DNA of 41,926 bases, from NCBI GenBank assembly GCA_946622085.1, contig CAMOPD010000002.1:1-41926 (forward strand), written 5' to 3'. This document shows positions 1 through 41,926 of this stretch, piece after piece. The notes under the pieces were generated by a model that ran no database searches, was not told the DNA's origin, and worked only from the letters and a program-made list of their open reading frames with translations. The position numbers and the translations under genes were made by a program. How positions within the stretch are numbered: the first letter of the stretch is position 1; the number at the start of each line of letters is the position of its first letter. The DNA comes from an uncultured Prevotellaceae bacterium. GTDB lineage: Bacteria > Bacteroidota > Bacteroidia > Bacteroidales > Bacteroidaceae.

Positions 1-169
1 GGGTGTAGAAGTAGCCCTCCTTCTCCAGGTCGAAGAGCTTGGCCATCTCGTCGGAGTCGTCATATTTGAACGTGGTGCTCTGAATGATGGGCAGCTCTAT
101 GGGTTCGCCGTTTTTGGCTTTATATCCGGCCTGCACGCAGAGTGAGGCCATGCGTAGTTTCTTTTCCAT
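1..169 (-). CDS. metY: O-acetylhomoserine sulfhydrylase-like PLP enzyme, 5' part
   Basis: This is the start of a minus-strand gene that leaves the window at its left edge; about 56 codons are visible. The translation begins MEKKLRMASLCVQAGYKA and continues with PIIQSTTFKYDD and a stretch ending GYFYT. This is the usual N-terminus of Cys/Met-metabolism PLP-dependent enzymes of the O-acetylhomoserine sulfhydrylase type, which make homocysteine from O-acetylhomoserine and sulfide in the cytoplasm. The catalytic lysine lies outside the window, so cystathionine gamma-synthase or methionine gamma-lyase cannot be excluded. The ATG complement is at 167-169, and a TAnnTTTG promoter element lies 31 bases upstream. 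It was absent from the ORF track because it is partial. Confidence 0.8.
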   Translation of the reverse strand, partial: MEKKLRMASLCVQAGYKAKNGEPIELPIIQSTTFKYDDSDEMAKLFDLEKEGYFYT

Positions 170-199
170 TTTGATGCGTTTTTTGTTAGTTTGGTTGCA

Positions 200-207
200 A
201 AAGTACA
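200..207 (-). promoter_or_regulatory. Bacteroidetes -7 element (TACTTTTG) upstream of metY-like gene
   Basis: Read on the minus strand, TACTTTTG fits TAnnTTTG and lies 31 bases before the metY-like ATG. No good TTTG -33 partner is visible 19-21 bases further upstream, so this may be a weak or activator-dependent promoter. Confidence 0.5.
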
Positions 208-554
208 AAAAACATCCCATAAAAGCATTAAAGCGTGCTGTTTTTTGAGCGTTCGGCTTGCAATTTAGTCCTCCTGGGCCCCGGCGGCGTCTTCTCCAGC
301 CGCTTCTCGGCTCGTGTGTCAGTGTCATAGCACTTGGCAAGTGCTTTTTGTTCTAACGGGAGCTCTCTGGCTGGGCCTCTTCTGGGCAGTTTCTTGTGAA
401 ATGCCTTTACCGTTTTCCCGTTGTGTGCTGACAGGGAGTGGAGTGGGAGAGAGGCAGTGGCTCCATGGGCGACATTTTTTCATCCCTATGCTGCGATTTG
501 TCGCCCACAAGGCGTTGCTGTCGCAACAATATTGGCAAATAATTGATTTGAAAT
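208..554. other. gene-free spacer with two hairpins
   Basis: I see no convincing gene here. The N-terminal part of the 182-aa ORF starting at 314 has low-complexity, non-protein-like composition and lies upstream of the promoter at 555-586. Two hairpins are visible. One is AGCACTT/AAGTGCT with a 3-base loop followed by five T (329-349), which looks like a weak intrinsic terminator on the plus strand. The other is TGGGCGACA paired with TGTCGCCCA (466-474 with 499-507). Confidence 0.5.
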
Positions 555-586
555 GTTGCAAGTTAGCGTTTTTTAATCTATTTTTG
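555..586 (+). promoter_or_regulatory. Bacteroidetes promoter for the peptide / giant-protein operon
   Basis: GTTG at 555-558 is followed after 20 bases by TATTTTTG at 579-586, matching the -33/-7 consensus. Transcription would start near 593 and leave a leader of about 85 bases before the small gene at 677. No comparable element lies in the gaps before the next two genes, which suggests a single operon. Confidence 0.65.
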
Positions 587-676
587 CAGCAAGATTTAAA
601 TATAAATAATATAAAGGTACGCGCGAGAGATTCCTTCCCTCTGCGGTGCCGCCTAAACAAAGCCCAAATGTTTCTT

Positions 677-862
677 ATGAACAAGACTGAATATATGAAG
701 CCAGCCATCCGCGTGAAGGTCATCGACAGCTCCTGGTTGATGGAGACAAGTCCTGAGATGCCTTTCAATCCTGGCGACGGCACCGGCGACGCACTCGCCG
801 GTGAGGGTAGTTTCGATGCCGATGCAGAGACGCCAGAACCACGGTCGGTGTGGGATGACTGA
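677..862 (+). CDS. small acidic Bacteroidales peptide, 61 aa
   Basis: The ORF track merges this with non-coding upstream sequence (314-862), but the promoter at 555-586 places the real start downstream. ATG 677 is chosen (MNKTEYMKPAIRVKVID); 668 and 695 are alternatives. The pattern 'KPAIRVKVID...' followed by an acidic Gly/Asp-rich middle and a C-terminal 'SVWDD' resembles the short 50-80 residue proteins often found in Bacteroidales genomes beside large secreted proteins. I know of no established function. There is no signal peptide and no transmembrane segment, so it would start out cytoplasmic. It lies 53 bases before the 1737-aa gene and is probably co-transcribed with it. It could be a regulatory leader peptide, a chaperone-like partner or a signalling peptide; these are only guesses. 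Confidence 0.6.
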   Translation: MNKTEYMKPAIRVKVIDSSWLMETSPEMPFNPGDGTGDALAGEGSFDADAETPEPRSVWDD

Positions 863-915
863 GAGTGAAACCAGCGAACAGGAATTAGAGTTTGACAGCA
901 AGATAATATTTAGCA

Positions 916-3900
916 ATGAAAAAGATACTGTCTATCACCATCATCGCATTTGTGGCGCTATGGGGCATCTCGACCGGCATGCGGGCGCAGAACTTCAAGC
1001 TCTATTTTGCCAACAACATCTCGGATATTGAAGACCTGACCACCATCAACGATGGCACGGCCAAGCTCGACTGGCACGAGGTGCAGCCCGGCGGCGACGT
1101 GTATACCAACGGGCCGGAGGTGGCCCGCGTCATGGAGATGTTTGCTTCTACCAGCATGAAGAACCTTCCCCAGCAGCAGCAGTTCTGGCGCATGCGCGAC
1201 CACTCGCTGCTCTGCTTCCGCATCAACGATGGCCTGAAGAACAACGATGCCTATGGCGTGGAGGCTTCAGATGGCTACGGCAAGAAGCTCAACATCACCG
1301 TGAGCCGCTATTTCTGTGCCAACATGCCGTTGCAGGAGCAGCCCATCACCATCCGCGTGTGGAAGGTGGGCGAGGCCGGCGACACGCTGACCTTCAGATA
1401 TCACGTGCACGACTGGAACGACCAGAACCTCTACATCTTCCAGCTCGACTCCAAGCGCCAGGCCGACGGCGAGACCTATAACCTGGAATACGTGCTCAGC
1501 AGCATCGACGACGAGGGCCTCACCAACGACGAGGTGCACACGCTGCAGCTGCAGAAGAACAATTTCCAGAGCTTCTACGTGCCTGCCGACAAGGACCTCA
1601 GCGACGTGTATCTCTCCACTACCGCCACCACGGGCAACGAGAAGGCCAAGCGGCTGCGCATCAACAAGAAACGGCTGCACGTGGGTGCGGGCACCGACAA
1701 CGACTTCAACTTCCTCACCCTCTCGCCAACGTTCTATCTCGACCGCCACGTGAACCGCGAGCTGGTGAACTTCAACTGGATAGGGTCGGGACTCTTCGAG
1801 AGCTACGACACGCTCTACGTGAAGCTGCGCCGCAGCAATGGCATGAGCATCAAGAACATTGAGAAAATCAATGTGGCCCGCGTGGACGCCGATGGCAACT
1901 ACATTCCCAACAACCAGGTGAAGTATTGTGGATACGACGAGAGCCGCGAGGCCCACAAGGTGCTCACCATGGGCAATCCCGTCTACCTGGAGATTCTGGC
2001 TCCAGGCTTTTTCCCCACGCTCTACCGCTATCCGGGTGCCGCCGACCCCGTGTCGGGCATCGTGGACGAGGAGCGCTGCACGGCCGAGGTCATCATGGCC
2101 CCGGGCAACGCCAAGTATGCCGACTTCGCCATCAGCAACCAGCACTTCTACGGACTGCGCGACACGAAGAAGGTGGTGGTGTTCCGCGGTGAGGACCATG
2201 TGCTCTGCGACCTGGAGGACGTCGACCTGGCCGGACAGCCCGCCACCACCACCATCTACTACTATGCCGACGGCGGACAGGAGGGCGGAAAACTGATGAA
2301 CGGACGGCCCATTGACAAGTATGCCCAGCTGGTGATGACCTTCAGCAAGGAGAAGGGCACCACCCAGAACATGCAGATTCCCGAGCTGCAGGCCTACGAC
2401 GCCGAGTCTTGGGACGAAGTGCAGACGTTCCAGTCGCAGGCCGAAGGAAACAGCGTGGTGGTGATTCCCGTCTTCACCTACGACTACTACGACGTGAAGT
2501 TCGACCTGTGCGAGCTGGAGCTCAACCGCGAGTGCCGCCTCCACCTGCAGACCGGCAACGGCACCTATGAGGACCTGCCCGCCTTCCTGCGCTCGAAGTT
2601 CGAACGCGAGGAGCAGTCGGAAGATGCCGACAAAGAGGTGGTAGATGAAATGATGGGCAACGTGACCAAGAACGACCCCATGAAGATAACCGGCGGCGGA
2701 GCCGAATCCGGGTTCGACTGGGGCATACCGGGCTCGTTCAACTGGATGCCAAAGGATCTCGACGGCTCGAAGGGACCGCGCTCGCTCAGGCTGAACCTCA
2801 CGTGGGACTTCAGCATCACGAAGCGGTGCTGGAACTTCAAGGCTTCGCTCGACTTCACCAATAAGTTTGACGGCGACGAGACCATCAGCCAGATGCGCCA
2901 GGAGCAGAAGCAGCTGCGCAACTGGAACAAGCTGAAAGAAGACGGCCACATGTTCGACCCCGACGGCAAGGCACAGAAGTGGAACGGCATTGACGCCACG
3001 ATCATCGGCAACGGCTCGGCCGTCAAGATGAGCGACTGGGTGTTCAAGGAGACCAACGACATCTTTGCCCTCCCCACACCGGGACACAGCATCAGCCTGG
3101 GCTTGAATGTGGCCGGATTCTGGAGCCTGCCTAAGACGAAGAAAGACTCCAAGACGGGAGAGCAATACAAGACCGGCACGAAGTTCATCCTCTCCGAGGG
3201 AGGCGGATACTTCAAGTATGCCTACGGACTGAGCATCCCCGACTTCATGGACGCCATTTCCGGCAAGTTGGGCACACCCGGGAAATGGATTTCCAAATAC
3301 TTGTCAAAACTCAATCTCATTTCGTGCGGAGCCATGTGGCAGGCAGGATTCGACCTGAAAGTGTCGATCATGAACTGGTCGGCAAAGGACGAACTCTATA
3401 ATGCCGACAGCTGGGGACTGCTGGCCACGCTGACGGGACAGATGAAGACAGGCGCCTTCTTGGAACTGCACACACCGCCCAACCCCTTCCTCCACATGGG
3501 AGCTGGCGTGCGTGCCGGACTGAAAGTGGCAGCCGGAGTGGGCTACGGAACCGACTTCCGCAGTCATAACGATGTAGGCGGATTGCTCATGGGAATAGGT
3601 GTCATCGAGGCCTACGCCTTCCTGCGCTCGTTTATCTGCACGGGTGAGGCACGGGCAGAATATCACGTGGGCAACAAACTGCTCTTCCCCGACAGCGACC
3701 ACAACCCCTTCCACAAAGACTATCCCTACTGGGCTCCAAAGGCCAGTGCCAAGACCAATCCGCTCTGGACTCCCGACGAGGAAACTCCTCAGGGCAATGC
3801 TCTCTGGGAGCCGCAGGAGTACGACGACGTGGTTTCGCTTCCGCTCAGGGCCGTGTCGAAGCGCGTGAGGAAAGCCATCCAGATACCCGAAGACACCGAC

Positions 3901-6129
3901 TTCGGACGGCCCATCGTCACGGGCGTGAACAGCAACGCCAATCCCCACTACATCGACCAAGACTGCGTCGTATACGATGACCCCGTCAATGCTGACGACT
4001 TCAACGACGACCGCATTGTAGTCCTCAACACCAAGGACAACACCACGACTACACTCTCGCAGGCAGGAGCCAATGCCGACAAGCACATGCGCTCGAAGCG
4101 CGGAAAGCACGAAATCGTGGTCTTCGAGCAGATGAACCGCAAGGTGGAGGGCAGCGAACTCAGCGGCGACGACGACGTGCAGACGGCCAGCCAGCTGGGC
4201 ACCCAGCAGAGCATCATGGCCAGCATGCGCACCGAGGGCGGAGAATGGAAGAACATGACCATCTACAACAATCCCGACATGGCCGATGCCAAACCCATCG
4301 TCACCATTCAGGAGGACGGCCATGCTGCCTGCGTATGGCAGCACGGAGTGATCAGGAAAAACAATTCCGAACTGGTTGCCGACAACGAAATCTTCAACAC
4401 CTATCTCGACGGCAGCCTGGTGCTCTCGGTCTTTGACGGCAACAAGTGGAGCGAGCCCATCGACCTGCATAGGCTCGACGCCTACCACTCGGCAGCACAA
4501 TACGACCTCATGATGCGCAACGACACCGTGCTCGTGGGAGCCAACATCACCGAAAACCTGCTCGACGAGAGTGCACGCGTCACCCTGTTCACCTACGCTT
4601 CGGTGCCCCTTTCCACCAAGAAACCCTCTTACACCAGCGAGTCTATCCGCCCCAAGCGCTTCTTCATGAACAGGGTGGGAGAGCATGCCATCATTACCAT
4701 GCTCTATCAGAAGAACGACACGCTGCGCGACATCTACGTGAAGACGCTCTCCATGAACGGGCGTGGCAACGGGCTGGCCGGCAACGACCTGGGAGTGAAC
4801 TTCTCGTCGCCCGAATTGGTGAAAATCGTGTGCGACCGCTCGGTAGAACGGCTCAACGACTTTGCCATCCTTTGGACCGAAATGAACAACACCGCCCACG
4901 GTGCCGAGGGCACAGGCAAGGACACGGGCAAGACGCGCATGATGCTCAATGCCTCGCGCATAGCCCTCGACCCCACCATGCGCATCACGGCACCCCTCAC
5001 CCTGGGCGCTGAAATCGACGGGCTGAACATGATGGACTTCGACGGATTCCTTGACGACCAGCACATCAAGGCGGTTTATTCTCTCTCCGACGTGGAGACC
5101 GATGAGGCCGTCATCATGGAGAGCGAGCGATACTTCACCAACAGCTTCACCCACGAGGTGGACTACACCAGCACGGCGCTGCTCGGAGGCAGTTCGCTGC
5201 CCGTCGGCATCACCGTGTTCAACACCGGCACGTCGCCCATACGCCACGTCACGGCACACATCAACGAGCAGGCTTATTCCATCGACGACTCCTATGTGCA
5301 GCCTCTGCAGCGCCGCACGTTCGTGCTCGACTATCCCATTACCGACAGCTTCGATGGCTACATCTCGACGAAGGTTGATGTGGAATACGACAACGTGTTC
5401 CGTGCCCAGACTCATGTCCGCCGCAAGAGTCTCAGCCTGACACGTCAGGAAAAGGCCTCAAACAAGCTGCACGTCTCTATGGAGAACATCGAGATGCGAC
5501 TCATTGGGCAGGCCATAGAAGAAGGCAGCAATATGTTCGCCGTTGAGCTGATCGACCATTCCACCAGAGGCATGAACGCTGATTGCGAGGTGCACGTGGG
5601 AGCCTATGCCCATCCGGCCTATCCCGTGCCCGTAGCCGACGATGCGGTGACCGTGGTCAAGGCTTCTCAGTTCCACGACTTCGGAGGCGTGCGCAAGGCC
5701 TATGCCACCATCAAGGTGGGCGGAGTGGCCGAGACAGCCGAGGCTTATCTCGTGGCCCATGTCTACAACACGAAGCTTGAGGGTACGGGCAACTCGCCGC
5801 TGGTGACCAACATGAGCTATAGCGACAACGTGCACTGCGTGGAGCTGCAGCCCAGCAACGACCCCACCGCCATCAACCCCAAGCGCTTCAGCGAGAAGAA
5901 AGCCCTGCTGGGCATCACCATCACCGAAGAGGAAGACGGCGTGCTCATTAGCGGCCTGCCCACCGGCACAGACAAGAGCGGCAAGGATTATCGCATCAGA
6001 GTGTTTGCTTCCAGCGGTGCCGTGGTCTATAGTAAGCCTTCCAGCACCGGGAGCATCTTCGTTCCGCTGAAGAACCACGATGTCTATATGCTCAGCACCG
6101 GTAAGGACATTCTGAAATTCAGGTTCTGA
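916..6129 (+). CDS. giant secreted protein, 1737 aa, unknown function
   Basis: The N-terminus (MKKILSITIIAFVALWGIS...MRAQ) is a Sec signal peptide with cleavage expected near residue 24. I do not recognise a named domain. The N-terminal third looks like successive beta-rich modules. A Gly-rich region at about residues 590-960 contains 'GGGAESGFDWGIPGSFNW' and alternating 'FLELHTPPNPFLHMGAG' and 'GLKVAAGVGYG' stretches, which suggests a beta-rich or barrel-like section. Residues of about 1090-1450 have repeated 'DGNKWSEP'-like segments that recall a beta-propeller. The end (residues about 1660-1737) looks like a degenerate T9SS-type sorting domain: 'YRIRVFASSGAVVYS' and a final 'DILKFRF' strand. 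It shares an operon with the next secreted giant (46-base gap), so both are probably exported to the surface. Confidence 0.75.
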   Translation: MKKILSITIIAFVALWGISTGMRAQNFKLYFANNISDIEDLTTINDGTAKLDWHEVQPGGDVYTNGPEVARVMEMFASTSMKNLPQQQQFWRMRDHSLLCFRINDGLKNNDAYGVEASDGYGKKLNITVSRYFCANMPLQEQPITIRVWKVGEAGDTLTFRYHVHDWNDQNLYIFQLDSKRQADGETYNLEYVLSSIDDEGLTNDEVHTLQLQKNNFQSFYVPADKDLSDVYLSTTATTGNEKAKRLRINKKRLHVGAGTDNDFNFLTLSPTFYLDRHVNRELVNFNWIGSGLFESYDTLYVKLRRSNGMSIKNIEKINVARVDADGNYIPNNQVKYCGYDESREAHKVLTMGNPVYLEILAPGFFPTLYRYPGAADPVSGIVDEERCTAEVIMAPGNAKYADFAISNQHFYGLRDTKKVVVFRGEDHVLCDLEDVDLAGQPATTTIYYYADGGQEGGKLMNGRPIDKYAQLVMTFSKEKGTTQNMQIPELQAYDAESWDEVQTFQSQAEGNSVVVIPVFTYDYYDVKFDLCELELNRECRLHLQTGNGTYEDLPAFLRSKFEREEQSEDADKEVVDEMMGNVTKNDPMKITGGGAESGFDWGIPGSFNWMPKDLDGSKGPRSLRLNLTWDFSITKRCWNFKASLDFTNKFDGDETISQMRQEQKQLRNWNKLKEDGHMFDPDGKAQKWNGIDATIIGNGSAVKMSDWVFKETNDIFALPTPGHSISLGLNVAGFWSLPKTKKDSKTGEQYKTGTKFILSEGGGYFKYAYGLSIPDFMDAISGKLGTPGKWISKYLSKLNLISCGAMWQAGFDLKVSIMNWSAKDELYNADSWGLLATLTGQMKTGAFLELHTPPNPFLHMGAGVRAGLKVAAGVGYGTDFRSHNDVGGLLMGIGVIEAYAFLRSFICTGEARAEYHVGNKLLFPDSDHNPFHKDYPYWAPKASAKTNPLWTPDEETPQGNALWEPQEYDDVVSLPLRAVSKRVRKAIQIPEDTDFGRPIVTGVNSNANPHYIDQDCVVYDDPVNADDFNDDRIVVLNTKDNTTTTLSQAGANADKHMRSKRGKHEIVVFEQMNRKVEGSELSGDDDVQTASQLGTQQSIMASMRTEGGEWKNMTIYNNPDMADAKPIVTIQEDGHAACVWQHGVIRKNNSELVADNEIFNTYLDGSLVLSVFDGNKWSEPIDLHRLDAYHSAAQYDLMMRNDTVLVGANITENLLDESARVTLFTYASVPLSTKKPSYTSESIRPKRFFMNRVGEHAIITMLYQKNDTLRDIYVKTLSMNGRGNGLAGNDLGVNFSSPELVKIVCDRSVERLNDFAILWTEMNNTAHGAEGTGKDTGKTRMMLNASRIALDPTMRITAPLTLGAEIDGLNMMDFDGFLDDQHIKAVYSLSDVETDEAVIMESERYFTNSFTHEVDYTSTALLGGSSLPVGITVFNTGTSPIRHVTAHINEQAYSIDDSYVQPLQRRTFVLDYPITDSFDGYISTKVDVEYDNVFRAQTHVRRKSLSLTRQEKASNKLHVSMENIEMRLIGQAIEEGSNMFAVELIDHSTRGMNADCEVHVGAYAHPAYPVPVADDAVTVVKASQFHDFGGVRKAYATIKVGGVAETAEAYLVAHVYNTKLEGTGNSPLVTNMSYSDNVHCVELQPSNDPTAINPKRFSEKKALLGITITEEEDGVLISGLPTGTDKSGKDYRIRVFASSGAVVYSKPSSTGSIFVPLKNHDVYMLSTGKDILKFRF

Positions 6130-6175
6130 CCTTCTGCATAAATACAGTTTTTTTGAACACTAACGACGTAGAAAT

Positions 6176-9100
6176 ATGAAATCAATGAAGAAGATGTTGG
6201 CCACGTGTGCCCTCTTGGTCATGAGCTGTCTGCAAGGCATGGCCTACACGCAGGTAGAGCGTATTGACGGTCCTACATGGTATGAGGCACGCAGCACGGG
6301 CAGTTCATTCCAGGGCGAAGGCACCAAGACGAGTCCCTACAAGCTCGCTTCGGCTGCCGACCTTGCCAAGCTGTCCTATATAGTAAATAAGGAAAATAAC
6401 GAGTTTGAGGGAAAGTATTTCGCCTTGGAAGCCGATATCGACCTGGGCCAGGAGATTACGGTGGAGGGAGAGTCGCAGAAGCTCAATTGGGTGCCCATAG
6501 GCCAGTTGGGCGCAGCTCCCTTCAAGGGGACGTTTCTCGGTAAGGGACACGTCATTAAGGGGCTGACCATCCGCGTGAGCGTTGCAGAGTACGGCGAGGG
6601 AGCCTTCGGCCTTTTTGGCTGGATGGAGGGCAACGTCGAAGGCGTCACCCTGCAAAATGTCAACATCAGCGGCAGCAGCTCTGCGGGCACCATGATGGGC
6701 GGAATCCTTGGATGTAAGAACCAAAGTGGTATGGTCACTATCAAAGACTGCAAGGTGGACAATGCCGTGATTGGTGGAGGCCGGTTGGGCTATGCTGGCG
6801 GTATTGCCGGATGGGTCCGTGGCTGCACGTTTGTCGGCTGTGTGGCGAAGGTCACTCTGAAGGGCAACTATTGTGGAGGCATCGTGGGAATGATGGACAA
6901 TGCTATAGGACTCAGCGAAGCAGGCTTAACCACCACTATGGAAGACTGTCACAGCGTTGTGGATATACAGATGGAGCCAGAGTCTTTCAGCTATAATCCC
7001 TTTATAGCAGGCGGTTTGTGCGGACATTGCAAATTTGCTGCGAAGGAAGTGGCGAGCAACTGTTCCTCTTCGGGCCACATCACTTCTACCGACTTCCAGG
7101 CGGCTTCTGTCTATATGGGCGGTCTTTTCGGCATTACCAGTAGTGGAATCGTAGAGCGCTGTGTCAGCGCCGTTTGCATAGAGAAAGGTAAGGTGGAAGG
7201 CGGTCTCATAGCGATGGCAAGTCACCCTCTCACCATGAGCGATTGCTTTGCCAGCGGCAACATACACATCACTCAAGATTGCACCGAAGTGGGAGGTCTC
7301 ATAGGCGACTTGAGAGACCAGGGCAACAACCTCTGTGATACCTATTTCACCAACTGCTGGTTTGCCGGAACATTCAGTGGGACTGAAAACATCAACCCTG
7401 GTTCCATGAAATATGGAAGCGTGGTGGGCTTGTGCCAGCCCGACCAGGGGCTCAACGAGAACGATGCGTTCAACGATGTGATTGTTGACAAGAACATGTG
7501 CAACCTGCCCGCCACGTCGTCGGGCGAACTGGAAGGCATTGAGTGGAAAGCCACCAAAGACCTTGTCAGCGACCAGGAAGGCTATGAATATTGCTACACA
7601 CTGCCCCGCGAAAGCATGTTGCTCTATGCCAGCGAGCACGACGGCAAGGAGGTGAGCTTCAAGGACAATTACATCCTGGCATCAGTGCCCTTCCATGTGA
7701 CTGAGGGCAAGAAGAGCATCGCCTATTCCGTGCACTACATCACTACGCCCTTCTCGCTGGCTCCGCTGGTGAGCAATGCCACCAACCACGAGCTGGCCAC
7801 CTATACGCTGCCGCCAAGCCTGTCGAACGTGGTCTACGACGAGAACGACAACACCTTGGTCTATCCCATTGACCCGGGCGAGGCCGATCTCACCGTGAGC
7901 TGCTGCGGACTGACGCGCAAGATTCATCTCAACATTGCGTATGGTCAGGAGTGGAACGACAACGAGGTGTCCGAGATTCTGGCGGGCGACGGAACCCAGG
8001 ACACTCCCTACATGATTCAGAATGCGTCGCAGCTGCTCACGGCCATCGCCGATACCGACCGCAACCGCGAGGGAGTCTATTTCAAGCTGGCCAACGACAT
8101 TTTCCTCAATATCCATCTCATGCAGACCGACGAGACACCACGCAGTGATGCCCGCCAGTGGACGGAGACGGCTGAGTGGAATGCCATCCTCGATGGTGGC
8201 GGACATACCATCTACGGACTGTACGGACGCCGGGGCTTGTTCCACATGCTCTATGGCCACATCTCCGACTTGGCCATCGTTGACTCCTATGTCAAGAGTA
8301 TGATATATCTGACTACTAATAGCTATGGCGGGCTTTTCTGTGGCAAGATTTACGGCGCGGCTACCATCAAGCGTTGTCTGGCCCATGGCTACGTGTATTC
8401 CTTTACAGCGGGTGGTCTCGTTGGTGCCAACAGCGGCAATCAGGCTATCATTGAGGACTGCTTCAGCTGCGTCCATGTGGACAGCTATGCCACGGAAGGT
8501 ATCTCCTCTTCTTCTTCCGGTGGCGGCATCATGGGCGGCGTGGCCGGCACCATTCGTCGCTGCGTCAGCACCAGCATCGTCAAGAACTTTGGCAATCCTA
8601 AGGGCATTGGCAGTGCTGCCCATAGCGAGTGGCCCACGTGCTACTACGACCTGCAGATGATGAACGACGCTCCTATGTGGTCTCAGCGAGATCGTGGCGA
8701 CTGCTCCAACACAACGGAGATGACCCAAGGTGACCTGTTCAGCGATGTTCCCGCCTGGCAACACGAGAAAGGCCGTTACCCCATGCTCCGACAGTTTGCC
8801 AACACGCCCTACGGCGACATCCTTTCCATGCCCGTCTTCTTCGCTGAGGACGACTATGCCGGCAAGGTGAGCCAGATATTTGAGTTCCCCACGGAGAACG
8901 TCACGTGGACGGCCGCTGGCGGGGATACCTATGTAGATGTTGTCAACGAGTGCGGAGCTGCCTCGCCCATGAGCGCAACGCCCAGCAAACAATATGAGTA
9001 CATCTATGCAACCAACAACACCGTGCGCAGCGAGTGCACCAGGGCACTGCGCATCATAGCCATCAACACGCTTCCCGATGGTGTAGTGGGCATCCAGTTC

Positions 9101-10549
9101 AAGGACCCCAAGTGCAAGCAGTCGTGGCTCGAGGTGTTCAAGTCGAGCGTTGGCGAGGTCACTTTGCGCAATGCCGCCACGGCCTCAGTGGCCAACTTCC
9201 GCAGCTTCCGCACCAAGGCCAAGGAGGCGGGCGTGGAGTTCTTCCCCGAAATGCGTTTCTTCGCCGCCATCACTACGCTCAGCGAGGGCATGATTTCGGG
9301 CATTGACCAGCTCAGCGAAGTGCAGCTGCCCAAACAGCTGAAGACCATCAATGCCCGCGCCTTCAACGGCTGCTCGGCCCTGGCGTCGATAGAACTGCCG
9401 GCCACGCTGGGACGCGTGGCCCCGGGAGCACTCGACGGCAGCTCGCTCCGTGAAATCACCGTCAATCCCCACAACGAGGTGTTCGAGGTGCGCAGCAACG
9501 CCCTCTTCACCCAGGGCACTGCCGACCTGGTGGGCTATCCTCCCGGCCGTGGCGAGAGCGAAGTGACCATCAGCGGCCCCATCGGCGAAATCTATAGCCA
9601 TGCCTTCTATCGCATACCACAGCTCGAGGCGGTCTATATTGACAATCCCAAGCCTGACGGCACTGCCGCCATGCTCAGCGACGAGGAATGCTTCGTGCAT
9701 GAAGACGAGGAAAACGGCGGCATGATTGACGTCTACATCAACGACGGCACCTACGACGACACCTACACCGAGAGCAACGGCGGACTCTACGACGGCGTGC
9801 TCATGAAGGAATACATCAGCCAGCCCCTCTGGCGCAGCTATGCACAGACGGGCCACCTGCACCGCTACTTCCCCCTGCAGGTGACCGCCGCCAAGTGGGC
9901 CACGCTCTACATTGGATTCTCCACCCAGCTGCCCAAGGGACTCAAGGCCTACCGCGTGCACAAGACCAGCGACTATCAGTTTGACGAAACCACCACCAGC
10001 GTGGAGCTGAAGCGCATGAACAACCTGCTCCACTACACCACGCCCGTGATTATCCATGCCGAAAAGCCCGGTGTCTATAAGCTCGTGCCCTATGAGGGCA
10101 GTGTGCCCGAAGCGCTGAAGTATGAAAACTGGCTGCAAGGCACCGCCATTGGAGCCGACGGACGTGGAGGCTACAGCTACGGGCTGAGCACCTCGGGGCA
10201 GAGCACCAGCAATAGGGGCAGCATCCTCACGCTGGGCTACAACAGCCAGGGCACGCTGGGATTCTACTACTACAACAACCCCAGCGAGTGGATTCCGCCC
10301 TACAAGGCCTATCTGCCCTATAATGGCAACATGGACTCATCGGCCTCGGCCTTCACTATCTACGTCAACGACGAGATGGACGACGACTTGACCGACGGCA
10401 TCAGCAACGTGCGCAGCCATGGCACCGACGGTCATCAGGTCTACGACTTGCAGGGCCGCCGCATGAACTTCAATCCACGCAACCCGGGAGACCGGCAGCT
10501 GCCGGCTGGCATTTATATCATCGACGGCCGGAAGGTGGTTGTGAAGTAG
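6176..10549 (+). CDS. giant secreted protein with GLUG-like and BspA-type LRR repeats, 1457 aa
   Basis: The signal peptide is MKSMKKMLATCALLVMSCLQGMA. Residues of about 90-400 and 640-860 contain many Gly-rich 'GGIVG', 'GGLVGA' and 'GGLFG' turns spaced 25-40 residues apart, as in GLUG-motif beta-helical surface proteins. Residues of about 1040-1170 hold BspA-type leucine-rich repeats ('LPKQLKTINARAFNGCSAL'). The last residues ('VYDLQGRRMNF...LPAGIYIIDGRKVVVK') form a T9SS-like C-terminal signature. BspA/GLUG proteins of Bacteroidales act in adhesion and host or matrix binding; the exact ligand cannot be read from sequence. It is the last gene of the operon starting at 555, followed by a hairpin repeat. 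Start ATG 6176 is kept, although a second in-frame ATG at 6185 would also give a signal peptide. Confidence 0.8.
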   Translation: MKSMKKMLATCALLVMSCLQGMAYTQVERIDGPTWYEARSTGSSFQGEGTKTSPYKLASAADLAKLSYIVNKENNEFEGKYFALEADIDLGQEITVEGESQKLNWVPIGQLGAAPFKGTFLGKGHVIKGLTIRVSVAEYGEGAFGLFGWMEGNVEGVTLQNVNISGSSSAGTMMGGILGCKNQSGMVTIKDCKVDNAVIGGGRLGYAGGIAGWVRGCTFVGCVAKVTLKGNYCGGIVGMMDNAIGLSEAGLTTTMEDCHSVVDIQMEPESFSYNPFIAGGLCGHCKFAAKEVASNCSSSGHITSTDFQAASVYMGGLFGITSSGIVERCVSAVCIEKGKVEGGLIAMASHPLTMSDCFASGNIHITQDCTEVGGLIGDLRDQGNNLCDTYFTNCWFAGTFSGTENINPGSMKYGSVVGLCQPDQGLNENDAFNDVIVDKNMCNLPATSSGELEGIEWKATKDLVSDQEGYEYCYTLPRESMLLYASEHDGKEVSFKDNYILASVPFHVTEGKKSIAYSVHYITTPFSLAPLVSNATNHELATYTLPPSLSNVVYDENDNTLVYPIDPGEADLTVSCCGLTRKIHLNIAYGQEWNDNEVSEILAGDGTQDTPYMIQNASQLLTAIADTDRNREGVYFKLANDIFLNIHLMQTDETPRSDARQWTETAEWNAILDGGGHTIYGLYGRRGLFHMLYGHISDLAIVDSYVKSMIYLTTNSYGGLFCGKIYGAATIKRCLAHGYVYSFTAGGLVGANSGNQAIIEDCFSCVHVDSYATEGISSSSSGGGIMGGVAGTIRRCVSTSIVKNFGNPKGIGSAAHSEWPTCYYDLQMMNDAPMWSQRDRGDCSNTTEMTQGDLFSDVPAWQHEKGRYPMLRQFANTPYGDILSMPVFFAEDDYAGKVSQIFEFPTENVTWTAAGGDTYVDVVNECGAASPMSATPSKQYEYIYATNNTVRSECTRALRIIAINTLPDGVVGIQFKDPKCKQSWLEVFKSSVGEVTLRNAATASVANFRSFRTKAKEAGVEFFPEMRFFAAITTLSEGMISGIDQLSEVQLPKQLKTINARAFNGCSALASIELPATLGRVAPGALDGSSLREITVNPHNEVFEVRSNALFTQGTADLVGYPPGRGESEVTISGPIGEIYSHAFYRIPQLEAVYIDNPKPDGTAAMLSDEECFVHEDEENGGMIDVYINDGTYDDTYTESNGGLYDGVLMKEYISQPLWRSYAQTGHLHRYFPLQVTAAKWATLYIGFSTQLPKGLKAYRVHKTSDYQFDETTTSVELKRMNNLLHYTTPVIIHAEKPGVYKLVPYEGSVPEALKYENWLQGTAIGADGRGGYSYGLSTSGQSTSNRGSILTLGYNSQGTLGFYYYNNPSEWIPPYKAYLPYNGNMDSSASAFTIYVNDEMDDDLTDGISNVRSHGTDGHQVYDLQGRRMNFNPRNPGDRQLPAGIYIIDGRKVVVK

Positions 10550-10580
10550 CCGCCTTGGCATCAGCACCACCGCAGGATGA

Positions 10581-10645
10581 TAATGACAGACTCCACCCCT
10601 GCCACCTCCCCTTGAAGGGATGGGCGGGGGTGGGGCCTGTCATTA
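10581..10645. repeat. long imperfect hairpin, GC-rich intergenic repeat
   Basis: TAATGACAG at 10581 pairs with CTGTCATTA ending at 10645. The inner arms CCACCCC and GGGGTGG continue the stem around a CTCCCCTTGAAGGGA loop. Its composition resembles the CCTCCCC...GGGGAGG element at 40523-40595. It may end the upstream operon, but no long T-tract follows; it may equally be a dispersed REP-like repeat. Confidence 0.6.
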
Positions 10646-10823
10646 TTAATTATTTAAGTTTCGCATATTAATAACTTCGTTGGAGTTATGGAGTCGTGGG
10701 AACGTGGGCGCGAGATATGCTTCAAGCGCTCGACTCTATTCTCGAGCCACGTGCCTTCGTACCTTCGTACCCACGAGAACTCTACGAGAACTCTGTTGTC
10801 GGGAGCAAATCGGGCATACTTTA

Positions 10824-10855
10824 TTTGGCAGTTCGGGAATAAATGCCTATTTTTG
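10824..10855 (+). promoter_or_regulatory. strong Bacteroidetes promoter for the receiver/PEP-synthase-like gene
   Basis: TTTG at 10824-10827, 20 bases, then TATTTTTG at 10848-10855 is an exact consensus match. The ORF-track start (10843) lies inside this promoter and so cannot be the translation start. Transcription would begin near 10862. Confidence 0.8.
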
Positions 10856-10932
10856 CAGAAATGAAGCGGAGGAGCTTGAGAATCGGCAGTCAGCCTATTC
10901 TCGATGTTTGTATTTCAATTTTTCATCTATCT

Positions 10933-13900
10933 ATGAGCGATTCCAACAAGACACCGCACGAGTGGGAGCGGTTTTATCTAAAAGATGTGTCGTTTGTCAA
11001 TCTGATGACGCGGCGCATCTTTAACGTGCTGATTGTGGCCAACCCCTATGACGCCTTCATGCTGGAGGACGACGGGCGAGTGGACGAGAAGATTTTCGAC
11101 GAGTATATGGAGCTGGGGCTGCGCTATCCGCCCACGTTCACCCAGGTGAGCACCACCGAGGAGGCCTTCGAGGCGCTGAAGACCACCGACATCGACCTCG
11201 TCATCTGCATGCCCGGCAATGCTGACAACGACGCCTTTGCCGTGGCACGCGACGTGAAGGCCGCCTTCCCCAAGATGCCCTGCGTGGTGCTCACGCCCTT
11301 CAGCCATGGCATCACGCGGCGCATGCAGGATGAAGACATGTCGATATTCGACTACGTGTTCTGCTGGTTGGGCAACACCAACATCATCCTCTCGATCATC
11401 AAGCTCATTGAGGACAAGATGAACATTGAGCACGACATCCGCGAGGCGGGCGTGCAGATGATTCTGCTCGTGGAGGACAATATTCGCTTCTACAGCAGCA
11501 TCCTGCCGAGCCTCTACAACTACATACTGATACAGAGCAAGCGCTTCTCTACCGAGGCCCTGAACCCCCACGCCGCAGCACAACGCAAGCGCGGACGCCC
11601 CAAAGTGGTGCTCGCGCGCAGCTACGAGGAGGCCATGGAGTACTACACCCGCTGGGCGGGCAACACGCTGGGCGTGATCAGCGACACGCGCTTCCCCCTC
11701 TCGGCAGGCAGCGACGCCACCAACCCCTCGCTGGAGCGGCGCGGCGTGGAGAGCGACCCCGAGGCCGGACTGAAGCTACTGCGTGCCATCCGTGAGCGCG
11801 ACGAGTTCGTGCCGCTCATCCTGCAGAGCTCCGAAACGGCCAACCGCGCCAAGGCTGAGGCCGAGGGGTTCAGGTTCATTGACAAGAACTCCAAGACCAT
11901 GAATCTGGACCTGCGCCACGTGATGGAGGAGCACATGGGCTTCGGCGACTTCATCTTCCGCGACCCGAAGACCCACGAGGAGGTGGCACGCGTGAGCACA
12001 CTGAAGGAGCTGCAGGACAACATCTTCAAGATTCCCAACGACTCGATGCACTATCACGTGTCGCGCAACCACATGAGCCGCTGGCTCTGCGCCAGGGCCA
12101 TCTTCCCCGTGTCGGCATTCCTGAAGGACGTCACGTGGCATAAGCTGCAGGATGTGGATGCCCACCGCCAGATCATCTTCGATGCCATCGTGCAGTATCG
12201 GCGCATGAAGAACATTGGCATCGTGGCCGTCTTCGACCGCGGTAAGTTCGACCGCTACGCCCATTTCGCCCGCATCGGCGAGGGCTCCCTGGGCGGCAAG
12301 GGGCGCGGACTGGCCTTCCTCGACAATATCATCAAGCGCCACCCGGAGTTCAACCGCTTCGAAGGCGTGGAGGTGAGCATACCCAAGACGGTGGTGCTCT
12401 GCACCGATGTGTTCGACGAGTTCATGGAGGCCAACAACCTCTATCCCATTGCCCTGAGTGATGCCTCGGACGAGGAGATACTGAAGCACTTCCTGCGCGC
12501 CCAGCTCCCCGATGCCTACATAGCCGACTTCTTCACCTTCTTCGAGGCCACCAACTCGCCCATCGCCATACGCTCCTCCAGTCTGCTTGAGGATAGCCAC
12601 TATCAGCCCTTTGCCGGCATCTACAGCACCTACATGATTCCCCATCTCGACGACAAGTACGAGATGCTGCGCATGCTGGCCTGCGCCATCAAGGCCGTCT
12701 ATGCTTCGGTCTACTATAAAGACTCCAAGGCCTATATGACGGCCACCAGCAACGTGATCGACCAGGAGAAGATGGCCGTCATCCTGCAGGAGGTGGTGGG
12801 CAAGCAGCATGGCGACCGCTTCTATCCCAACATGAGCGGCGTGCTGCGCTCGCTCAACTACTATCCCATTGGCGACGAAACGGCCGAGGAAGGCATTGCC
12901 AGCCTGGCCCTCGGACTGGGAAAATACATCGTCGATGGCGGGCAGACGCTGCGCGTCTCGCCCTATCATCCCCACCAGGTGTTGCAGACCAGCGAGATGG
13001 AGACGGCCTTGCGCGAAACTCAGACGCGCTTCTATGCGCTCGACATGAAACATGTGGGCGACGACTTCCAGGTGGACGATGGCTTCAACATACTGAAACT
13101 GAAGGTGAAGGAGGCCGACAAGGATGGCGCGCTGCACTACATCGCTTCCACCTACGACCCCTACGACCAGGTGATTCGCGACGGGCTCTACGAGGGCGGG
13201 CGGAAAATCATTTCGTTTGCCGGAGTGCTGCAGCAGGGCGTGTTCCCGCTGCCCGAGATTCTGCAGATGTCGATGAAATATGGGCAGGAGAGCATGAAGC
13301 GCCCCGTGGAGATAGAGTTTGCATGCAACGTGGAGCCCGACAAGACCGGAGAGTTCTATCTGCTGCAGATAAGACCCATCGTAGACAGCAAGCAGATGCT
13401 CGAGGAGGACGTGGCCGCCATTGCCGACGAGCGGTGCCTGCTGCGCTCGCACAATTCGCTGGGACATGGCATCTCCGAGGACGTGACCGACGTGGTGTAT
13501 GTGAAGACCGACGACAACTTCACTGCCGCCAACAACCCCACGATTGCCGACCACATAGAGCGCATGAACCGCAAGTTCCTCGACGAGGGCAAGAACTACG
13601 TGCTCGTGGGCCCCGGCCGATGGGGCTCGAGCGACTATTGGCTGGGCATACCCGTGAAGTGGCCCCACATATCGGCTGCCCGCGTCATCGTGGAGTCGGG
13701 GCTCAAGAACTATCGCATCGACCCGAGCCAAGGCACCCACTTCTTCCAGAACCTCACGTCATTCGGCGTGGGCTATTTCACCATCAACACGTTCAATGAC
13801 GACGGACTCTTCCGCAAGGAACTGCTCGACAGCATGGAAGCCGTCGAGGAGACCGAGTACGTGCGTCACGTGCGCTTCGACCATCCGCTGAAAATCCTCA

Positions 13901-13947
13901 TGGACGGTAAGAAGCAGGAGGGCGTGGTGCTGCTGCCCGAAGAATAG
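10933..13947 (+). CDS. receiver-like domains fused to PEP-synthase-type nucleotide-binding domain, 1004 aa
   Basis: ATG 10933 (MSDSNKTPHEWERFYLKD) is chosen because the earlier ATG is within the promoter. Residues of about 25-160 form a degenerate receiver fold ('FNVLIVANPYDAF', 'DIDLVICMPG', 'CVVLTPFSHG') lacking the acidic pocket. A second receiver begins at 'ILLVEDN' (about 176) and keeps the acidic pair, a likely phospho-acceptor Asp251 in 'ISDTRFP', a Ser in 'ILQSSE' and a Lys in 'FIDKNS'. A PPDK/PEP-synthase N-terminal domain follows: 'GSLGGKGRG' at 451 and 'AIRSSSLLEDS' near 547, which bind the ATP phosphates. I find no phospho-histidine motif (GGxTSHAA type) and no PEP-binding barrel, so it cannot be a complete PEP synthase. 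The C-terminal 200 residues, with 'VGPGRWGSSDYW', are a domain I do not recognise. The protein is cytoplasmic and lies 38 bases before the deacetylase gene, probably in one operon. Confidence 0.75.
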   Translation: MSDSNKTPHEWERFYLKDVSFVNLMTRRIFNVLIVANPYDAFMLEDDGRVDEKIFDEYMELGLRYPPTFTQVSTTEEAFEALKTTDIDLVICMPGNADNDAFAVARDVKAAFPKMPCVVLTPFSHGITRRMQDEDMSIFDYVFCWLGNTNIILSIIKLIEDKMNIEHDIREAGVQMILLVEDNIRFYSSILPSLYNYILIQSKRFSTEALNPHAAAQRKRGRPKVVLARSYEEAMEYYTRWAGNTLGVISDTRFPLSAGSDATNPSLERRGVESDPEAGLKLLRAIRERDEFVPLILQSSETANRAKAEAEGFRFIDKNSKTMNLDLRHVMEEHMGFGDFIFRDPKTHEEVARVSTLKELQDNIFKIPNDSMHYHVSRNHMSRWLCARAIFPVSAFLKDVTWHKLQDVDAHRQIIFDAIVQYRRMKNIGIVAVFDRGKFDRYAHFARIGEGSLGGKGRGLAFLDNIIKRHPEFNRFEGVEVSIPKTVVLCTDVFDEFMEANNLYPIALSDASDEEILKHFLRAQLPDAYIADFFTFFEATNSPIAIRSSSLLEDSHYQPFAGIYSTYMIPHLDDKYEMLRMLACAIKAVYASVYYKDSKAYMTATSNVIDQEKMAVILQEVVGKQHGDRFYPNMSGVLRSLNYYPIGDETAEEGIASLALGLGKYIVDGGQTLRVSPYHPHQVLQTSEMETALRETQTRFYALDMKHVGDDFQVDDGFNILKLKVKEADKDGALHYIASTYDPYDQVIRDGLYEGGRKIISFAGVLQQGVFPLPEILQMSMKYGQESMKRPVEIEFACNVEPDKTGEFYLLQIRPIVDSKQMLEEDVAAIADERCLLRSHNSLGHGISEDVTDVVYVKTDDNFTAANNPTIADHIERMNRKFLDEGKNYVLVGPGRWGSSDYWLGIPVKWPHISAARVIVESGLKNYRIDPSQGTHFFQNLTSFGVGYFTINTFNDDGLFRKELLDSMEAVEETEYVRHVRFDHPLKILMDGKKQEGVVLLPEE

Positions 13948-13985
13948 CAGACAATCAACAACCTAACATATCAAGACGCATTCAT

Positions 13986-15131
13986 ATGATGAACCTAAAT
14001 CTCACTTCTCAGATAACCATGCCTGAGCACGCGCTGCGCAGGCAGGTGATTGAGCTTTGCCGCAAGGTGAACAAGCCGTTGCTGAAGCTCTCAACGAAAG
14101 ACTATGTGGACAATGGACTGGGCCACCTGGTGGAGCAATTCAGCGGACAGGCCGGACTCGTGAACATCGAGGTGTTCAACGAGCTGCAGCACACCATCAC
14201 CGGTTGGCCAGGCGGCAAGCCGAATGTTGACGACAGCAACCGCCCGGAGCGTGCCTGGCCCTTCCCCAAGCGCGTCATCGTGTTCTCGCCCCATCCCGAC
14301 GACGACGTCATCTCCATGGGAGGCACCATTCGCCGGCTCATACAGCAGGGCAACGAGGTGCACGTGGCCTACGAGACGTCGGGCAACATTGCCGTGGGCG
14401 ACGAGGAGGTGGAGCGCTACATGCACTTTGTCAATGGCTTCAACCAGCTCTTTGCTGCCGGAGCCGACGAGGTGATTTGCCGCAAGTATGGCGAGATAAA
14501 AGCCTTTCTGAAGAGCAAGCAGGCGGGCGACACCGACAGCCGCGACATCCTCACCGTGAAGGCTCTCATCCGGCGTGGAGAAGCCCGCTCGGCCTGCGCC
14601 TACAACGGCATCGACAAGCAGCACATCCACTTCCTCGACCTGCCCTTCTATGAGTCGGGCCGCATAGAGAAACTGCCCATGGAGGAGCGCGACGTGCGCA
14701 TCGTGCAGCAACTCATTGCCCAGGTGCAGCCCCATCAGATATATGTGGCTGCCGACCTGGCCGACCCGCACGGCACCCACCGCAAATGCACCGACGCCGT
14801 GCTGGCTGCCATTGACGAGGAGCAGCAGGCGGGTGCCCGCTGGCTCGACGATTGCCGCGTGTGGATGTATCGCGGTGCCTGGGCCGAGTGGGACGTGGCC
14901 GACATCGAGATGTGCGTGCCCATGAGCCCCGAGGAACTGCGCGAGAAGCGCAACGCCATTCTGCGCCATCAGAGCCAGATGGAGAGTGCGCCCTTTATGG
15001 GCAACGACGAGCGCCTCTTCTGGCAGCGCGCCGAAGACCGCAACCGTGCCCTTGCCAAGTGCTACGACGATCTCGGTCTGGCTTGCTATGAAGCCATGGA
15101 GGCCTTCGTGGAATATCACTTCAAGAGATAG
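13986..15131 (+). CDS. PIG-L/LmbE-family N-acetylglucosaminyl deacetylase-like protein, 381 aa
   Basis: The motif 'FSPHPDDDVISMGG' (His103, Asp106) and a second metal-site motif 'DPHGTHR' (about 260-266) identify a zinc-dependent PIG-L/LmbE deacetylase, a family acting on N-acetylglucosamine-containing substrates. The 100 residues before the domain ('KVNKPLLKLSTKDY', 'HTITGWPGGKP') look to me like the junction region of the Bacteroidetes fusion in which a glucosamine-6-phosphate deaminase (NagB) domain precedes PIG-L. Here the NagB domain itself is absent, and no NagB sequence precedes the start in this window. There is no signal peptide, so it is cytoplasmic. The substrate is unknown; amino-sugar metabolism is likely. 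Start ATG 13986 is kept, with 13989 and 14019 as alternatives. It has no promoter of its own and is probably co-transcribed with the upstream gene. Confidence 0.8.
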   Translation: MMNLNLTSQITMPEHALRRQVIELCRKVNKPLLKLSTKDYVDNGLGHLVEQFSGQAGLVNIEVFNELQHTITGWPGGKPNVDDSNRPERAWPFPKRVIVFSPHPDDDVISMGGTIRRLIQQGNEVHVAYETSGNIAVGDEEVERYMHFVNGFNQLFAAGADEVICRKYGEIKAFLKSKQAGDTDSRDILTVKALIRRGEARSACAYNGIDKQHIHFLDLPFYESGRIEKLPMEERDVRIVQQLIAQVQPHQIYVAADLADPHGTHRKCTDAVLAAIDEEQQAGARWLDDCRVWMYRGAWAEWDVADIEMCVPMSPEELREKRNAILRHQSQMESAPFMGNDERLFWQRAEDRNRALAKCYDDLGLACYEAMEAFVEYHFKR

Positions 15132-15303
15132 AGGCAGGGGAGCAGAAACGGAATCCCGTGGCGGAACTTACGATTTCGTTTTTCTTGCACCCACAGAAGA
15201 GCAAATCGTAGAAAAATGGGGGTAAAAATGGGGTAAGTGTAAGCGTTTCTCTTGATTTATGTCAAGAAAATGTCAGTTTTACACCAATAGAAGTCCCAAT
15301 CTA

Positions 15304-15333
15304 TTGCAAGTTACTGAAAACATTGTATCTTTG
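15304..15333 (+). promoter_or_regulatory. Bacteroidetes promoter for candidate small RNA
   Basis: TTG at 15304-15306, 19 bases, then TATCTTTG at 15326-15333 matches the consensus. No ORF of note follows. Instead a strong terminator lies about 40-60 bases downstream, and the next gene is on the opposite strand. Confidence 0.7.
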
Positions 15334-15339
15334 CAATGT

Positions 15340-15402
15340 GTTTTTCATAGTATTAGATTTAAGGTTAACAAGGTTGGTCTACGGCGGTAGACCATTTTTT
15401 TT
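15340..15402 (+). ncRNA. candidate small RNA, about 60 nt
   Basis: The predicted start is about 7 bases after the -7 element, and the predicted 3' end is in the T-tract of the hairpin at 15375-15402. The body is AT-rich and unstructured ('TTAGATTTAAGGTTAACAAG') before the GC-rich terminator stem. There is no start codon followed by a meaningful frame that would be complete before the terminator. It could be an independent regulatory RNA, or a short attenuated leader whose original downstream gene has been lost. Confidence 0.5.
15375..15402 (+). terminator. intrinsic terminator of the candidate small RNA
   Basis: TGGTCTAC and GTAGACCA form a perfect 8-bp stem around a GGCG loop, followed immediately by eight T residues. 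This is the clearest intrinsic terminator in the window apart from the one at 39463. Confidence 0.8.
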
Positions 15403-15430
15403 GCCCTTAAGTCTGGTGAGGGCACCTTCT

Positions 15431-15451
15431 GGGATGCATGGAATGCATCCC
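15431..15451. repeat. short palindrome GGGATGCAT-gga-ATGCATCCC
   Basis: A 9-bp perfect inverted repeat with a 3-base spacer, followed by CTACGCG. Its GGGATGCA...TGCATCCCTACGCG composition resembles the hairpins at 19813-19828 and 31301-31345 and suggests REP-like intergenic repeats. Confidence 0.6.
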
Positions 15452-15457
15452 TACGCG

Positions 15458-15509
15458 AAAGGACCAACTGCCATCCAGTGTGCGGATGACAATTGGTCCT
15501 TTCTTTTTG
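15458..15509. terminator. long hairpin, probable terminator of the minus-strand gene
   Basis: AAAGGACCAACTG pairs with CAATTGGTCCTTT (one mismatch), and an inner CATCC/GGATG stem extends it. It ends 32 bases beyond the stop codon of the minus-strand gene at 15541. The longer T-run lies on the plus-strand side, so it may work in both directions. Confidence 0.6.
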
Positions 15510-15540
15510 CGCTTATCGCGCTTGCGCTGTCAGCGTGGTG

Positions 15541-16788
15541 CTATTTGATCACCATCTTGCGGCCGTTCTGGATGTAGATGCCCTTCTGCGTGGGGTTCAC
15601 CTTCACGCCCTGCAGGTTGTAGAATGTGCCGGCATTCTTGTCCTTGCTGATGGCGTTGATGCCAGTGGGATCGCCTTTCGTGATAGTGGTGTAGAGGAAA
15701 ATGTCATAATAATTAGCGGCACTGTTGGGAGCAGCAGATGTGATAACCCAATTTGCCTCGGTATTGTCCATGACATTTTCTTCCTCATTAAGTGTGAAGA
15801 CAATGTTGCCAATACCTTCCGTACCAAACGCGTTGAAATACATGTGATAGGGAGTGGTTCCCATGAGCACGTATCCTAAATACTGACCACTTGGGAAGCT
15901 TACTTTATTGCCTTCACGGGTGCCTTTAACCCAGGCCTCTGTTACTCCTTGGAAGGGGCCAAATCCCTGAATATAGACATCGTTTCCATCGAAAATGACT
16001 TTCATTGAAATGGTATACATTGTTTCTCCAAATTCAGGAGTCATATTACCGCTATCGTCTGCTACCAACTGGACTTCAACACCTTTGGCCGTCCAAACTT
16101 CACCTTCAAGTCCGGCAGGTGGAGTTACAAGTTCGCCTTCGAGTTCAATCGGTCCAACCTCTGGTGCGTTCTTCGAGAGCACCAGTCCATACCAGTAGCA
16201 ATAGGTCTGATTGATGGCATTCGGAGAGGCGCTTTCCAGAATGGCTTCAACACTTGCGTTGAGGCTCAGCGTTCCTGCTACTGCATCATAGTCGAACACG
16301 ATGTCAACGCCGGGCTCCTCGGCTGTTTGCGCGCCTGCCGGCTGACCCACCATATATTCAGGGCCATAATCGTCTTCTCCAACCTTCTGTCCGCAGGGGA
16401 AGGTGGCGGTAGAGCCGCTGATGGTTCCTTTAATCCAGCTTTCGGGGAACCAATAGGCCAATCCCTGAATGTAGATGTCGCTGCCGTCGATGCATACATA
16501 GATGTTAGCCTCCGATGTGACGTCTGTCCATCCTGACTGTGTTCCTTTATACAAGCCACCGTCTGCAATGTACCATTGCTCTCCGGCATTGGGAGCCGTT
16601 ACCAGTTCGTCGGCCTTGCGTGGAGCCTTGCGCATGGTGGTTGTGGCCTTGCGGTCGAGCGCTTTTACTTGCTGAGCCATCTTTGCCTGCACGGGCAGGG
16701 CTTTAGCCTTCGGCATGTTGACATTTCTCTGTGCAAACGCCACGACGGCAAAGAGCATCAGAGCGGAAATAAGAGTAAATTTTTTCAT
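15541..16788 (-). CDS. secreted protein with two similar beta domains and T9SS-like C-terminus, 415 aa
   Basis: The signal peptide is MKKFTLISALMLFAVVAFAQ. Two segments resemble each other: 'DIYIQGLAYWFPESWIKGTI' (about residues 105-125) and 'DVYIQGFGPFQGVTEAWVKG' (about 270-290). Each is followed by a 'FPxGQ' motif, which suggests a duplicated beta-sandwich module of about 150 residues. The protein ends 'FYNLQGVKVNPTQKGIYIQN' then GRKMVIK, the same C-terminal signature as several neighbours and consistent with T9SS-type export and surface attachment. I do not recognise a catalytic motif or a named domain. It has its own promoter at 16859-16889 and is transcribed alone. A structural or binding role at the surface is an inference. 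Confidence 0.75.
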   Translation of the reverse strand: MKKFTLISALMLFAVVAFAQRNVNMPKAKALPVQAKMAQQVKALDRKATTTMRKAPRKADELVTAPNAGEQWYIADGGLYKGTQSGWTDVTSEANIYVCIDGSDIYIQGLAYWFPESWIKGTISGSTATFPCGQKVGEDDYGPEYMVGQPAGAQTAEEPGVDIVFDYDAVAGTLSLNASVEAILESASPNAINQTYCYWYGLVLSKNAPEVGPIELEGELVTPPAGLEGEVWTAKGVEVQLVADDSGNMTPEFGETMYTISMKVIFDGNDVYIQGFGPFQGVTEAWVKGTREGNKVSFPSGQYLGYVLMGTTPYHMYFNAFGTEGIGNIVFTLNEEENVMDNTEANWVITSAAPNSAANYYDIFLYTTITKGDPTGINAISKDKNAGTFYNLQGVKVNPTQKGIYIQNGRKMVIK

Positions 16789-16858
16789 GCTTAATCCTTT
16801 CTTTTAAATGATTATTGTGTGATTTGGTTAAACTCTTGTTAATTAAACATAGTTTGTG

Positions 16859-16889
16859 CAAAGATATGAAAGTTTTTCTAATTTGCAAA
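16859..16889 (-). promoter_or_regulatory. Bacteroidetes promoter for the 415-aa secreted protein
   Basis: On the minus strand TTTG (16889-16886), 19 bases, then TATCTTTG (16866-16859) is an exact consensus match. The leader before the ATG is about 65 bases. Confidence 0.75.
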
Positions 16890-17137
16890 AAAAAATGGAA
16901 TAATGTTATTTTCCGCCTGCCTGTTTCTTACTTTTTGCACAGCCGAGGAGGCGTTTCCCTTTCCAATTGTTTTGTGAGATGCGGGCGGAGCAAAAACCGC
17001 CCTTTGGGTAGGCTGGGCATTTGCATGTGGGGCGTTTCTCTGCCTTACAGCCTTCGCTGCCTCCTGACCACATGGCCACGACACCTCATTATAAACCATG
17101 ATTTTGTCAATAAAAAGTGCTTTTTTGTGAAAATATG
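16890..17137. other. spacer between divergent promoters
   Basis: I see no gene here. The 130-aa plus-strand ORF (16815-17207) crosses both promoters and has no protein-like features. The middle is moderately GC-rich and may be decayed coding sequence, but I recognise nothing. Confidence 0.5.
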
Positions 17138-17168
17138 TTGGAAGTTATCAATTATTTTTATATTTTTG
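17138..17168 (+). promoter_or_regulatory. Bacteroidetes promoter for aqpZ
   Basis: TTG at 17138-17140, 20 bases, then TATTTTTG at 17161-17168. The leader before the ATG at 17213 is about 38 bases. Confidence 0.75.
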
Positions 17169-17212
17169 TCATCGTTAAGAGCCAATTCATCAACTTTTAA
17201 AACATAATTAAC

Positions 17213-17887
17213 ATGAAAAAGTATTTAGCAGAAATGGTGGGCACCATGGTGCTCGTGCTCATGGGCTGCGGCGTGGCTGTCAGCCTGGGTTGTGATCCGG
17301 TAAACAACATTCCGGCAGTAGTAGGAACGGCCTTCGCCTTCGGTCTGGCCGTAGTAGCCATGGCTTATACCATCGGTGGCATTTCGGGTTGCCACATCAA
17401 CCCCGCCATCACGCTGGGATGCTATCTCACAGGCCGCATCGATGCCAAGGACTGTGGCATGTATATGCTCTTCCAGTGCATCGGAGCCATCATCGGCTCT
17501 ATTCTGCTCTGGCTCCTCACCAGCAATGTGGAGACGCTGAGCGGCACTGGTGCCAACGACCTGCAGCAGGGCGTGAGTGTGCTGGGTGGTCTGATTGCCG
17601 AAATCATCTTCACCTGCGTCTTCGTGCTCGTGGTGCTCGGTGCCACTGCCAAGACCAACGGTGCTACCAACAACTTTGCCGGTCTGGCCATCGGTCTGAG
17701 CCTGGTGCTGGTTCATCTGGTGTGCATCCGCTACACCGGCACGTCGGTTAACCCCGCCCGCTCCATCGGTCCGGCCCTCTTCCAGGGTGGAAGCGCTCTG
17801 GCCAACCTCTGGATCTTCATCGTGGGCCCGTTCATCGGCGCTGCCTGCGCTGCCTGCATCTGGAAGGCCATCGAACCGCAGAAATAA
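17213..17887 (+). CDS. aqpZ: aquaporin Z
   Basis: This is a 224-residue MIP-family channel of normal AqpZ length with six hydrophobic segments. Both half-helix motifs are intact: 'GCHINPAITLG' (NPA at 63-65) and 'GTSVNPARSIGPAL' (NPA at 180-182). The Arg after the second NPA and the absence of the larger glycerol-facilitator loops favour a water channel (AqpZ) over GlpF. It sits in the inner membrane and equalises water flow during osmotic shifts. It starts 45 bases after a consensus promoter and is followed by a hairpin-T terminator before the sugar transporter gene. The pairing with a sugar transporter may reflect shared osmotic or metabolic control, but that is inference. Confidence 0.93.
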   Translation: MKKYLAEMVGTMVLVLMGCGVAVSLGCDPVNNIPAVVGTAFAFGLAVVAMAYTIGGISGCHINPAITLGCYLTGRIDAKDCGMYMLFQCIGAIIGSILLWLLTSNVETLSGTGANDLQQGVSVLGGLIAEIIFTCVFVLVVLGATAKTNGATNNFAGLAIGLSLVLVHLVCIRYTGTSVNPARSIGPALFQGGSALANLWIFIVGPFIGAACAACIWKAIEPQK

Positions 17888-17908
17888 TGAAGTAAGACAG
17901 CAACATCG

Positions 17909-17956
17909 GGCCTCATCTCCTGGGAGAAGTTACTGGGGGATGAGGCTCCTTTTTTT
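17909..17956 (+). terminator. hairpin plus T-tract between aqpZ and the sugar transporter
   Basis: GGCCTCATC pairs with GATGAGGC(T), an inner CTCC/GGAG pair is possible, and a run of seven T follows. No promoter consensus is visible between it and the next ATG (17968), so it may be leaky or act as an attenuator. Confidence 0.7.
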
Positions 17957-17967
17957 ATGTAGTTATC

Positions 17968-19203
17968 ATGTCCGACTCAAAGCATAAACTGACCACCAAG
18001 GAATATCTCGTTCCTTTTATTCTCATCACCTCGCTCTTCTTCCTCTGGGGTTTTGCCCGCGCCATACTGGACGTGCTCAACAAGCACTTCCAGAACGAAC
18101 TGCACATCAGCATCACCCAGTCGTCGCTCATTCAGGTGACCACCTATCTGGGCTATTTCCTCATGGCCATCCCCGCCGGGCTCTTCATCAATCGCTATGG
18201 CTATCGTCGTGGCGTGGTGTTCGGGCTGCTGCTCTTTGGCATGGGTGCGCTGCTCTTCATCCCCGGGGCCGAGGCCGGCACGTTCTACGCCTTTCTTGGC
18301 GCCCTGTTCATCATCGGCTGTGGGCTCACATTCCTTGAGACGGCTGCCAACCCCTACGTCACCGAGCTGGGTCCCAAGCCCACCTCTACCAGCCGCCTGA
18401 ACTTCTCGCAGTCGTTCAACGGGTTGGGCTGTCTTTTTGCCACCTTTGCCGTGGGGCAGTTTCTTTTCCGCGATTCTTCCGACAGTGGCAATGTGGCCGT
18501 GCCCTACGCCATTCTCGGGGTGCTCGTGCTCGTCATTGCCATGGTGTTTGCGCGCGTCAACCTGCCCGAAATCAAGCACGACGACGGACTGGAGGAGAAG
18601 GCCAAGTATGGGCGCGAACCGCTGCTCAAGATATGGCATCACCGCACGTTTGTCTACGGGTTGATGGCTCTGCTGGCCTATGAGGTGTCGGAGATTTCCA
18701 TCAACAGCTACTTCATCAACTTCGTCACCGGACAGGGCTGGATGACCGACCGCACCGCCTCGATGGTGCTCACGGGCGCGCTGGCCTTCTTCATGGTGGG
18801 CCGCTTCGTGGGCAGCTGGATCATGCAGCGCATCGAGGCTGAGCGCATGCTGTTCATCTGCGGCGTGGGAGCCGTGGCCTGCACCATGACGGTGCTCATG
18901 AATATAGGCACCGTTTCACTTTGCGCCCTGCTGGGCATCTATCTGTTCGAGGCCATCATGTTCCCCACCATCTTCTCGCTTGCCGTGCGAGGGTTGGGCA
19001 GCCTCACCAAGAGCGCGTCCTCCATACTCATGATGACGCCTGTGGGCGGTTGCGGATTCCTGCTCATGAGCGTCGTGGCCGATGCCACCGACCTGGTGGT
19101 GCCCTTCATGATTCCGCTTCTGGGCTATATCGTCGTGGCACTCTTCGGCTTCGGCCTGGTGAACAGTTCCGACAAAGAGGCCAAACGCAAGGCGCAGTCA
19201 TAG
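17968..19203 (+). CDS. FucP-family sugar:proton symporter (MFS), 411 aa
   Basis: The protein has twelve hydrophobic segments and the N-terminal signature 'SLFFLWGFARAILDVLNKHF', typical of the FucP branch of the major facilitator superfamily. 'GLTFLETAANPYVTELGP' carries the Glu used for proton coupling in E. coli FucP, and the Asp of 'AILDVL' matches its second key acid. Bacteroidetes members of this branch transport fucose, glucose, galactose or mannose; the substrate cannot be fixed from sequence. Given the beta-glucan locus downstream, whose final product is glucose, a glucose permease is plausible. It lies 80 bases after aqpZ with a terminator-like hairpin between them and no visible promoter of its own. 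A 14-bp palindrome (TTATTATATAATAA) follows the stop at 19213. Confidence 0.88.
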   Translation: MSDSKHKLTTKEYLVPFILITSLFFLWGFARAILDVLNKHFQNELHISITQSSLIQVTTYLGYFLMAIPAGLFINRYGYRRGVVFGLLLFGMGALLFIPGAEAGTFYAFLGALFIIGCGLTFLETAANPYVTELGPKPTSTSRLNFSQSFNGLGCLFATFAVGQFLFRDSSDSGNVAVPYAILGVLVLVIAMVFARVNLPEIKHDDGLEEKAKYGREPLLKIWHHRTFVYGLMALLAYEVSEISINSYFINFVTGQGWMTDRTASMVLTGALAFFMVGRFVGSWIMQRIEAERMLFICGVGAVACTMTVLMNIGTVSLCALLGIYLFEAIMFPTIFSLAVRGLGSLTKSASSILMMTPVGGCGFLLMSVVADATDLVVPFMIPLLGYIVVALFGFGLVNSSDKEAKRKAQS

Positions 19204-19253
19204 GCCCCCACCTTATTATATAATAAAGCATCGCAAGCTCTGAGGCTATTCGT

Positions 19254-19365
19254 GGTTCAAGGAGTTACAAGGAGTTCAAGGAGTTACAAGGTGTTCTGAG
19301 TTACCAGCTACGAATGACTCTGAACGCCGTGCAACTCCTTGAATCCATGTAACTCCTTGAACCCC
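19254..19365. repeat. inverted repeat built from CAAGGAGTT units
   Basis: The left arm has four near-identical 9-10 bp units (CAAGGAGTTA, CAAGGAGTT and variants), and the right arm (19331-19365) is its reverse complement with few mismatches. The inner part (AGTTACCAGCTACGAATGAC) matches the element at 28798-28946 (GAGTTACGAGCTACGAATGAC on the minus strand), so it is a dispersed repeat rather than a local accident. Confidence 0.75.
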
Positions 19366-19567
19366 TTGTTTGCATTACATAGAGAAAGTTGAGCAGTTTG
19401 GTGTGGGTTCGGCGCAAGAAGAGTGTTGGAATGTTTTTGGAAATGTAATGCTCTTATTGGTGTCTGTGGATAATGATTCGCTCAATAGTTCATCTCCGTC
19501 CATGAGCCCGTTTGAGAAGACTGCCGCACATCCGCTGGATGCTGCCTTCAGAATGACGGTTCTCTTT

Positions 19568-19775
19568 TTGTGAATTTTCTTTACAAAACGGAAGGACAGC
19601 CGTACCTGCTCGACCAGTAAGCACGCCACTCACGATGAGTAAGTGGCGTGCTTACGAGGCGTGAGTGGCGTGCTTACTACCCGTAAGTGGCGTTCTTACT
19701 CCCCTATACTGATTTTCAGCTCTTTACGGAGTCGTTATGCGAGGGCGCAAAAAGTTGTGAATTATTTTTACAAAA
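19568..19775 (-). repeat. 208-bp dispersed element, copy A
   Basis: It is bounded by 21-bp direct repeats (TTGTGAATTNTNTTTACAAAA, 19 of 21 identical). Inside are four palindromic half-sites of GTAAGCACGCCAC type (three GTGGCG[TG/TT]CTTAC forms and one in reverse). The reverse complement aligns without gaps to copy B at 31376-31583, also exactly 208 bp, with about 94% identity over the central 85 bp. Weaker similarity continues outward to a small hairpin at 19813-19828 (GTAGG/CCTAC). No ORF is evident. It may be a MITE-like or protein-binding repeat. Confidence 0.85.
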
Positions 19776-20240
19776 TGGCGAGCGTTTTCGTCGGGCTGTT
19801 CAGAATGCTCATGTAGGGACGCGCCTACGATCGAAGAGAATTGCCGGAACGCTTGTGTTGCATCATGAAGCATGTTTAGCTGAAACCCTTATGATTGGTG
19901 CCTGGTGAAACGACCTGACGGTCTTGCTGCCTGGCCGTCATGCAAGCCCCCCTCTGAGGAGTCTTTCTCAAAGCATCTCGTTTAATATGATTCACAATAG
20001 ATGTTATTGTTTTCCCTGGACACTTTGACGGCTTCCATTGGTTCGTCCGAAGGATGGAAAAGCCCCCTGAAAGGGCTTGAAAAGTGGATAAATGTAGGTT
20101 TTACACCTCTATATTTCGTCCACTCTTTTGCTTTTTGCCGATTTTGCTATAAGGCTGATAATCAGGCGAGTACAGATTTTCTGCCTTTCAAGGAATCCAC
20201 TTTTTCTGTTTTCTGCCAGACAAAGAGTGTTTTTTTCTTT
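19776..20240. other. gene-free spacer before the PUL
   Basis: I see no convincing gene. The short ORFs (73 and 100 aa) overlap repeat sequence or lack protein-like character. A CCCCCTGAAAGGGCTTGAAAAG segment near 20065 and AT-rich sequence lead up to the susC promoter. Confidence 0.5.
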
Positions 20241-20248
20241 TATCTTTG
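20241..20248 (+). promoter_or_regulatory. -7 element (TATCTTTG) of the PUL promoter
   Basis: TATCTTTG matches TAnnTTTG, but the expected -33 TTTG is missing 19-21 bases upstream. A poor -33 fits a promoter that needs an activator, as expected for an inducible PUL. The leader before susC is about 67 bases. Confidence 0.6.
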
Positions 20249-20321
20249 CAATCGGAACCCATTCTGCCGTGAAAACATCTTGAAAAACCATATACATTAT
20301 TAAATAACTAAAAACCAAAGT

Positions 20322-23300
20322 ATGAAAAAAAGCAGGTTACTCATGTTGCTATTGTCGCTCGTGGTGGCAGTGGCATCGCGTGCCCAAAGCATCTCGGGCA
20401 CGGTGACAGACGAACTGGGCGAACCGATTATCGGGGCTTCGGTTGTTGAGAAAGCAAACTCAAAGAACGGAGCGATTACCGATTTCAATGGCCAGTTCAG
20501 CATCAACGTGGCTGCGGGCACGCCCGTAGTCATCAGCTACATCGGCTATGTTTCTCAGGAACTGGCCGCCCGCGACGGCATGACCGTCACGTTGAAGGAA
20601 GACGCTCAGACGCTGAGCGACGTGGTGGTCATTGGCTACGGCGTTCAGAAGAAGAGTGTGGTGACGGCCTCCATTGCCAAGGTGAGCTCCGACGACCTGG
20701 ACGGCAAGACCCGTCTGCGTGCCGAGGATGCCCTGAAGGGCATGGCAGCGGGCGTGAACGTCACGTCGGCCTCGGGCCAGCCGGGAGCCAAGTCGATGAT
20801 TCGCGTGCGCGGTATCGGCACCATCAACGACTCCAATCCTCTCTACATCATCGACGGCATGCCCACCGACCAGGACGGTATGGAGAGCGTCAACCCCAAC
20901 GACATCGAGTCTATTGAGGTGCTCAAGGATGCTGCTTCGGGAGCCATCTACGGAGCCCGTGCCGCCAACGGTGTGATTCTTGTCACCACCAAGAAGGGCA
21001 AGATGGGCAAGGCCTCCATCAACTACAACTTCTCCTATGGCTGGCAGTCGGCCTGGAAGAAGCGCGACGTGACCGGTGCCACCGACTATGCCATACTGCA
21101 GAACGAGCGCCGCGTGCAGAACGGCCTGGCCCCGCTCTATGCCGACCCCTATCATCTGGTCGACGCCAACGGCGATGCCATCAAGGGATTTGGCACCAAC
21201 TGGCAGGAGCTGCTCTTCAACGACAATGCCCCCATTCAGCAGCACGACCTGAGCATCAGCGGTGCCTCAGAGAAGCTGAACTACTATCTTTCGCTCGGCT
21301 ATTTCGACCAGGAAGGAATCGTGGGCGGCAACTACGGACAGTCTAACTATGACCGTCTGACCATCCGCTCGAACAACCAGTACAATCTGTTTGACGCCTC
21401 GAAGGAGCGCAACTTCCTGAACAAGCTCGACATCGGGGCCAACATCTCCTATATGCGCGTGCACAGCACGGGCATCGATGCCAACTCCACCTGGGGCTCA
21501 CCCCTCGGCTCGGCACTCTATCTGGCCCCCACGCTGCCCGTCACGCTGAAGGGCGGCTATGACGCCGACGGCAGGGCCAACATCGGCCAGCGCATGATCG
21601 ACCAATATGCGGCCTACGAGCTCTTCACCGATGCCAACGGCAACCCCTACACTATTCCCAACTTCATTGGCAGCTATCAGGAGCAGAACAACCCCATGGC
21701 CATGATGATGCTCAACCCCACCAAGGGCTGGAGCCACAAGTTCATGCCCAAGTTCTCTATCGACCTGCAGCTGTGGGACCAGCTGAAATATCACTTCACC
21801 TACAGCGCCGAGCTCTCGTTCTGGGGCAACGAAGGAGCCACGCTGCAGAAGTACTACCTCTCGGGCAACAACAATGCCGACCACACCCAGGCCTCGGCCT
21901 ACAAGGGCAACAACACCACGTGGCAGATAGAAAACACGCTGACCTACGACAAGCAGTTCGGCCGTCACACCATCGGCGTGGTGCTCGGACAGAGTGCCCT
22001 GAAGTTCAAGGGCGACGAACTGGGCGGCTCTCACTGGTATCTGGTGAACACCGACAAGCCCTCCATCAACTACACCACGGGCGGCGACATTGAATTCTCT
22101 TACGACGGCGACGGCAAGATGACCGGTGCCAAGAGCCTCGTGGGAGTCTATGGCGGACCCTACGTGGAGCATCGGCTCTCGTCGCTCTTCGCCCGTCTGA
22201 GCTACAACTACGACGAGCGCTACATGCTGCAGGCCACCATCCGCCGCGACGGCAGCAGCCGCTTCGGTTCCAACAATAAGTATGGCACGTTCCCGTCGTT
22301 CTCCTTGGGATGGAACGTGATGAACGAGAAATTCATGGAGCAGACCCGCGACTGGCTCACCAACCTGAAGGTGCGCGCCAGCTGGGGAAAGAACGGTAAC
22401 GACAATATCGGCGACTTTGCCTATACCACGCTGACCGCACTCGGAGCCAGCAGCAACTACTACTTCGGACAGTCGGCCGCCATGGTGTATGGCTCAAAGG
22501 CCAACCGGCTGGCCAACGAAGACCTGAAGTGGGAGGAAAGCGAGCAGACCGACCTGGGACTGGACTTCGGCTTCTGGAACAACCAGCTCACCTTCAGCGT
22601 GGACTACTACATCAAGAAGACCAACGGCATGATTATCGAGATGCCCATCCCGAGCTACGTGGGTGAGGCCCGCCCGCTGGCCAATGTCGGCGACATGGAG
22701 AACAGCGGCTGGGAGTTTGAACTGGGCTACAAGTGGAACATCGCCGACGCCCACTTCGCCGTGAAGGGCAACGCCTCCTACCTGAAGAACAAGCTGAAGA
22801 ACCTGGGCAACGACACGGGATTCCTGAACTACGGCATCTCGCAGTTCAGCGACGGCGGCACACGCGCCGAGAACGGTCAGCCCTTCCCCTTCTTCTATGG
22901 CTACAAGACCGACGGCATCTTGCAGAATCAGGCTGAGGCCGATGCCTACAACTCAAAATATGGCACGTCGTCGAAGCCCGGCGACTTCCGCTTCGTCGAC
23001 ACCAACGGCGACAACACCATCACCAGCGACGACCGCACCAACATCGGCAACGGAGTGCCCGACTGGACCTTCGGACTGAACCTGGATGCCGAGTGGAAAG
23101 GCTTCGACCTGAGCCTCTTCTTCCAGGGAGTGAGCGGAGCCGACGTGTTCGACGCCACCTATCGCCAGGACATCGCCTCGGGCAACTATCCCACCTGGGT
23201 GCTCAACCGCTGGACCGGCGAGGGAACCTCCAACACCGTGCCCACGCTGGGCGACTCGAAAAACTGGGTGGTCAGCGATATGTATATACAAGACGGCAGC

Positions 23301-23531
23301 TACCTGCGCCTGAAGAATGTCACGCTGGGCTACACGCTGCCCCACAACCTGACCAACCGCATCGGCATCAGCCGCCTGCGCATCTTCGGCAGGGCTGAAA
23401 ACCTTCTCACGTGGACCAAGTATTGGGGCTTCGACCCGGAAATAGGTTCCGGCTCCACCAGTCTCGGTGTCGACTATGGCGTCTATCCGCAGGCCCGTAC
23501 CTACACCATTGGATTCAACATTTCACTTTAA
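20322..23531 (+). CDS. susC: SusC-like TonB-dependent outer-membrane transporter, 1069 aa
   Basis: The signal peptide (MKKSRLLMLLLSLVVAVASRAQ) is followed by a carboxypeptidase-regulatory-like beta domain ('SISGTVTDELGEPIIGASVV', residues about 23-95), which is typical of SusC proteins. Next come the 'VVVIGYGVQKK' TonB-box-like segment and the plug domain ('IRVRGIGTINDSNPLYIIDG', 'ANGVILVTTKKGK', about 110-225), then a 22-strand barrel with characteristic motifs such as 'RDGSSRFGSNNKYGTFPS' and a C-terminal 'TIGFNISL' strand. Length and architecture are normal. With SusD it forms the TonB-energised pore that imports glycan fragments into the periplasm. Substrate assignment to beta-glucan rests on the GH16 and GH3 genes downstream. 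It is the first gene of the PUL. Confidence 0.95.
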   Translation: MKKSRLLMLLLSLVVAVASRAQSISGTVTDELGEPIIGASVVEKANSKNGAITDFNGQFSINVAAGTPVVISYIGYVSQELAARDGMTVTLKEDAQTLSDVVVIGYGVQKKSVVTASIAKVSSDDLDGKTRLRAEDALKGMAAGVNVTSASGQPGAKSMIRVRGIGTINDSNPLYIIDGMPTDQDGMESVNPNDIESIEVLKDAASGAIYGARAANGVILVTTKKGKMGKASINYNFSYGWQSAWKKRDVTGATDYAILQNERRVQNGLAPLYADPYHLVDANGDAIKGFGTNWQELLFNDNAPIQQHDLSISGASEKLNYYLSLGYFDQEGIVGGNYGQSNYDRLTIRSNNQYNLFDASKERNFLNKLDIGANISYMRVHSTGIDANSTWGSPLGSALYLAPTLPVTLKGGYDADGRANIGQRMIDQYAAYELFTDANGNPYTIPNFIGSYQEQNNPMAMMMLNPTKGWSHKFMPKFSIDLQLWDQLKYHFTYSAELSFWGNEGATLQKYYLSGNNNADHTQASAYKGNNTTWQIENTLTYDKQFGRHTIGVVLGQSALKFKGDELGGSHWYLVNTDKPSINYTTGGDIEFSYDGDGKMTGAKSLVGVYGGPYVEHRLSSLFARLSYNYDERYMLQATIRRDGSSRFGSNNKYGTFPSFSLGWNVMNEKFMEQTRDWLTNLKVRASWGKNGNDNIGDFAYTTLTALGASSNYYFGQSAAMVYGSKANRLANEDLKWEESEQTDLGLDFGFWNNQLTFSVDYYIKKTNGMIIEMPIPSYVGEARPLANVGDMENSGWEFELGYKWNIADAHFAVKGNASYLKNKLKNLGNDTGFLNYGISQFSDGGTRAENGQPFPFFYGYKTDGILQNQAEADAYNSKYGTSSKPGDFRFVDTNGDNTITSDDRTNIGNGVPDWTFGLNLDAEWKGFDLSLFFQGVSGADVFDATYRQDIASGNYPTWVLNRWTGEGTSNTVPTLGDSKNWVVSDMYIQDGSYLRLKNVTLGYTLPHNLTNRIGISRLRIFGRAENLLTWTKYWGFDPEIGSGSTSLGVDYGVYPQARTYTIGFNISL

Positions 23532-23563
23532 TCACAGACATCAGTAATTAGAAATCTATCATT

Positions 23564-25114
23564 ATGATTACCAAGAAATATAACATCATGCGCAGCCTCT
23601 GTGTCAGCTGTCTTCTCTGTGCGCTCTGTGCTGCCTGCAGCGACGACTTCCTTGAGGTGAAGAATCCCACTGGCGAACCTCTCGAGGAATACTACACCAC
23701 CGAAGAGACACTCAACGAGGCCCTCACCTCGGCCTATGCTCCCCTGCACTGGCCCGACTGGGACAATGCCGCCTACAACGACCTGACCATCGACGGCGAA
23801 ATCATGGGCGACGACTTCTGGGTGGGCGGATCCGACAATACCGACAACCAGCACTGGCACCGGCTGTTCAACTTCGCCGGCGACGGCAACAACACGCTGG
23901 GCACCCTCTGGGGCGACTTCTACAGCGGCATCAAGCGCTGCAACGACGCCATCAAGTATGCCGGCTGGAAAAACAACGCCAGCGCCGCCTTCTGCCGCTC
24001 CATGGAGATGCAGGCCCGTCTGCTGCGCGTCTACTATTACAACATCCTGTGGCACTACTATGGCAACGTGCCTTTCTATCTGGAGAACCTCTCGCTGCCC
24101 TACACGGCCCCGCAGCTCTCGGCCGACGAGATATACAATCAGCTGCTGCCCGAACTGGAAGACATCATCGCCTCCAACGTGCTCCCCATGCGCTGGGAGA
24201 CTGCCGAGAGCGGCCGCGTGAGCCAGGCCTTCGCCTACATGCTCTACGCCGAGATGGTGATGTATCAGAACGATACGGCCCGCTATCCCCAGGCTCTCAG
24301 CTACATGAAGCAAATCATTGCTGACTCGAACTACTCGCTCAACCCCAGCTTCAGCAATCTCTGGAAGGAGAGTGGCGAGTGGTGCTCGGAGAGCATCTTC
24401 GAAATCAACTACAACGACGACCAGGCTCAGCGCGACTGGGGCAACGCTGCCATCAATGCCGGCGGCACCGTGTTCCCCACGCTCTGCTCGCCCAACGGCT
24501 GGGGCGGCGGCGAAGGCTGGGACGGCGGCAACGACGGCTGGGGCTTCCTGCCCATGAAGGTGGAGACCTACAATATGTACGACGAGAGCGACCTGCGCCG
24601 CGACGTCACCTGCTGGGACCTGCGTGGCTACAGCTACACCGAGCGCTATCAGGACACCCACATCTGGCATGGCAAGTATCGCCCGCAGTCGGACAACAAC
24701 AAGGACTGCCCCACGTCGAAGAACCTGAACTACAACAACAACAAGCGCATCTATCGCTACGCCGAGACGCTGCTCAATGCAGCCGAGCTGCTGCTCCAGA
24801 CGGGGGGCAGTGCGGCCGAAGCCACGGGCTACGTGAACGAAGTGCGCGCACGTGCCGGCCTGGGCGCACTCAACAACGTGACTATCGACGACATCTTCAC
24901 CGAGCGCCACCTGGAGTTCTGCGGCGAAGGCAAGCGCTACTTCGACCTCGTGCGTGCCGAGGGCATACCCGGGGCAACACAGAAAGCCTCTACAGTACTT
25001 GTTCCCGACAACTACGGCTATCGCACCAACTCATGGACACCCAGCAAGAAGCACATACCGCTGGCTCAGAGTGAGCTCGATGCCGACCCAACGTTGAAGC
25101 AAAACAATTATTAA
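23564..25114 (+). CDS. susD: SusD/RagB-family glycan-binding lipoprotein, 516 aa
   Basis: A lipoprotein signal ends 'LCALCAAC' with Cys25 as the lipidated residue, followed by SDDF acids that suit surface export in Bacteroidetes. Start ATG 23564 is used; ATG 23588 (MRSLCVS) gives a shorter, equally good signal peptide and may be the true start. The body shows SusD landmarks: 'YYTTEETLNEALTSAYAPL', the TPR-bearing helices, 'NEVRARAGLGALNNV' and 'FTERHLEFCGEGKRYFDLVR' near the C-terminus. Many aromatic residues in 'GWGGGEGWDGGNDGWGF' could line the binding site. It caps SusC and captures oligosaccharides. It is 32 bases after susC in the same operon. Confidence 0.95.
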   Translation: MITKKYNIMRSLCVSCLLCALCAACSDDFLEVKNPTGEPLEEYYTTEETLNEALTSAYAPLHWPDWDNAAYNDLTIDGEIMGDDFWVGGSDNTDNQHWHRLFNFAGDGNNTLGTLWGDFYSGIKRCNDAIKYAGWKNNASAAFCRSMEMQARLLRVYYYNILWHYYGNVPFYLENLSLPYTAPQLSADEIYNQLLPELEDIIASNVLPMRWETAESGRVSQAFAYMLYAEMVMYQNDTARYPQALSYMKQIIADSNYSLNPSFSNLWKESGEWCSESIFEINYNDDQAQRDWGNAAINAGGTVFPTLCSPNGWGGGEGWDGGNDGWGFLPMKVETYNMYDESDLRRDVTCWDLRGYSYTERYQDTHIWHGKYRPQSDNNKDCPTSKNLNYNNNKRIYRYAETLLNAAELLLQTGGSAAEATGYVNEVRARAGLGALNNVTIDDIFTERHLEFCGEGKRYFDLVRAEGIPGATQKASTVLVPDNYGYRTNSWTPSKKHIPLAQSELDADPTLKQNNY

Positions 25115-25156
25115 AATCCCCCCCTCATCACTTTAACACATTAATATTATATATAT

Positions 25157-27604
25157 ATGAAAAAGCTATTTCAATATATTGGCTGCGCGCTGCTTGCCGG
25201 ACTGGCCTTTACGGCCTGCTCGCCCGAGAGCTTCGATGGCGCAGACCAGACGAAGATACCAACCGTTGCCGGTCAGGACTTCACCATGGAAGTAGATCAG
25301 GAAGTCAACCAGGTGAGCGTCAGCTATCCTGAGACGGCAGGAGTCTATCCCATCTGGATATTCAATGGTGCCACCTATTCCACGCTGAACAAGGCTGGCT
25401 GGGCCAACACCAACGCCGGCACGTATACGGTGGAAATGAAACTGGCCAACCGCCATGGCGTCAGCCAGGGAACACTGAAGAAGACCTTCACCTTCAACGA
25501 GACGAAGGTCAACTATACCAGCCTGCTCAACCGCATTGCCGGCAAGGAGTGGCGCATCGACAGCGCCGAGCCTGCCCACATGGCCTGTGGCCCCTATGGC
25601 GGCGACGGCACGGGGTGGTGGAGTGCTGCTCCCAATGAGAAGAAAGACTTCGGCGTCTACGACGACCGCATCTCCTTTGTGGCCGAGAGTACGGTGGGCG
25701 GAGCGTTCACCTATAATCCCGGCGACGACGGCAACACCTATATTAATATAGGCTGCTCGCTCTGGGACAACGGCGGTGCCACAGCCGACTTCGACATGGC
25801 CAACCAGACGCAGACGTCCTCGTTCGAATTCAAGCGCGGACAGTGGACCGACAGCGAGGGCCAGGTTGTCGATGTGGACTATCTGGTGCTGGCTCCCAAC
25901 ACGTTCTTCCCCTACATCAGCAGCGACGACCAGTATCAGTCTCCCCGCTTCCGCATCGAGACGCTCACGGCCACCAAGATGGTGCTCGTATACGAGAAGC
26001 CCGACCAGAGCATCTCCTGGCGATTCATCTTCACCAGCAAGGAAGGCGAGAAGGCCTTCGAGGGATTTGATGCCAACAGTCAGTTCAACCTGTGGAAGGG
26101 CATCACGCCCACCATGTCGTTCCACTTCCAGCCCGGATGGGCCGACGTGCGCACCGGCGAGATGGAAGGCTCGTTCACGGCTGGCGACAACGACTATACC
26201 GTCAGCGTGCCCGATGCGTGCAACGATCGCTGGCAGGCACAGATGCACTTCCACACCAACCTCACCACCTCGGCTGCCAACCACTACGACTTCTCGTGCA
26301 TACTCAATGCCGACCGCGACATCGACGGCGTGACGCTGAAGCTCACGCAGGAAGACGATGCAGAGGCCATGATTGACGTGGCCGACATCAGCCTCAAGGC
26401 CGGAGAAGACTTCGTGTTCTGGAAGAGCGACCTCGAGGGCATCGACCTCAATCAGGTGAAACTCGTCTTCGACTTCGGACATGCCTCTGAGCCCACCACC
26501 GTCAACGTGCGCAACATCGTGCTGAAGGATCATGCCAACGACGATGGCACCGTGCTCCCCTCCGACGGCGATGACACGCCGGCCGTTTCGTGGGTGGCAG
26601 TGGATTCTCCCGACAACCTGGGAGCCGAGTTCAACAAGATAGGAACCATGCAGTTCTGGTGGGCCGATGCCGGCTGGGGACAGATTGGCGACCCGCAATT
26701 CTCTTATAGCAACGGCGTCTACACCATCACCGCCACCGAAAACGGCGGCAGCGAGTGGCAGGCACAAAACTCCATCCACAACGCCACGGTGAACATCGAG
26801 GCCGGACAGCTCTATGACATCCGTGCCAAGATTGAAGCCAGCGACGCACTGGGACGCTACACGTTCAAGATATGCGACGAGGGCGACGACGAAAATACGC
26901 TGGTCTACAATGGCCAGCTGACGCTGGAGCCGGGCGAGAACTACGTGGAGTTCATCGGCGTGAAGGCCCAGAAGAACGGTGCCGACACAGGCTTTGAGAA
27001 GGCCAAGCTCTTCATCGACCTCGGCGGTGCTCCCGTGGGCTTCGAGCTCTCCCTGAGCGACATCATCATCCAGAAGCACAGCGAAGGCGGTGCTGGCGGC
27101 AGCGGCCTGAGCTACGACAGCGACGCCAATCTCTGGAAGAATGTAGATAGTGGCGACGGGCTCGTAGGCGTCTCTCCCTGGTTTGCCAACCAGAGCTGGG
27201 CGCAGATTGCCGACCCCGAATGGTCGCACAGCGGCAAGACGTGGTCGCTCACGCTGCCTGCCGAGATGGGTTCCTCTCAGTGGCAGGGCCAGTTCCCCAT
27301 CCACACCAATATTGCCACGAAGCAGGCCGACAAGTACAGCTTCTCGTGCACGCTGCTGGCCGACAACGACTGCGAAGGCGTCACCATCAAGCTCACCGAG
27401 AGCGACGACGACCAGAAGCACGACTCCAACTTCTACTTTGCCGAGCGTCATGACCTCAAGGCCGGCGAGCCCTACGTCTACACCGTGAAGGGAGCCACGC
27501 TGCCCCTCAACGACGCCCATGCACTCTCGCTGTTCTTCGACTTCGGCGGTTCGCCCGTCGGCACCTATGTTGAAATCAGCGACATCATTCTCATCAAGGA
27601 ATAG
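25157..27604 (+). CDS. surface glycan-binding lipoprotein with tandem CBM-like domains, 815 aa
   Basis: A lipoprotein signal ends 'LAFTAC' (Cys21). Residues of about 30-110 look like a PKD/Ig-like domain. A beta domain follows with 'WWSAAPNEKKDFGVYDDRISF' (similar to C-terminal domains of Bacteroides glycan-binding proteins). Then come three similar modules of about 150-170 residues, near 310-470, 495-650 and 665-815. Each has a 'W...W.Q' core ('DRWQAQMHFHTN', 'SEWQAQNSIHN', 'SQWQGQFPIHTN') and ends in a strand like 'LFFDFGGSPVGTYVEISDII'. This resembles CBM4/9-type jelly rolls. Position after SusD marks it as the SusE/SGBP-B equivalent, which binds polysaccharide at the surface. Three tandem modules should raise avidity for long glucan. 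Confidence 0.85.
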   Translation: MKKLFQYIGCALLAGLAFTACSPESFDGADQTKIPTVAGQDFTMEVDQEVNQVSVSYPETAGVYPIWIFNGATYSTLNKAGWANTNAGTYTVEMKLANRHGVSQGTLKKTFTFNETKVNYTSLLNRIAGKEWRIDSAEPAHMACGPYGGDGTGWWSAAPNEKKDFGVYDDRISFVAESTVGGAFTYNPGDDGNTYINIGCSLWDNGGATADFDMANQTQTSSFEFKRGQWTDSEGQVVDVDYLVLAPNTFFPYISSDDQYQSPRFRIETLTATKMVLVYEKPDQSISWRFIFTSKEGEKAFEGFDANSQFNLWKGITPTMSFHFQPGWADVRTGEMEGSFTAGDNDYTVSVPDACNDRWQAQMHFHTNLTTSAANHYDFSCILNADRDIDGVTLKLTQEDDAEAMIDVADISLKAGEDFVFWKSDLEGIDLNQVKLVFDFGHASEPTTVNVRNIVLKDHANDDGTVLPSDGDDTPAVSWVAVDSPDNLGAEFNKIGTMQFWWADAGWGQIGDPQFSYSNGVYTITATENGGSEWQAQNSIHNATVNIEAGQLYDIRAKIEASDALGRYTFKICDEGDDENTLVYNGQLTLEPGENYVEFIGVKAQKNGADTGFEKAKLFIDLGGAPVGFELSLSDIIIQKHSEGGAGGSGLSYDSDANLWKNVDSGDGLVGVSPWFANQSWAQIADPEWSHSGKTWSLTLPAEMGSSQWQGQFPIHTNIATKQADKYSFSCTLLADNDCEGVTIKLTESDDDQKHDSNFYFAERHDLKAGEPYVYTVKGATLPLNDAHALSLFFDFGGSPVGTYVEISDIILIKE

Positions 27605-27654
27605 ACAGTTCTTAACATTTCAAACAACGATTACATTTTAAACAATCAATAGCA

Positions 27655-28764
27655 ATGAAGAAGATGTTTATATATTCATTACTGATGGTCTGCTCCGGGC
27701 TGATGGCCAGTTGCGGCGACGACACCTATAACATGCCAGGCGAACCGGCCCCCAATGCCACCATAACCAGCTCGAAGGAGAGCTTCAGTGCAGCCTACGA
27801 GGGAGAGTCCTTCACGCTCGAAGCCACCACCACGGCTGCCGAATGGAACGCCTACAGCAACGAAGAGTGGATCAGCGTGAGCACGGAGAATACTGCCTCA
27901 AAGTCGGGAACCGTCGTCGTGACGGTTTCCGAGAACCCTGACCCCTATGCACGTCAGGGCTCTGTCATCATCATGTCGGGCACCGCCCGCAAATACATTC
28001 CCGTGGCTCAGGAGGCGGCTCCCAAGTCGGCCTACAATGCTCCCGAAGGCTATTCGCTGGTGTGGCACGACGAGTTCGACGAGGGCTCAGAGCTCAATGC
28101 CAACGACTGGACCCACGAGGTGTGGGGCAAGGGCACGGTGAACGATGAGAAACAATACTACGTGAACCACGTCACCCCCGCCGGGGCCAAGGTGACCGAA
28201 ATCAAGGACGGCAAGCTCCGCATCAACTGTCTTCTGGAGGACGGCAAGGTGTATTCAGGCCGAGTCTATGCCAAGGTGAAGGAAGGCTGGACCTACGGCT
28301 ACATCGAGGCCTCCATCAAGCTCCCCAAGGGCAAGGGCACGTGGCCTGCCTTCTGGATGATGCCCGTGAACTTCAAGTCATGGCCGGCCGACGGCGAAAT
28401 AGACATCATGGAAGAGGTGGGCGGACACCCCAACTACGTCAGCAGCTCGCTGCATGCCAATGCCCACGTGCACAGCAACAACACGCAGGTGACCCACGAG
28501 ATGTATCTTGAAGGTGCCGAAGACGACTTCCACACCTATGCCATACAATGGACGCACGAGAACATCACCACCTACGTCGACGGCCAGGTGCAGCTCTCTT
28601 ACGACAACCGCGGACTGGGCCGCGACGACTGGCCCTACGACGATCCGTTCTACGTCATCCTCAATCTGGCCTGGGGCGGCACGTGGGGCGGCACCTACGG
28701 CATCGACGAGAGTGCCTTGCCCTGCACCATGGAGATTGACTACGTTCGCGTATTCCAGAAGTAA
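27655..28764 (+). CDS. BACON-GH16 endo-beta-glucanase lipoprotein, 369 aa
   Basis: A lipoprotein signal ends 'GLMASC' (Cys20) with GDD after it, which suits surface exposure. Residues of about 38-122 form a BACON domain ('EWNAYSNEEWISVSTENTAS'). The GH16 jelly roll follows, beginning 'YSLVWHDEFDEGSELNANDW' and holding the catalytic signature 'GEIDIMEEVG' with nucleophile Glu248, Asp250 and acid/base Glu253. The ExDxxE form with the extra Met is that of beta-1,3(4)-glucanases and laminarinases rather than agarases or carrageenases. It should cut mixed-linkage beta-glucan or laminarin at the cell surface. It follows the binding-protein gene by 50 bases with no promoter between. Confidence 0.93.
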   Translation: MKKMFIYSLLMVCSGLMASCGDDTYNMPGEPAPNATITSSKESFSAAYEGESFTLEATTTAAEWNAYSNEEWISVSTENTASKSGTVVVTVSENPDPYARQGSVIIMSGTARKYIPVAQEAAPKSAYNAPEGYSLVWHDEFDEGSELNANDWTHEVWGKGTVNDEKQYYVNHVTPAGAKVTEIKDGKLRINCLLEDGKVYSGRVYAKVKEGWTYGYIEASIKLPKGKGTWPAFWMMPVNFKSWPADGEIDIMEEVGGHPNYVSSSLHANAHVHSNNTQVTHEMYLEGAEDDFHTYAIQWTHENITTYVDGQVQLSYDNRGLGRDDWPYDDPFYVILNLAWGGTWGGTYGIDESALPCTMEIDYVRVFQK

Positions 28765-28797
28765 ACGTTTTTAGGGTAATGTGAACAAAGAGTACAT

Positions 28798-28946
28798 GGA
28801 GTTTTCAAGGAGTTCAGAGTTACGAGTGACAAGTTTTGAGTTTGAAATAGCCTTATGCGCCAAAAGTAATCACAACTCGTCATTCGTAGCTCGTAACTCC
28901 GAACTCCTTGAACTCCCTGGACTCCTATAAACTCCTTGAACACCTT
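28798..28946. repeat. inverted repeat (CTCCTTGAACTCC family) between GH16 and GH3 genes
   Basis: The left arm 28798-28827 (starting GGAGTTTTCAAGGAGTTC) pairs with the right arm 28890-28916 (CTCGTAACTCCGAACTCC...). A further ACTCCTTGAAC unit reaches to 4 bases before the GH3 ATG. It shares its inner GAGTTACGAGCTACGAATGAC (minus strand) with the element at 19254-19365. The structure can fold in the mRNA and could reduce read-through or translation of the GH3 gene. Confidence 0.7.
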
Positions 28947-31208
28947 ATGAAGAAACTATTCCTTTCGGCAGTCGTGGCTATGGCTTGGCTGACTGCCGCT
29001 ACCCAGACTACGCCCGTCTATCTGGACGAAAGCCGACCCGTGGAAGAGCGTATCGACGACGCGCTGAGCCGCATGACGCTCGACGAGAAGATAGCCGTCA
29101 TCCACGCTCAGAGCAAGTTCTCATCGCCCGGCGTCCGACGGCTGGGATTCCGCGACTTCTGGACCGACGACGGGCCTCACGGCGTGCGCCCCGACGTGCT
29201 CTGGGACGAATGGGAGCAGGCCGGACAAACCAACGACTCGTGCGTGGCCTTCCCCGCGCTGACGTGCCTGGCCGCCACGTGGAACCCCGCCCTCGCGCGC
29301 CTCTACGGAGTGAGCCTTGGCGAAGAGGCCCGCTATCGTGGCAAGGACATGATTCTCGGCCCCGGCGTCAACATACTGCGCACGCCGCTCTGCGGCCGCA
29401 ACTTCGAGTATATGGGCGAAGACCCCTTCCTCGCTTCGCGCATGGTGGTGCCCTATGTGCAGGGCTTGCAGTCGCAGGGCGTGGCTGCCTGCGTGAAGCA
29501 CTACGCGCTGAACAACGATGAAGACTTCCGCCATCAGGTGAACGTCATCGTCGGCGACCGTGCCCTCCACGAAATCTATCTCCCAGCCTTTCGCGCTGCC
29601 ATCGTCGAGGGCGGAGCGTGGGGCATCATGGGAGCCTACAATCTCTATCAGAACCAACACAATTGCCATAATGCCACGCTGCTCAACAAGATTCTGAAGG
29701 GCGACTGGCAGTTCGACGGCGTCGTGGTGAGCGACTGGGGCGGATGCCACGACACCTACGAGGCCGTGCACAACGGGCTCGACATGGAGTTCGGCACCTG
29801 GACCGACGGACTCACCATGGGCGCCACCAATGCCTACGACATGTATCACCTGGCCAACGCCTACAAGCAGGGCATCAAGGAGGGAAAATACACCACCAAG
29901 GAGCTCGACGAGAAGGTGCGCCGCGTGTTGCGGCTCTTCTTCCGCACCACTATGAACCGCCAGCGTCCGCTGGGCTTCCTCTGCTCGGAGAGCCATTACG
30001 AGGCCGCGCGGCAGATAGCCACCGAGGGCATCGTGCTCCTGCGCAACGAGCGGGTGGGGGGCAGGAAAGGCGCGCCCGTGCTGCCGCTCCGTCTGTCCAC
30101 CATGAAACGCCTGTTGGTGGTGGGCGAGAACGCCATCAAGATGATGACCGTGGGCGGCGGCTCGTCGTCGCTCAAGGTGCAGCGCGAGGTGCTGCCCCTC
30201 GACGCCCTGCAGCAGCTGTGCGCCAGCCAGGGCGTGCAGTGCGACTACGCCCGTGGCTACGTGGGCGACACCGTCCAGAGCTACAACGGAGTCACCGTGG
30301 GGCGCAGCCTCTACGACCTGCGAACGGCGCAGGAGCTCATCAGCGAAGCCGTGGAGAAAGCCCGCGGAGCCGACTGCGTCATAGTCTTCGGCGGGCTCAA
30401 CAAGAGCAGCTATCAGGACTGCGAGGGCACCGATCGCAAGAACTACGGACTGCCTTACGGCCAGGATGCGCTCGTGGAAGCGCTCGCCAAGGCCAATCCG
30501 CGGCTGGTGTTCGTCAATATCTCGGGCAATCCCGTGGCCATGCCCTGGCTGCAGCGCGTGCCCGCGGTGGTGCAGGGCTGGTTCATTGGCTCGGAGGCCG
30601 GTCATGCGCTGGCCGACGTGCTCACGGGCCGCGCCAACCCCTCGGGCAAGCTGCCCTTCACGTGGTGGCAGTCGCTCGGCGACGTGCCTGCCCATCGGCT
30701 GGGGGCCTATCCCGGCACGTGGCGCGCCGACGAGAAGATCATCGACGAGGAGTATAAGGAAGGCCTCTACGTGGGCTACAGGGGCGTCGACCACTTTGGT
30801 GTGAAGCCGCTCTTCGCCTTTGGCCACGGACTGAGCTACACCACCTTCCGTCTGGGCAAGGCTACGGCCAACCGGCCGCGGCTGCACCAGGGCGATAGCC
30901 TCACCTTCAGCATCGACGTCACCAACACCGGCAGCCAAGCCGGTGCCGAGGTGGTGCAACTCTACGTGAGCCACCTGAAGCCAGCCTTGCCACGGCCCAA
31001 GAAAGAGCTCAAGGCTTTCCGGAAGGTGGAGCTGCAGCCCGGCGAGACGCGCCGCGTCAGCCTCACCATCGGCACCGACGCCCTCAGCTACTACGACGAC
31101 CGGCAGCAGCAGTGGACAGCCGAGCCCGGCAGCTACCAGGCGCTCATCGGAACTGCCTCCGACCGCCTCGCCGCCGTCGTCAACTTCACGTTGGAGGCCT
31201 ACAAGTAA
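28947..31208 (+). CDS. GH3 beta-glucosidase, 753 aa
   Basis: ATG 28947 (MKKLFLSAVVAMAWLTAATQ) is preferred over the track's 28908, because it gives a clean signal peptide and the earlier 13 codons are repeat sequence. The N-terminal barrel has 'GFRDFWTDDGPHGVRPDV' and the nucleophile motif 'VVVSDWGG' (Asp263). The second domain has 'GKLPFTWWQSLGDVP' and 'FAFGHGLSYTTF', and a C-terminal FnIII-like domain ends the protein. This is the standard three-domain GH3 layout. There is no lipobox, so it should be periplasmic and release glucose from imported beta-gluco-oligosaccharides. It is the last enzyme gene of the PUL and is separated from GH16 by a 182-base repeat-filled gap. Confidence 0.93.
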   Translation: MKKLFLSAVVAMAWLTAATQTTPVYLDESRPVEERIDDALSRMTLDEKIAVIHAQSKFSSPGVRRLGFRDFWTDDGPHGVRPDVLWDEWEQAGQTNDSCVAFPALTCLAATWNPALARLYGVSLGEEARYRGKDMILGPGVNILRTPLCGRNFEYMGEDPFLASRMVVPYVQGLQSQGVAACVKHYALNNDEDFRHQVNVIVGDRALHEIYLPAFRAAIVEGGAWGIMGAYNLYQNQHNCHNATLLNKILKGDWQFDGVVVSDWGGCHDTYEAVHNGLDMEFGTWTDGLTMGATNAYDMYHLANAYKQGIKEGKYTTKELDEKVRRVLRLFFRTTMNRQRPLGFLCSESHYEAARQIATEGIVLLRNERVGGRKGAPVLPLRLSTMKRLLVVGENAIKMMTVGGGSSSLKVQREVLPLDALQQLCASQGVQCDYARGYVGDTVQSYNGVTVGRSLYDLRTAQELISEAVEKARGADCVIVFGGLNKSSYQDCEGTDRKNYGLPYGQDALVEALAKANPRLVFVNISGNPVAMPWLQRVPAVVQGWFIGSEAGHALADVLTGRANPSGKLPFTWWQSLGDVPAHRLGAYPGTWRADEKIIDEEYKEGLYVGYRGVDHFGVKPLFAFGHGLSYTTFRLGKATANRPRLHQGDSLTFSIDVTNTGSQAGAEVVQLYVSHLKPALPRPKKELKAFRKVELQPGETRRVSLTIGTDALSYYDDRQQQWTAEPGSYQALIGTASDRLAAVVNFTLEAYK

Positions 31209-31300
31209 TAGCAGAGCTACGAGTTCAGAGGCGTGATAACTATTCGTGCTTAAGAAAACAAATCCATTCCCGCTGTTTACATTCGGTAGTGGGTTTGTCT

Positions 31301-31345
31301 GTTTCCACATAGGGGCGTGCCATCGGCACGCCCCTATGTGGAAAC
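31301..31345. repeat. perfect 21-bp hairpin with 3-base loop
   Basis: GTTTCCACATAGGGGCGTGC... pairs perfectly over 21 bp with its inverted copy around an ATC loop. No T-tract follows, so it is not a standard terminator. A degenerate counterpart (GTAGGGACGCGCCTAC) lies at the matching distance from copy A of the 208-bp element, so it appears to be part of the same larger unit. Confidence 0.8.
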
Positions 31346-31375
31346 GTGCTAAACAACCCATGGAGATGCTCTTGG

Positions 31376-31583
31376 TTTTGTAAAATAATTTCATAACTTT
31401 TTCACCCCTTCCAGCACCCTTCCGTAAAGTGCTGAAAATCAGTATCGGGAAGTGAGAACGCCACTTACGATGAGTAAGCACGCCACTCACGCCTCGTAAG
31501 CACGCCATTTACTCATCGTGAGTGGCGTGCTTACTAAATGGAAATGAACGGGCGCATCCCTATTATGTAAAAATAATTCAAAG
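31376..31583 (+). repeat. 208-bp dispersed element, copy B
   Basis: It is flanked by 21-bp direct repeats of TTTTGTAAAAATAATTCACAA type. The core has three CGCCA[C/T] half-sites at 31459, 31481 and 31503 (exact 22-bp spacing), followed by one inverted copy. It aligns without gaps to the reverse complement of copy A. It lies between the GH3 gene and the promoter of the regulator gene. Confidence 0.85.
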
Positions 31584-31734
31584 TAAATATAGCTGTCATC
31601 CTGGCGGCTGATTCCTGTTGATGTGTGGTGATATGGTGGTGTTTTCGTTGGCGCCGGGGTAAAGGTGGTGAATAATGACTTCCCCCTCAGCTGATTTCTC
31701 GTCTCGCCGTAGCTCGAACTATCTGCGAGTTTTT

Positions 31735-31766
31735 TTTGCCCGTTTCCTTTTTTATTGTTATATTTG
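31735..31766 (+). promoter_or_regulatory. Bacteroidetes promoter for the TPR-HTH regulator
   Basis: TTTG at 31735-31738, 20 bases, then TATATTTG at 31759-31766 is an exact match. The ORF-track start (31736) lies inside it, so translation must start downstream at 31793. The leader is about 20 bases. Confidence 0.75.
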
Positions 31767-31792
31767 CGTCGAATTGTTTTTCCCCCTGTGCC

Positions 31793-33427
31793 ATGAGAAA
31801 ACTCCTGATAATGCTTTTCTGTGGGCTGTGCCTCTCGGCGGGTGCCCATCAGCGCATGCTCGACTCCATCTATCGGCAGCTCGACGAGGCCATCGGGCTC
31901 AGTGCCACGTATGTGGCCGAGAAGCAGAAGGCCATCTCGGGCTTGCGCCGACGGCTGGCAGCGGCTGGCAGCGACGGCGAGCGCTATGTGCTGTCGCGCC
32001 AGCTCTACGACGAATACATGCCCTACGTCACCGACTCGGCCATCGTCTACGTGCAGCTGGCCGCCACGCTGGCCGAGCGCATGGGACGGCCGTCGACGGC
32101 GGGCGAGTGCCGGGCGCTGCTGGCGCTGCAATGCAGCAATTCGGGCATGTTCGACGAGGCGCAGGCGGTGCTCAGGATGGTAGACCCCGCGAGGCTCGAC
32201 ACGGCAGCCCTGGGGCGCTACTACGAGGCCTGCCACCACGTCTACGGCGAGCTGGCGTTCTACTCGCGTGTGCCCGACATGAAACGGCTCTATGAGCAGC
32301 GGGCGGCGGAGTATGGTGAGAGGATGCTCGCCGTGCTGCCGCCGGAGAGTGATGCGAGCATCGTGGAACGCGAGCGCGCGCTGCTCAATGCGGGGCGGCT
32401 GAGGGAGTCGATGGCGCTCAACGACGCGTGGCTGCGGCAGGTGGAACCCGGCAGCCACCGCTTTGCGCTGACGGCCCTCTACCGCTATCTGGAGTATAAG
32501 GCGGCGGGCGACACGGTGCAGATGATGCGCTGGATAGCCGAGTCGGCGCTGGCCGACGTGCGCAATGCCGTGATGAACCAGGGCTCGATGTGGGAGATTG
32601 CCAACCAGCTGATGCTGCAGGGCGACAACGAGCGCGCCTACCGATATGTGAGCTTTGCCAGCGACTGCGCCAACCGCTTCGGCTCGCGCGTGCGCAACTG
32701 GCAGCTGTCGCCCTTGCTTACCGCCGTCGACCGCAACTGGCAGTTGCACAACGGGCGCACCACGCGCCAGCTGCGATGGATGCTCGCGGCCATCAGCGTG
32801 CTGGCCTTGCTGGTGGTGGCCATGCTGCTCTACGTGAACCGGCAACGGCGCAAACTGGCCGACGCGCGCGACGAGCTGCACCACTCGAACGTGCAGCTGA
32901 GAGACAGCAATGAACAGCTGCGACAGCTCAACGAACGGCTCTCGGGGCTCAACGGGCAGCTCTCGGAGGCTAACCGGGTGAAGGAGGCTTACATTGGCCG
33001 CTTCCTGCGACTGTGCTCGCTCTACATAGACAAGATGGACCAGATGCGCAAGCGTGTGAACAAGATGCTGAAGAACCGCGACTTCGAGGAACTGCAGAAG
33101 CTGGCACGGTCGGTAGAGATGAAAGACCGCGAGCTGGACGAGCTCTACGAGAACTTCGACTCGGCCTTCCTGCAGCTCTTCCCGCATTTCGTCGACGACT
33201 TCAACGCGCTGCTCAGGCCCGAGGAGCGCATTGTGCTCTCGGCGAAAAACCGGCTGAACACCAGCATTCGCATCTTTGCGCTCATCAGGCTGGGAATAGA
33301 CGACTCGTCGAAGATTGCAGAATTCCTGCACTACTCGGTGAACACCATATATAATTATCGTGCGCGCGTGAAGAACGGTGCCCTGGACAATAGGGAGGAG
33401 TTTGAGCAGCGGGTGAAGCGGCTTTGA
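31793..33427 (+). CDS. membrane-anchored TPR-HTH regulator (DUF6377-like), 544 aa
   Basis: ATG 31793 (MRKLLIMLFCGLCLSAGAHQ) gives a signal peptide and lies just after the promoter. Residues of about 25-320 are helical and TPR-like and would be periplasmic. A transmembrane helix follows at about 329-350 ('WMLAAISVLALLVVAMLLYV'), then a coiled coil ('RDELHHSNVQLRDSNEQLRQ') and a C-terminal helical domain. The end 'IAEFLHYSVNTIYNYRARVK' is a LuxR-like helix-turn-helix. The arrangement fits the Bacteroidetes family I know as DUF6377: periplasmic sensing with a cytoplasmic DNA-binding head. Position right after the PUL, in the same direction, makes it the best candidate for its regulator. No hybrid two-component sensor or ECF/anti-sigma pair is present. 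Its actual targets are unproven. Confidence 0.75.
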   Translation: MRKLLIMLFCGLCLSAGAHQRMLDSIYRQLDEAIGLSATYVAEKQKAISGLRRRLAAAGSDGERYVLSRQLYDEYMPYVTDSAIVYVQLAATLAERMGRPSTAGECRALLALQCSNSGMFDEAQAVLRMVDPARLDTAALGRYYEACHHVYGELAFYSRVPDMKRLYEQRAAEYGERMLAVLPPESDASIVERERALLNAGRLRESMALNDAWLRQVEPGSHRFALTALYRYLEYKAAGDTVQMMRWIAESALADVRNAVMNQGSMWEIANQLMLQGDNERAYRYVSFASDCANRFGSRVRNWQLSPLLTAVDRNWQLHNGRTTRQLRWMLAAISVLALLVVAMLLYVNRQRRKLADARDELHHSNVQLRDSNEQLRQLNERLSGLNGQLSEANRVKEAYIGRFLRLCSLYIDKMDQMRKRVNKMLKNRDFEELQKLARSVEMKDRELDELYENFDSAFLQLFPHFVDDFNALLRPEERIVLSAKNRLNTSIRIFALIRLGIDDSSKIAEFLHYSVNTIYNYRARVKNGALDNREEFEQRVKRL

Positions 33428-33562
33428 GCGGGGCGCGGGGCTGGGGGATGCGATTCCCCAAAGCTGCACTCGGCGGGGGGGCTGATAATGGTAAATGGTA
33501 AGCAAAAGGAGGTTTTTCTCTACATTTTTTACATTTTTATGCTTCGTTTCGTTTCTTTTTGT

Positions 33563-33570
33563 TACTTTTG
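33563..33570 (+). promoter_or_regulatory. -7 element (TACTTTTG) of the redox/envelope operon
   Basis: TACTTTTG lies 33 bases before the TlpA-like ATG. The -33 region (TTCG) is a poor match. It would start a transcript covering five genes up to the terminator at 39463. Confidence 0.55.
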
Positions 33571-33603
33571 TAGCCGTAATAACGAACAAAAAAACGAAAC
33601 CAA

Positions 33604-34089
33604 ATGAACAAATTACTCTTGATTTTGCTGTTGGCCCTCTTCGCCAACATCCCTTCGGCACAGGCTCAGCTGCCGGCTGTCACCCTGAAGACGATGGACG
33701 GACAGACCGTGCGCACCGACACCCTGAGCAACGGTGGAAAGCCTTTCATCATTGACTTCTTTGCCACTTGGTGCAAGCCCTGCAACCGCGAGCTCGACGC
33801 CATTGCCGAGGTGTATGACGAGTGGCGCGAGGAAACGGGCGTGAAAATCTTTGCCGTCTCCATAGACCAGGCGCAAAACGTGAACAAGGTGAAGCCGCTG
33901 GTGAACAACCACGGCTGGGAGTACGACGTGCTGCTCGACCCCAACGGTGACTTGAAGCGTGCACTGGGCATACAGATGATTCCCTTCGTAATCGTGTGCG
34001 ATGGACAGGGAAACATGGTCTATAAGCACAACGGCTATACCGACGGGGCGGAGACAGAACTGATAGAGAAGGTGAGGGAACTACTGTGA
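33604..34089 (+). CDS. periplasmic TlpA-like thioredoxin, 161 aa
   Basis: The signal peptide (MNKLLLILLLALFANIPSAQAQ) is followed by a thioredoxin fold with the active site 'FFATWCKPCNREL' (CxxC), the cis-proline loop 'GIQMIPFVIV', and the 'AVSIDQAQNV' strand usual in TlpA/ResA-type proteins. Length is normal for the family. It should act as a periplasmic thiol reductant. Gene order suggests its clients are the cysteine-containing proteins encoded next to it (Omp28-like, the 212-aa and the 717-aa proteins). It is the first gene of the operon, 38 bases before the DUF6029 gene. Confidence 0.9.
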   Translation: MNKLLLILLLALFANIPSAQAQLPAVTLKTMDGQTVRTDTLSNGGKPFIIDFFATWCKPCNRELDAIAEVYDEWREETGVKIFAVSIDQAQNVNKVKPLVNNHGWEYDVLLDPNGDLKRALGIQMIPFVIVCDGQGNMVYKHNGYTDGAETELIEKVRELL

Positions 34090-34127
34090 GCTCCTGCCAT
34101 CCCCGAACTAACAACAAACGCTGAATC

Positions 34128-35780
34128 ATGAACCATGAATTAAGAAAAGCCTTCCTTCTGCTCGTTCTTGCCTCCATGTCGTGGGATGCAGCAAGAGCGC
34201 AGGCCACCTTCTCAGGCAGTGTGCAGAGCGACATGCTCATTCCGCAGACTGACGAGAAGATAGGGGCAGAGAAGAAAGAAGACTTCCAGACCAACACGTA
34301 TGCCGACCTGCAGTTGCAGAGCCGCTATGTGGATGCCGGGGCAAGGGTGGAATATCTGGAACACCCGCTGCCGGGCTTCGAGAACGACTTCAAGGGCTGG
34401 GGCGTGCCGAATGTCTGGGTTAAGGGCAAGCTGGGCAACAACGAACTCACGCTGGGCACGTTCTACGAGCAGTTTGGCTCGGGCTTCATCCTGCGCACCT
34501 ACGAGGAGCGCTCGCTGGGCATCGACAACTCGCTGCTCGGCGGACGGCTGTTGCTGAAGCCCACCGACGGCGTGGTGCTGAAGCTCCTGTCGGGAAAGCA
34601 GCGCAGGTATTGGGACTGGAACAAGTCGCTCGTCAGCGGTGCCGACGCAGAGGTGAGCCTCGACCGATGGATTCCGGCCATGCAGCAGTCGGGCACGACG
34701 TTGACGCTTGGCGCTTCCTGGGTGAACAAATATGAGAAGAACGAGAGCAGAATCTTCGTTGACAACACCCACTACATACACTTCCCGAAGTTTGTCAACG
34801 CCTGGGATGTGCGCGCCAACCTGAACCACGGCGCGTGGAACGTGCTGGCAGAATACGCCCAGAAGACGGCAGACCCCTCGTTTGCCAACGGCTACGTATT
34901 CAAGAACGGGACGGTGGCCATGCTTTCGGGCTCCTACTCCGACAAGGGGCTGAGCGTGCTGCTGCAGGCCAAGCGCTCGGAGAACATGTCGTTCAAGAGT
35001 GCCGACGTGACAGGCATCTCGTCGGCCATCAACCATCTGCCGGCCTTCACGCAAGACCAGACCTACGCCCTGGCCGCGCTCTACCCCTACGCCACGCAGC
35101 TGGCCGACGGCGAATGGGCCTATCAGGCTGAGCTGGGCTACAACTTCAAGCGCAAGACGGCACTCGGCGGAAAATACGGAATGAACGTCAAGGTGAACTA
35201 CAGCCTGGTGAGAAGCATCCCCCATGAGTTTGCCGACGGACAGCAGCGCCGCTCGCTCGCAGGCATCACTTTCTACGACTACAACTCGCCCTTCTTCAAG
35301 TGGGGCAACACCACTTTCTATCAGGACCTGAACATCCAGCTGTCGCGCCGCATGAGCCGCGACTTCCGACTGAACCTGATGTATATGAACCAACTCTACA
35401 ACAAGTCGGTCATCGAGGGCGAAGGGGGAACGATACGCTCCAACATCTTCATTGCCGACGGCAAGTATCAGTTCTCGAAGAAGACCACGCTGCGCTGCGA
35501 ACTGCAGTATCTCACCACCAGAGAAGACCAAGGCGACTGGGCCTTCGGACTGATGGAACTCTCGCTCGTGCCGCATTGGATGATTACGTTGAGCGACATG
35601 TGGAACTGCGGAGACACCGATACGCACTACTATCAGGGGCTGGTCACCTACAACGCCGGCAGCCACCGCATTCAGGCGGGCTACGGCCGCACGCGTGCAG
35701 GATTCAACTGCTCGGGAGGCGTCTGCCGATATGTGCCGGCTCAGAAGGGCTTCACCATTTCGTATAACTACAATTTCTGA
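34128..35780 (+). CDS. outer-membrane beta-barrel protein, DUF6029-like, 550 aa
   Basis: The signal peptide (MNHELRKAFLLLVLASMSWDAARAQ) precedes a protein of alternating amphipathic strands: 'LGTFYEQFGSGFILRTYEER', 'SRYVDAGARVEYLEH' and many Tyr/Trp-bounded strands. It ends in an aromatic strand 'GFTISYNYNF', the usual C-terminal signal of outer-membrane barrels. Overall pattern and length fit the Bacteroidetes DUF6029 family, whose role I do not know. It has few cysteines. It is 7 bases upstream of the Omp28-like gene, so the two are translationally close and may form one outer-membrane complex. Confidence 0.75.
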   Translation: MNHELRKAFLLLVLASMSWDAARAQATFSGSVQSDMLIPQTDEKIGAEKKEDFQTNTYADLQLQSRYVDAGARVEYLEHPLPGFENDFKGWGVPNVWVKGKLGNNELTLGTFYEQFGSGFILRTYEERSLGIDNSLLGGRLLLKPTDGVVLKLLSGKQRRYWDWNKSLVSGADAEVSLDRWIPAMQQSGTTLTLGASWVNKYEKNESRIFVDNTHYIHFPKFVNAWDVRANLNHGAWNVLAEYAQKTADPSFANGYVFKNGTVAMLSGSYSDKGLSVLLQAKRSENMSFKSADVTGISSAINHLPAFTQDQTYALAALYPYATQLADGEWAYQAELGYNFKRKTALGGKYGMNVKVNYSLVRSIPHEFADGQQRRSLAGITFYDYNSPFFKWGNTTFYQDLNIQLSRRMSRDFRLNLMYMNQLYNKSVIEGEGGTIRSNIFIADGKYQFSKKTTLRCELQYLTTREDQGDWAFGLMELSLVPHWMITLSDMWNCGDTDTHYYQGLVTYNAGSHRIQAGYGRTRAGFNCSGGVCRYVPAQKGFTISYNYNF

Positions 35781-35787
35781 AAGCAAG

Positions 35788-36585
35788 ATGAAAAAGATGC
35801 TATATGCCGTGATGGCGGTCTGCGCACTGATGGCCTGCGACAACATTGCCGAGGACGACCGTCTGATCTATGAACCCCTGCCCGAGGTGAACCGCAGTGT
35901 GCTCATTGAGGACTTCACGGGCCAGCGCTGCGTGAACTGTCCGAACGCGGCCGAGGAAATACACAATCTGCAGCAGGAATATGGCGCCGACGCGGTGATT
36001 GCCGTAGGCATCCACGGAGGCCCCATGGCCGTCTATCCCAATCCGGAGCGCGGCATCGTGGGACTGGCCACTGAGACGGGAGAAAAATACAACGAATACT
36101 GGAAGGTGGAGCAGTGGCCCATGGGCATGGTCAACCGCGGTGGCGTATGCCCCTTCACGGAGTGGAAGGCCCGCGTGCGCGAGGAGCTGCAAAAGAAAGC
36201 GCCCGTGAACATTGAAGTGAACAACACCCCGCCCGACGCCGACGGCAAGACACTCATCTCGGTAAGCGTCGAGGGCGTCAGAGGCAACACCACGGGCAAA
36301 CTCCAGATATGGATGGTGGAGGACAATATCAAGGCCATCCAGCTGATGCCGAGCGGCAGCGCCAATCAGGACTACATCCACCAACACGTGTTCCGTGCCG
36401 CCGTCAACGGCGAATGGGGCGAGGAAATCAGCGTCAGTGAGGGCAAGAGCGTCGGCACGGAGACCACTTTCGCCTTGCAGGCAGACTGGAATCGCGACAA
36501 TCTGAAGATAGTGGCCTTCGTCTATAATGACCAGGGCGTGGGGCAGGTTGTCTGCGTGCCCTTAACAACGAAAATAATTGATTAA
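35788..36585 (+). CDS. Omp28-like lipoprotein with CxxC motif, 265 aa
   Basis: ATG 35788 is chosen because it gives a lipoprotein signal (MKKMLYAVMAVCALMAC, Cys17) and lies 7 bases after the previous stop; the track start at 35695 is inside the preceding gene. The motif 'VLIEDFTGQRCVNCPNAAEE' is the thioredoxin-like segment of Omp28-related outer-membrane proteins, with CVNC in the place of the CxxC active site. A beta domain follows ('GKLQIWMVEDNIKAIQLM'). In P. gingivalis Omp28 relatives are surface lipoproteins linked to adhesion, but the conserved cysteines argue for a redox function as well. It lies 6 bases before the next gene. Confidence 0.85.
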   Translation: MKKMLYAVMAVCALMACDNIAEDDRLIYEPLPEVNRSVLIEDFTGQRCVNCPNAAEEIHNLQQEYGADAVIAVGIHGGPMAVYPNPERGIVGLATETGEKYNEYWKVEQWPMGMVNRGGVCPFTEWKARVREELQKKAPVNIEVNNTPPDADGKTLISVSVEGVRGNTTGKLQIWMVEDNIKAIQLMPSGSANQDYIHQHVFRAAVNGEWGEEISVSEGKSVGTETTFALQADWNRDNLKIVAFVYNDQGVGQVVCVPLTTKIID

Positions 36586-36591
36586 ACAATA

Positions 36592-37230
36592 ATGCTTATG
36601 AAGAAATTATTTACACTTTCCATGGTGCTCTTGCTTGCCATGCAGGTAGCAGCCCAGAAGTTTGAGTTCAAGTACAACGGCGAAGTGCTGGCCGACGGCG
36701 CCACGCTGACCATCAATGCCGAAACCGACATGTTCGGCGAATTGGCCTGCGAGACGAATCCCTCGTCAGGCTCTGGTGACGGCCTCGTCGTTGCAGGAAA
36801 GAATGGAGCCTACATCAGCGGCTCGGCCCACTTGGCCATCTTGGAGCACACCTTCAAGGCCAAGACCGTTCAGTGGTGCATGGGCGGATCGTGCGAACCC
36901 ATGAAGTCGGTCACCGAGCTCGACAAGACTTTCGCCGATGCCGCCGTTCCGGTGATGTTCGATGCCTTCACCATCCGCCAGGAAGGCTATCTGCTGGCCC
37001 AGCTCGACGTGACGGTGGGCGGTGAAAGCCAGACGTTGTATATCGAGTTTTCCAATGGCCAGCACGCCGGCGTAGGACAGGTGACAGTAGGCGACGGCAG
37101 TGCCGATGTCTACGACATGAACGGGCGTCAGGTCATGAGGGATGCCAGCCACGCCGACCAACAGGCGCTCAAGCCGGGACTCTATGTCGTGAAAAGTGGC
37201 GGCAAGGCCCGCAAGCTGATTGTCAAATAA
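36592..37230 (+). CDS. small secreted protein with cysteine pairs and T9SS-like C-terminus, 212 aa
   Basis: The signal peptide is MLMKKLFTLSMVLLLAMQVAAQ (ATG 36598 is an equally good start). The domain of about 120 residues carries 'GELACETNP' and 'QWCMGGSCEPM', giving three cysteines, two of them spaced C-x4-C. The C-terminus 'VYDMNGRQVM...LKPGLYVVKSGGKARKLIVK' is a T9SS-like sorting signature. I do not recognise a named domain. It is sandwiched between two Omp28/thioredoxin-like genes in the same operon (6-base and 53-base gaps). The cysteine pair may be a substrate or partner of its redox neighbours, which is inference. Confidence 0.75.
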   Translation: MLMKKLFTLSMVLLLAMQVAAQKFEFKYNGEVLADGATLTINAETDMFGELACETNPSSGSGDGLVVAGKNGAYISGSAHLAILEHTFKAKTVQWCMGGSCEPMKSVTELDKTFADAAVPVMFDAFTIRQEGYLLAQLDVTVGGESQTLYIEFSNGQHAGVGQVTVGDGSADVYDMNGRQVMRDASHADQQALKPGLYVVKSGGKARKLIVK

Positions 37231-37283
37231 GACGAATGTGATTCAACACCAATAGTATTAACTTTTAAAAACCCAGAAGGATT

Positions 37284-39437
37284 ATGATGAAAAGATTACT
37301 TTCTATGATGCTGTTCCTCGCAGTTGTGGGAATGGTAAGTGCACAAGCTCCTATGCGTCGTGACTTGAAGAAGCCACAACACTTGCAGGTAATGAAGAGT
37401 GGCCTGAAGAACGTGAAGGCCTCAAGGTTTATGAAGAAGGCGCCCAGGAAGGCCATCCAGCTGAATAGCGACCAGATGTGGTTCGGCTATGGCAACGATG
37501 CCGAGGCCGAAAACATGGGCTTGGCCTTGAATGCCGACTACACGCTTGCCGTCTTTATCCCTTGTGAAAAGATTGCCGGCAAGGGTGCTACCATCGACGG
37601 CGTCCGCTTCTTGCTCCCGTCTGCCAAGGCAAAGAATATTACTGCCTGGGTGGGAACAGAGCTGCCCGCCGTAGGAAACTACGCTAAAGGTGCCAACCTT
37701 GAAGTGAAGGAAGTGCCCGTAGGGGACGTCGTTCTTGACGGCTACACAGAAGTGGCCTTCTCGAAGAGCTACGAGATTCCCGACGGTGGCCTTTGGATTG
37801 GCTACTCTTTCGAGATTGAGGGCCTGCCCGATGCTCCCGACGACAGCGAGGTGTCTGACGAAGACTACGAGAACTGGTACTACAGCGTTTACGTACCCTG
37901 GGTTGAAGAGAACCTCAACGATGCCTATCCTTTCATGACTTCTTATATAGACGAGCCTTTGGAAGGCACCATGGTGTTTGCCAGCAATTATTATGACGAG
38001 ATGTACCAATACTTTGCAGAAATCGACCCTGCAAATGCCGCCGACTATCTGAGCATGGTAGGCTGGGACGACTATAGCGATTACGGCTATTGCGTGGCTC
38101 TGAATGCCCTCTTCGGCGGTGACAAGTTCATGGGCAACGCTGCATCTGTGGCTGACTTCGGACAGAAGTATGCCTTGCTGAACAGCACGGTGACCTTCCC
38201 TGTCACGCTGACAAACAATGGCAAGAACGGCATAACAGACTTCACCTATGAGGTGACTATCAATGGCAAGAAGGTTGACGAGCAGACCGTAGCCCTTGAG
38301 TCTCCTATTGAGAATCTTTTGGGAAAGACGACCATCAACCTCCAGTTCCCCACAGGCGACCAGAGTGGTTCGCAGAATATCGTGGTAACCATCACCAAGG
38401 TCAACGGACAGCCCAACGAGCTGACGGCCACTGCCAATGGCAGCATCTTTGTAGTGGCCGAATCGGCCAAGATGAAGCCCCTTGTTGAGGAATATACCGG
38501 CACATGGTGCGGATGGTGCACACGCGGCTGGGTAGGCCTGGAGATGCTGACCGAAGACTTCGCTGACGATGCCGTCATCTATGCCGTGCATAATGGCGAC
38601 CCGATGGAAATTGATGCCTTTACAGGTGTAATCAAAACCTATGCCAACGGATTCCCCAGCATGTCTATCAACCGCACCCAGATTGTGGATCCTTACTATG
38701 GCAGCTCAGCATATTATGAAGACTACTATGTGAAGAACGATGTGGAGGCTGCCAAGCAAGATCTTGCCCCCGCAGAGATCAGCGTGAAGGCCGCTTGGGC
38801 CGACGAAGCCAAGACGAAGATCAACATTGAGACCGAGACCAAGGTGCTCTATGACGATGACGATCCCTCGATTGCCATCGGCTATGTGCTCATTGCCGAC
38901 GGGCTGAAGGGCACGGGCCGCAATTGGGCTCAGGCAAACTACTATTCTGGCGATACAACAGAATCCAGTGAAGACCTTCAGAAACTGGTGCAGGAAGACG
39001 ATTACATCATCGGCATGGAGTTCAACCATGTGGCTGTGGCTGCATGGGGTGCCGAGCTCGGTGTGGAAGGCAGCTTCAGCAGTGCCATTAAGGCTGGTGA
39101 GCCCATCAATGGAACGTTCGTGGCCGACCTCGACGGACTGCTCATCGGAACAGACAGACTCAGTGACGATCCCGACGACCATGTCACCGTTCTCGATCTC
39201 ATCAAGGACAAGAATCTCAAGGTGGCAGTCTTCGTGGTGAACAAGGTGACAGGTCAGGTGCTCAATGCCAACGAGGCGGTTGTTTCTGATCCAACTGGCA
39301 TCAGCACAATCGGCAACGAGACGCAGTCTGTTTCTGCTCGTTACAACGTGGCCGGGCAGCGCATCACCGCTCCGCAGAAGGGTCTGAACATCATCCGACT
39401 CAATACGGGCAAGAGCGTCAAGGTGGTTGTGAAGTAA
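37284..39437 (+). CDS. large secreted thioredoxin-like (Omp28-type) protein with T9SS-like C-terminus, 717 aa
   Basis: The signal peptide (MMKRLLSMMLFLAVVGMVSAQ) precedes about 370 residues of beta-rich sequence, including an Asp/Glu/Tyr-rich stretch ('DDSEVSDEDYENWYYS') and an Ig-like 'VTFPVTLTNNGKNGITDFTY' module. A thioredoxin-like Omp28 domain follows with the intact motif 'YTGTWCGWCTRGWVGLEML'. The C-terminus ('RYNVAGQRITAPQKGLNIIR...VKVVVK') is T9SS-like. A secreted protein with a full WCxxC site suggests disulfide exchange at the cell surface; peptidase activity is not evident. It closes the five-gene operon and is followed by a strong terminator at 39463. It may also have a weak promoter of its own in the 53-base gap, but none is clear. 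Confidence 0.8.
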   Translation: MMKRLLSMMLFLAVVGMVSAQAPMRRDLKKPQHLQVMKSGLKNVKASRFMKKAPRKAIQLNSDQMWFGYGNDAEAENMGLALNADYTLAVFIPCEKIAGKGATIDGVRFLLPSAKAKNITAWVGTELPAVGNYAKGANLEVKEVPVGDVVLDGYTEVAFSKSYEIPDGGLWIGYSFEIEGLPDAPDDSEVSDEDYENWYYSVYVPWVEENLNDAYPFMTSYIDEPLEGTMVFASNYYDEMYQYFAEIDPANAADYLSMVGWDDYSDYGYCVALNALFGGDKFMGNAASVADFGQKYALLNSTVTFPVTLTNNGKNGITDFTYEVTINGKKVDEQTVALESPIENLLGKTTINLQFPTGDQSGSQNIVVTITKVNGQPNELTATANGSIFVVAESAKMKPLVEEYTGTWCGWCTRGWVGLEMLTEDFADDAVIYAVHNGDPMEIDAFTGVIKTYANGFPSMSINRTQIVDPYYGSSAYYEDYYVKNDVEAAKQDLAPAEISVKAAWADEAKTKINIETETKVLYDDDDPSIAIGYVLIADGLKGTGRNWAQANYYSGDTTESSEDLQKLVQEDDYIIGMEFNHVAVAAWGAELGVEGSFSSAIKAGEPINGTFVADLDGLLIGTDRLSDDPDDHVTVLDLIKDKNLKVAVFVVNKVTGQVLNANEAVVSDPTGISTIGNETQSVSARYNVAGQRITAPQKGLNIIRLNTGKSVKVVVK

Positions 39438-39462
39438 TCACGTTCTTTCCCCCTTCAAATGC

Positions 39463-39500
39463 AAAATCCCCAGTCGACATGCCGTCGGCTGGGGATTTTT
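39463..39500 (+). terminator. strong intrinsic terminator, probably bidirectional
   Basis: AAATCCCCAG pairs with CTGGGGATTT, and an inner CGAC/GTCG stem extends it; T residues follow on the plus strand and a shorter T-run on the minus strand. It sits between the convergent 717-aa gene and the GIN-domain gene. Confidence 0.85.
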
Positions 39501-39522
39501 GCTTGGCGTGAAGTGCCGTTGC

Positions 39523-40269
39523 TTACTTTTCCTCTGAAATGCCACCTACGCCGCTGCGGTGCAGGTCCTTCTGCTTGGGCTGCCCGCCATATTTCAGGCC
39601 GCCCACACCCGACACGTCGCCTTCGATGCGCTCGGAAGCGAAGCAGCTGATGCTGCCCACGCCGCTAACTTCGGCCTTGGTCGTCGAAGCGTGCAGGTCG
39701 AGCGCGTTGATGCTGCCCACACCACTGCATTCCAGTTCCGCTCTGTTGGCCACGCCACTCAGATAGACGCTGCCCACGCCGCTGCAATCCACGTCGAGCG
39801 TCTCGGCCTCAATGCCTTTCAGCTCGATGTTGCCCACGCCCGAATTGTCTATCTCCAGTGCCTTGGTGTTGAGCCTGTCCATGGTCACTGAGCCCACGCC
39901 CGAGCTTTCCAGCTTGCGCAGGGCGGGCGTATAGACCACCATGCTGACGTGCTTGCCCTCGATGTTGATGTTGCGGCGGGTGAAGCCGATGGAGAGCTCT
40001 TGGTCCTTGACGCTGATGTCGTAGAGAGGCACATAGTTTTCGGGTGCTTTGAGCACCAGTCTATAGTCGTTGGCTGTGCCTTGCACAATCTTCACGTTGC
40101 CCACGGCTCCCATGTCGATGGCATCGAAGGCCGTGAGTGTGAATGTGCGCGTGGTGATGTTCTTACTCGGTTCGATTTTCTCAGCGTTGAAATTGGATGT
40201 CCTGATGATGCACGAGGTGCAAAGCAGCAGACAACAGGCTGCACAAAGGATGTTGATGATAAGTTTCAT
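39523..40269 (-). CDS. GIN-domain (DUF2807) lipoprotein, 248 aa
   Basis: ATG 40269 (MKLIINILCAACC) is preferred over the track's 40299, as it gives a lipoprotein signal ending 'LLLCTSC' (Cys20). The mature part starts 'RTFTLTAFDAIDMGAVGNVKI' and repeats 'SSGVGSV', 'NSGVGNI', 'CSGVGSV' and 'VSGVGSI' about every 18-21 residues. This is the parallel beta-helix pattern of the 'putative auto-transporter adhesin head GIN' family. The plus strand consequently shows repeated CCCACGCC(G/A) motifs. Function is unproven; family members are cell-envelope proteins often controlled by ECF sigma factors, which fits the promoter-like motif at 40368-40400. Confidence 0.85.
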   Translation of the reverse strand: MKLIINILCAACCLLLCTSCIIRTSNFNAEKIEPSKNITTRTFTLTAFDAIDMGAVGNVKIVQGTANDYRLVLKAPENYVPLYDISVKDQELSIGFTRRNINIEGKHVSMVVYTPALRKLESSGVGSVTMDRLNTKALEIDNSGVGNIELKGIEAETLDVDCSGVGSVYLSGVANRAELECSGVGSINALDLHASTTKAEVSGVGSISCFASERIEGDVSGVGGLKYGGQPKQKDLHRSGVGGISEEK

Positions 40270-40367
40270 AATGGATTTTGTTATTTGTTTGAATTTCATT
40301 CCACTTTTCTCGCCATGTCAGAGTCGATGCTCATTGGCTTAACGAAAACGTCGGTTGTTTTCTTTTA

Positions 40368-40400
40368 GTCAGACGTAACAAATTACGGAAAAGTTGCAAC
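40368..40400 (-). promoter_or_regulatory. possible ECF-sigma promoter for the GIN lipoprotein
   Basis: On the minus strand GTTGCAACTTTT (40400-40389) precedes CGTCTGAC (40375-40368), with 17 bases between GCAAC and CGTCT. An AAC-containing -35 and a CGTC -10 are general hallmarks of ECF sigma promoters. No TAnnTTTG promoter is seen upstream of this gene. A leader of about 95 bases would result. Confidence 0.4.
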
Positions 40401-40522
40401 CGCCCTTGTTTTTGTTAAAAGATGAAGAGATTATTTTAGACAGAGAGACAAAGAGACGTTTTTATCACTGAAAATAATCCGGAAATGATGCCTTAAGTAA
40501 ATGACAATGGAAACCACAGAAA

Positions 40523-40595
40523 AACCTCCCCTGTCGAGGGGAGGTTGGAGGGATCTTCCAAATTGTAAATAGGGGAGGTGTCCCGAAGGGATGGA
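40523..40595. repeat. CCTCCCC/GGGGAGG intergenic repeat
   Basis: A perfect 10-bp stem (AACCTCCCCT/AGGGGAGGTT, loop GTCG) is followed by GGAGGGATC and then GGGGAGGTGTCCCGAAGGGATGGAGG. The 87-aa minus ORF across it is an artefact of the repeat ('IPPTSPRQG'). It resembles the hairpin at 10581-10645 in composition. The remainder of 40401-40751 holds nothing I recognise. Confidence 0.6.
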
Positions 40596-40751
40596 GGAGT
40601 GTGTATTGCTTTCTGTTATTTACATACATTTTCTCCAACATGATGGGTGAGGCTTTATCTCCCCAACGGCTACATACCAATTTTTGAATATATTTGAACA
40701 ACGTAAACCCTATTTTCGCTGTTTTCAATAATCCTAAGTTTTTCGTACAAC

Positions 40752-41926
40752 CTACTTGAAGAATACCTTCTTACGGTTGCGGATATATATCTGGCCTGGC
40801 TGTGGTGTCGTGACCCGCTGGCCCTTCAGGTTATACAAAGCATCATCCTGCGGCCAGGTCTCGTTAACAGCGTCTATTCCGTTGGCGTTCCCCAGCCAGC
40901 TGACGCCATAGATCTTAAGCGCATTCTCCCCTGCCGCACGAAGACTGCGCGAACCAGCCACGATGCCACCATAGATATAAACATAGGTAGGCTCACTGAC
41001 ACTATAGGGGAACGATGCCTCCACCGTGCCGCTCAGCATCATTGAGAAGGGAACATTGTCACCTATCTTTAACTTCAGCATCATGTTACCAGTGGTCTGT
41101 GCCTTCACCTTGATGACACCACTGCCGGTCTCCACCTTAAATACGATTCCCGTGAAATGGTCCTTAAAGTCCTCGCCAAAGATATCCTTCCCGACAATAT
41201 CGTCATCCGACGTGGGGGTATTCACCACGATACACCCCTCAGCGGCATTATAGCCGCCATCACCACTACCGATATTAAAATAGATGTTCCCAATGACATT
41301 ACCATTCAGGTCCGTCCCATTGTCTATGTCTGTACCAAAATCAGCAACACCATCGCCTGTAGCAGGAAGGTTCCCATCAGGCAATGCCACGATTTTCCCG
41401 AAGCCGCTCCAGGGAGATGCTGCCTGGTATGCTGAGATAGATGCCTGCGGCACATGAAGTGTGGCTTCATTTATGGGAGTGTTATCAAATGCAGAACTAT
41501 TAGTTTTTGGCACAGCATCAGCATGGCAATATACATCCTTAAGTCCGGAGCATCCAGCGAAAGCAGACCACTGTATACTTGTCACGCTGTTGGGGATGGT
41601 CACCGAAGTTAATCCGGAACAGCCATAAAAAGCACAAAACACTACACTTGTCACATCATTAGGAATAACCAGATTGGTTACCTCCTGATTGTTAAGGTAT
41701 AGGTGATGAGCATAGTTTAGTGGATTGGAATCTTTAGTCGAAAATGCTATCCTGCACCAGGCAGAAAGGTCAGAGATATGCACAGATGTCAAGCCGGTGC
41801 ACTCCTGGAAAGCATCCTGACCAATGCGTGTGACACCACTTGGAATGTTTATGCTTGTTAGGTTACTACAAGATTTGAAAGCAAAAGTTCCGATATTTGT
41901 GACATCTCTTGGTATTTTTACATTTG
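40752..41926 (-). CDS. BspA-type leucine-rich-repeat secreted protein, 3' part
   Basis: The open frame continues upstream of the track start (41792, a TTG inside a repeat) to the right edge, so this is the C-terminal 390 residues or so of a larger protein. The added residues show BspA/LRR_5 repeats ('IPRDVTNIGTFAFKSCSNLT', 'VTRIGQDAFQECTGLTSV'), and more follow ('IPNSVTSIQWSAFAGCSGL'). A non-LRR beta domain follows the repeats from about mid-protein ('GDGVADFGTDIDNGTDLNG', 'VFKVETGSGVIKVKAQTTGN'). The end 'LYNLKGQRVTTPQPGQIYIR' then NRKKVFFK is the T9SS-like C-terminal signature. Such proteins are surface adhesins. The start, signal peptide and promoter lie outside the window. Confidence 0.85.
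   Translation of the reverse strand, partial: NVKIPRDVTNIGTFAFKSCSNLTSINIPSGVTRIGQDAFQECTGLTSVHISDLSAWCRIAFSTKDSNPLNYAHHLYLNNQEVTNLVIPNDVTSVVFCAFYGCSGLTSVTIPNSVTSIQWSAFAGCSGLKDVYCHADAVPKTNSSAFDNTPINEATLHVPQASISAYQAASPWSGFGKIVALPDGNLPATGDGVADFGTDIDNGTDLNGNVIGNIYFNIGSGDGGYNAAEGCIVVNTPTSDDDIVGKDIFGEDFKDHFTGIVFKVETGSGVIKVKAQTTGNMMLKLKIGDNVPFSMMLSGTVEASFPYSVSEPTYVYIYGGIVAGSRSLRAAGENALKIYGVSWLGNANGIDAVNETWPQDDALYNLKGQRVTTPQPGQIYIRNRKKVFFK

Follow-up and report, generated by a model that had tools for sequence, protein, structure and literature searches.

A core Bacteroidales gene annotated as PEP synthase encodes a receiver-bearing ATP-grasp protein that is probably a dedicated controller of glutamate dehydrogenase

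The bacterial proteins GarA and OdhI regulate glutamate dehydrogenase (GDH) by binding, and GlnE and GlnD control glutamine synthetase. GDH forms the junction of ammonia and carbon skeletons in the Bacteroidales, the dominant order of gut and rumen. PpsA and PpdK, enzymes of a different kind, are built around a PPDK_N ATP-grasp domain with conserved Lys, Arg, Glu, Gln and Arg residues. Here we describe a gene of an uncultured Prevotellaceae bacterium, found in a stretch of 41,926 nt that was analysed as a whole (the window), whose product shares this ATP-grasp with PpsA and PpdK but differs from both in having no phospho-histidine or PEP/pyruvate domain, in ending with a C-terminal domain of its own and in carrying tandem receivers in front. 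Current annotation labels the gene product either a PEP synthase or a protein with a 'PEP/pyruvate-binding domain'.

The gene occupies positions 10933..13947 of the window on the + strand and encodes 1004 aa, arranged as receiver 1, receiver 2, linker, PPDK_N and a new C-terminal domain. The ORF containing it spans 10843-13947 (+), with a possible upstream start at 10843; the alignments of relatives begin mostly at residue 31 of this ORF, so that 10933 is the likely start, and the Met at this position is residue 1 in our numbering. An AlphaFold2 model of the whole protein, computed with 64 relatives (pLDDT 85.8, pTM 0.81), showed, from N- to C-terminus, a pair of complete (beta-alpha)5 receivers, then a helical linker, then the ATP-grasp and finally an alpha/beta C-terminal domain. 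Pfam recognized PPDK_N (PF01326, E 1.3e-42) and, below threshold, Response_reg at the position of receiver 1 (E 0.0067). As a single sequence searched against the PDB, the 1004-aa protein gave nearly no matches; a 64-member profile matched the ATP domains of PEP synthase and rifampin phosphotransferase, together with response-regulator receivers, and the best Foldseek matches in the PDB were rifampin phosphotransferase (E 1e-11), PPDK and the tandem receivers of PleD and 3luf. Across the 64 relatives (identity down to 36%), residues E181, D251, K318, K456, R547, E793, E795, Q812, R896, D901, E921 and H936 are invariant, and conservation is 90% or higher at D182, S299 and R814. A preliminary description made from the letters of the DNA had proposed this layout, with a degenerate receiver, an intact one, PPDK_N and a C-terminal domain, and had suggested structure prediction as a check; Pfam, AlphaFold2, Foldseek and the conservation among the 64 relatives all bear it out, the predicted structure comprising two complete receivers and an ATP-grasp like that of rifampin phosphotransferase. 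A role in anti-phage defence was also considered and set aside, the protein having no PADLOC match.

Receiver 1 (residues 31-172; 11023..11448, + strand), delimited by the AlphaFold2 fold, Foldseek and the alignment columns, is indeed degenerate: these columns lack an acidic pair or pocket, and the acceptor position has no conserved Asp, yet the (beta-alpha)5 fold is predicted. By profile it matches the PorX structure 8ted, and in the paralogues of another locus (L112) the Response_reg match at this position exceeds the curated cut-off. Receiver 2 (residues 176-334; 11458..11934, + strand) has the full acidic pocket ascribed to it at the outset, and combines the residues expected of a response regulator, namely the acidic pair E181/D182, the acceptor D251 (codon 11683-11685), S299 and K318, with a (beta-alpha)5 fold in which D251 closes beta3 and K318 directly follows strand 5. 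This residue pattern suggests that receiver 2 can be phosphorylated at D251. The helical linker that follows (residues 340-430; 11950..12222, + strand) was delimited by AlphaFold2 and overlaps a weak DUF5752 region (E 0.038 in the window protein; 7.9e-6, above the cut-off, in an L112 paralogue); this domain of unknown function may represent a separate regulatory module in the linker of the L112 paralogues. At L112 and at a second locus, L113, the gene occurs as two tandem copies, each with a GDH of its own, and the space between them holds genes for a PAS histidine kinase and a LuxR-type response regulator. The kinase and the regulator are a possible cognate signalling pair; a histidine kinase was seen beside the gene at these two loci only.

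The PPDK_N ATP-grasp (residues 445-815; 12265..13377, + strand) contains all of the expected catalytic residues, in agreement with the ATP-binding domain that had been read from its GSLGGKG and AIRSSS motifs: K456 and R547 lie within these two motifs and are joined by E793/E795, Q812 and R814. K456, R547, E795 and Q812 are invariant across all three forms of the family described below, and R814 is found in all aligned rows but one. They correspond to K22, R92, E323, Q335 and R337 of Clostridium PPDK, the residues which that enzyme needs for ATP binding and phosphoryl transfer, by a mapping that uses the Pfam alignment and motifs rather than a bound structure.

The C-terminal domain (residues 816-1004, ~190 aa; 13378..13944, + strand) is marked by an invariant GRWG..D motif (R896, D901), by E921 and by SxGxHFF (H936, codon 13738-13740). 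Modelled alone with 70 relatives, divergent forms included, it was predicted by AlphaFold2 with high confidence (pLDDT 92.3, pTM 0.90). Foldseek returned no meaningful match to this model (best probability 0.28 in the PDB and 0.60 in BFVD; TM by query length at most 0.33), and a sequence search of the domain against the PDB found no relative, so that a domain left unrecognized in the preliminary description still has no counterpart after the PDB and BFVD fold search. A hidden phospho-histidine domain in this part of the protein was ruled out by the fold search; the invariant H936 is nonetheless present. Judged by the polar invariants R896, D901, E921 and H936, the domain looks like one that holds an active site.

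This is a core gene of the Bacteroidales and not a peculiarity of one genome, being present in 171/198 genomes of the order. In a phylum-wide sample we found it in 49/297 genomes, with a patchy distribution in other Bacteroidia, and it was common (33/61) in a second class within the sample. Outside the Bacteroidota the search covered plasmids, on which the ATP-grasp half alone occurs in Deinococcus and Pseudoalteromonas; a locus in genome G238 (genus g2) had no DNA match to named plasmid records. The family comprises three forms that share the ATP-grasp and C-terminal core, with the same core residues in all three: a full form of ~1000 aa with receivers, a receiver-less short form of ~580 aa, and a long form of ~1060 aa. 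The N-terminal region of the long form has no Pfam match and looks GAF-like by eye, and a C-terminal nucleotidyltransferase domain was found in both members scanned. Genes for the short and the 1060-aa forms can overlap within one operon: at three loci (L114, L115 and L125) a 580-aa receiver-less relative overlaps a 1060-aa relative by a few bases, the latter ending at L115 in a nucleotidyltransferase domain that bears the motif GS...GSDIDL.

Relatives of the gene were recurrently accompanied by ORFs of 428-453 aa, which homology search identified as GDH and which are annotated gdhA in Parabacteroides, 166 bp from the gene. Among 48 non-Prevotella Bacteroidota genomes (the window's own genome left out, GDH positions taken from PF00208), a GDH gene was no more than 3 kb away from 42/49 relatives of the full-length, 9/11 of the short and 7/11 of the long form. 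Given about two GDH genes per genome, such proximity is expected by chance for ~0.4% of genes, which yields a binomial P of ~1e-92 for the full form in a calculation that ignores phylogeny. The association also holds in reverse, as a relative lies within 3 kb of 72 of the 98 stronger GDH matches, and the linkage joins a single relative to each GDH gene. GDH is positioned directly upstream on the same strand in 36 of the linked relatives; same-strand, convergent and divergent arrangements all occur, and the linkage is therefore not one frozen operon. The many families represented among the linked genomes, and the changes in orientation, speak for repeated selection. No other recurrent partner was comparable (HisG came next, with 5 of 55 neighbours scanned), and PF00391 genes, used as a negative control, were not found near relatives.

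The linkage extends to Phocaeicola and to several Prevotella, and is looser in the Bacteroidales, in which GDH was detected within 3 kb in 11/57 genomes (P ~1e-15); in Prevotella, GDH lay within ~8 kb at 15/47 loci. In most sampled Bacteroidales and Prevotella genomes the two genes are apart. The 41.9-kb window itself contains no GDH gene; in this genome, which is 73% complete, GDH is located on another contig (C104, partial match at 7144-7410). Genomes that do not have the gene usually still have GDH, which therefore does not generally depend on it. Within the Bacteroidales, a second GDH accompanied presence of the gene (44/57 genomes with the gene vs 0/20 without, P 4e-10), a contrast that is phylogenetically confounded, since the gene-bearing genomes were chosen among the closest relatives, and that does not serve as main evidence.

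The strongest evidence for a specific partnership comes from the pairing of paralogues with GDH subtypes. A FastTree phylogeny built from 63 relatives that adjoin a GDH gene shows 11 changes in the subtype of that GDH, as compared with 31.4 in shuffled data (0/200 shufflings as low); this clustering is inflated by near relatives, an effect that leaves tandem pairs within one genome untouched. Tandem copies of one genome fall into separate clades according to their own GDH. GDH II, ~35% identical to GDH I, is the neighbour of one clade of full forms, of the short forms and of the 1060-aa forms. The link to GDH has therefore survived duplication as well as a change of GDH class.

Downstream of our gene, the gene at window 13986-15131 matches only the C-terminal (PIG-L) part of PRK02122, a glucosamine-6-phosphate deaminase-like model (positions 284-652 of 653), and its N-terminal part is missing. 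As a conserved partner this PIG-L gene was rejected, because a 377-396 aa version lies within 1.5 kb downstream in just 12/73 Prevotella loci with enough flank. Upstream, a 1457-aa protein with BspA-type leucine-rich repeats is encoded at window 6176-10549, preceded by a 1737-aa ORF (window 916-6129) that has no Pfam match. Window 17213-28764 is a probable beta-glucan utilisation locus: it encodes aquaporin-like and fucose-permease-like transporters, followed by SusC and SusD as a pair, an 815-aa ORF to which no NCBIfam model matched and a glucanase-like protein whose best match is EglC.

A functional link between this gene family and GDH is very probable. Since relatives adjoin GDH genes far above chance, the protein is probably a dedicated controller of GDH, and on balance we regard it as a two-component-controlled, ATP-dependent regulatory partner of that enzyme. 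The preliminary description had offered a phosphorylation-controlled, nucleotide-dependent kinase or sensor of central metabolism: the conserved residues of receiver 2 and of the ATP-grasp are consistent with the first two attributes, while the target was a guess that the gene neighbourhood narrows to a specific partner, GDH, which was out of view of that description since the window holds no GDH gene. In the mechanism that we propose, a histidine kinase responding to nitrogen or carbon status would phosphorylate D251, and this would alter the contact of receiver 2 and the linker with the ATP-grasp/C-terminal core. The core would then switch GDH activity, most likely by an ATP-dependent modification (phosphoryl transfer, perhaps via the invariant H936) or, as an alternative output, by nucleotide-gated binding to GDH. 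The receiver-less forms and those with sensor and nucleotidyltransferase domains would perform the same task for the second GDH class in response to other inputs. Linkage cannot tell regulation of GDH from a shared pathway. We lean slightly towards control of GDH activity over another step of glutamate metabolism, and covalent modification, as opposed to binding, is a tentative suggestion. Similarly speculative is the broadest form of the proposal, a new class of regulators in which a PPDK_N ATP-grasp joined to a C-terminal domain of unseen fold switches GDH covalently and reversibly under two-component control, with regulator and GDH paralogues paired one to one throughout the family in Bacteroidota, and which would underlie the old observation that a neighbouring gene is needed for GDH activity in Bacteroides. 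Some Prevotella GDH genes work in E. coli unaided, which counts against a regulator.

The annotation itself provides one alternative, a variant PEP synthase that obtains the domains it lacks from a second gene. It draws on the presence of PPDK_N and on the best NCBIfam match, which is a PEP synthase model; the PEP synthase scores, however, reach 32-56 bits against cut-offs of 740-883 bits. Neither PEP-utilizers nor PEP-utilizers_C was matched in the protein by Pfam or NCBIfam, the PEP/pyruvate TIM-barrel has no Pfam match past residue 831, where no sequence room is left for it, and both fold prediction and fold search set the C-terminal domain apart from the swivelling domain. In the genomes of 32 relatives, PF00391 was found only in ORFs as large as an ordinary PPDK (911-976 aa) or PTS enzyme I (~590 aa) and in a few others, none of them forming an adjacent subunit, and a single-contig genome (G451) encodes the protein and has zero PF00391 matches. 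The protein is thus not a PEP synthase, since it has neither the phospho-histidine nor the PEP domain and its relatives encode no such domain close by, and the two-gene variant is extremely improbable. Both the absence of these domains and the doubt about PEP synthase had been voiced in the preliminary description, and its proposed search for a separate PEP-utilising subunit beside the orthologues came back empty.

The linkage to GDH could reflect a shared pathway if the protein were an enzyme of glutamate/2-oxoglutarate metabolism, a receiver-controlled ATP-dependent phosphotransferase or ligase of a GDH-related small molecule, as the full ATP-grasp catalytic set, the active-site-like C-terminal domain and the small-molecule substrates of PPDK_N relatives (rifampin phosphotransferase, the best fold match, and the prodigiosin ligase PigC, among the NCBIfam matches) would allow; but the one-to-one pairing of paralogues with GDH subtypes is easier to reconcile with a protein partner than with a metabolite, no further pathway gene recurs alongside, and the receiver and sensor modules of the full and long forms suggest control, which makes such an enzyme rather unlikely. 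We give similarly limited credence to a catalytically inert sensor, in which the ATP-grasp would sense ATP/ADP and the protein would sequester or activate GDH by binding: the established GDH regulators GarA and OdhI work in this manner, and no second catalytic (phospho-histidine) domain is recognisable, but the phosphoryl-transfer residues E795, Q812 and R814 are retained in all three forms, as are the polar invariants R896, D901, E921 and H936 of the C-terminal domain. Finally, the receivers, and the histidine kinase and LuxR-type regulator between the tandem copies at L112 and L113, could point to regulation of gdh expression, for instance through two-component partners, and not of GDH itself; no domain for binding DNA or RNA was found in the protein, however, an ATP-grasp and a C-terminal domain of this kind would be unusual for that role, and a report from 1996 is said to have found gdhA transcription unaffected, so that we consider this improbable.

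The title of that report, as cited in PMC4539542, refers to trans-acting gene(s) that affect GDH activity and lie downstream of gdhA in B. thetaiotaomicron (Baggio and Morrison 1996). The work reportedly described a 3-kb complementing segment, which is as long as the gene studied here. In two genomes of a different genus belonging to the same family, the gene sits downstream of gdh in convergent orientation, at distances of 85 and 298 bp. The 1996 trans-acting gene possibly belongs to the family described here. BT_1971, whose locus number would place it close to GDH, is a catalase, and this counts against the identity. No experiment on the protein was found in a literature search, which also yielded nothing of use on either the family or BT_1970, BT_1972 and BT_1973; a paper on bile fitness in B. 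fragilis contained nothing on GDH. In P. ruminicola 23, NADP-GDH activity and the gdhA transcript both increase with ammonium (PMC5552732), data that are compatible with post-translational control or its absence and neither support nor exclude it. How GDH activity is controlled in the Bacteroidales has been a standing question since the 1996 report of trans-acting gene(s) at gdhA, and a candidate with a mapped acceptor Asp, an ATP site and a catalytic-looking domain makes it directly testable; the annotation of a core gene would, in addition, be corrected in a great many genomes.

Among described systems, the closest in fold are rifampin phosphotransferase (5hv1) and HpeI (9goj), the best PDB fold matches, both over the ATP-grasp. 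The match is approximately the size of that domain, the NCBIfam model RIF_Ptrans_rph scores 16.6 bits against a cut-off of 999, and the rifampin-binding and phospho-histidine domains of rifampin phosphotransferase are absent from the window protein. Response regulators of the PleD type likewise have two tandem receivers of which one is degenerate, but their output is GGDEF, in place of PPDK_N and a new C-terminal domain, and in the window protein it is the first receiver that is degenerate. PorX, from the same phylum, also fuses a receiver to an enzymatic output that does not bind DNA, in its case the different domain PglZ. The 1996 trans-acting gene is a candidate match to the family by its position at gdh, its phylum and a reported size of ~3 kb. 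With GarA/OdhI and GlnE/GlnD the protein has no FHA domain in common and no sequence relation that we could find, and the nucleotidyltransferase domain that recalls GlnE/GlnD is carried by its 1060-aa relatives and not by the window protein; what would unite them is the proposed role of a dedicated controller that acts on a nitrogen enzyme in response to a signal.

Follow-up and report, generated by a model that had tools for sequence, protein, structure and literature searches.

A dispersed, modular intergenic repeat with a 22-bp dyad array in an uncultured Prevotellaceae bacterium

Known modular repeats and the element at this locus

The closest described systems are modular, interspersed repeats. 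In Porphyromonas gingivalis, the BrickBuilt MITE consists of 1 to 23 tandem units of 23 nt placed between a leader and a tail, and its 12-bp terminal inverted repeats, of GAGACC type, match those of IS5-family elements (PMC4596501). BOX elements of Streptococcus pneumoniae are modular (boxA-boxB(n)-boxC), intergenic and present in high copy number (PMC3049150). In enterobacteria, BIME-1/REP repeats are made of palindromic units alternating in orientation, and BIME-1 has an IHF-binding segment (PMC2817692).

The element reported here resembles BrickBuilt in being found in Bacteroidota, in its intergenic and dispersed position, in its tandem short units and in its lack of coding capacity (PMC4596501). 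However, its units are dyads of exactly 22 bp, its 21-bp ends are near-palindromic and direct, its sequence is unrelated, no IS partner was found for it, and its ends read TTGTGAA-N5-TTTACAAA rather than being IS5-type 12-bp inverted repeats. As in BOX, two ends surround a tandem array of an internal module, but boxB is longer, the phylum is another one and the sections of that source used here describe no 22-bp dyad phasing (PMC3049150). With BIME-1 it has in common an intergenic position, high copy number and inverted palindromic units (in copies A and B described below, not in all subfamilies), whereas REPs have a greater length, a GTAG tag and a link to RAYT transposases (PMC2817692), and the element keeps strictly to 22 bp in its array, has AT-rich ends and is without a RAYT. 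The IHF-binding segment of BIME-1 has a putative counterpart in an IHF-like tail motif, for which statistical support is weak. Attachment sites of tyrosine integrases (attP/attL type) combine core-like near-palindromes, a host-factor-like site and an array of arm-like sites. The element resembles them in each of these respects and differs in having no integrase inside, many dispersed copies and no known circular form.

The element is a new family of modular interspersed intergenic repeat of the BrickBuilt, BOX and BIME-1 kind, and probably a new variant. A light search of the open-access literature found no description of a dyad array with an exact two-turn period that differs in sequence from one species to the next and yet retains its geometry, nor of arrays of such a kind in Prevotella. 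It is this persistence of the geometry through sequence change that makes the element interesting.

The two copies around the PUL and their modules

The window, i.e. the whole stretch of 41,926 nucleotides that was analysed, is one contig of a draft genome that is 73% complete and in 222 contigs. Copy A has an MFS sugar-transporter gene on one side and susC on the other, copy B a GH3 gene and the gene of a SusR-type regulator; the genes between the two copies are susC, susD, an unassigned gene, GH16 and GH3 (Table 1). An earlier note on this DNA had described them as inverted copies of equal length that align without gaps, and positions, length and alignment all hold. Aligned ungapped to the reverse complement of B, copy A is 78.4% identical across 208 bp and, where the note had put about 94% for the centre, 94.1% identical over the 85 bp from 19616, with a longest exact run of 35 bp; in a shuffled-sequence control the best 85-bp window reached 46% at most. 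The note was equally right that no ORF lies inside (no gene is called within either copy), that three same-direction units in B are exactly 22 bp apart (starts 31452, 31474 and 31496) and that similarity continues outward to a hairpin, a perfect 21-bp inverted repeat that adjoins B. Copy A likewise has three same-direction units (starts 19639, 19661 and 19683), and in both copies the one remaining unit of the four is inverted. The 21-bp direct repeats said to bound each copy are clear in A and more decayed in B.

Table 1. Positions of the features of copies A and B in the window; identities are mean pairwise values among copies
Feature	Position	Strand	Identity	Remark
Copy A, whole element, 208 bp	19568..19775	+		
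Copy A, outer left module, GCACATC..GCCTTCAGAATGACGG	19525..19567	+		common to part of the copies
Copy A, left end, near-palindrome TTGTGAATTTTCTTTACAAAA	19568..19588	+	0.86	
Copy A, array, four 22-bp units	19617..19699	+	0.92	
Copy A, 17-bp dyads	19617, 19639, 19661, 19683			first unit inverted
Copy A, 19-bp tail motif CTGATTTTCAGCTCTTTAC	19709..19727	+	0.93	IHF-like
Copy A, right end, near-palindrome TTGTGAATTATTTTTACAAAA	19755..19775	+	0.87	direct orientation
Copy A, outer right module, ends in TGTAGGGACGCGCC	19776..19830	+		common to part of the copies
Copy B, whole element, 208 bp	31376..31583	-		inverted
Copy B, outer right module	31301..31375	-		includes perfect 21-bp inverted repeat 31301-31345
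Copy B, end next to tail motif, TTATGAAATTATTTTACAAAA	31376..31396	-		end-motif search
Copy B, tail motif CTGATTTTCAGCACTTTAC	31424..31442	-		
Copy B, array, four 22-bp units	31452..31534	-		17-bp dyads 31452, 31474, 31496, 31518
Copy B, other end	31562..31583	-		decayed; blastn-type search

In order, the element consists of an end (an AT-rich near-palindrome of 21 bp), an array of four or five 22-bp dyads, the tail motif and the same end again. Conservation is concentrated in these blocks (Table 1), while the stretches between them diverge (identity 0.56, 0.79 and 0.71, with 0.49-0.57 in the flanks). The few matches to the outer modules in 442 kb all lie near an element. The end palindromes carry variable 5-nt centres and stand in direct orientation here, but inverted in another genome, G017. 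A target-site duplication as the origin of the 21-bp direct repeats was ruled out because the centre on the left does not predict that on the right (identical in 5 of 36, against 6.5 expected) and the elements show no outer target-site duplication (p = 0.24).

The array unit is GTRARTGGCGTKCTYAC plus 5 nt, and most of its 17 positions are almost invariant among 260 unit matches. At the symmetric positions 3 and 15, changes are associated in a compensatory sense (p 3e-5, the units not being independent), and wobble-type changes at symmetric positions are found on both strands, which favours recognition of double-stranded DNA over selection for an RNA hairpin. Unit 1 is inverted relative to units 2-4 in A and B but not in all subfamilies, some of which have every unit in one orientation. 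Such a periodic palindrome array would offer two dyads per period, one every 11 bp or about one helical turn.

The window holds three further features. A lone tail-like motif, CTGATAATCAGGCGAGTAC, lies upstream of susC (20155-20173, +) without an array; simple repeats of ACTCCTTGAACTCCTTG type are present at 19255-19369 and 28785-28946 (17 matches in 442 kb, mostly away from elements); and positions 15338-15405 (+) match RF04319, the Bacteroidetes FopS family of paralogous sRNAs, in Rfam (76.9 bits).

A dispersed family and a geometry that recurs with other sequences

The BLASTN copy count proposed in the earlier note gives about 40 copies in the own genome (blastn-type search), and the end motif, with at most one mismatch, has 96 matches there, against 0 for a reversed control. 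The family comprises at least about 50 dispersed intergenic repeats. Further diverged subfamilies were seen among the end-motif matches examined, where paired elements measure 194-301 bp. Over 442 kb the copy-A/B family contributes 16 arrays, about one per 28 kb, and all array families taken together 24, about one per 18 kb; 24 of 25 arrays are intergenic. The elements are, as MITEs are, short (50-1000 bp), non-coding and present in many dispersed copies. End-motif matches often fall within about 100 bp of contig ends (e.g. C55, C62, C77, C98, C123 and C176), so the element count is probably a minimum and the elements probably fragment assemblies. Neither of the refuting conditions that the earlier note had set (two copies only, or part of a known IS or rRNA-type repeat) holds, there being dozens of copies and no match to the copy-A/B element in Rfam or in plasmid and phage collections. 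The own array had 0 matches among the other named species, a set without the own genome and its closest neighbours; sequences from these may also be missing from the other collections.

Arrays of the same period and other sequence recur. A scan of periods from 12 to 44 bp over 400 kb of the own genome detected 19 arrays with a 22-bp period and 4 with a 21-bp one; no other period was seen more than twice. They include three further families, built on GTTGACTGGAGTCAAC, on CGAGCACGCCGCTCG and on the 21-bp AATCACGACGTGATT. One has 22-bp units GTTGACTGGAGTCAAC / GTTGACTTAAGTCAAC and inverted TTGCTGTCTGTTGAC ends (L193:5110, L195:13936, L199:2928, L204:10278), and another the 21-bp units AATCACGACGTGATT and inverted AAACTAAAATCACG ends (L194:2443, L194:14560, L209:6830). 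In an unbiased sample of 20 other genomes of the genus (339 kb in all, taken from the start of one contig per genome and limited to 20 kb each), 10 arrays had a 22-bp period and every other period was represented by 2 at most; no 22-bp array was found in a viral sample (197 kb) or in 100 kb of E. coli. G254 carries GAAACGGTCCGTTTC arrays and G017 AAAACCTACGCTTTT arrays. In G228, the nearest relative found, there are about 35 arrays of 21 bp in 1.01 Mb. They are TAAAGTGGCACTTTA arrays beside TTYTCTAGARAA palindromes (e.g. L157:12954, L160:908, L163:15450); arrays often adjoin these palindromes, of which there are 92 in the same 1.01 Mb. The short gaps between end palindromes measure 84-85, 106, 127 and 148 bp, that is 64 + 21n, and element length in G228 is quantised by 21 bp.

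Of 18 array families, 11 have a unit with significant dyad symmetry, a property found in 2.4% of random 22-mers; in the other 7 the symmetry does not reach significance. Several array pairs of the own species and G228 look position-conserved by eye; a systematic test of conserved position fell short of significance (10/27 versus 6/26, p = 0.21). Units descended from one common ancestor could share a period without selection for that period.

The tail motif (CTGATTWTCAGCNNNTTAC) is a conserved block resembling an IHF site. The IHF consensus is WATCAANNNNTTR; tail examples from G017 and G254 agree with it in full, and copies A and B deviate at two positions. IHF-like sites are weakly enriched near arrays; the motif may be read, from its sequence, as a candidate bend site for an IHF/HU-type protein. 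In the form CTGATWWTCAGCNNNTTAC it is present in 52 of 200 genomes of the genus (the reversed pattern in 0), and in several of these it adjoins 22-bp arrays of different sequence. Scanned over species genomes, one form gave 22 matches, all in Bacteroidota, some of which adjoin 22-bp arrays, including one in Bacteroides timonensis, while others adjoin tRNA genes or integrases. The distance to tRNA genes is 4-43 bp in eight examined loci (L096, L107, L113, L271, L278, L286, L287 and L292), and integrase genes are near in L107, L111 and L284. Mobile elements of Bacteroidota may commonly use the tail motif as a host-factor or attachment site. A phage origin of the motif was rejected, its 21 viral-contig matches being scattered.

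It is a tentative proposition, to which we would give clearly less than even weight, that Prevotella-type genomes and at least one Bacteroides (the breadth beyond the genus coming from a few loci) contain intergenic elements of one general type, built from helically phased 21/22-bp dyad arrays. From species to species their sequence would be replaced altogether, with spacing and symmetry, and in many cases the companion tail motif, retained. This would imply an undescribed DNA-binding or recombination system co-evolving with its own sites.

Alternative readings and the preferred one

The elements are dispersed through the own genome and are likely to be mobile. No element was detected in the G228 regions orthologous to copy A, to a GTTGAC-family array on C14 and to copy L026 (3 of 3), and no clean empty site is readable because of the divergence to G228. 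The search for a mobiliser covered few families. Between the end motifs no autonomous version was seen in the own genome, and its available 73% contains no DDE_Tnp_1 domain (IS4-type partner) and, of tyrosine recombinases, only XerC and a partial XerD. This last result counts against the view of the repeat as a mini-attachment element that serves a tyrosine recombinase and that an integrase moves in trans; the end repeats would then be core-type sites (inverted arms, 5-nt overlap) left direct by integration, the tail a host-factor site and the array a set of arm-type sites. Near-palindromic, direct ends with variable 5-nt centres are what this view would predict, and the tRNA and integrase genes near the tail motif are consistent with it. 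However, the tRNA-associated matches are different loci without copy-A/B ends, and dozens of dispersed copies are unusual for site-specific integration, and we consider it unlikely. Mobilisation of a REPIN/BIME by a RAYT (Y1 transposase) would account for palindromic units, partly inverted doublets, intergenic position, species-specific sequences and high copy number, but appears very improbable: the Y1_Tnp domain is absent from the own genome (73% complete), G017 (94%) and G012 (99%), all of them element carriers, and the own units are without a GTAG-type tag.

That selection acts on RNA, with transcribed hairpins serving as attenuator, terminator or mRNA stabiliser, is suggested by the folding of A and B, which on both strands is far better than that of shuffled sequence (z -5.3 to -7.8), units 1 and 3 pairing in a stem of 19 bp. 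This stem is missing, however, from subfamilies whose units all point the same way, and the two-strand wobble changes, the missing Rfam match and the lack of a consistent gene-context bias toward 3' ends in two species also speak against an RNA element, which we find improbable; a 3'-end or terminator role was rejected for want of that bias. Scarcely credible is a device of the PUL. Copies A and B do flank susC-susD-GH16-GH3 in inverted orientation, as insulators or inversion sites would, but with about one copy per 28 kb two copies 11.6 kb apart are unremarkable (about one chance in three for neighbours), and in G228 the orthologous stretch between the MFS and SusC genes yielded no array. Inversion of the PUL by recombination, which the earlier note had envisaged, fares no better, the longest exact A/B run being 35 bp and XerC and a partial XerD the only tyrosine recombinases found in the draft genome. 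What stands of that proposal is the MITE-like layout and the likeness of the 22-bp, two-turn array to protein-binding sites; the special tie to the PUL and the inversion role find no support.

Our preferred reading, which we hold to be evenly balanced between right and wrong, takes the element for a modular repeat of intergenic regions, dispersed and non-autonomous in the manner of MITEs and BIMEs, whose array would be a helically phased, multi-dimer protein-binding platform. A dimeric DNA-binding protein would bind the array cooperatively and, with a dyad every 11 bp, or about one helical turn, all dimers would lie on one face of the DNA. Bending of the tail motif by an IHF/HU-type protein could then bring array and ends together in one nucleoprotein complex, which either would have copied the element around the genome or would represent a nucleoid function for which the element is kept. 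Since the exact two-turn period and the dyad symmetry are kept despite sequence change, the array would be the bait of choice for a binding protein or mobiliser.

As sister species have other repeats of the same 21-22-bp geometry, the element looks like a member of a widespread and undescribed kind of repeat that, judging from sequence, would be mobile and protein-binding, rather than a PUL-specific device. Arrays occur about every 18 kb in the own genome, related species have their own and assemblies are probably fragmented by them; such a class of arrays would give Bacteroidota a counterpart of the BIME and BOX repeats.
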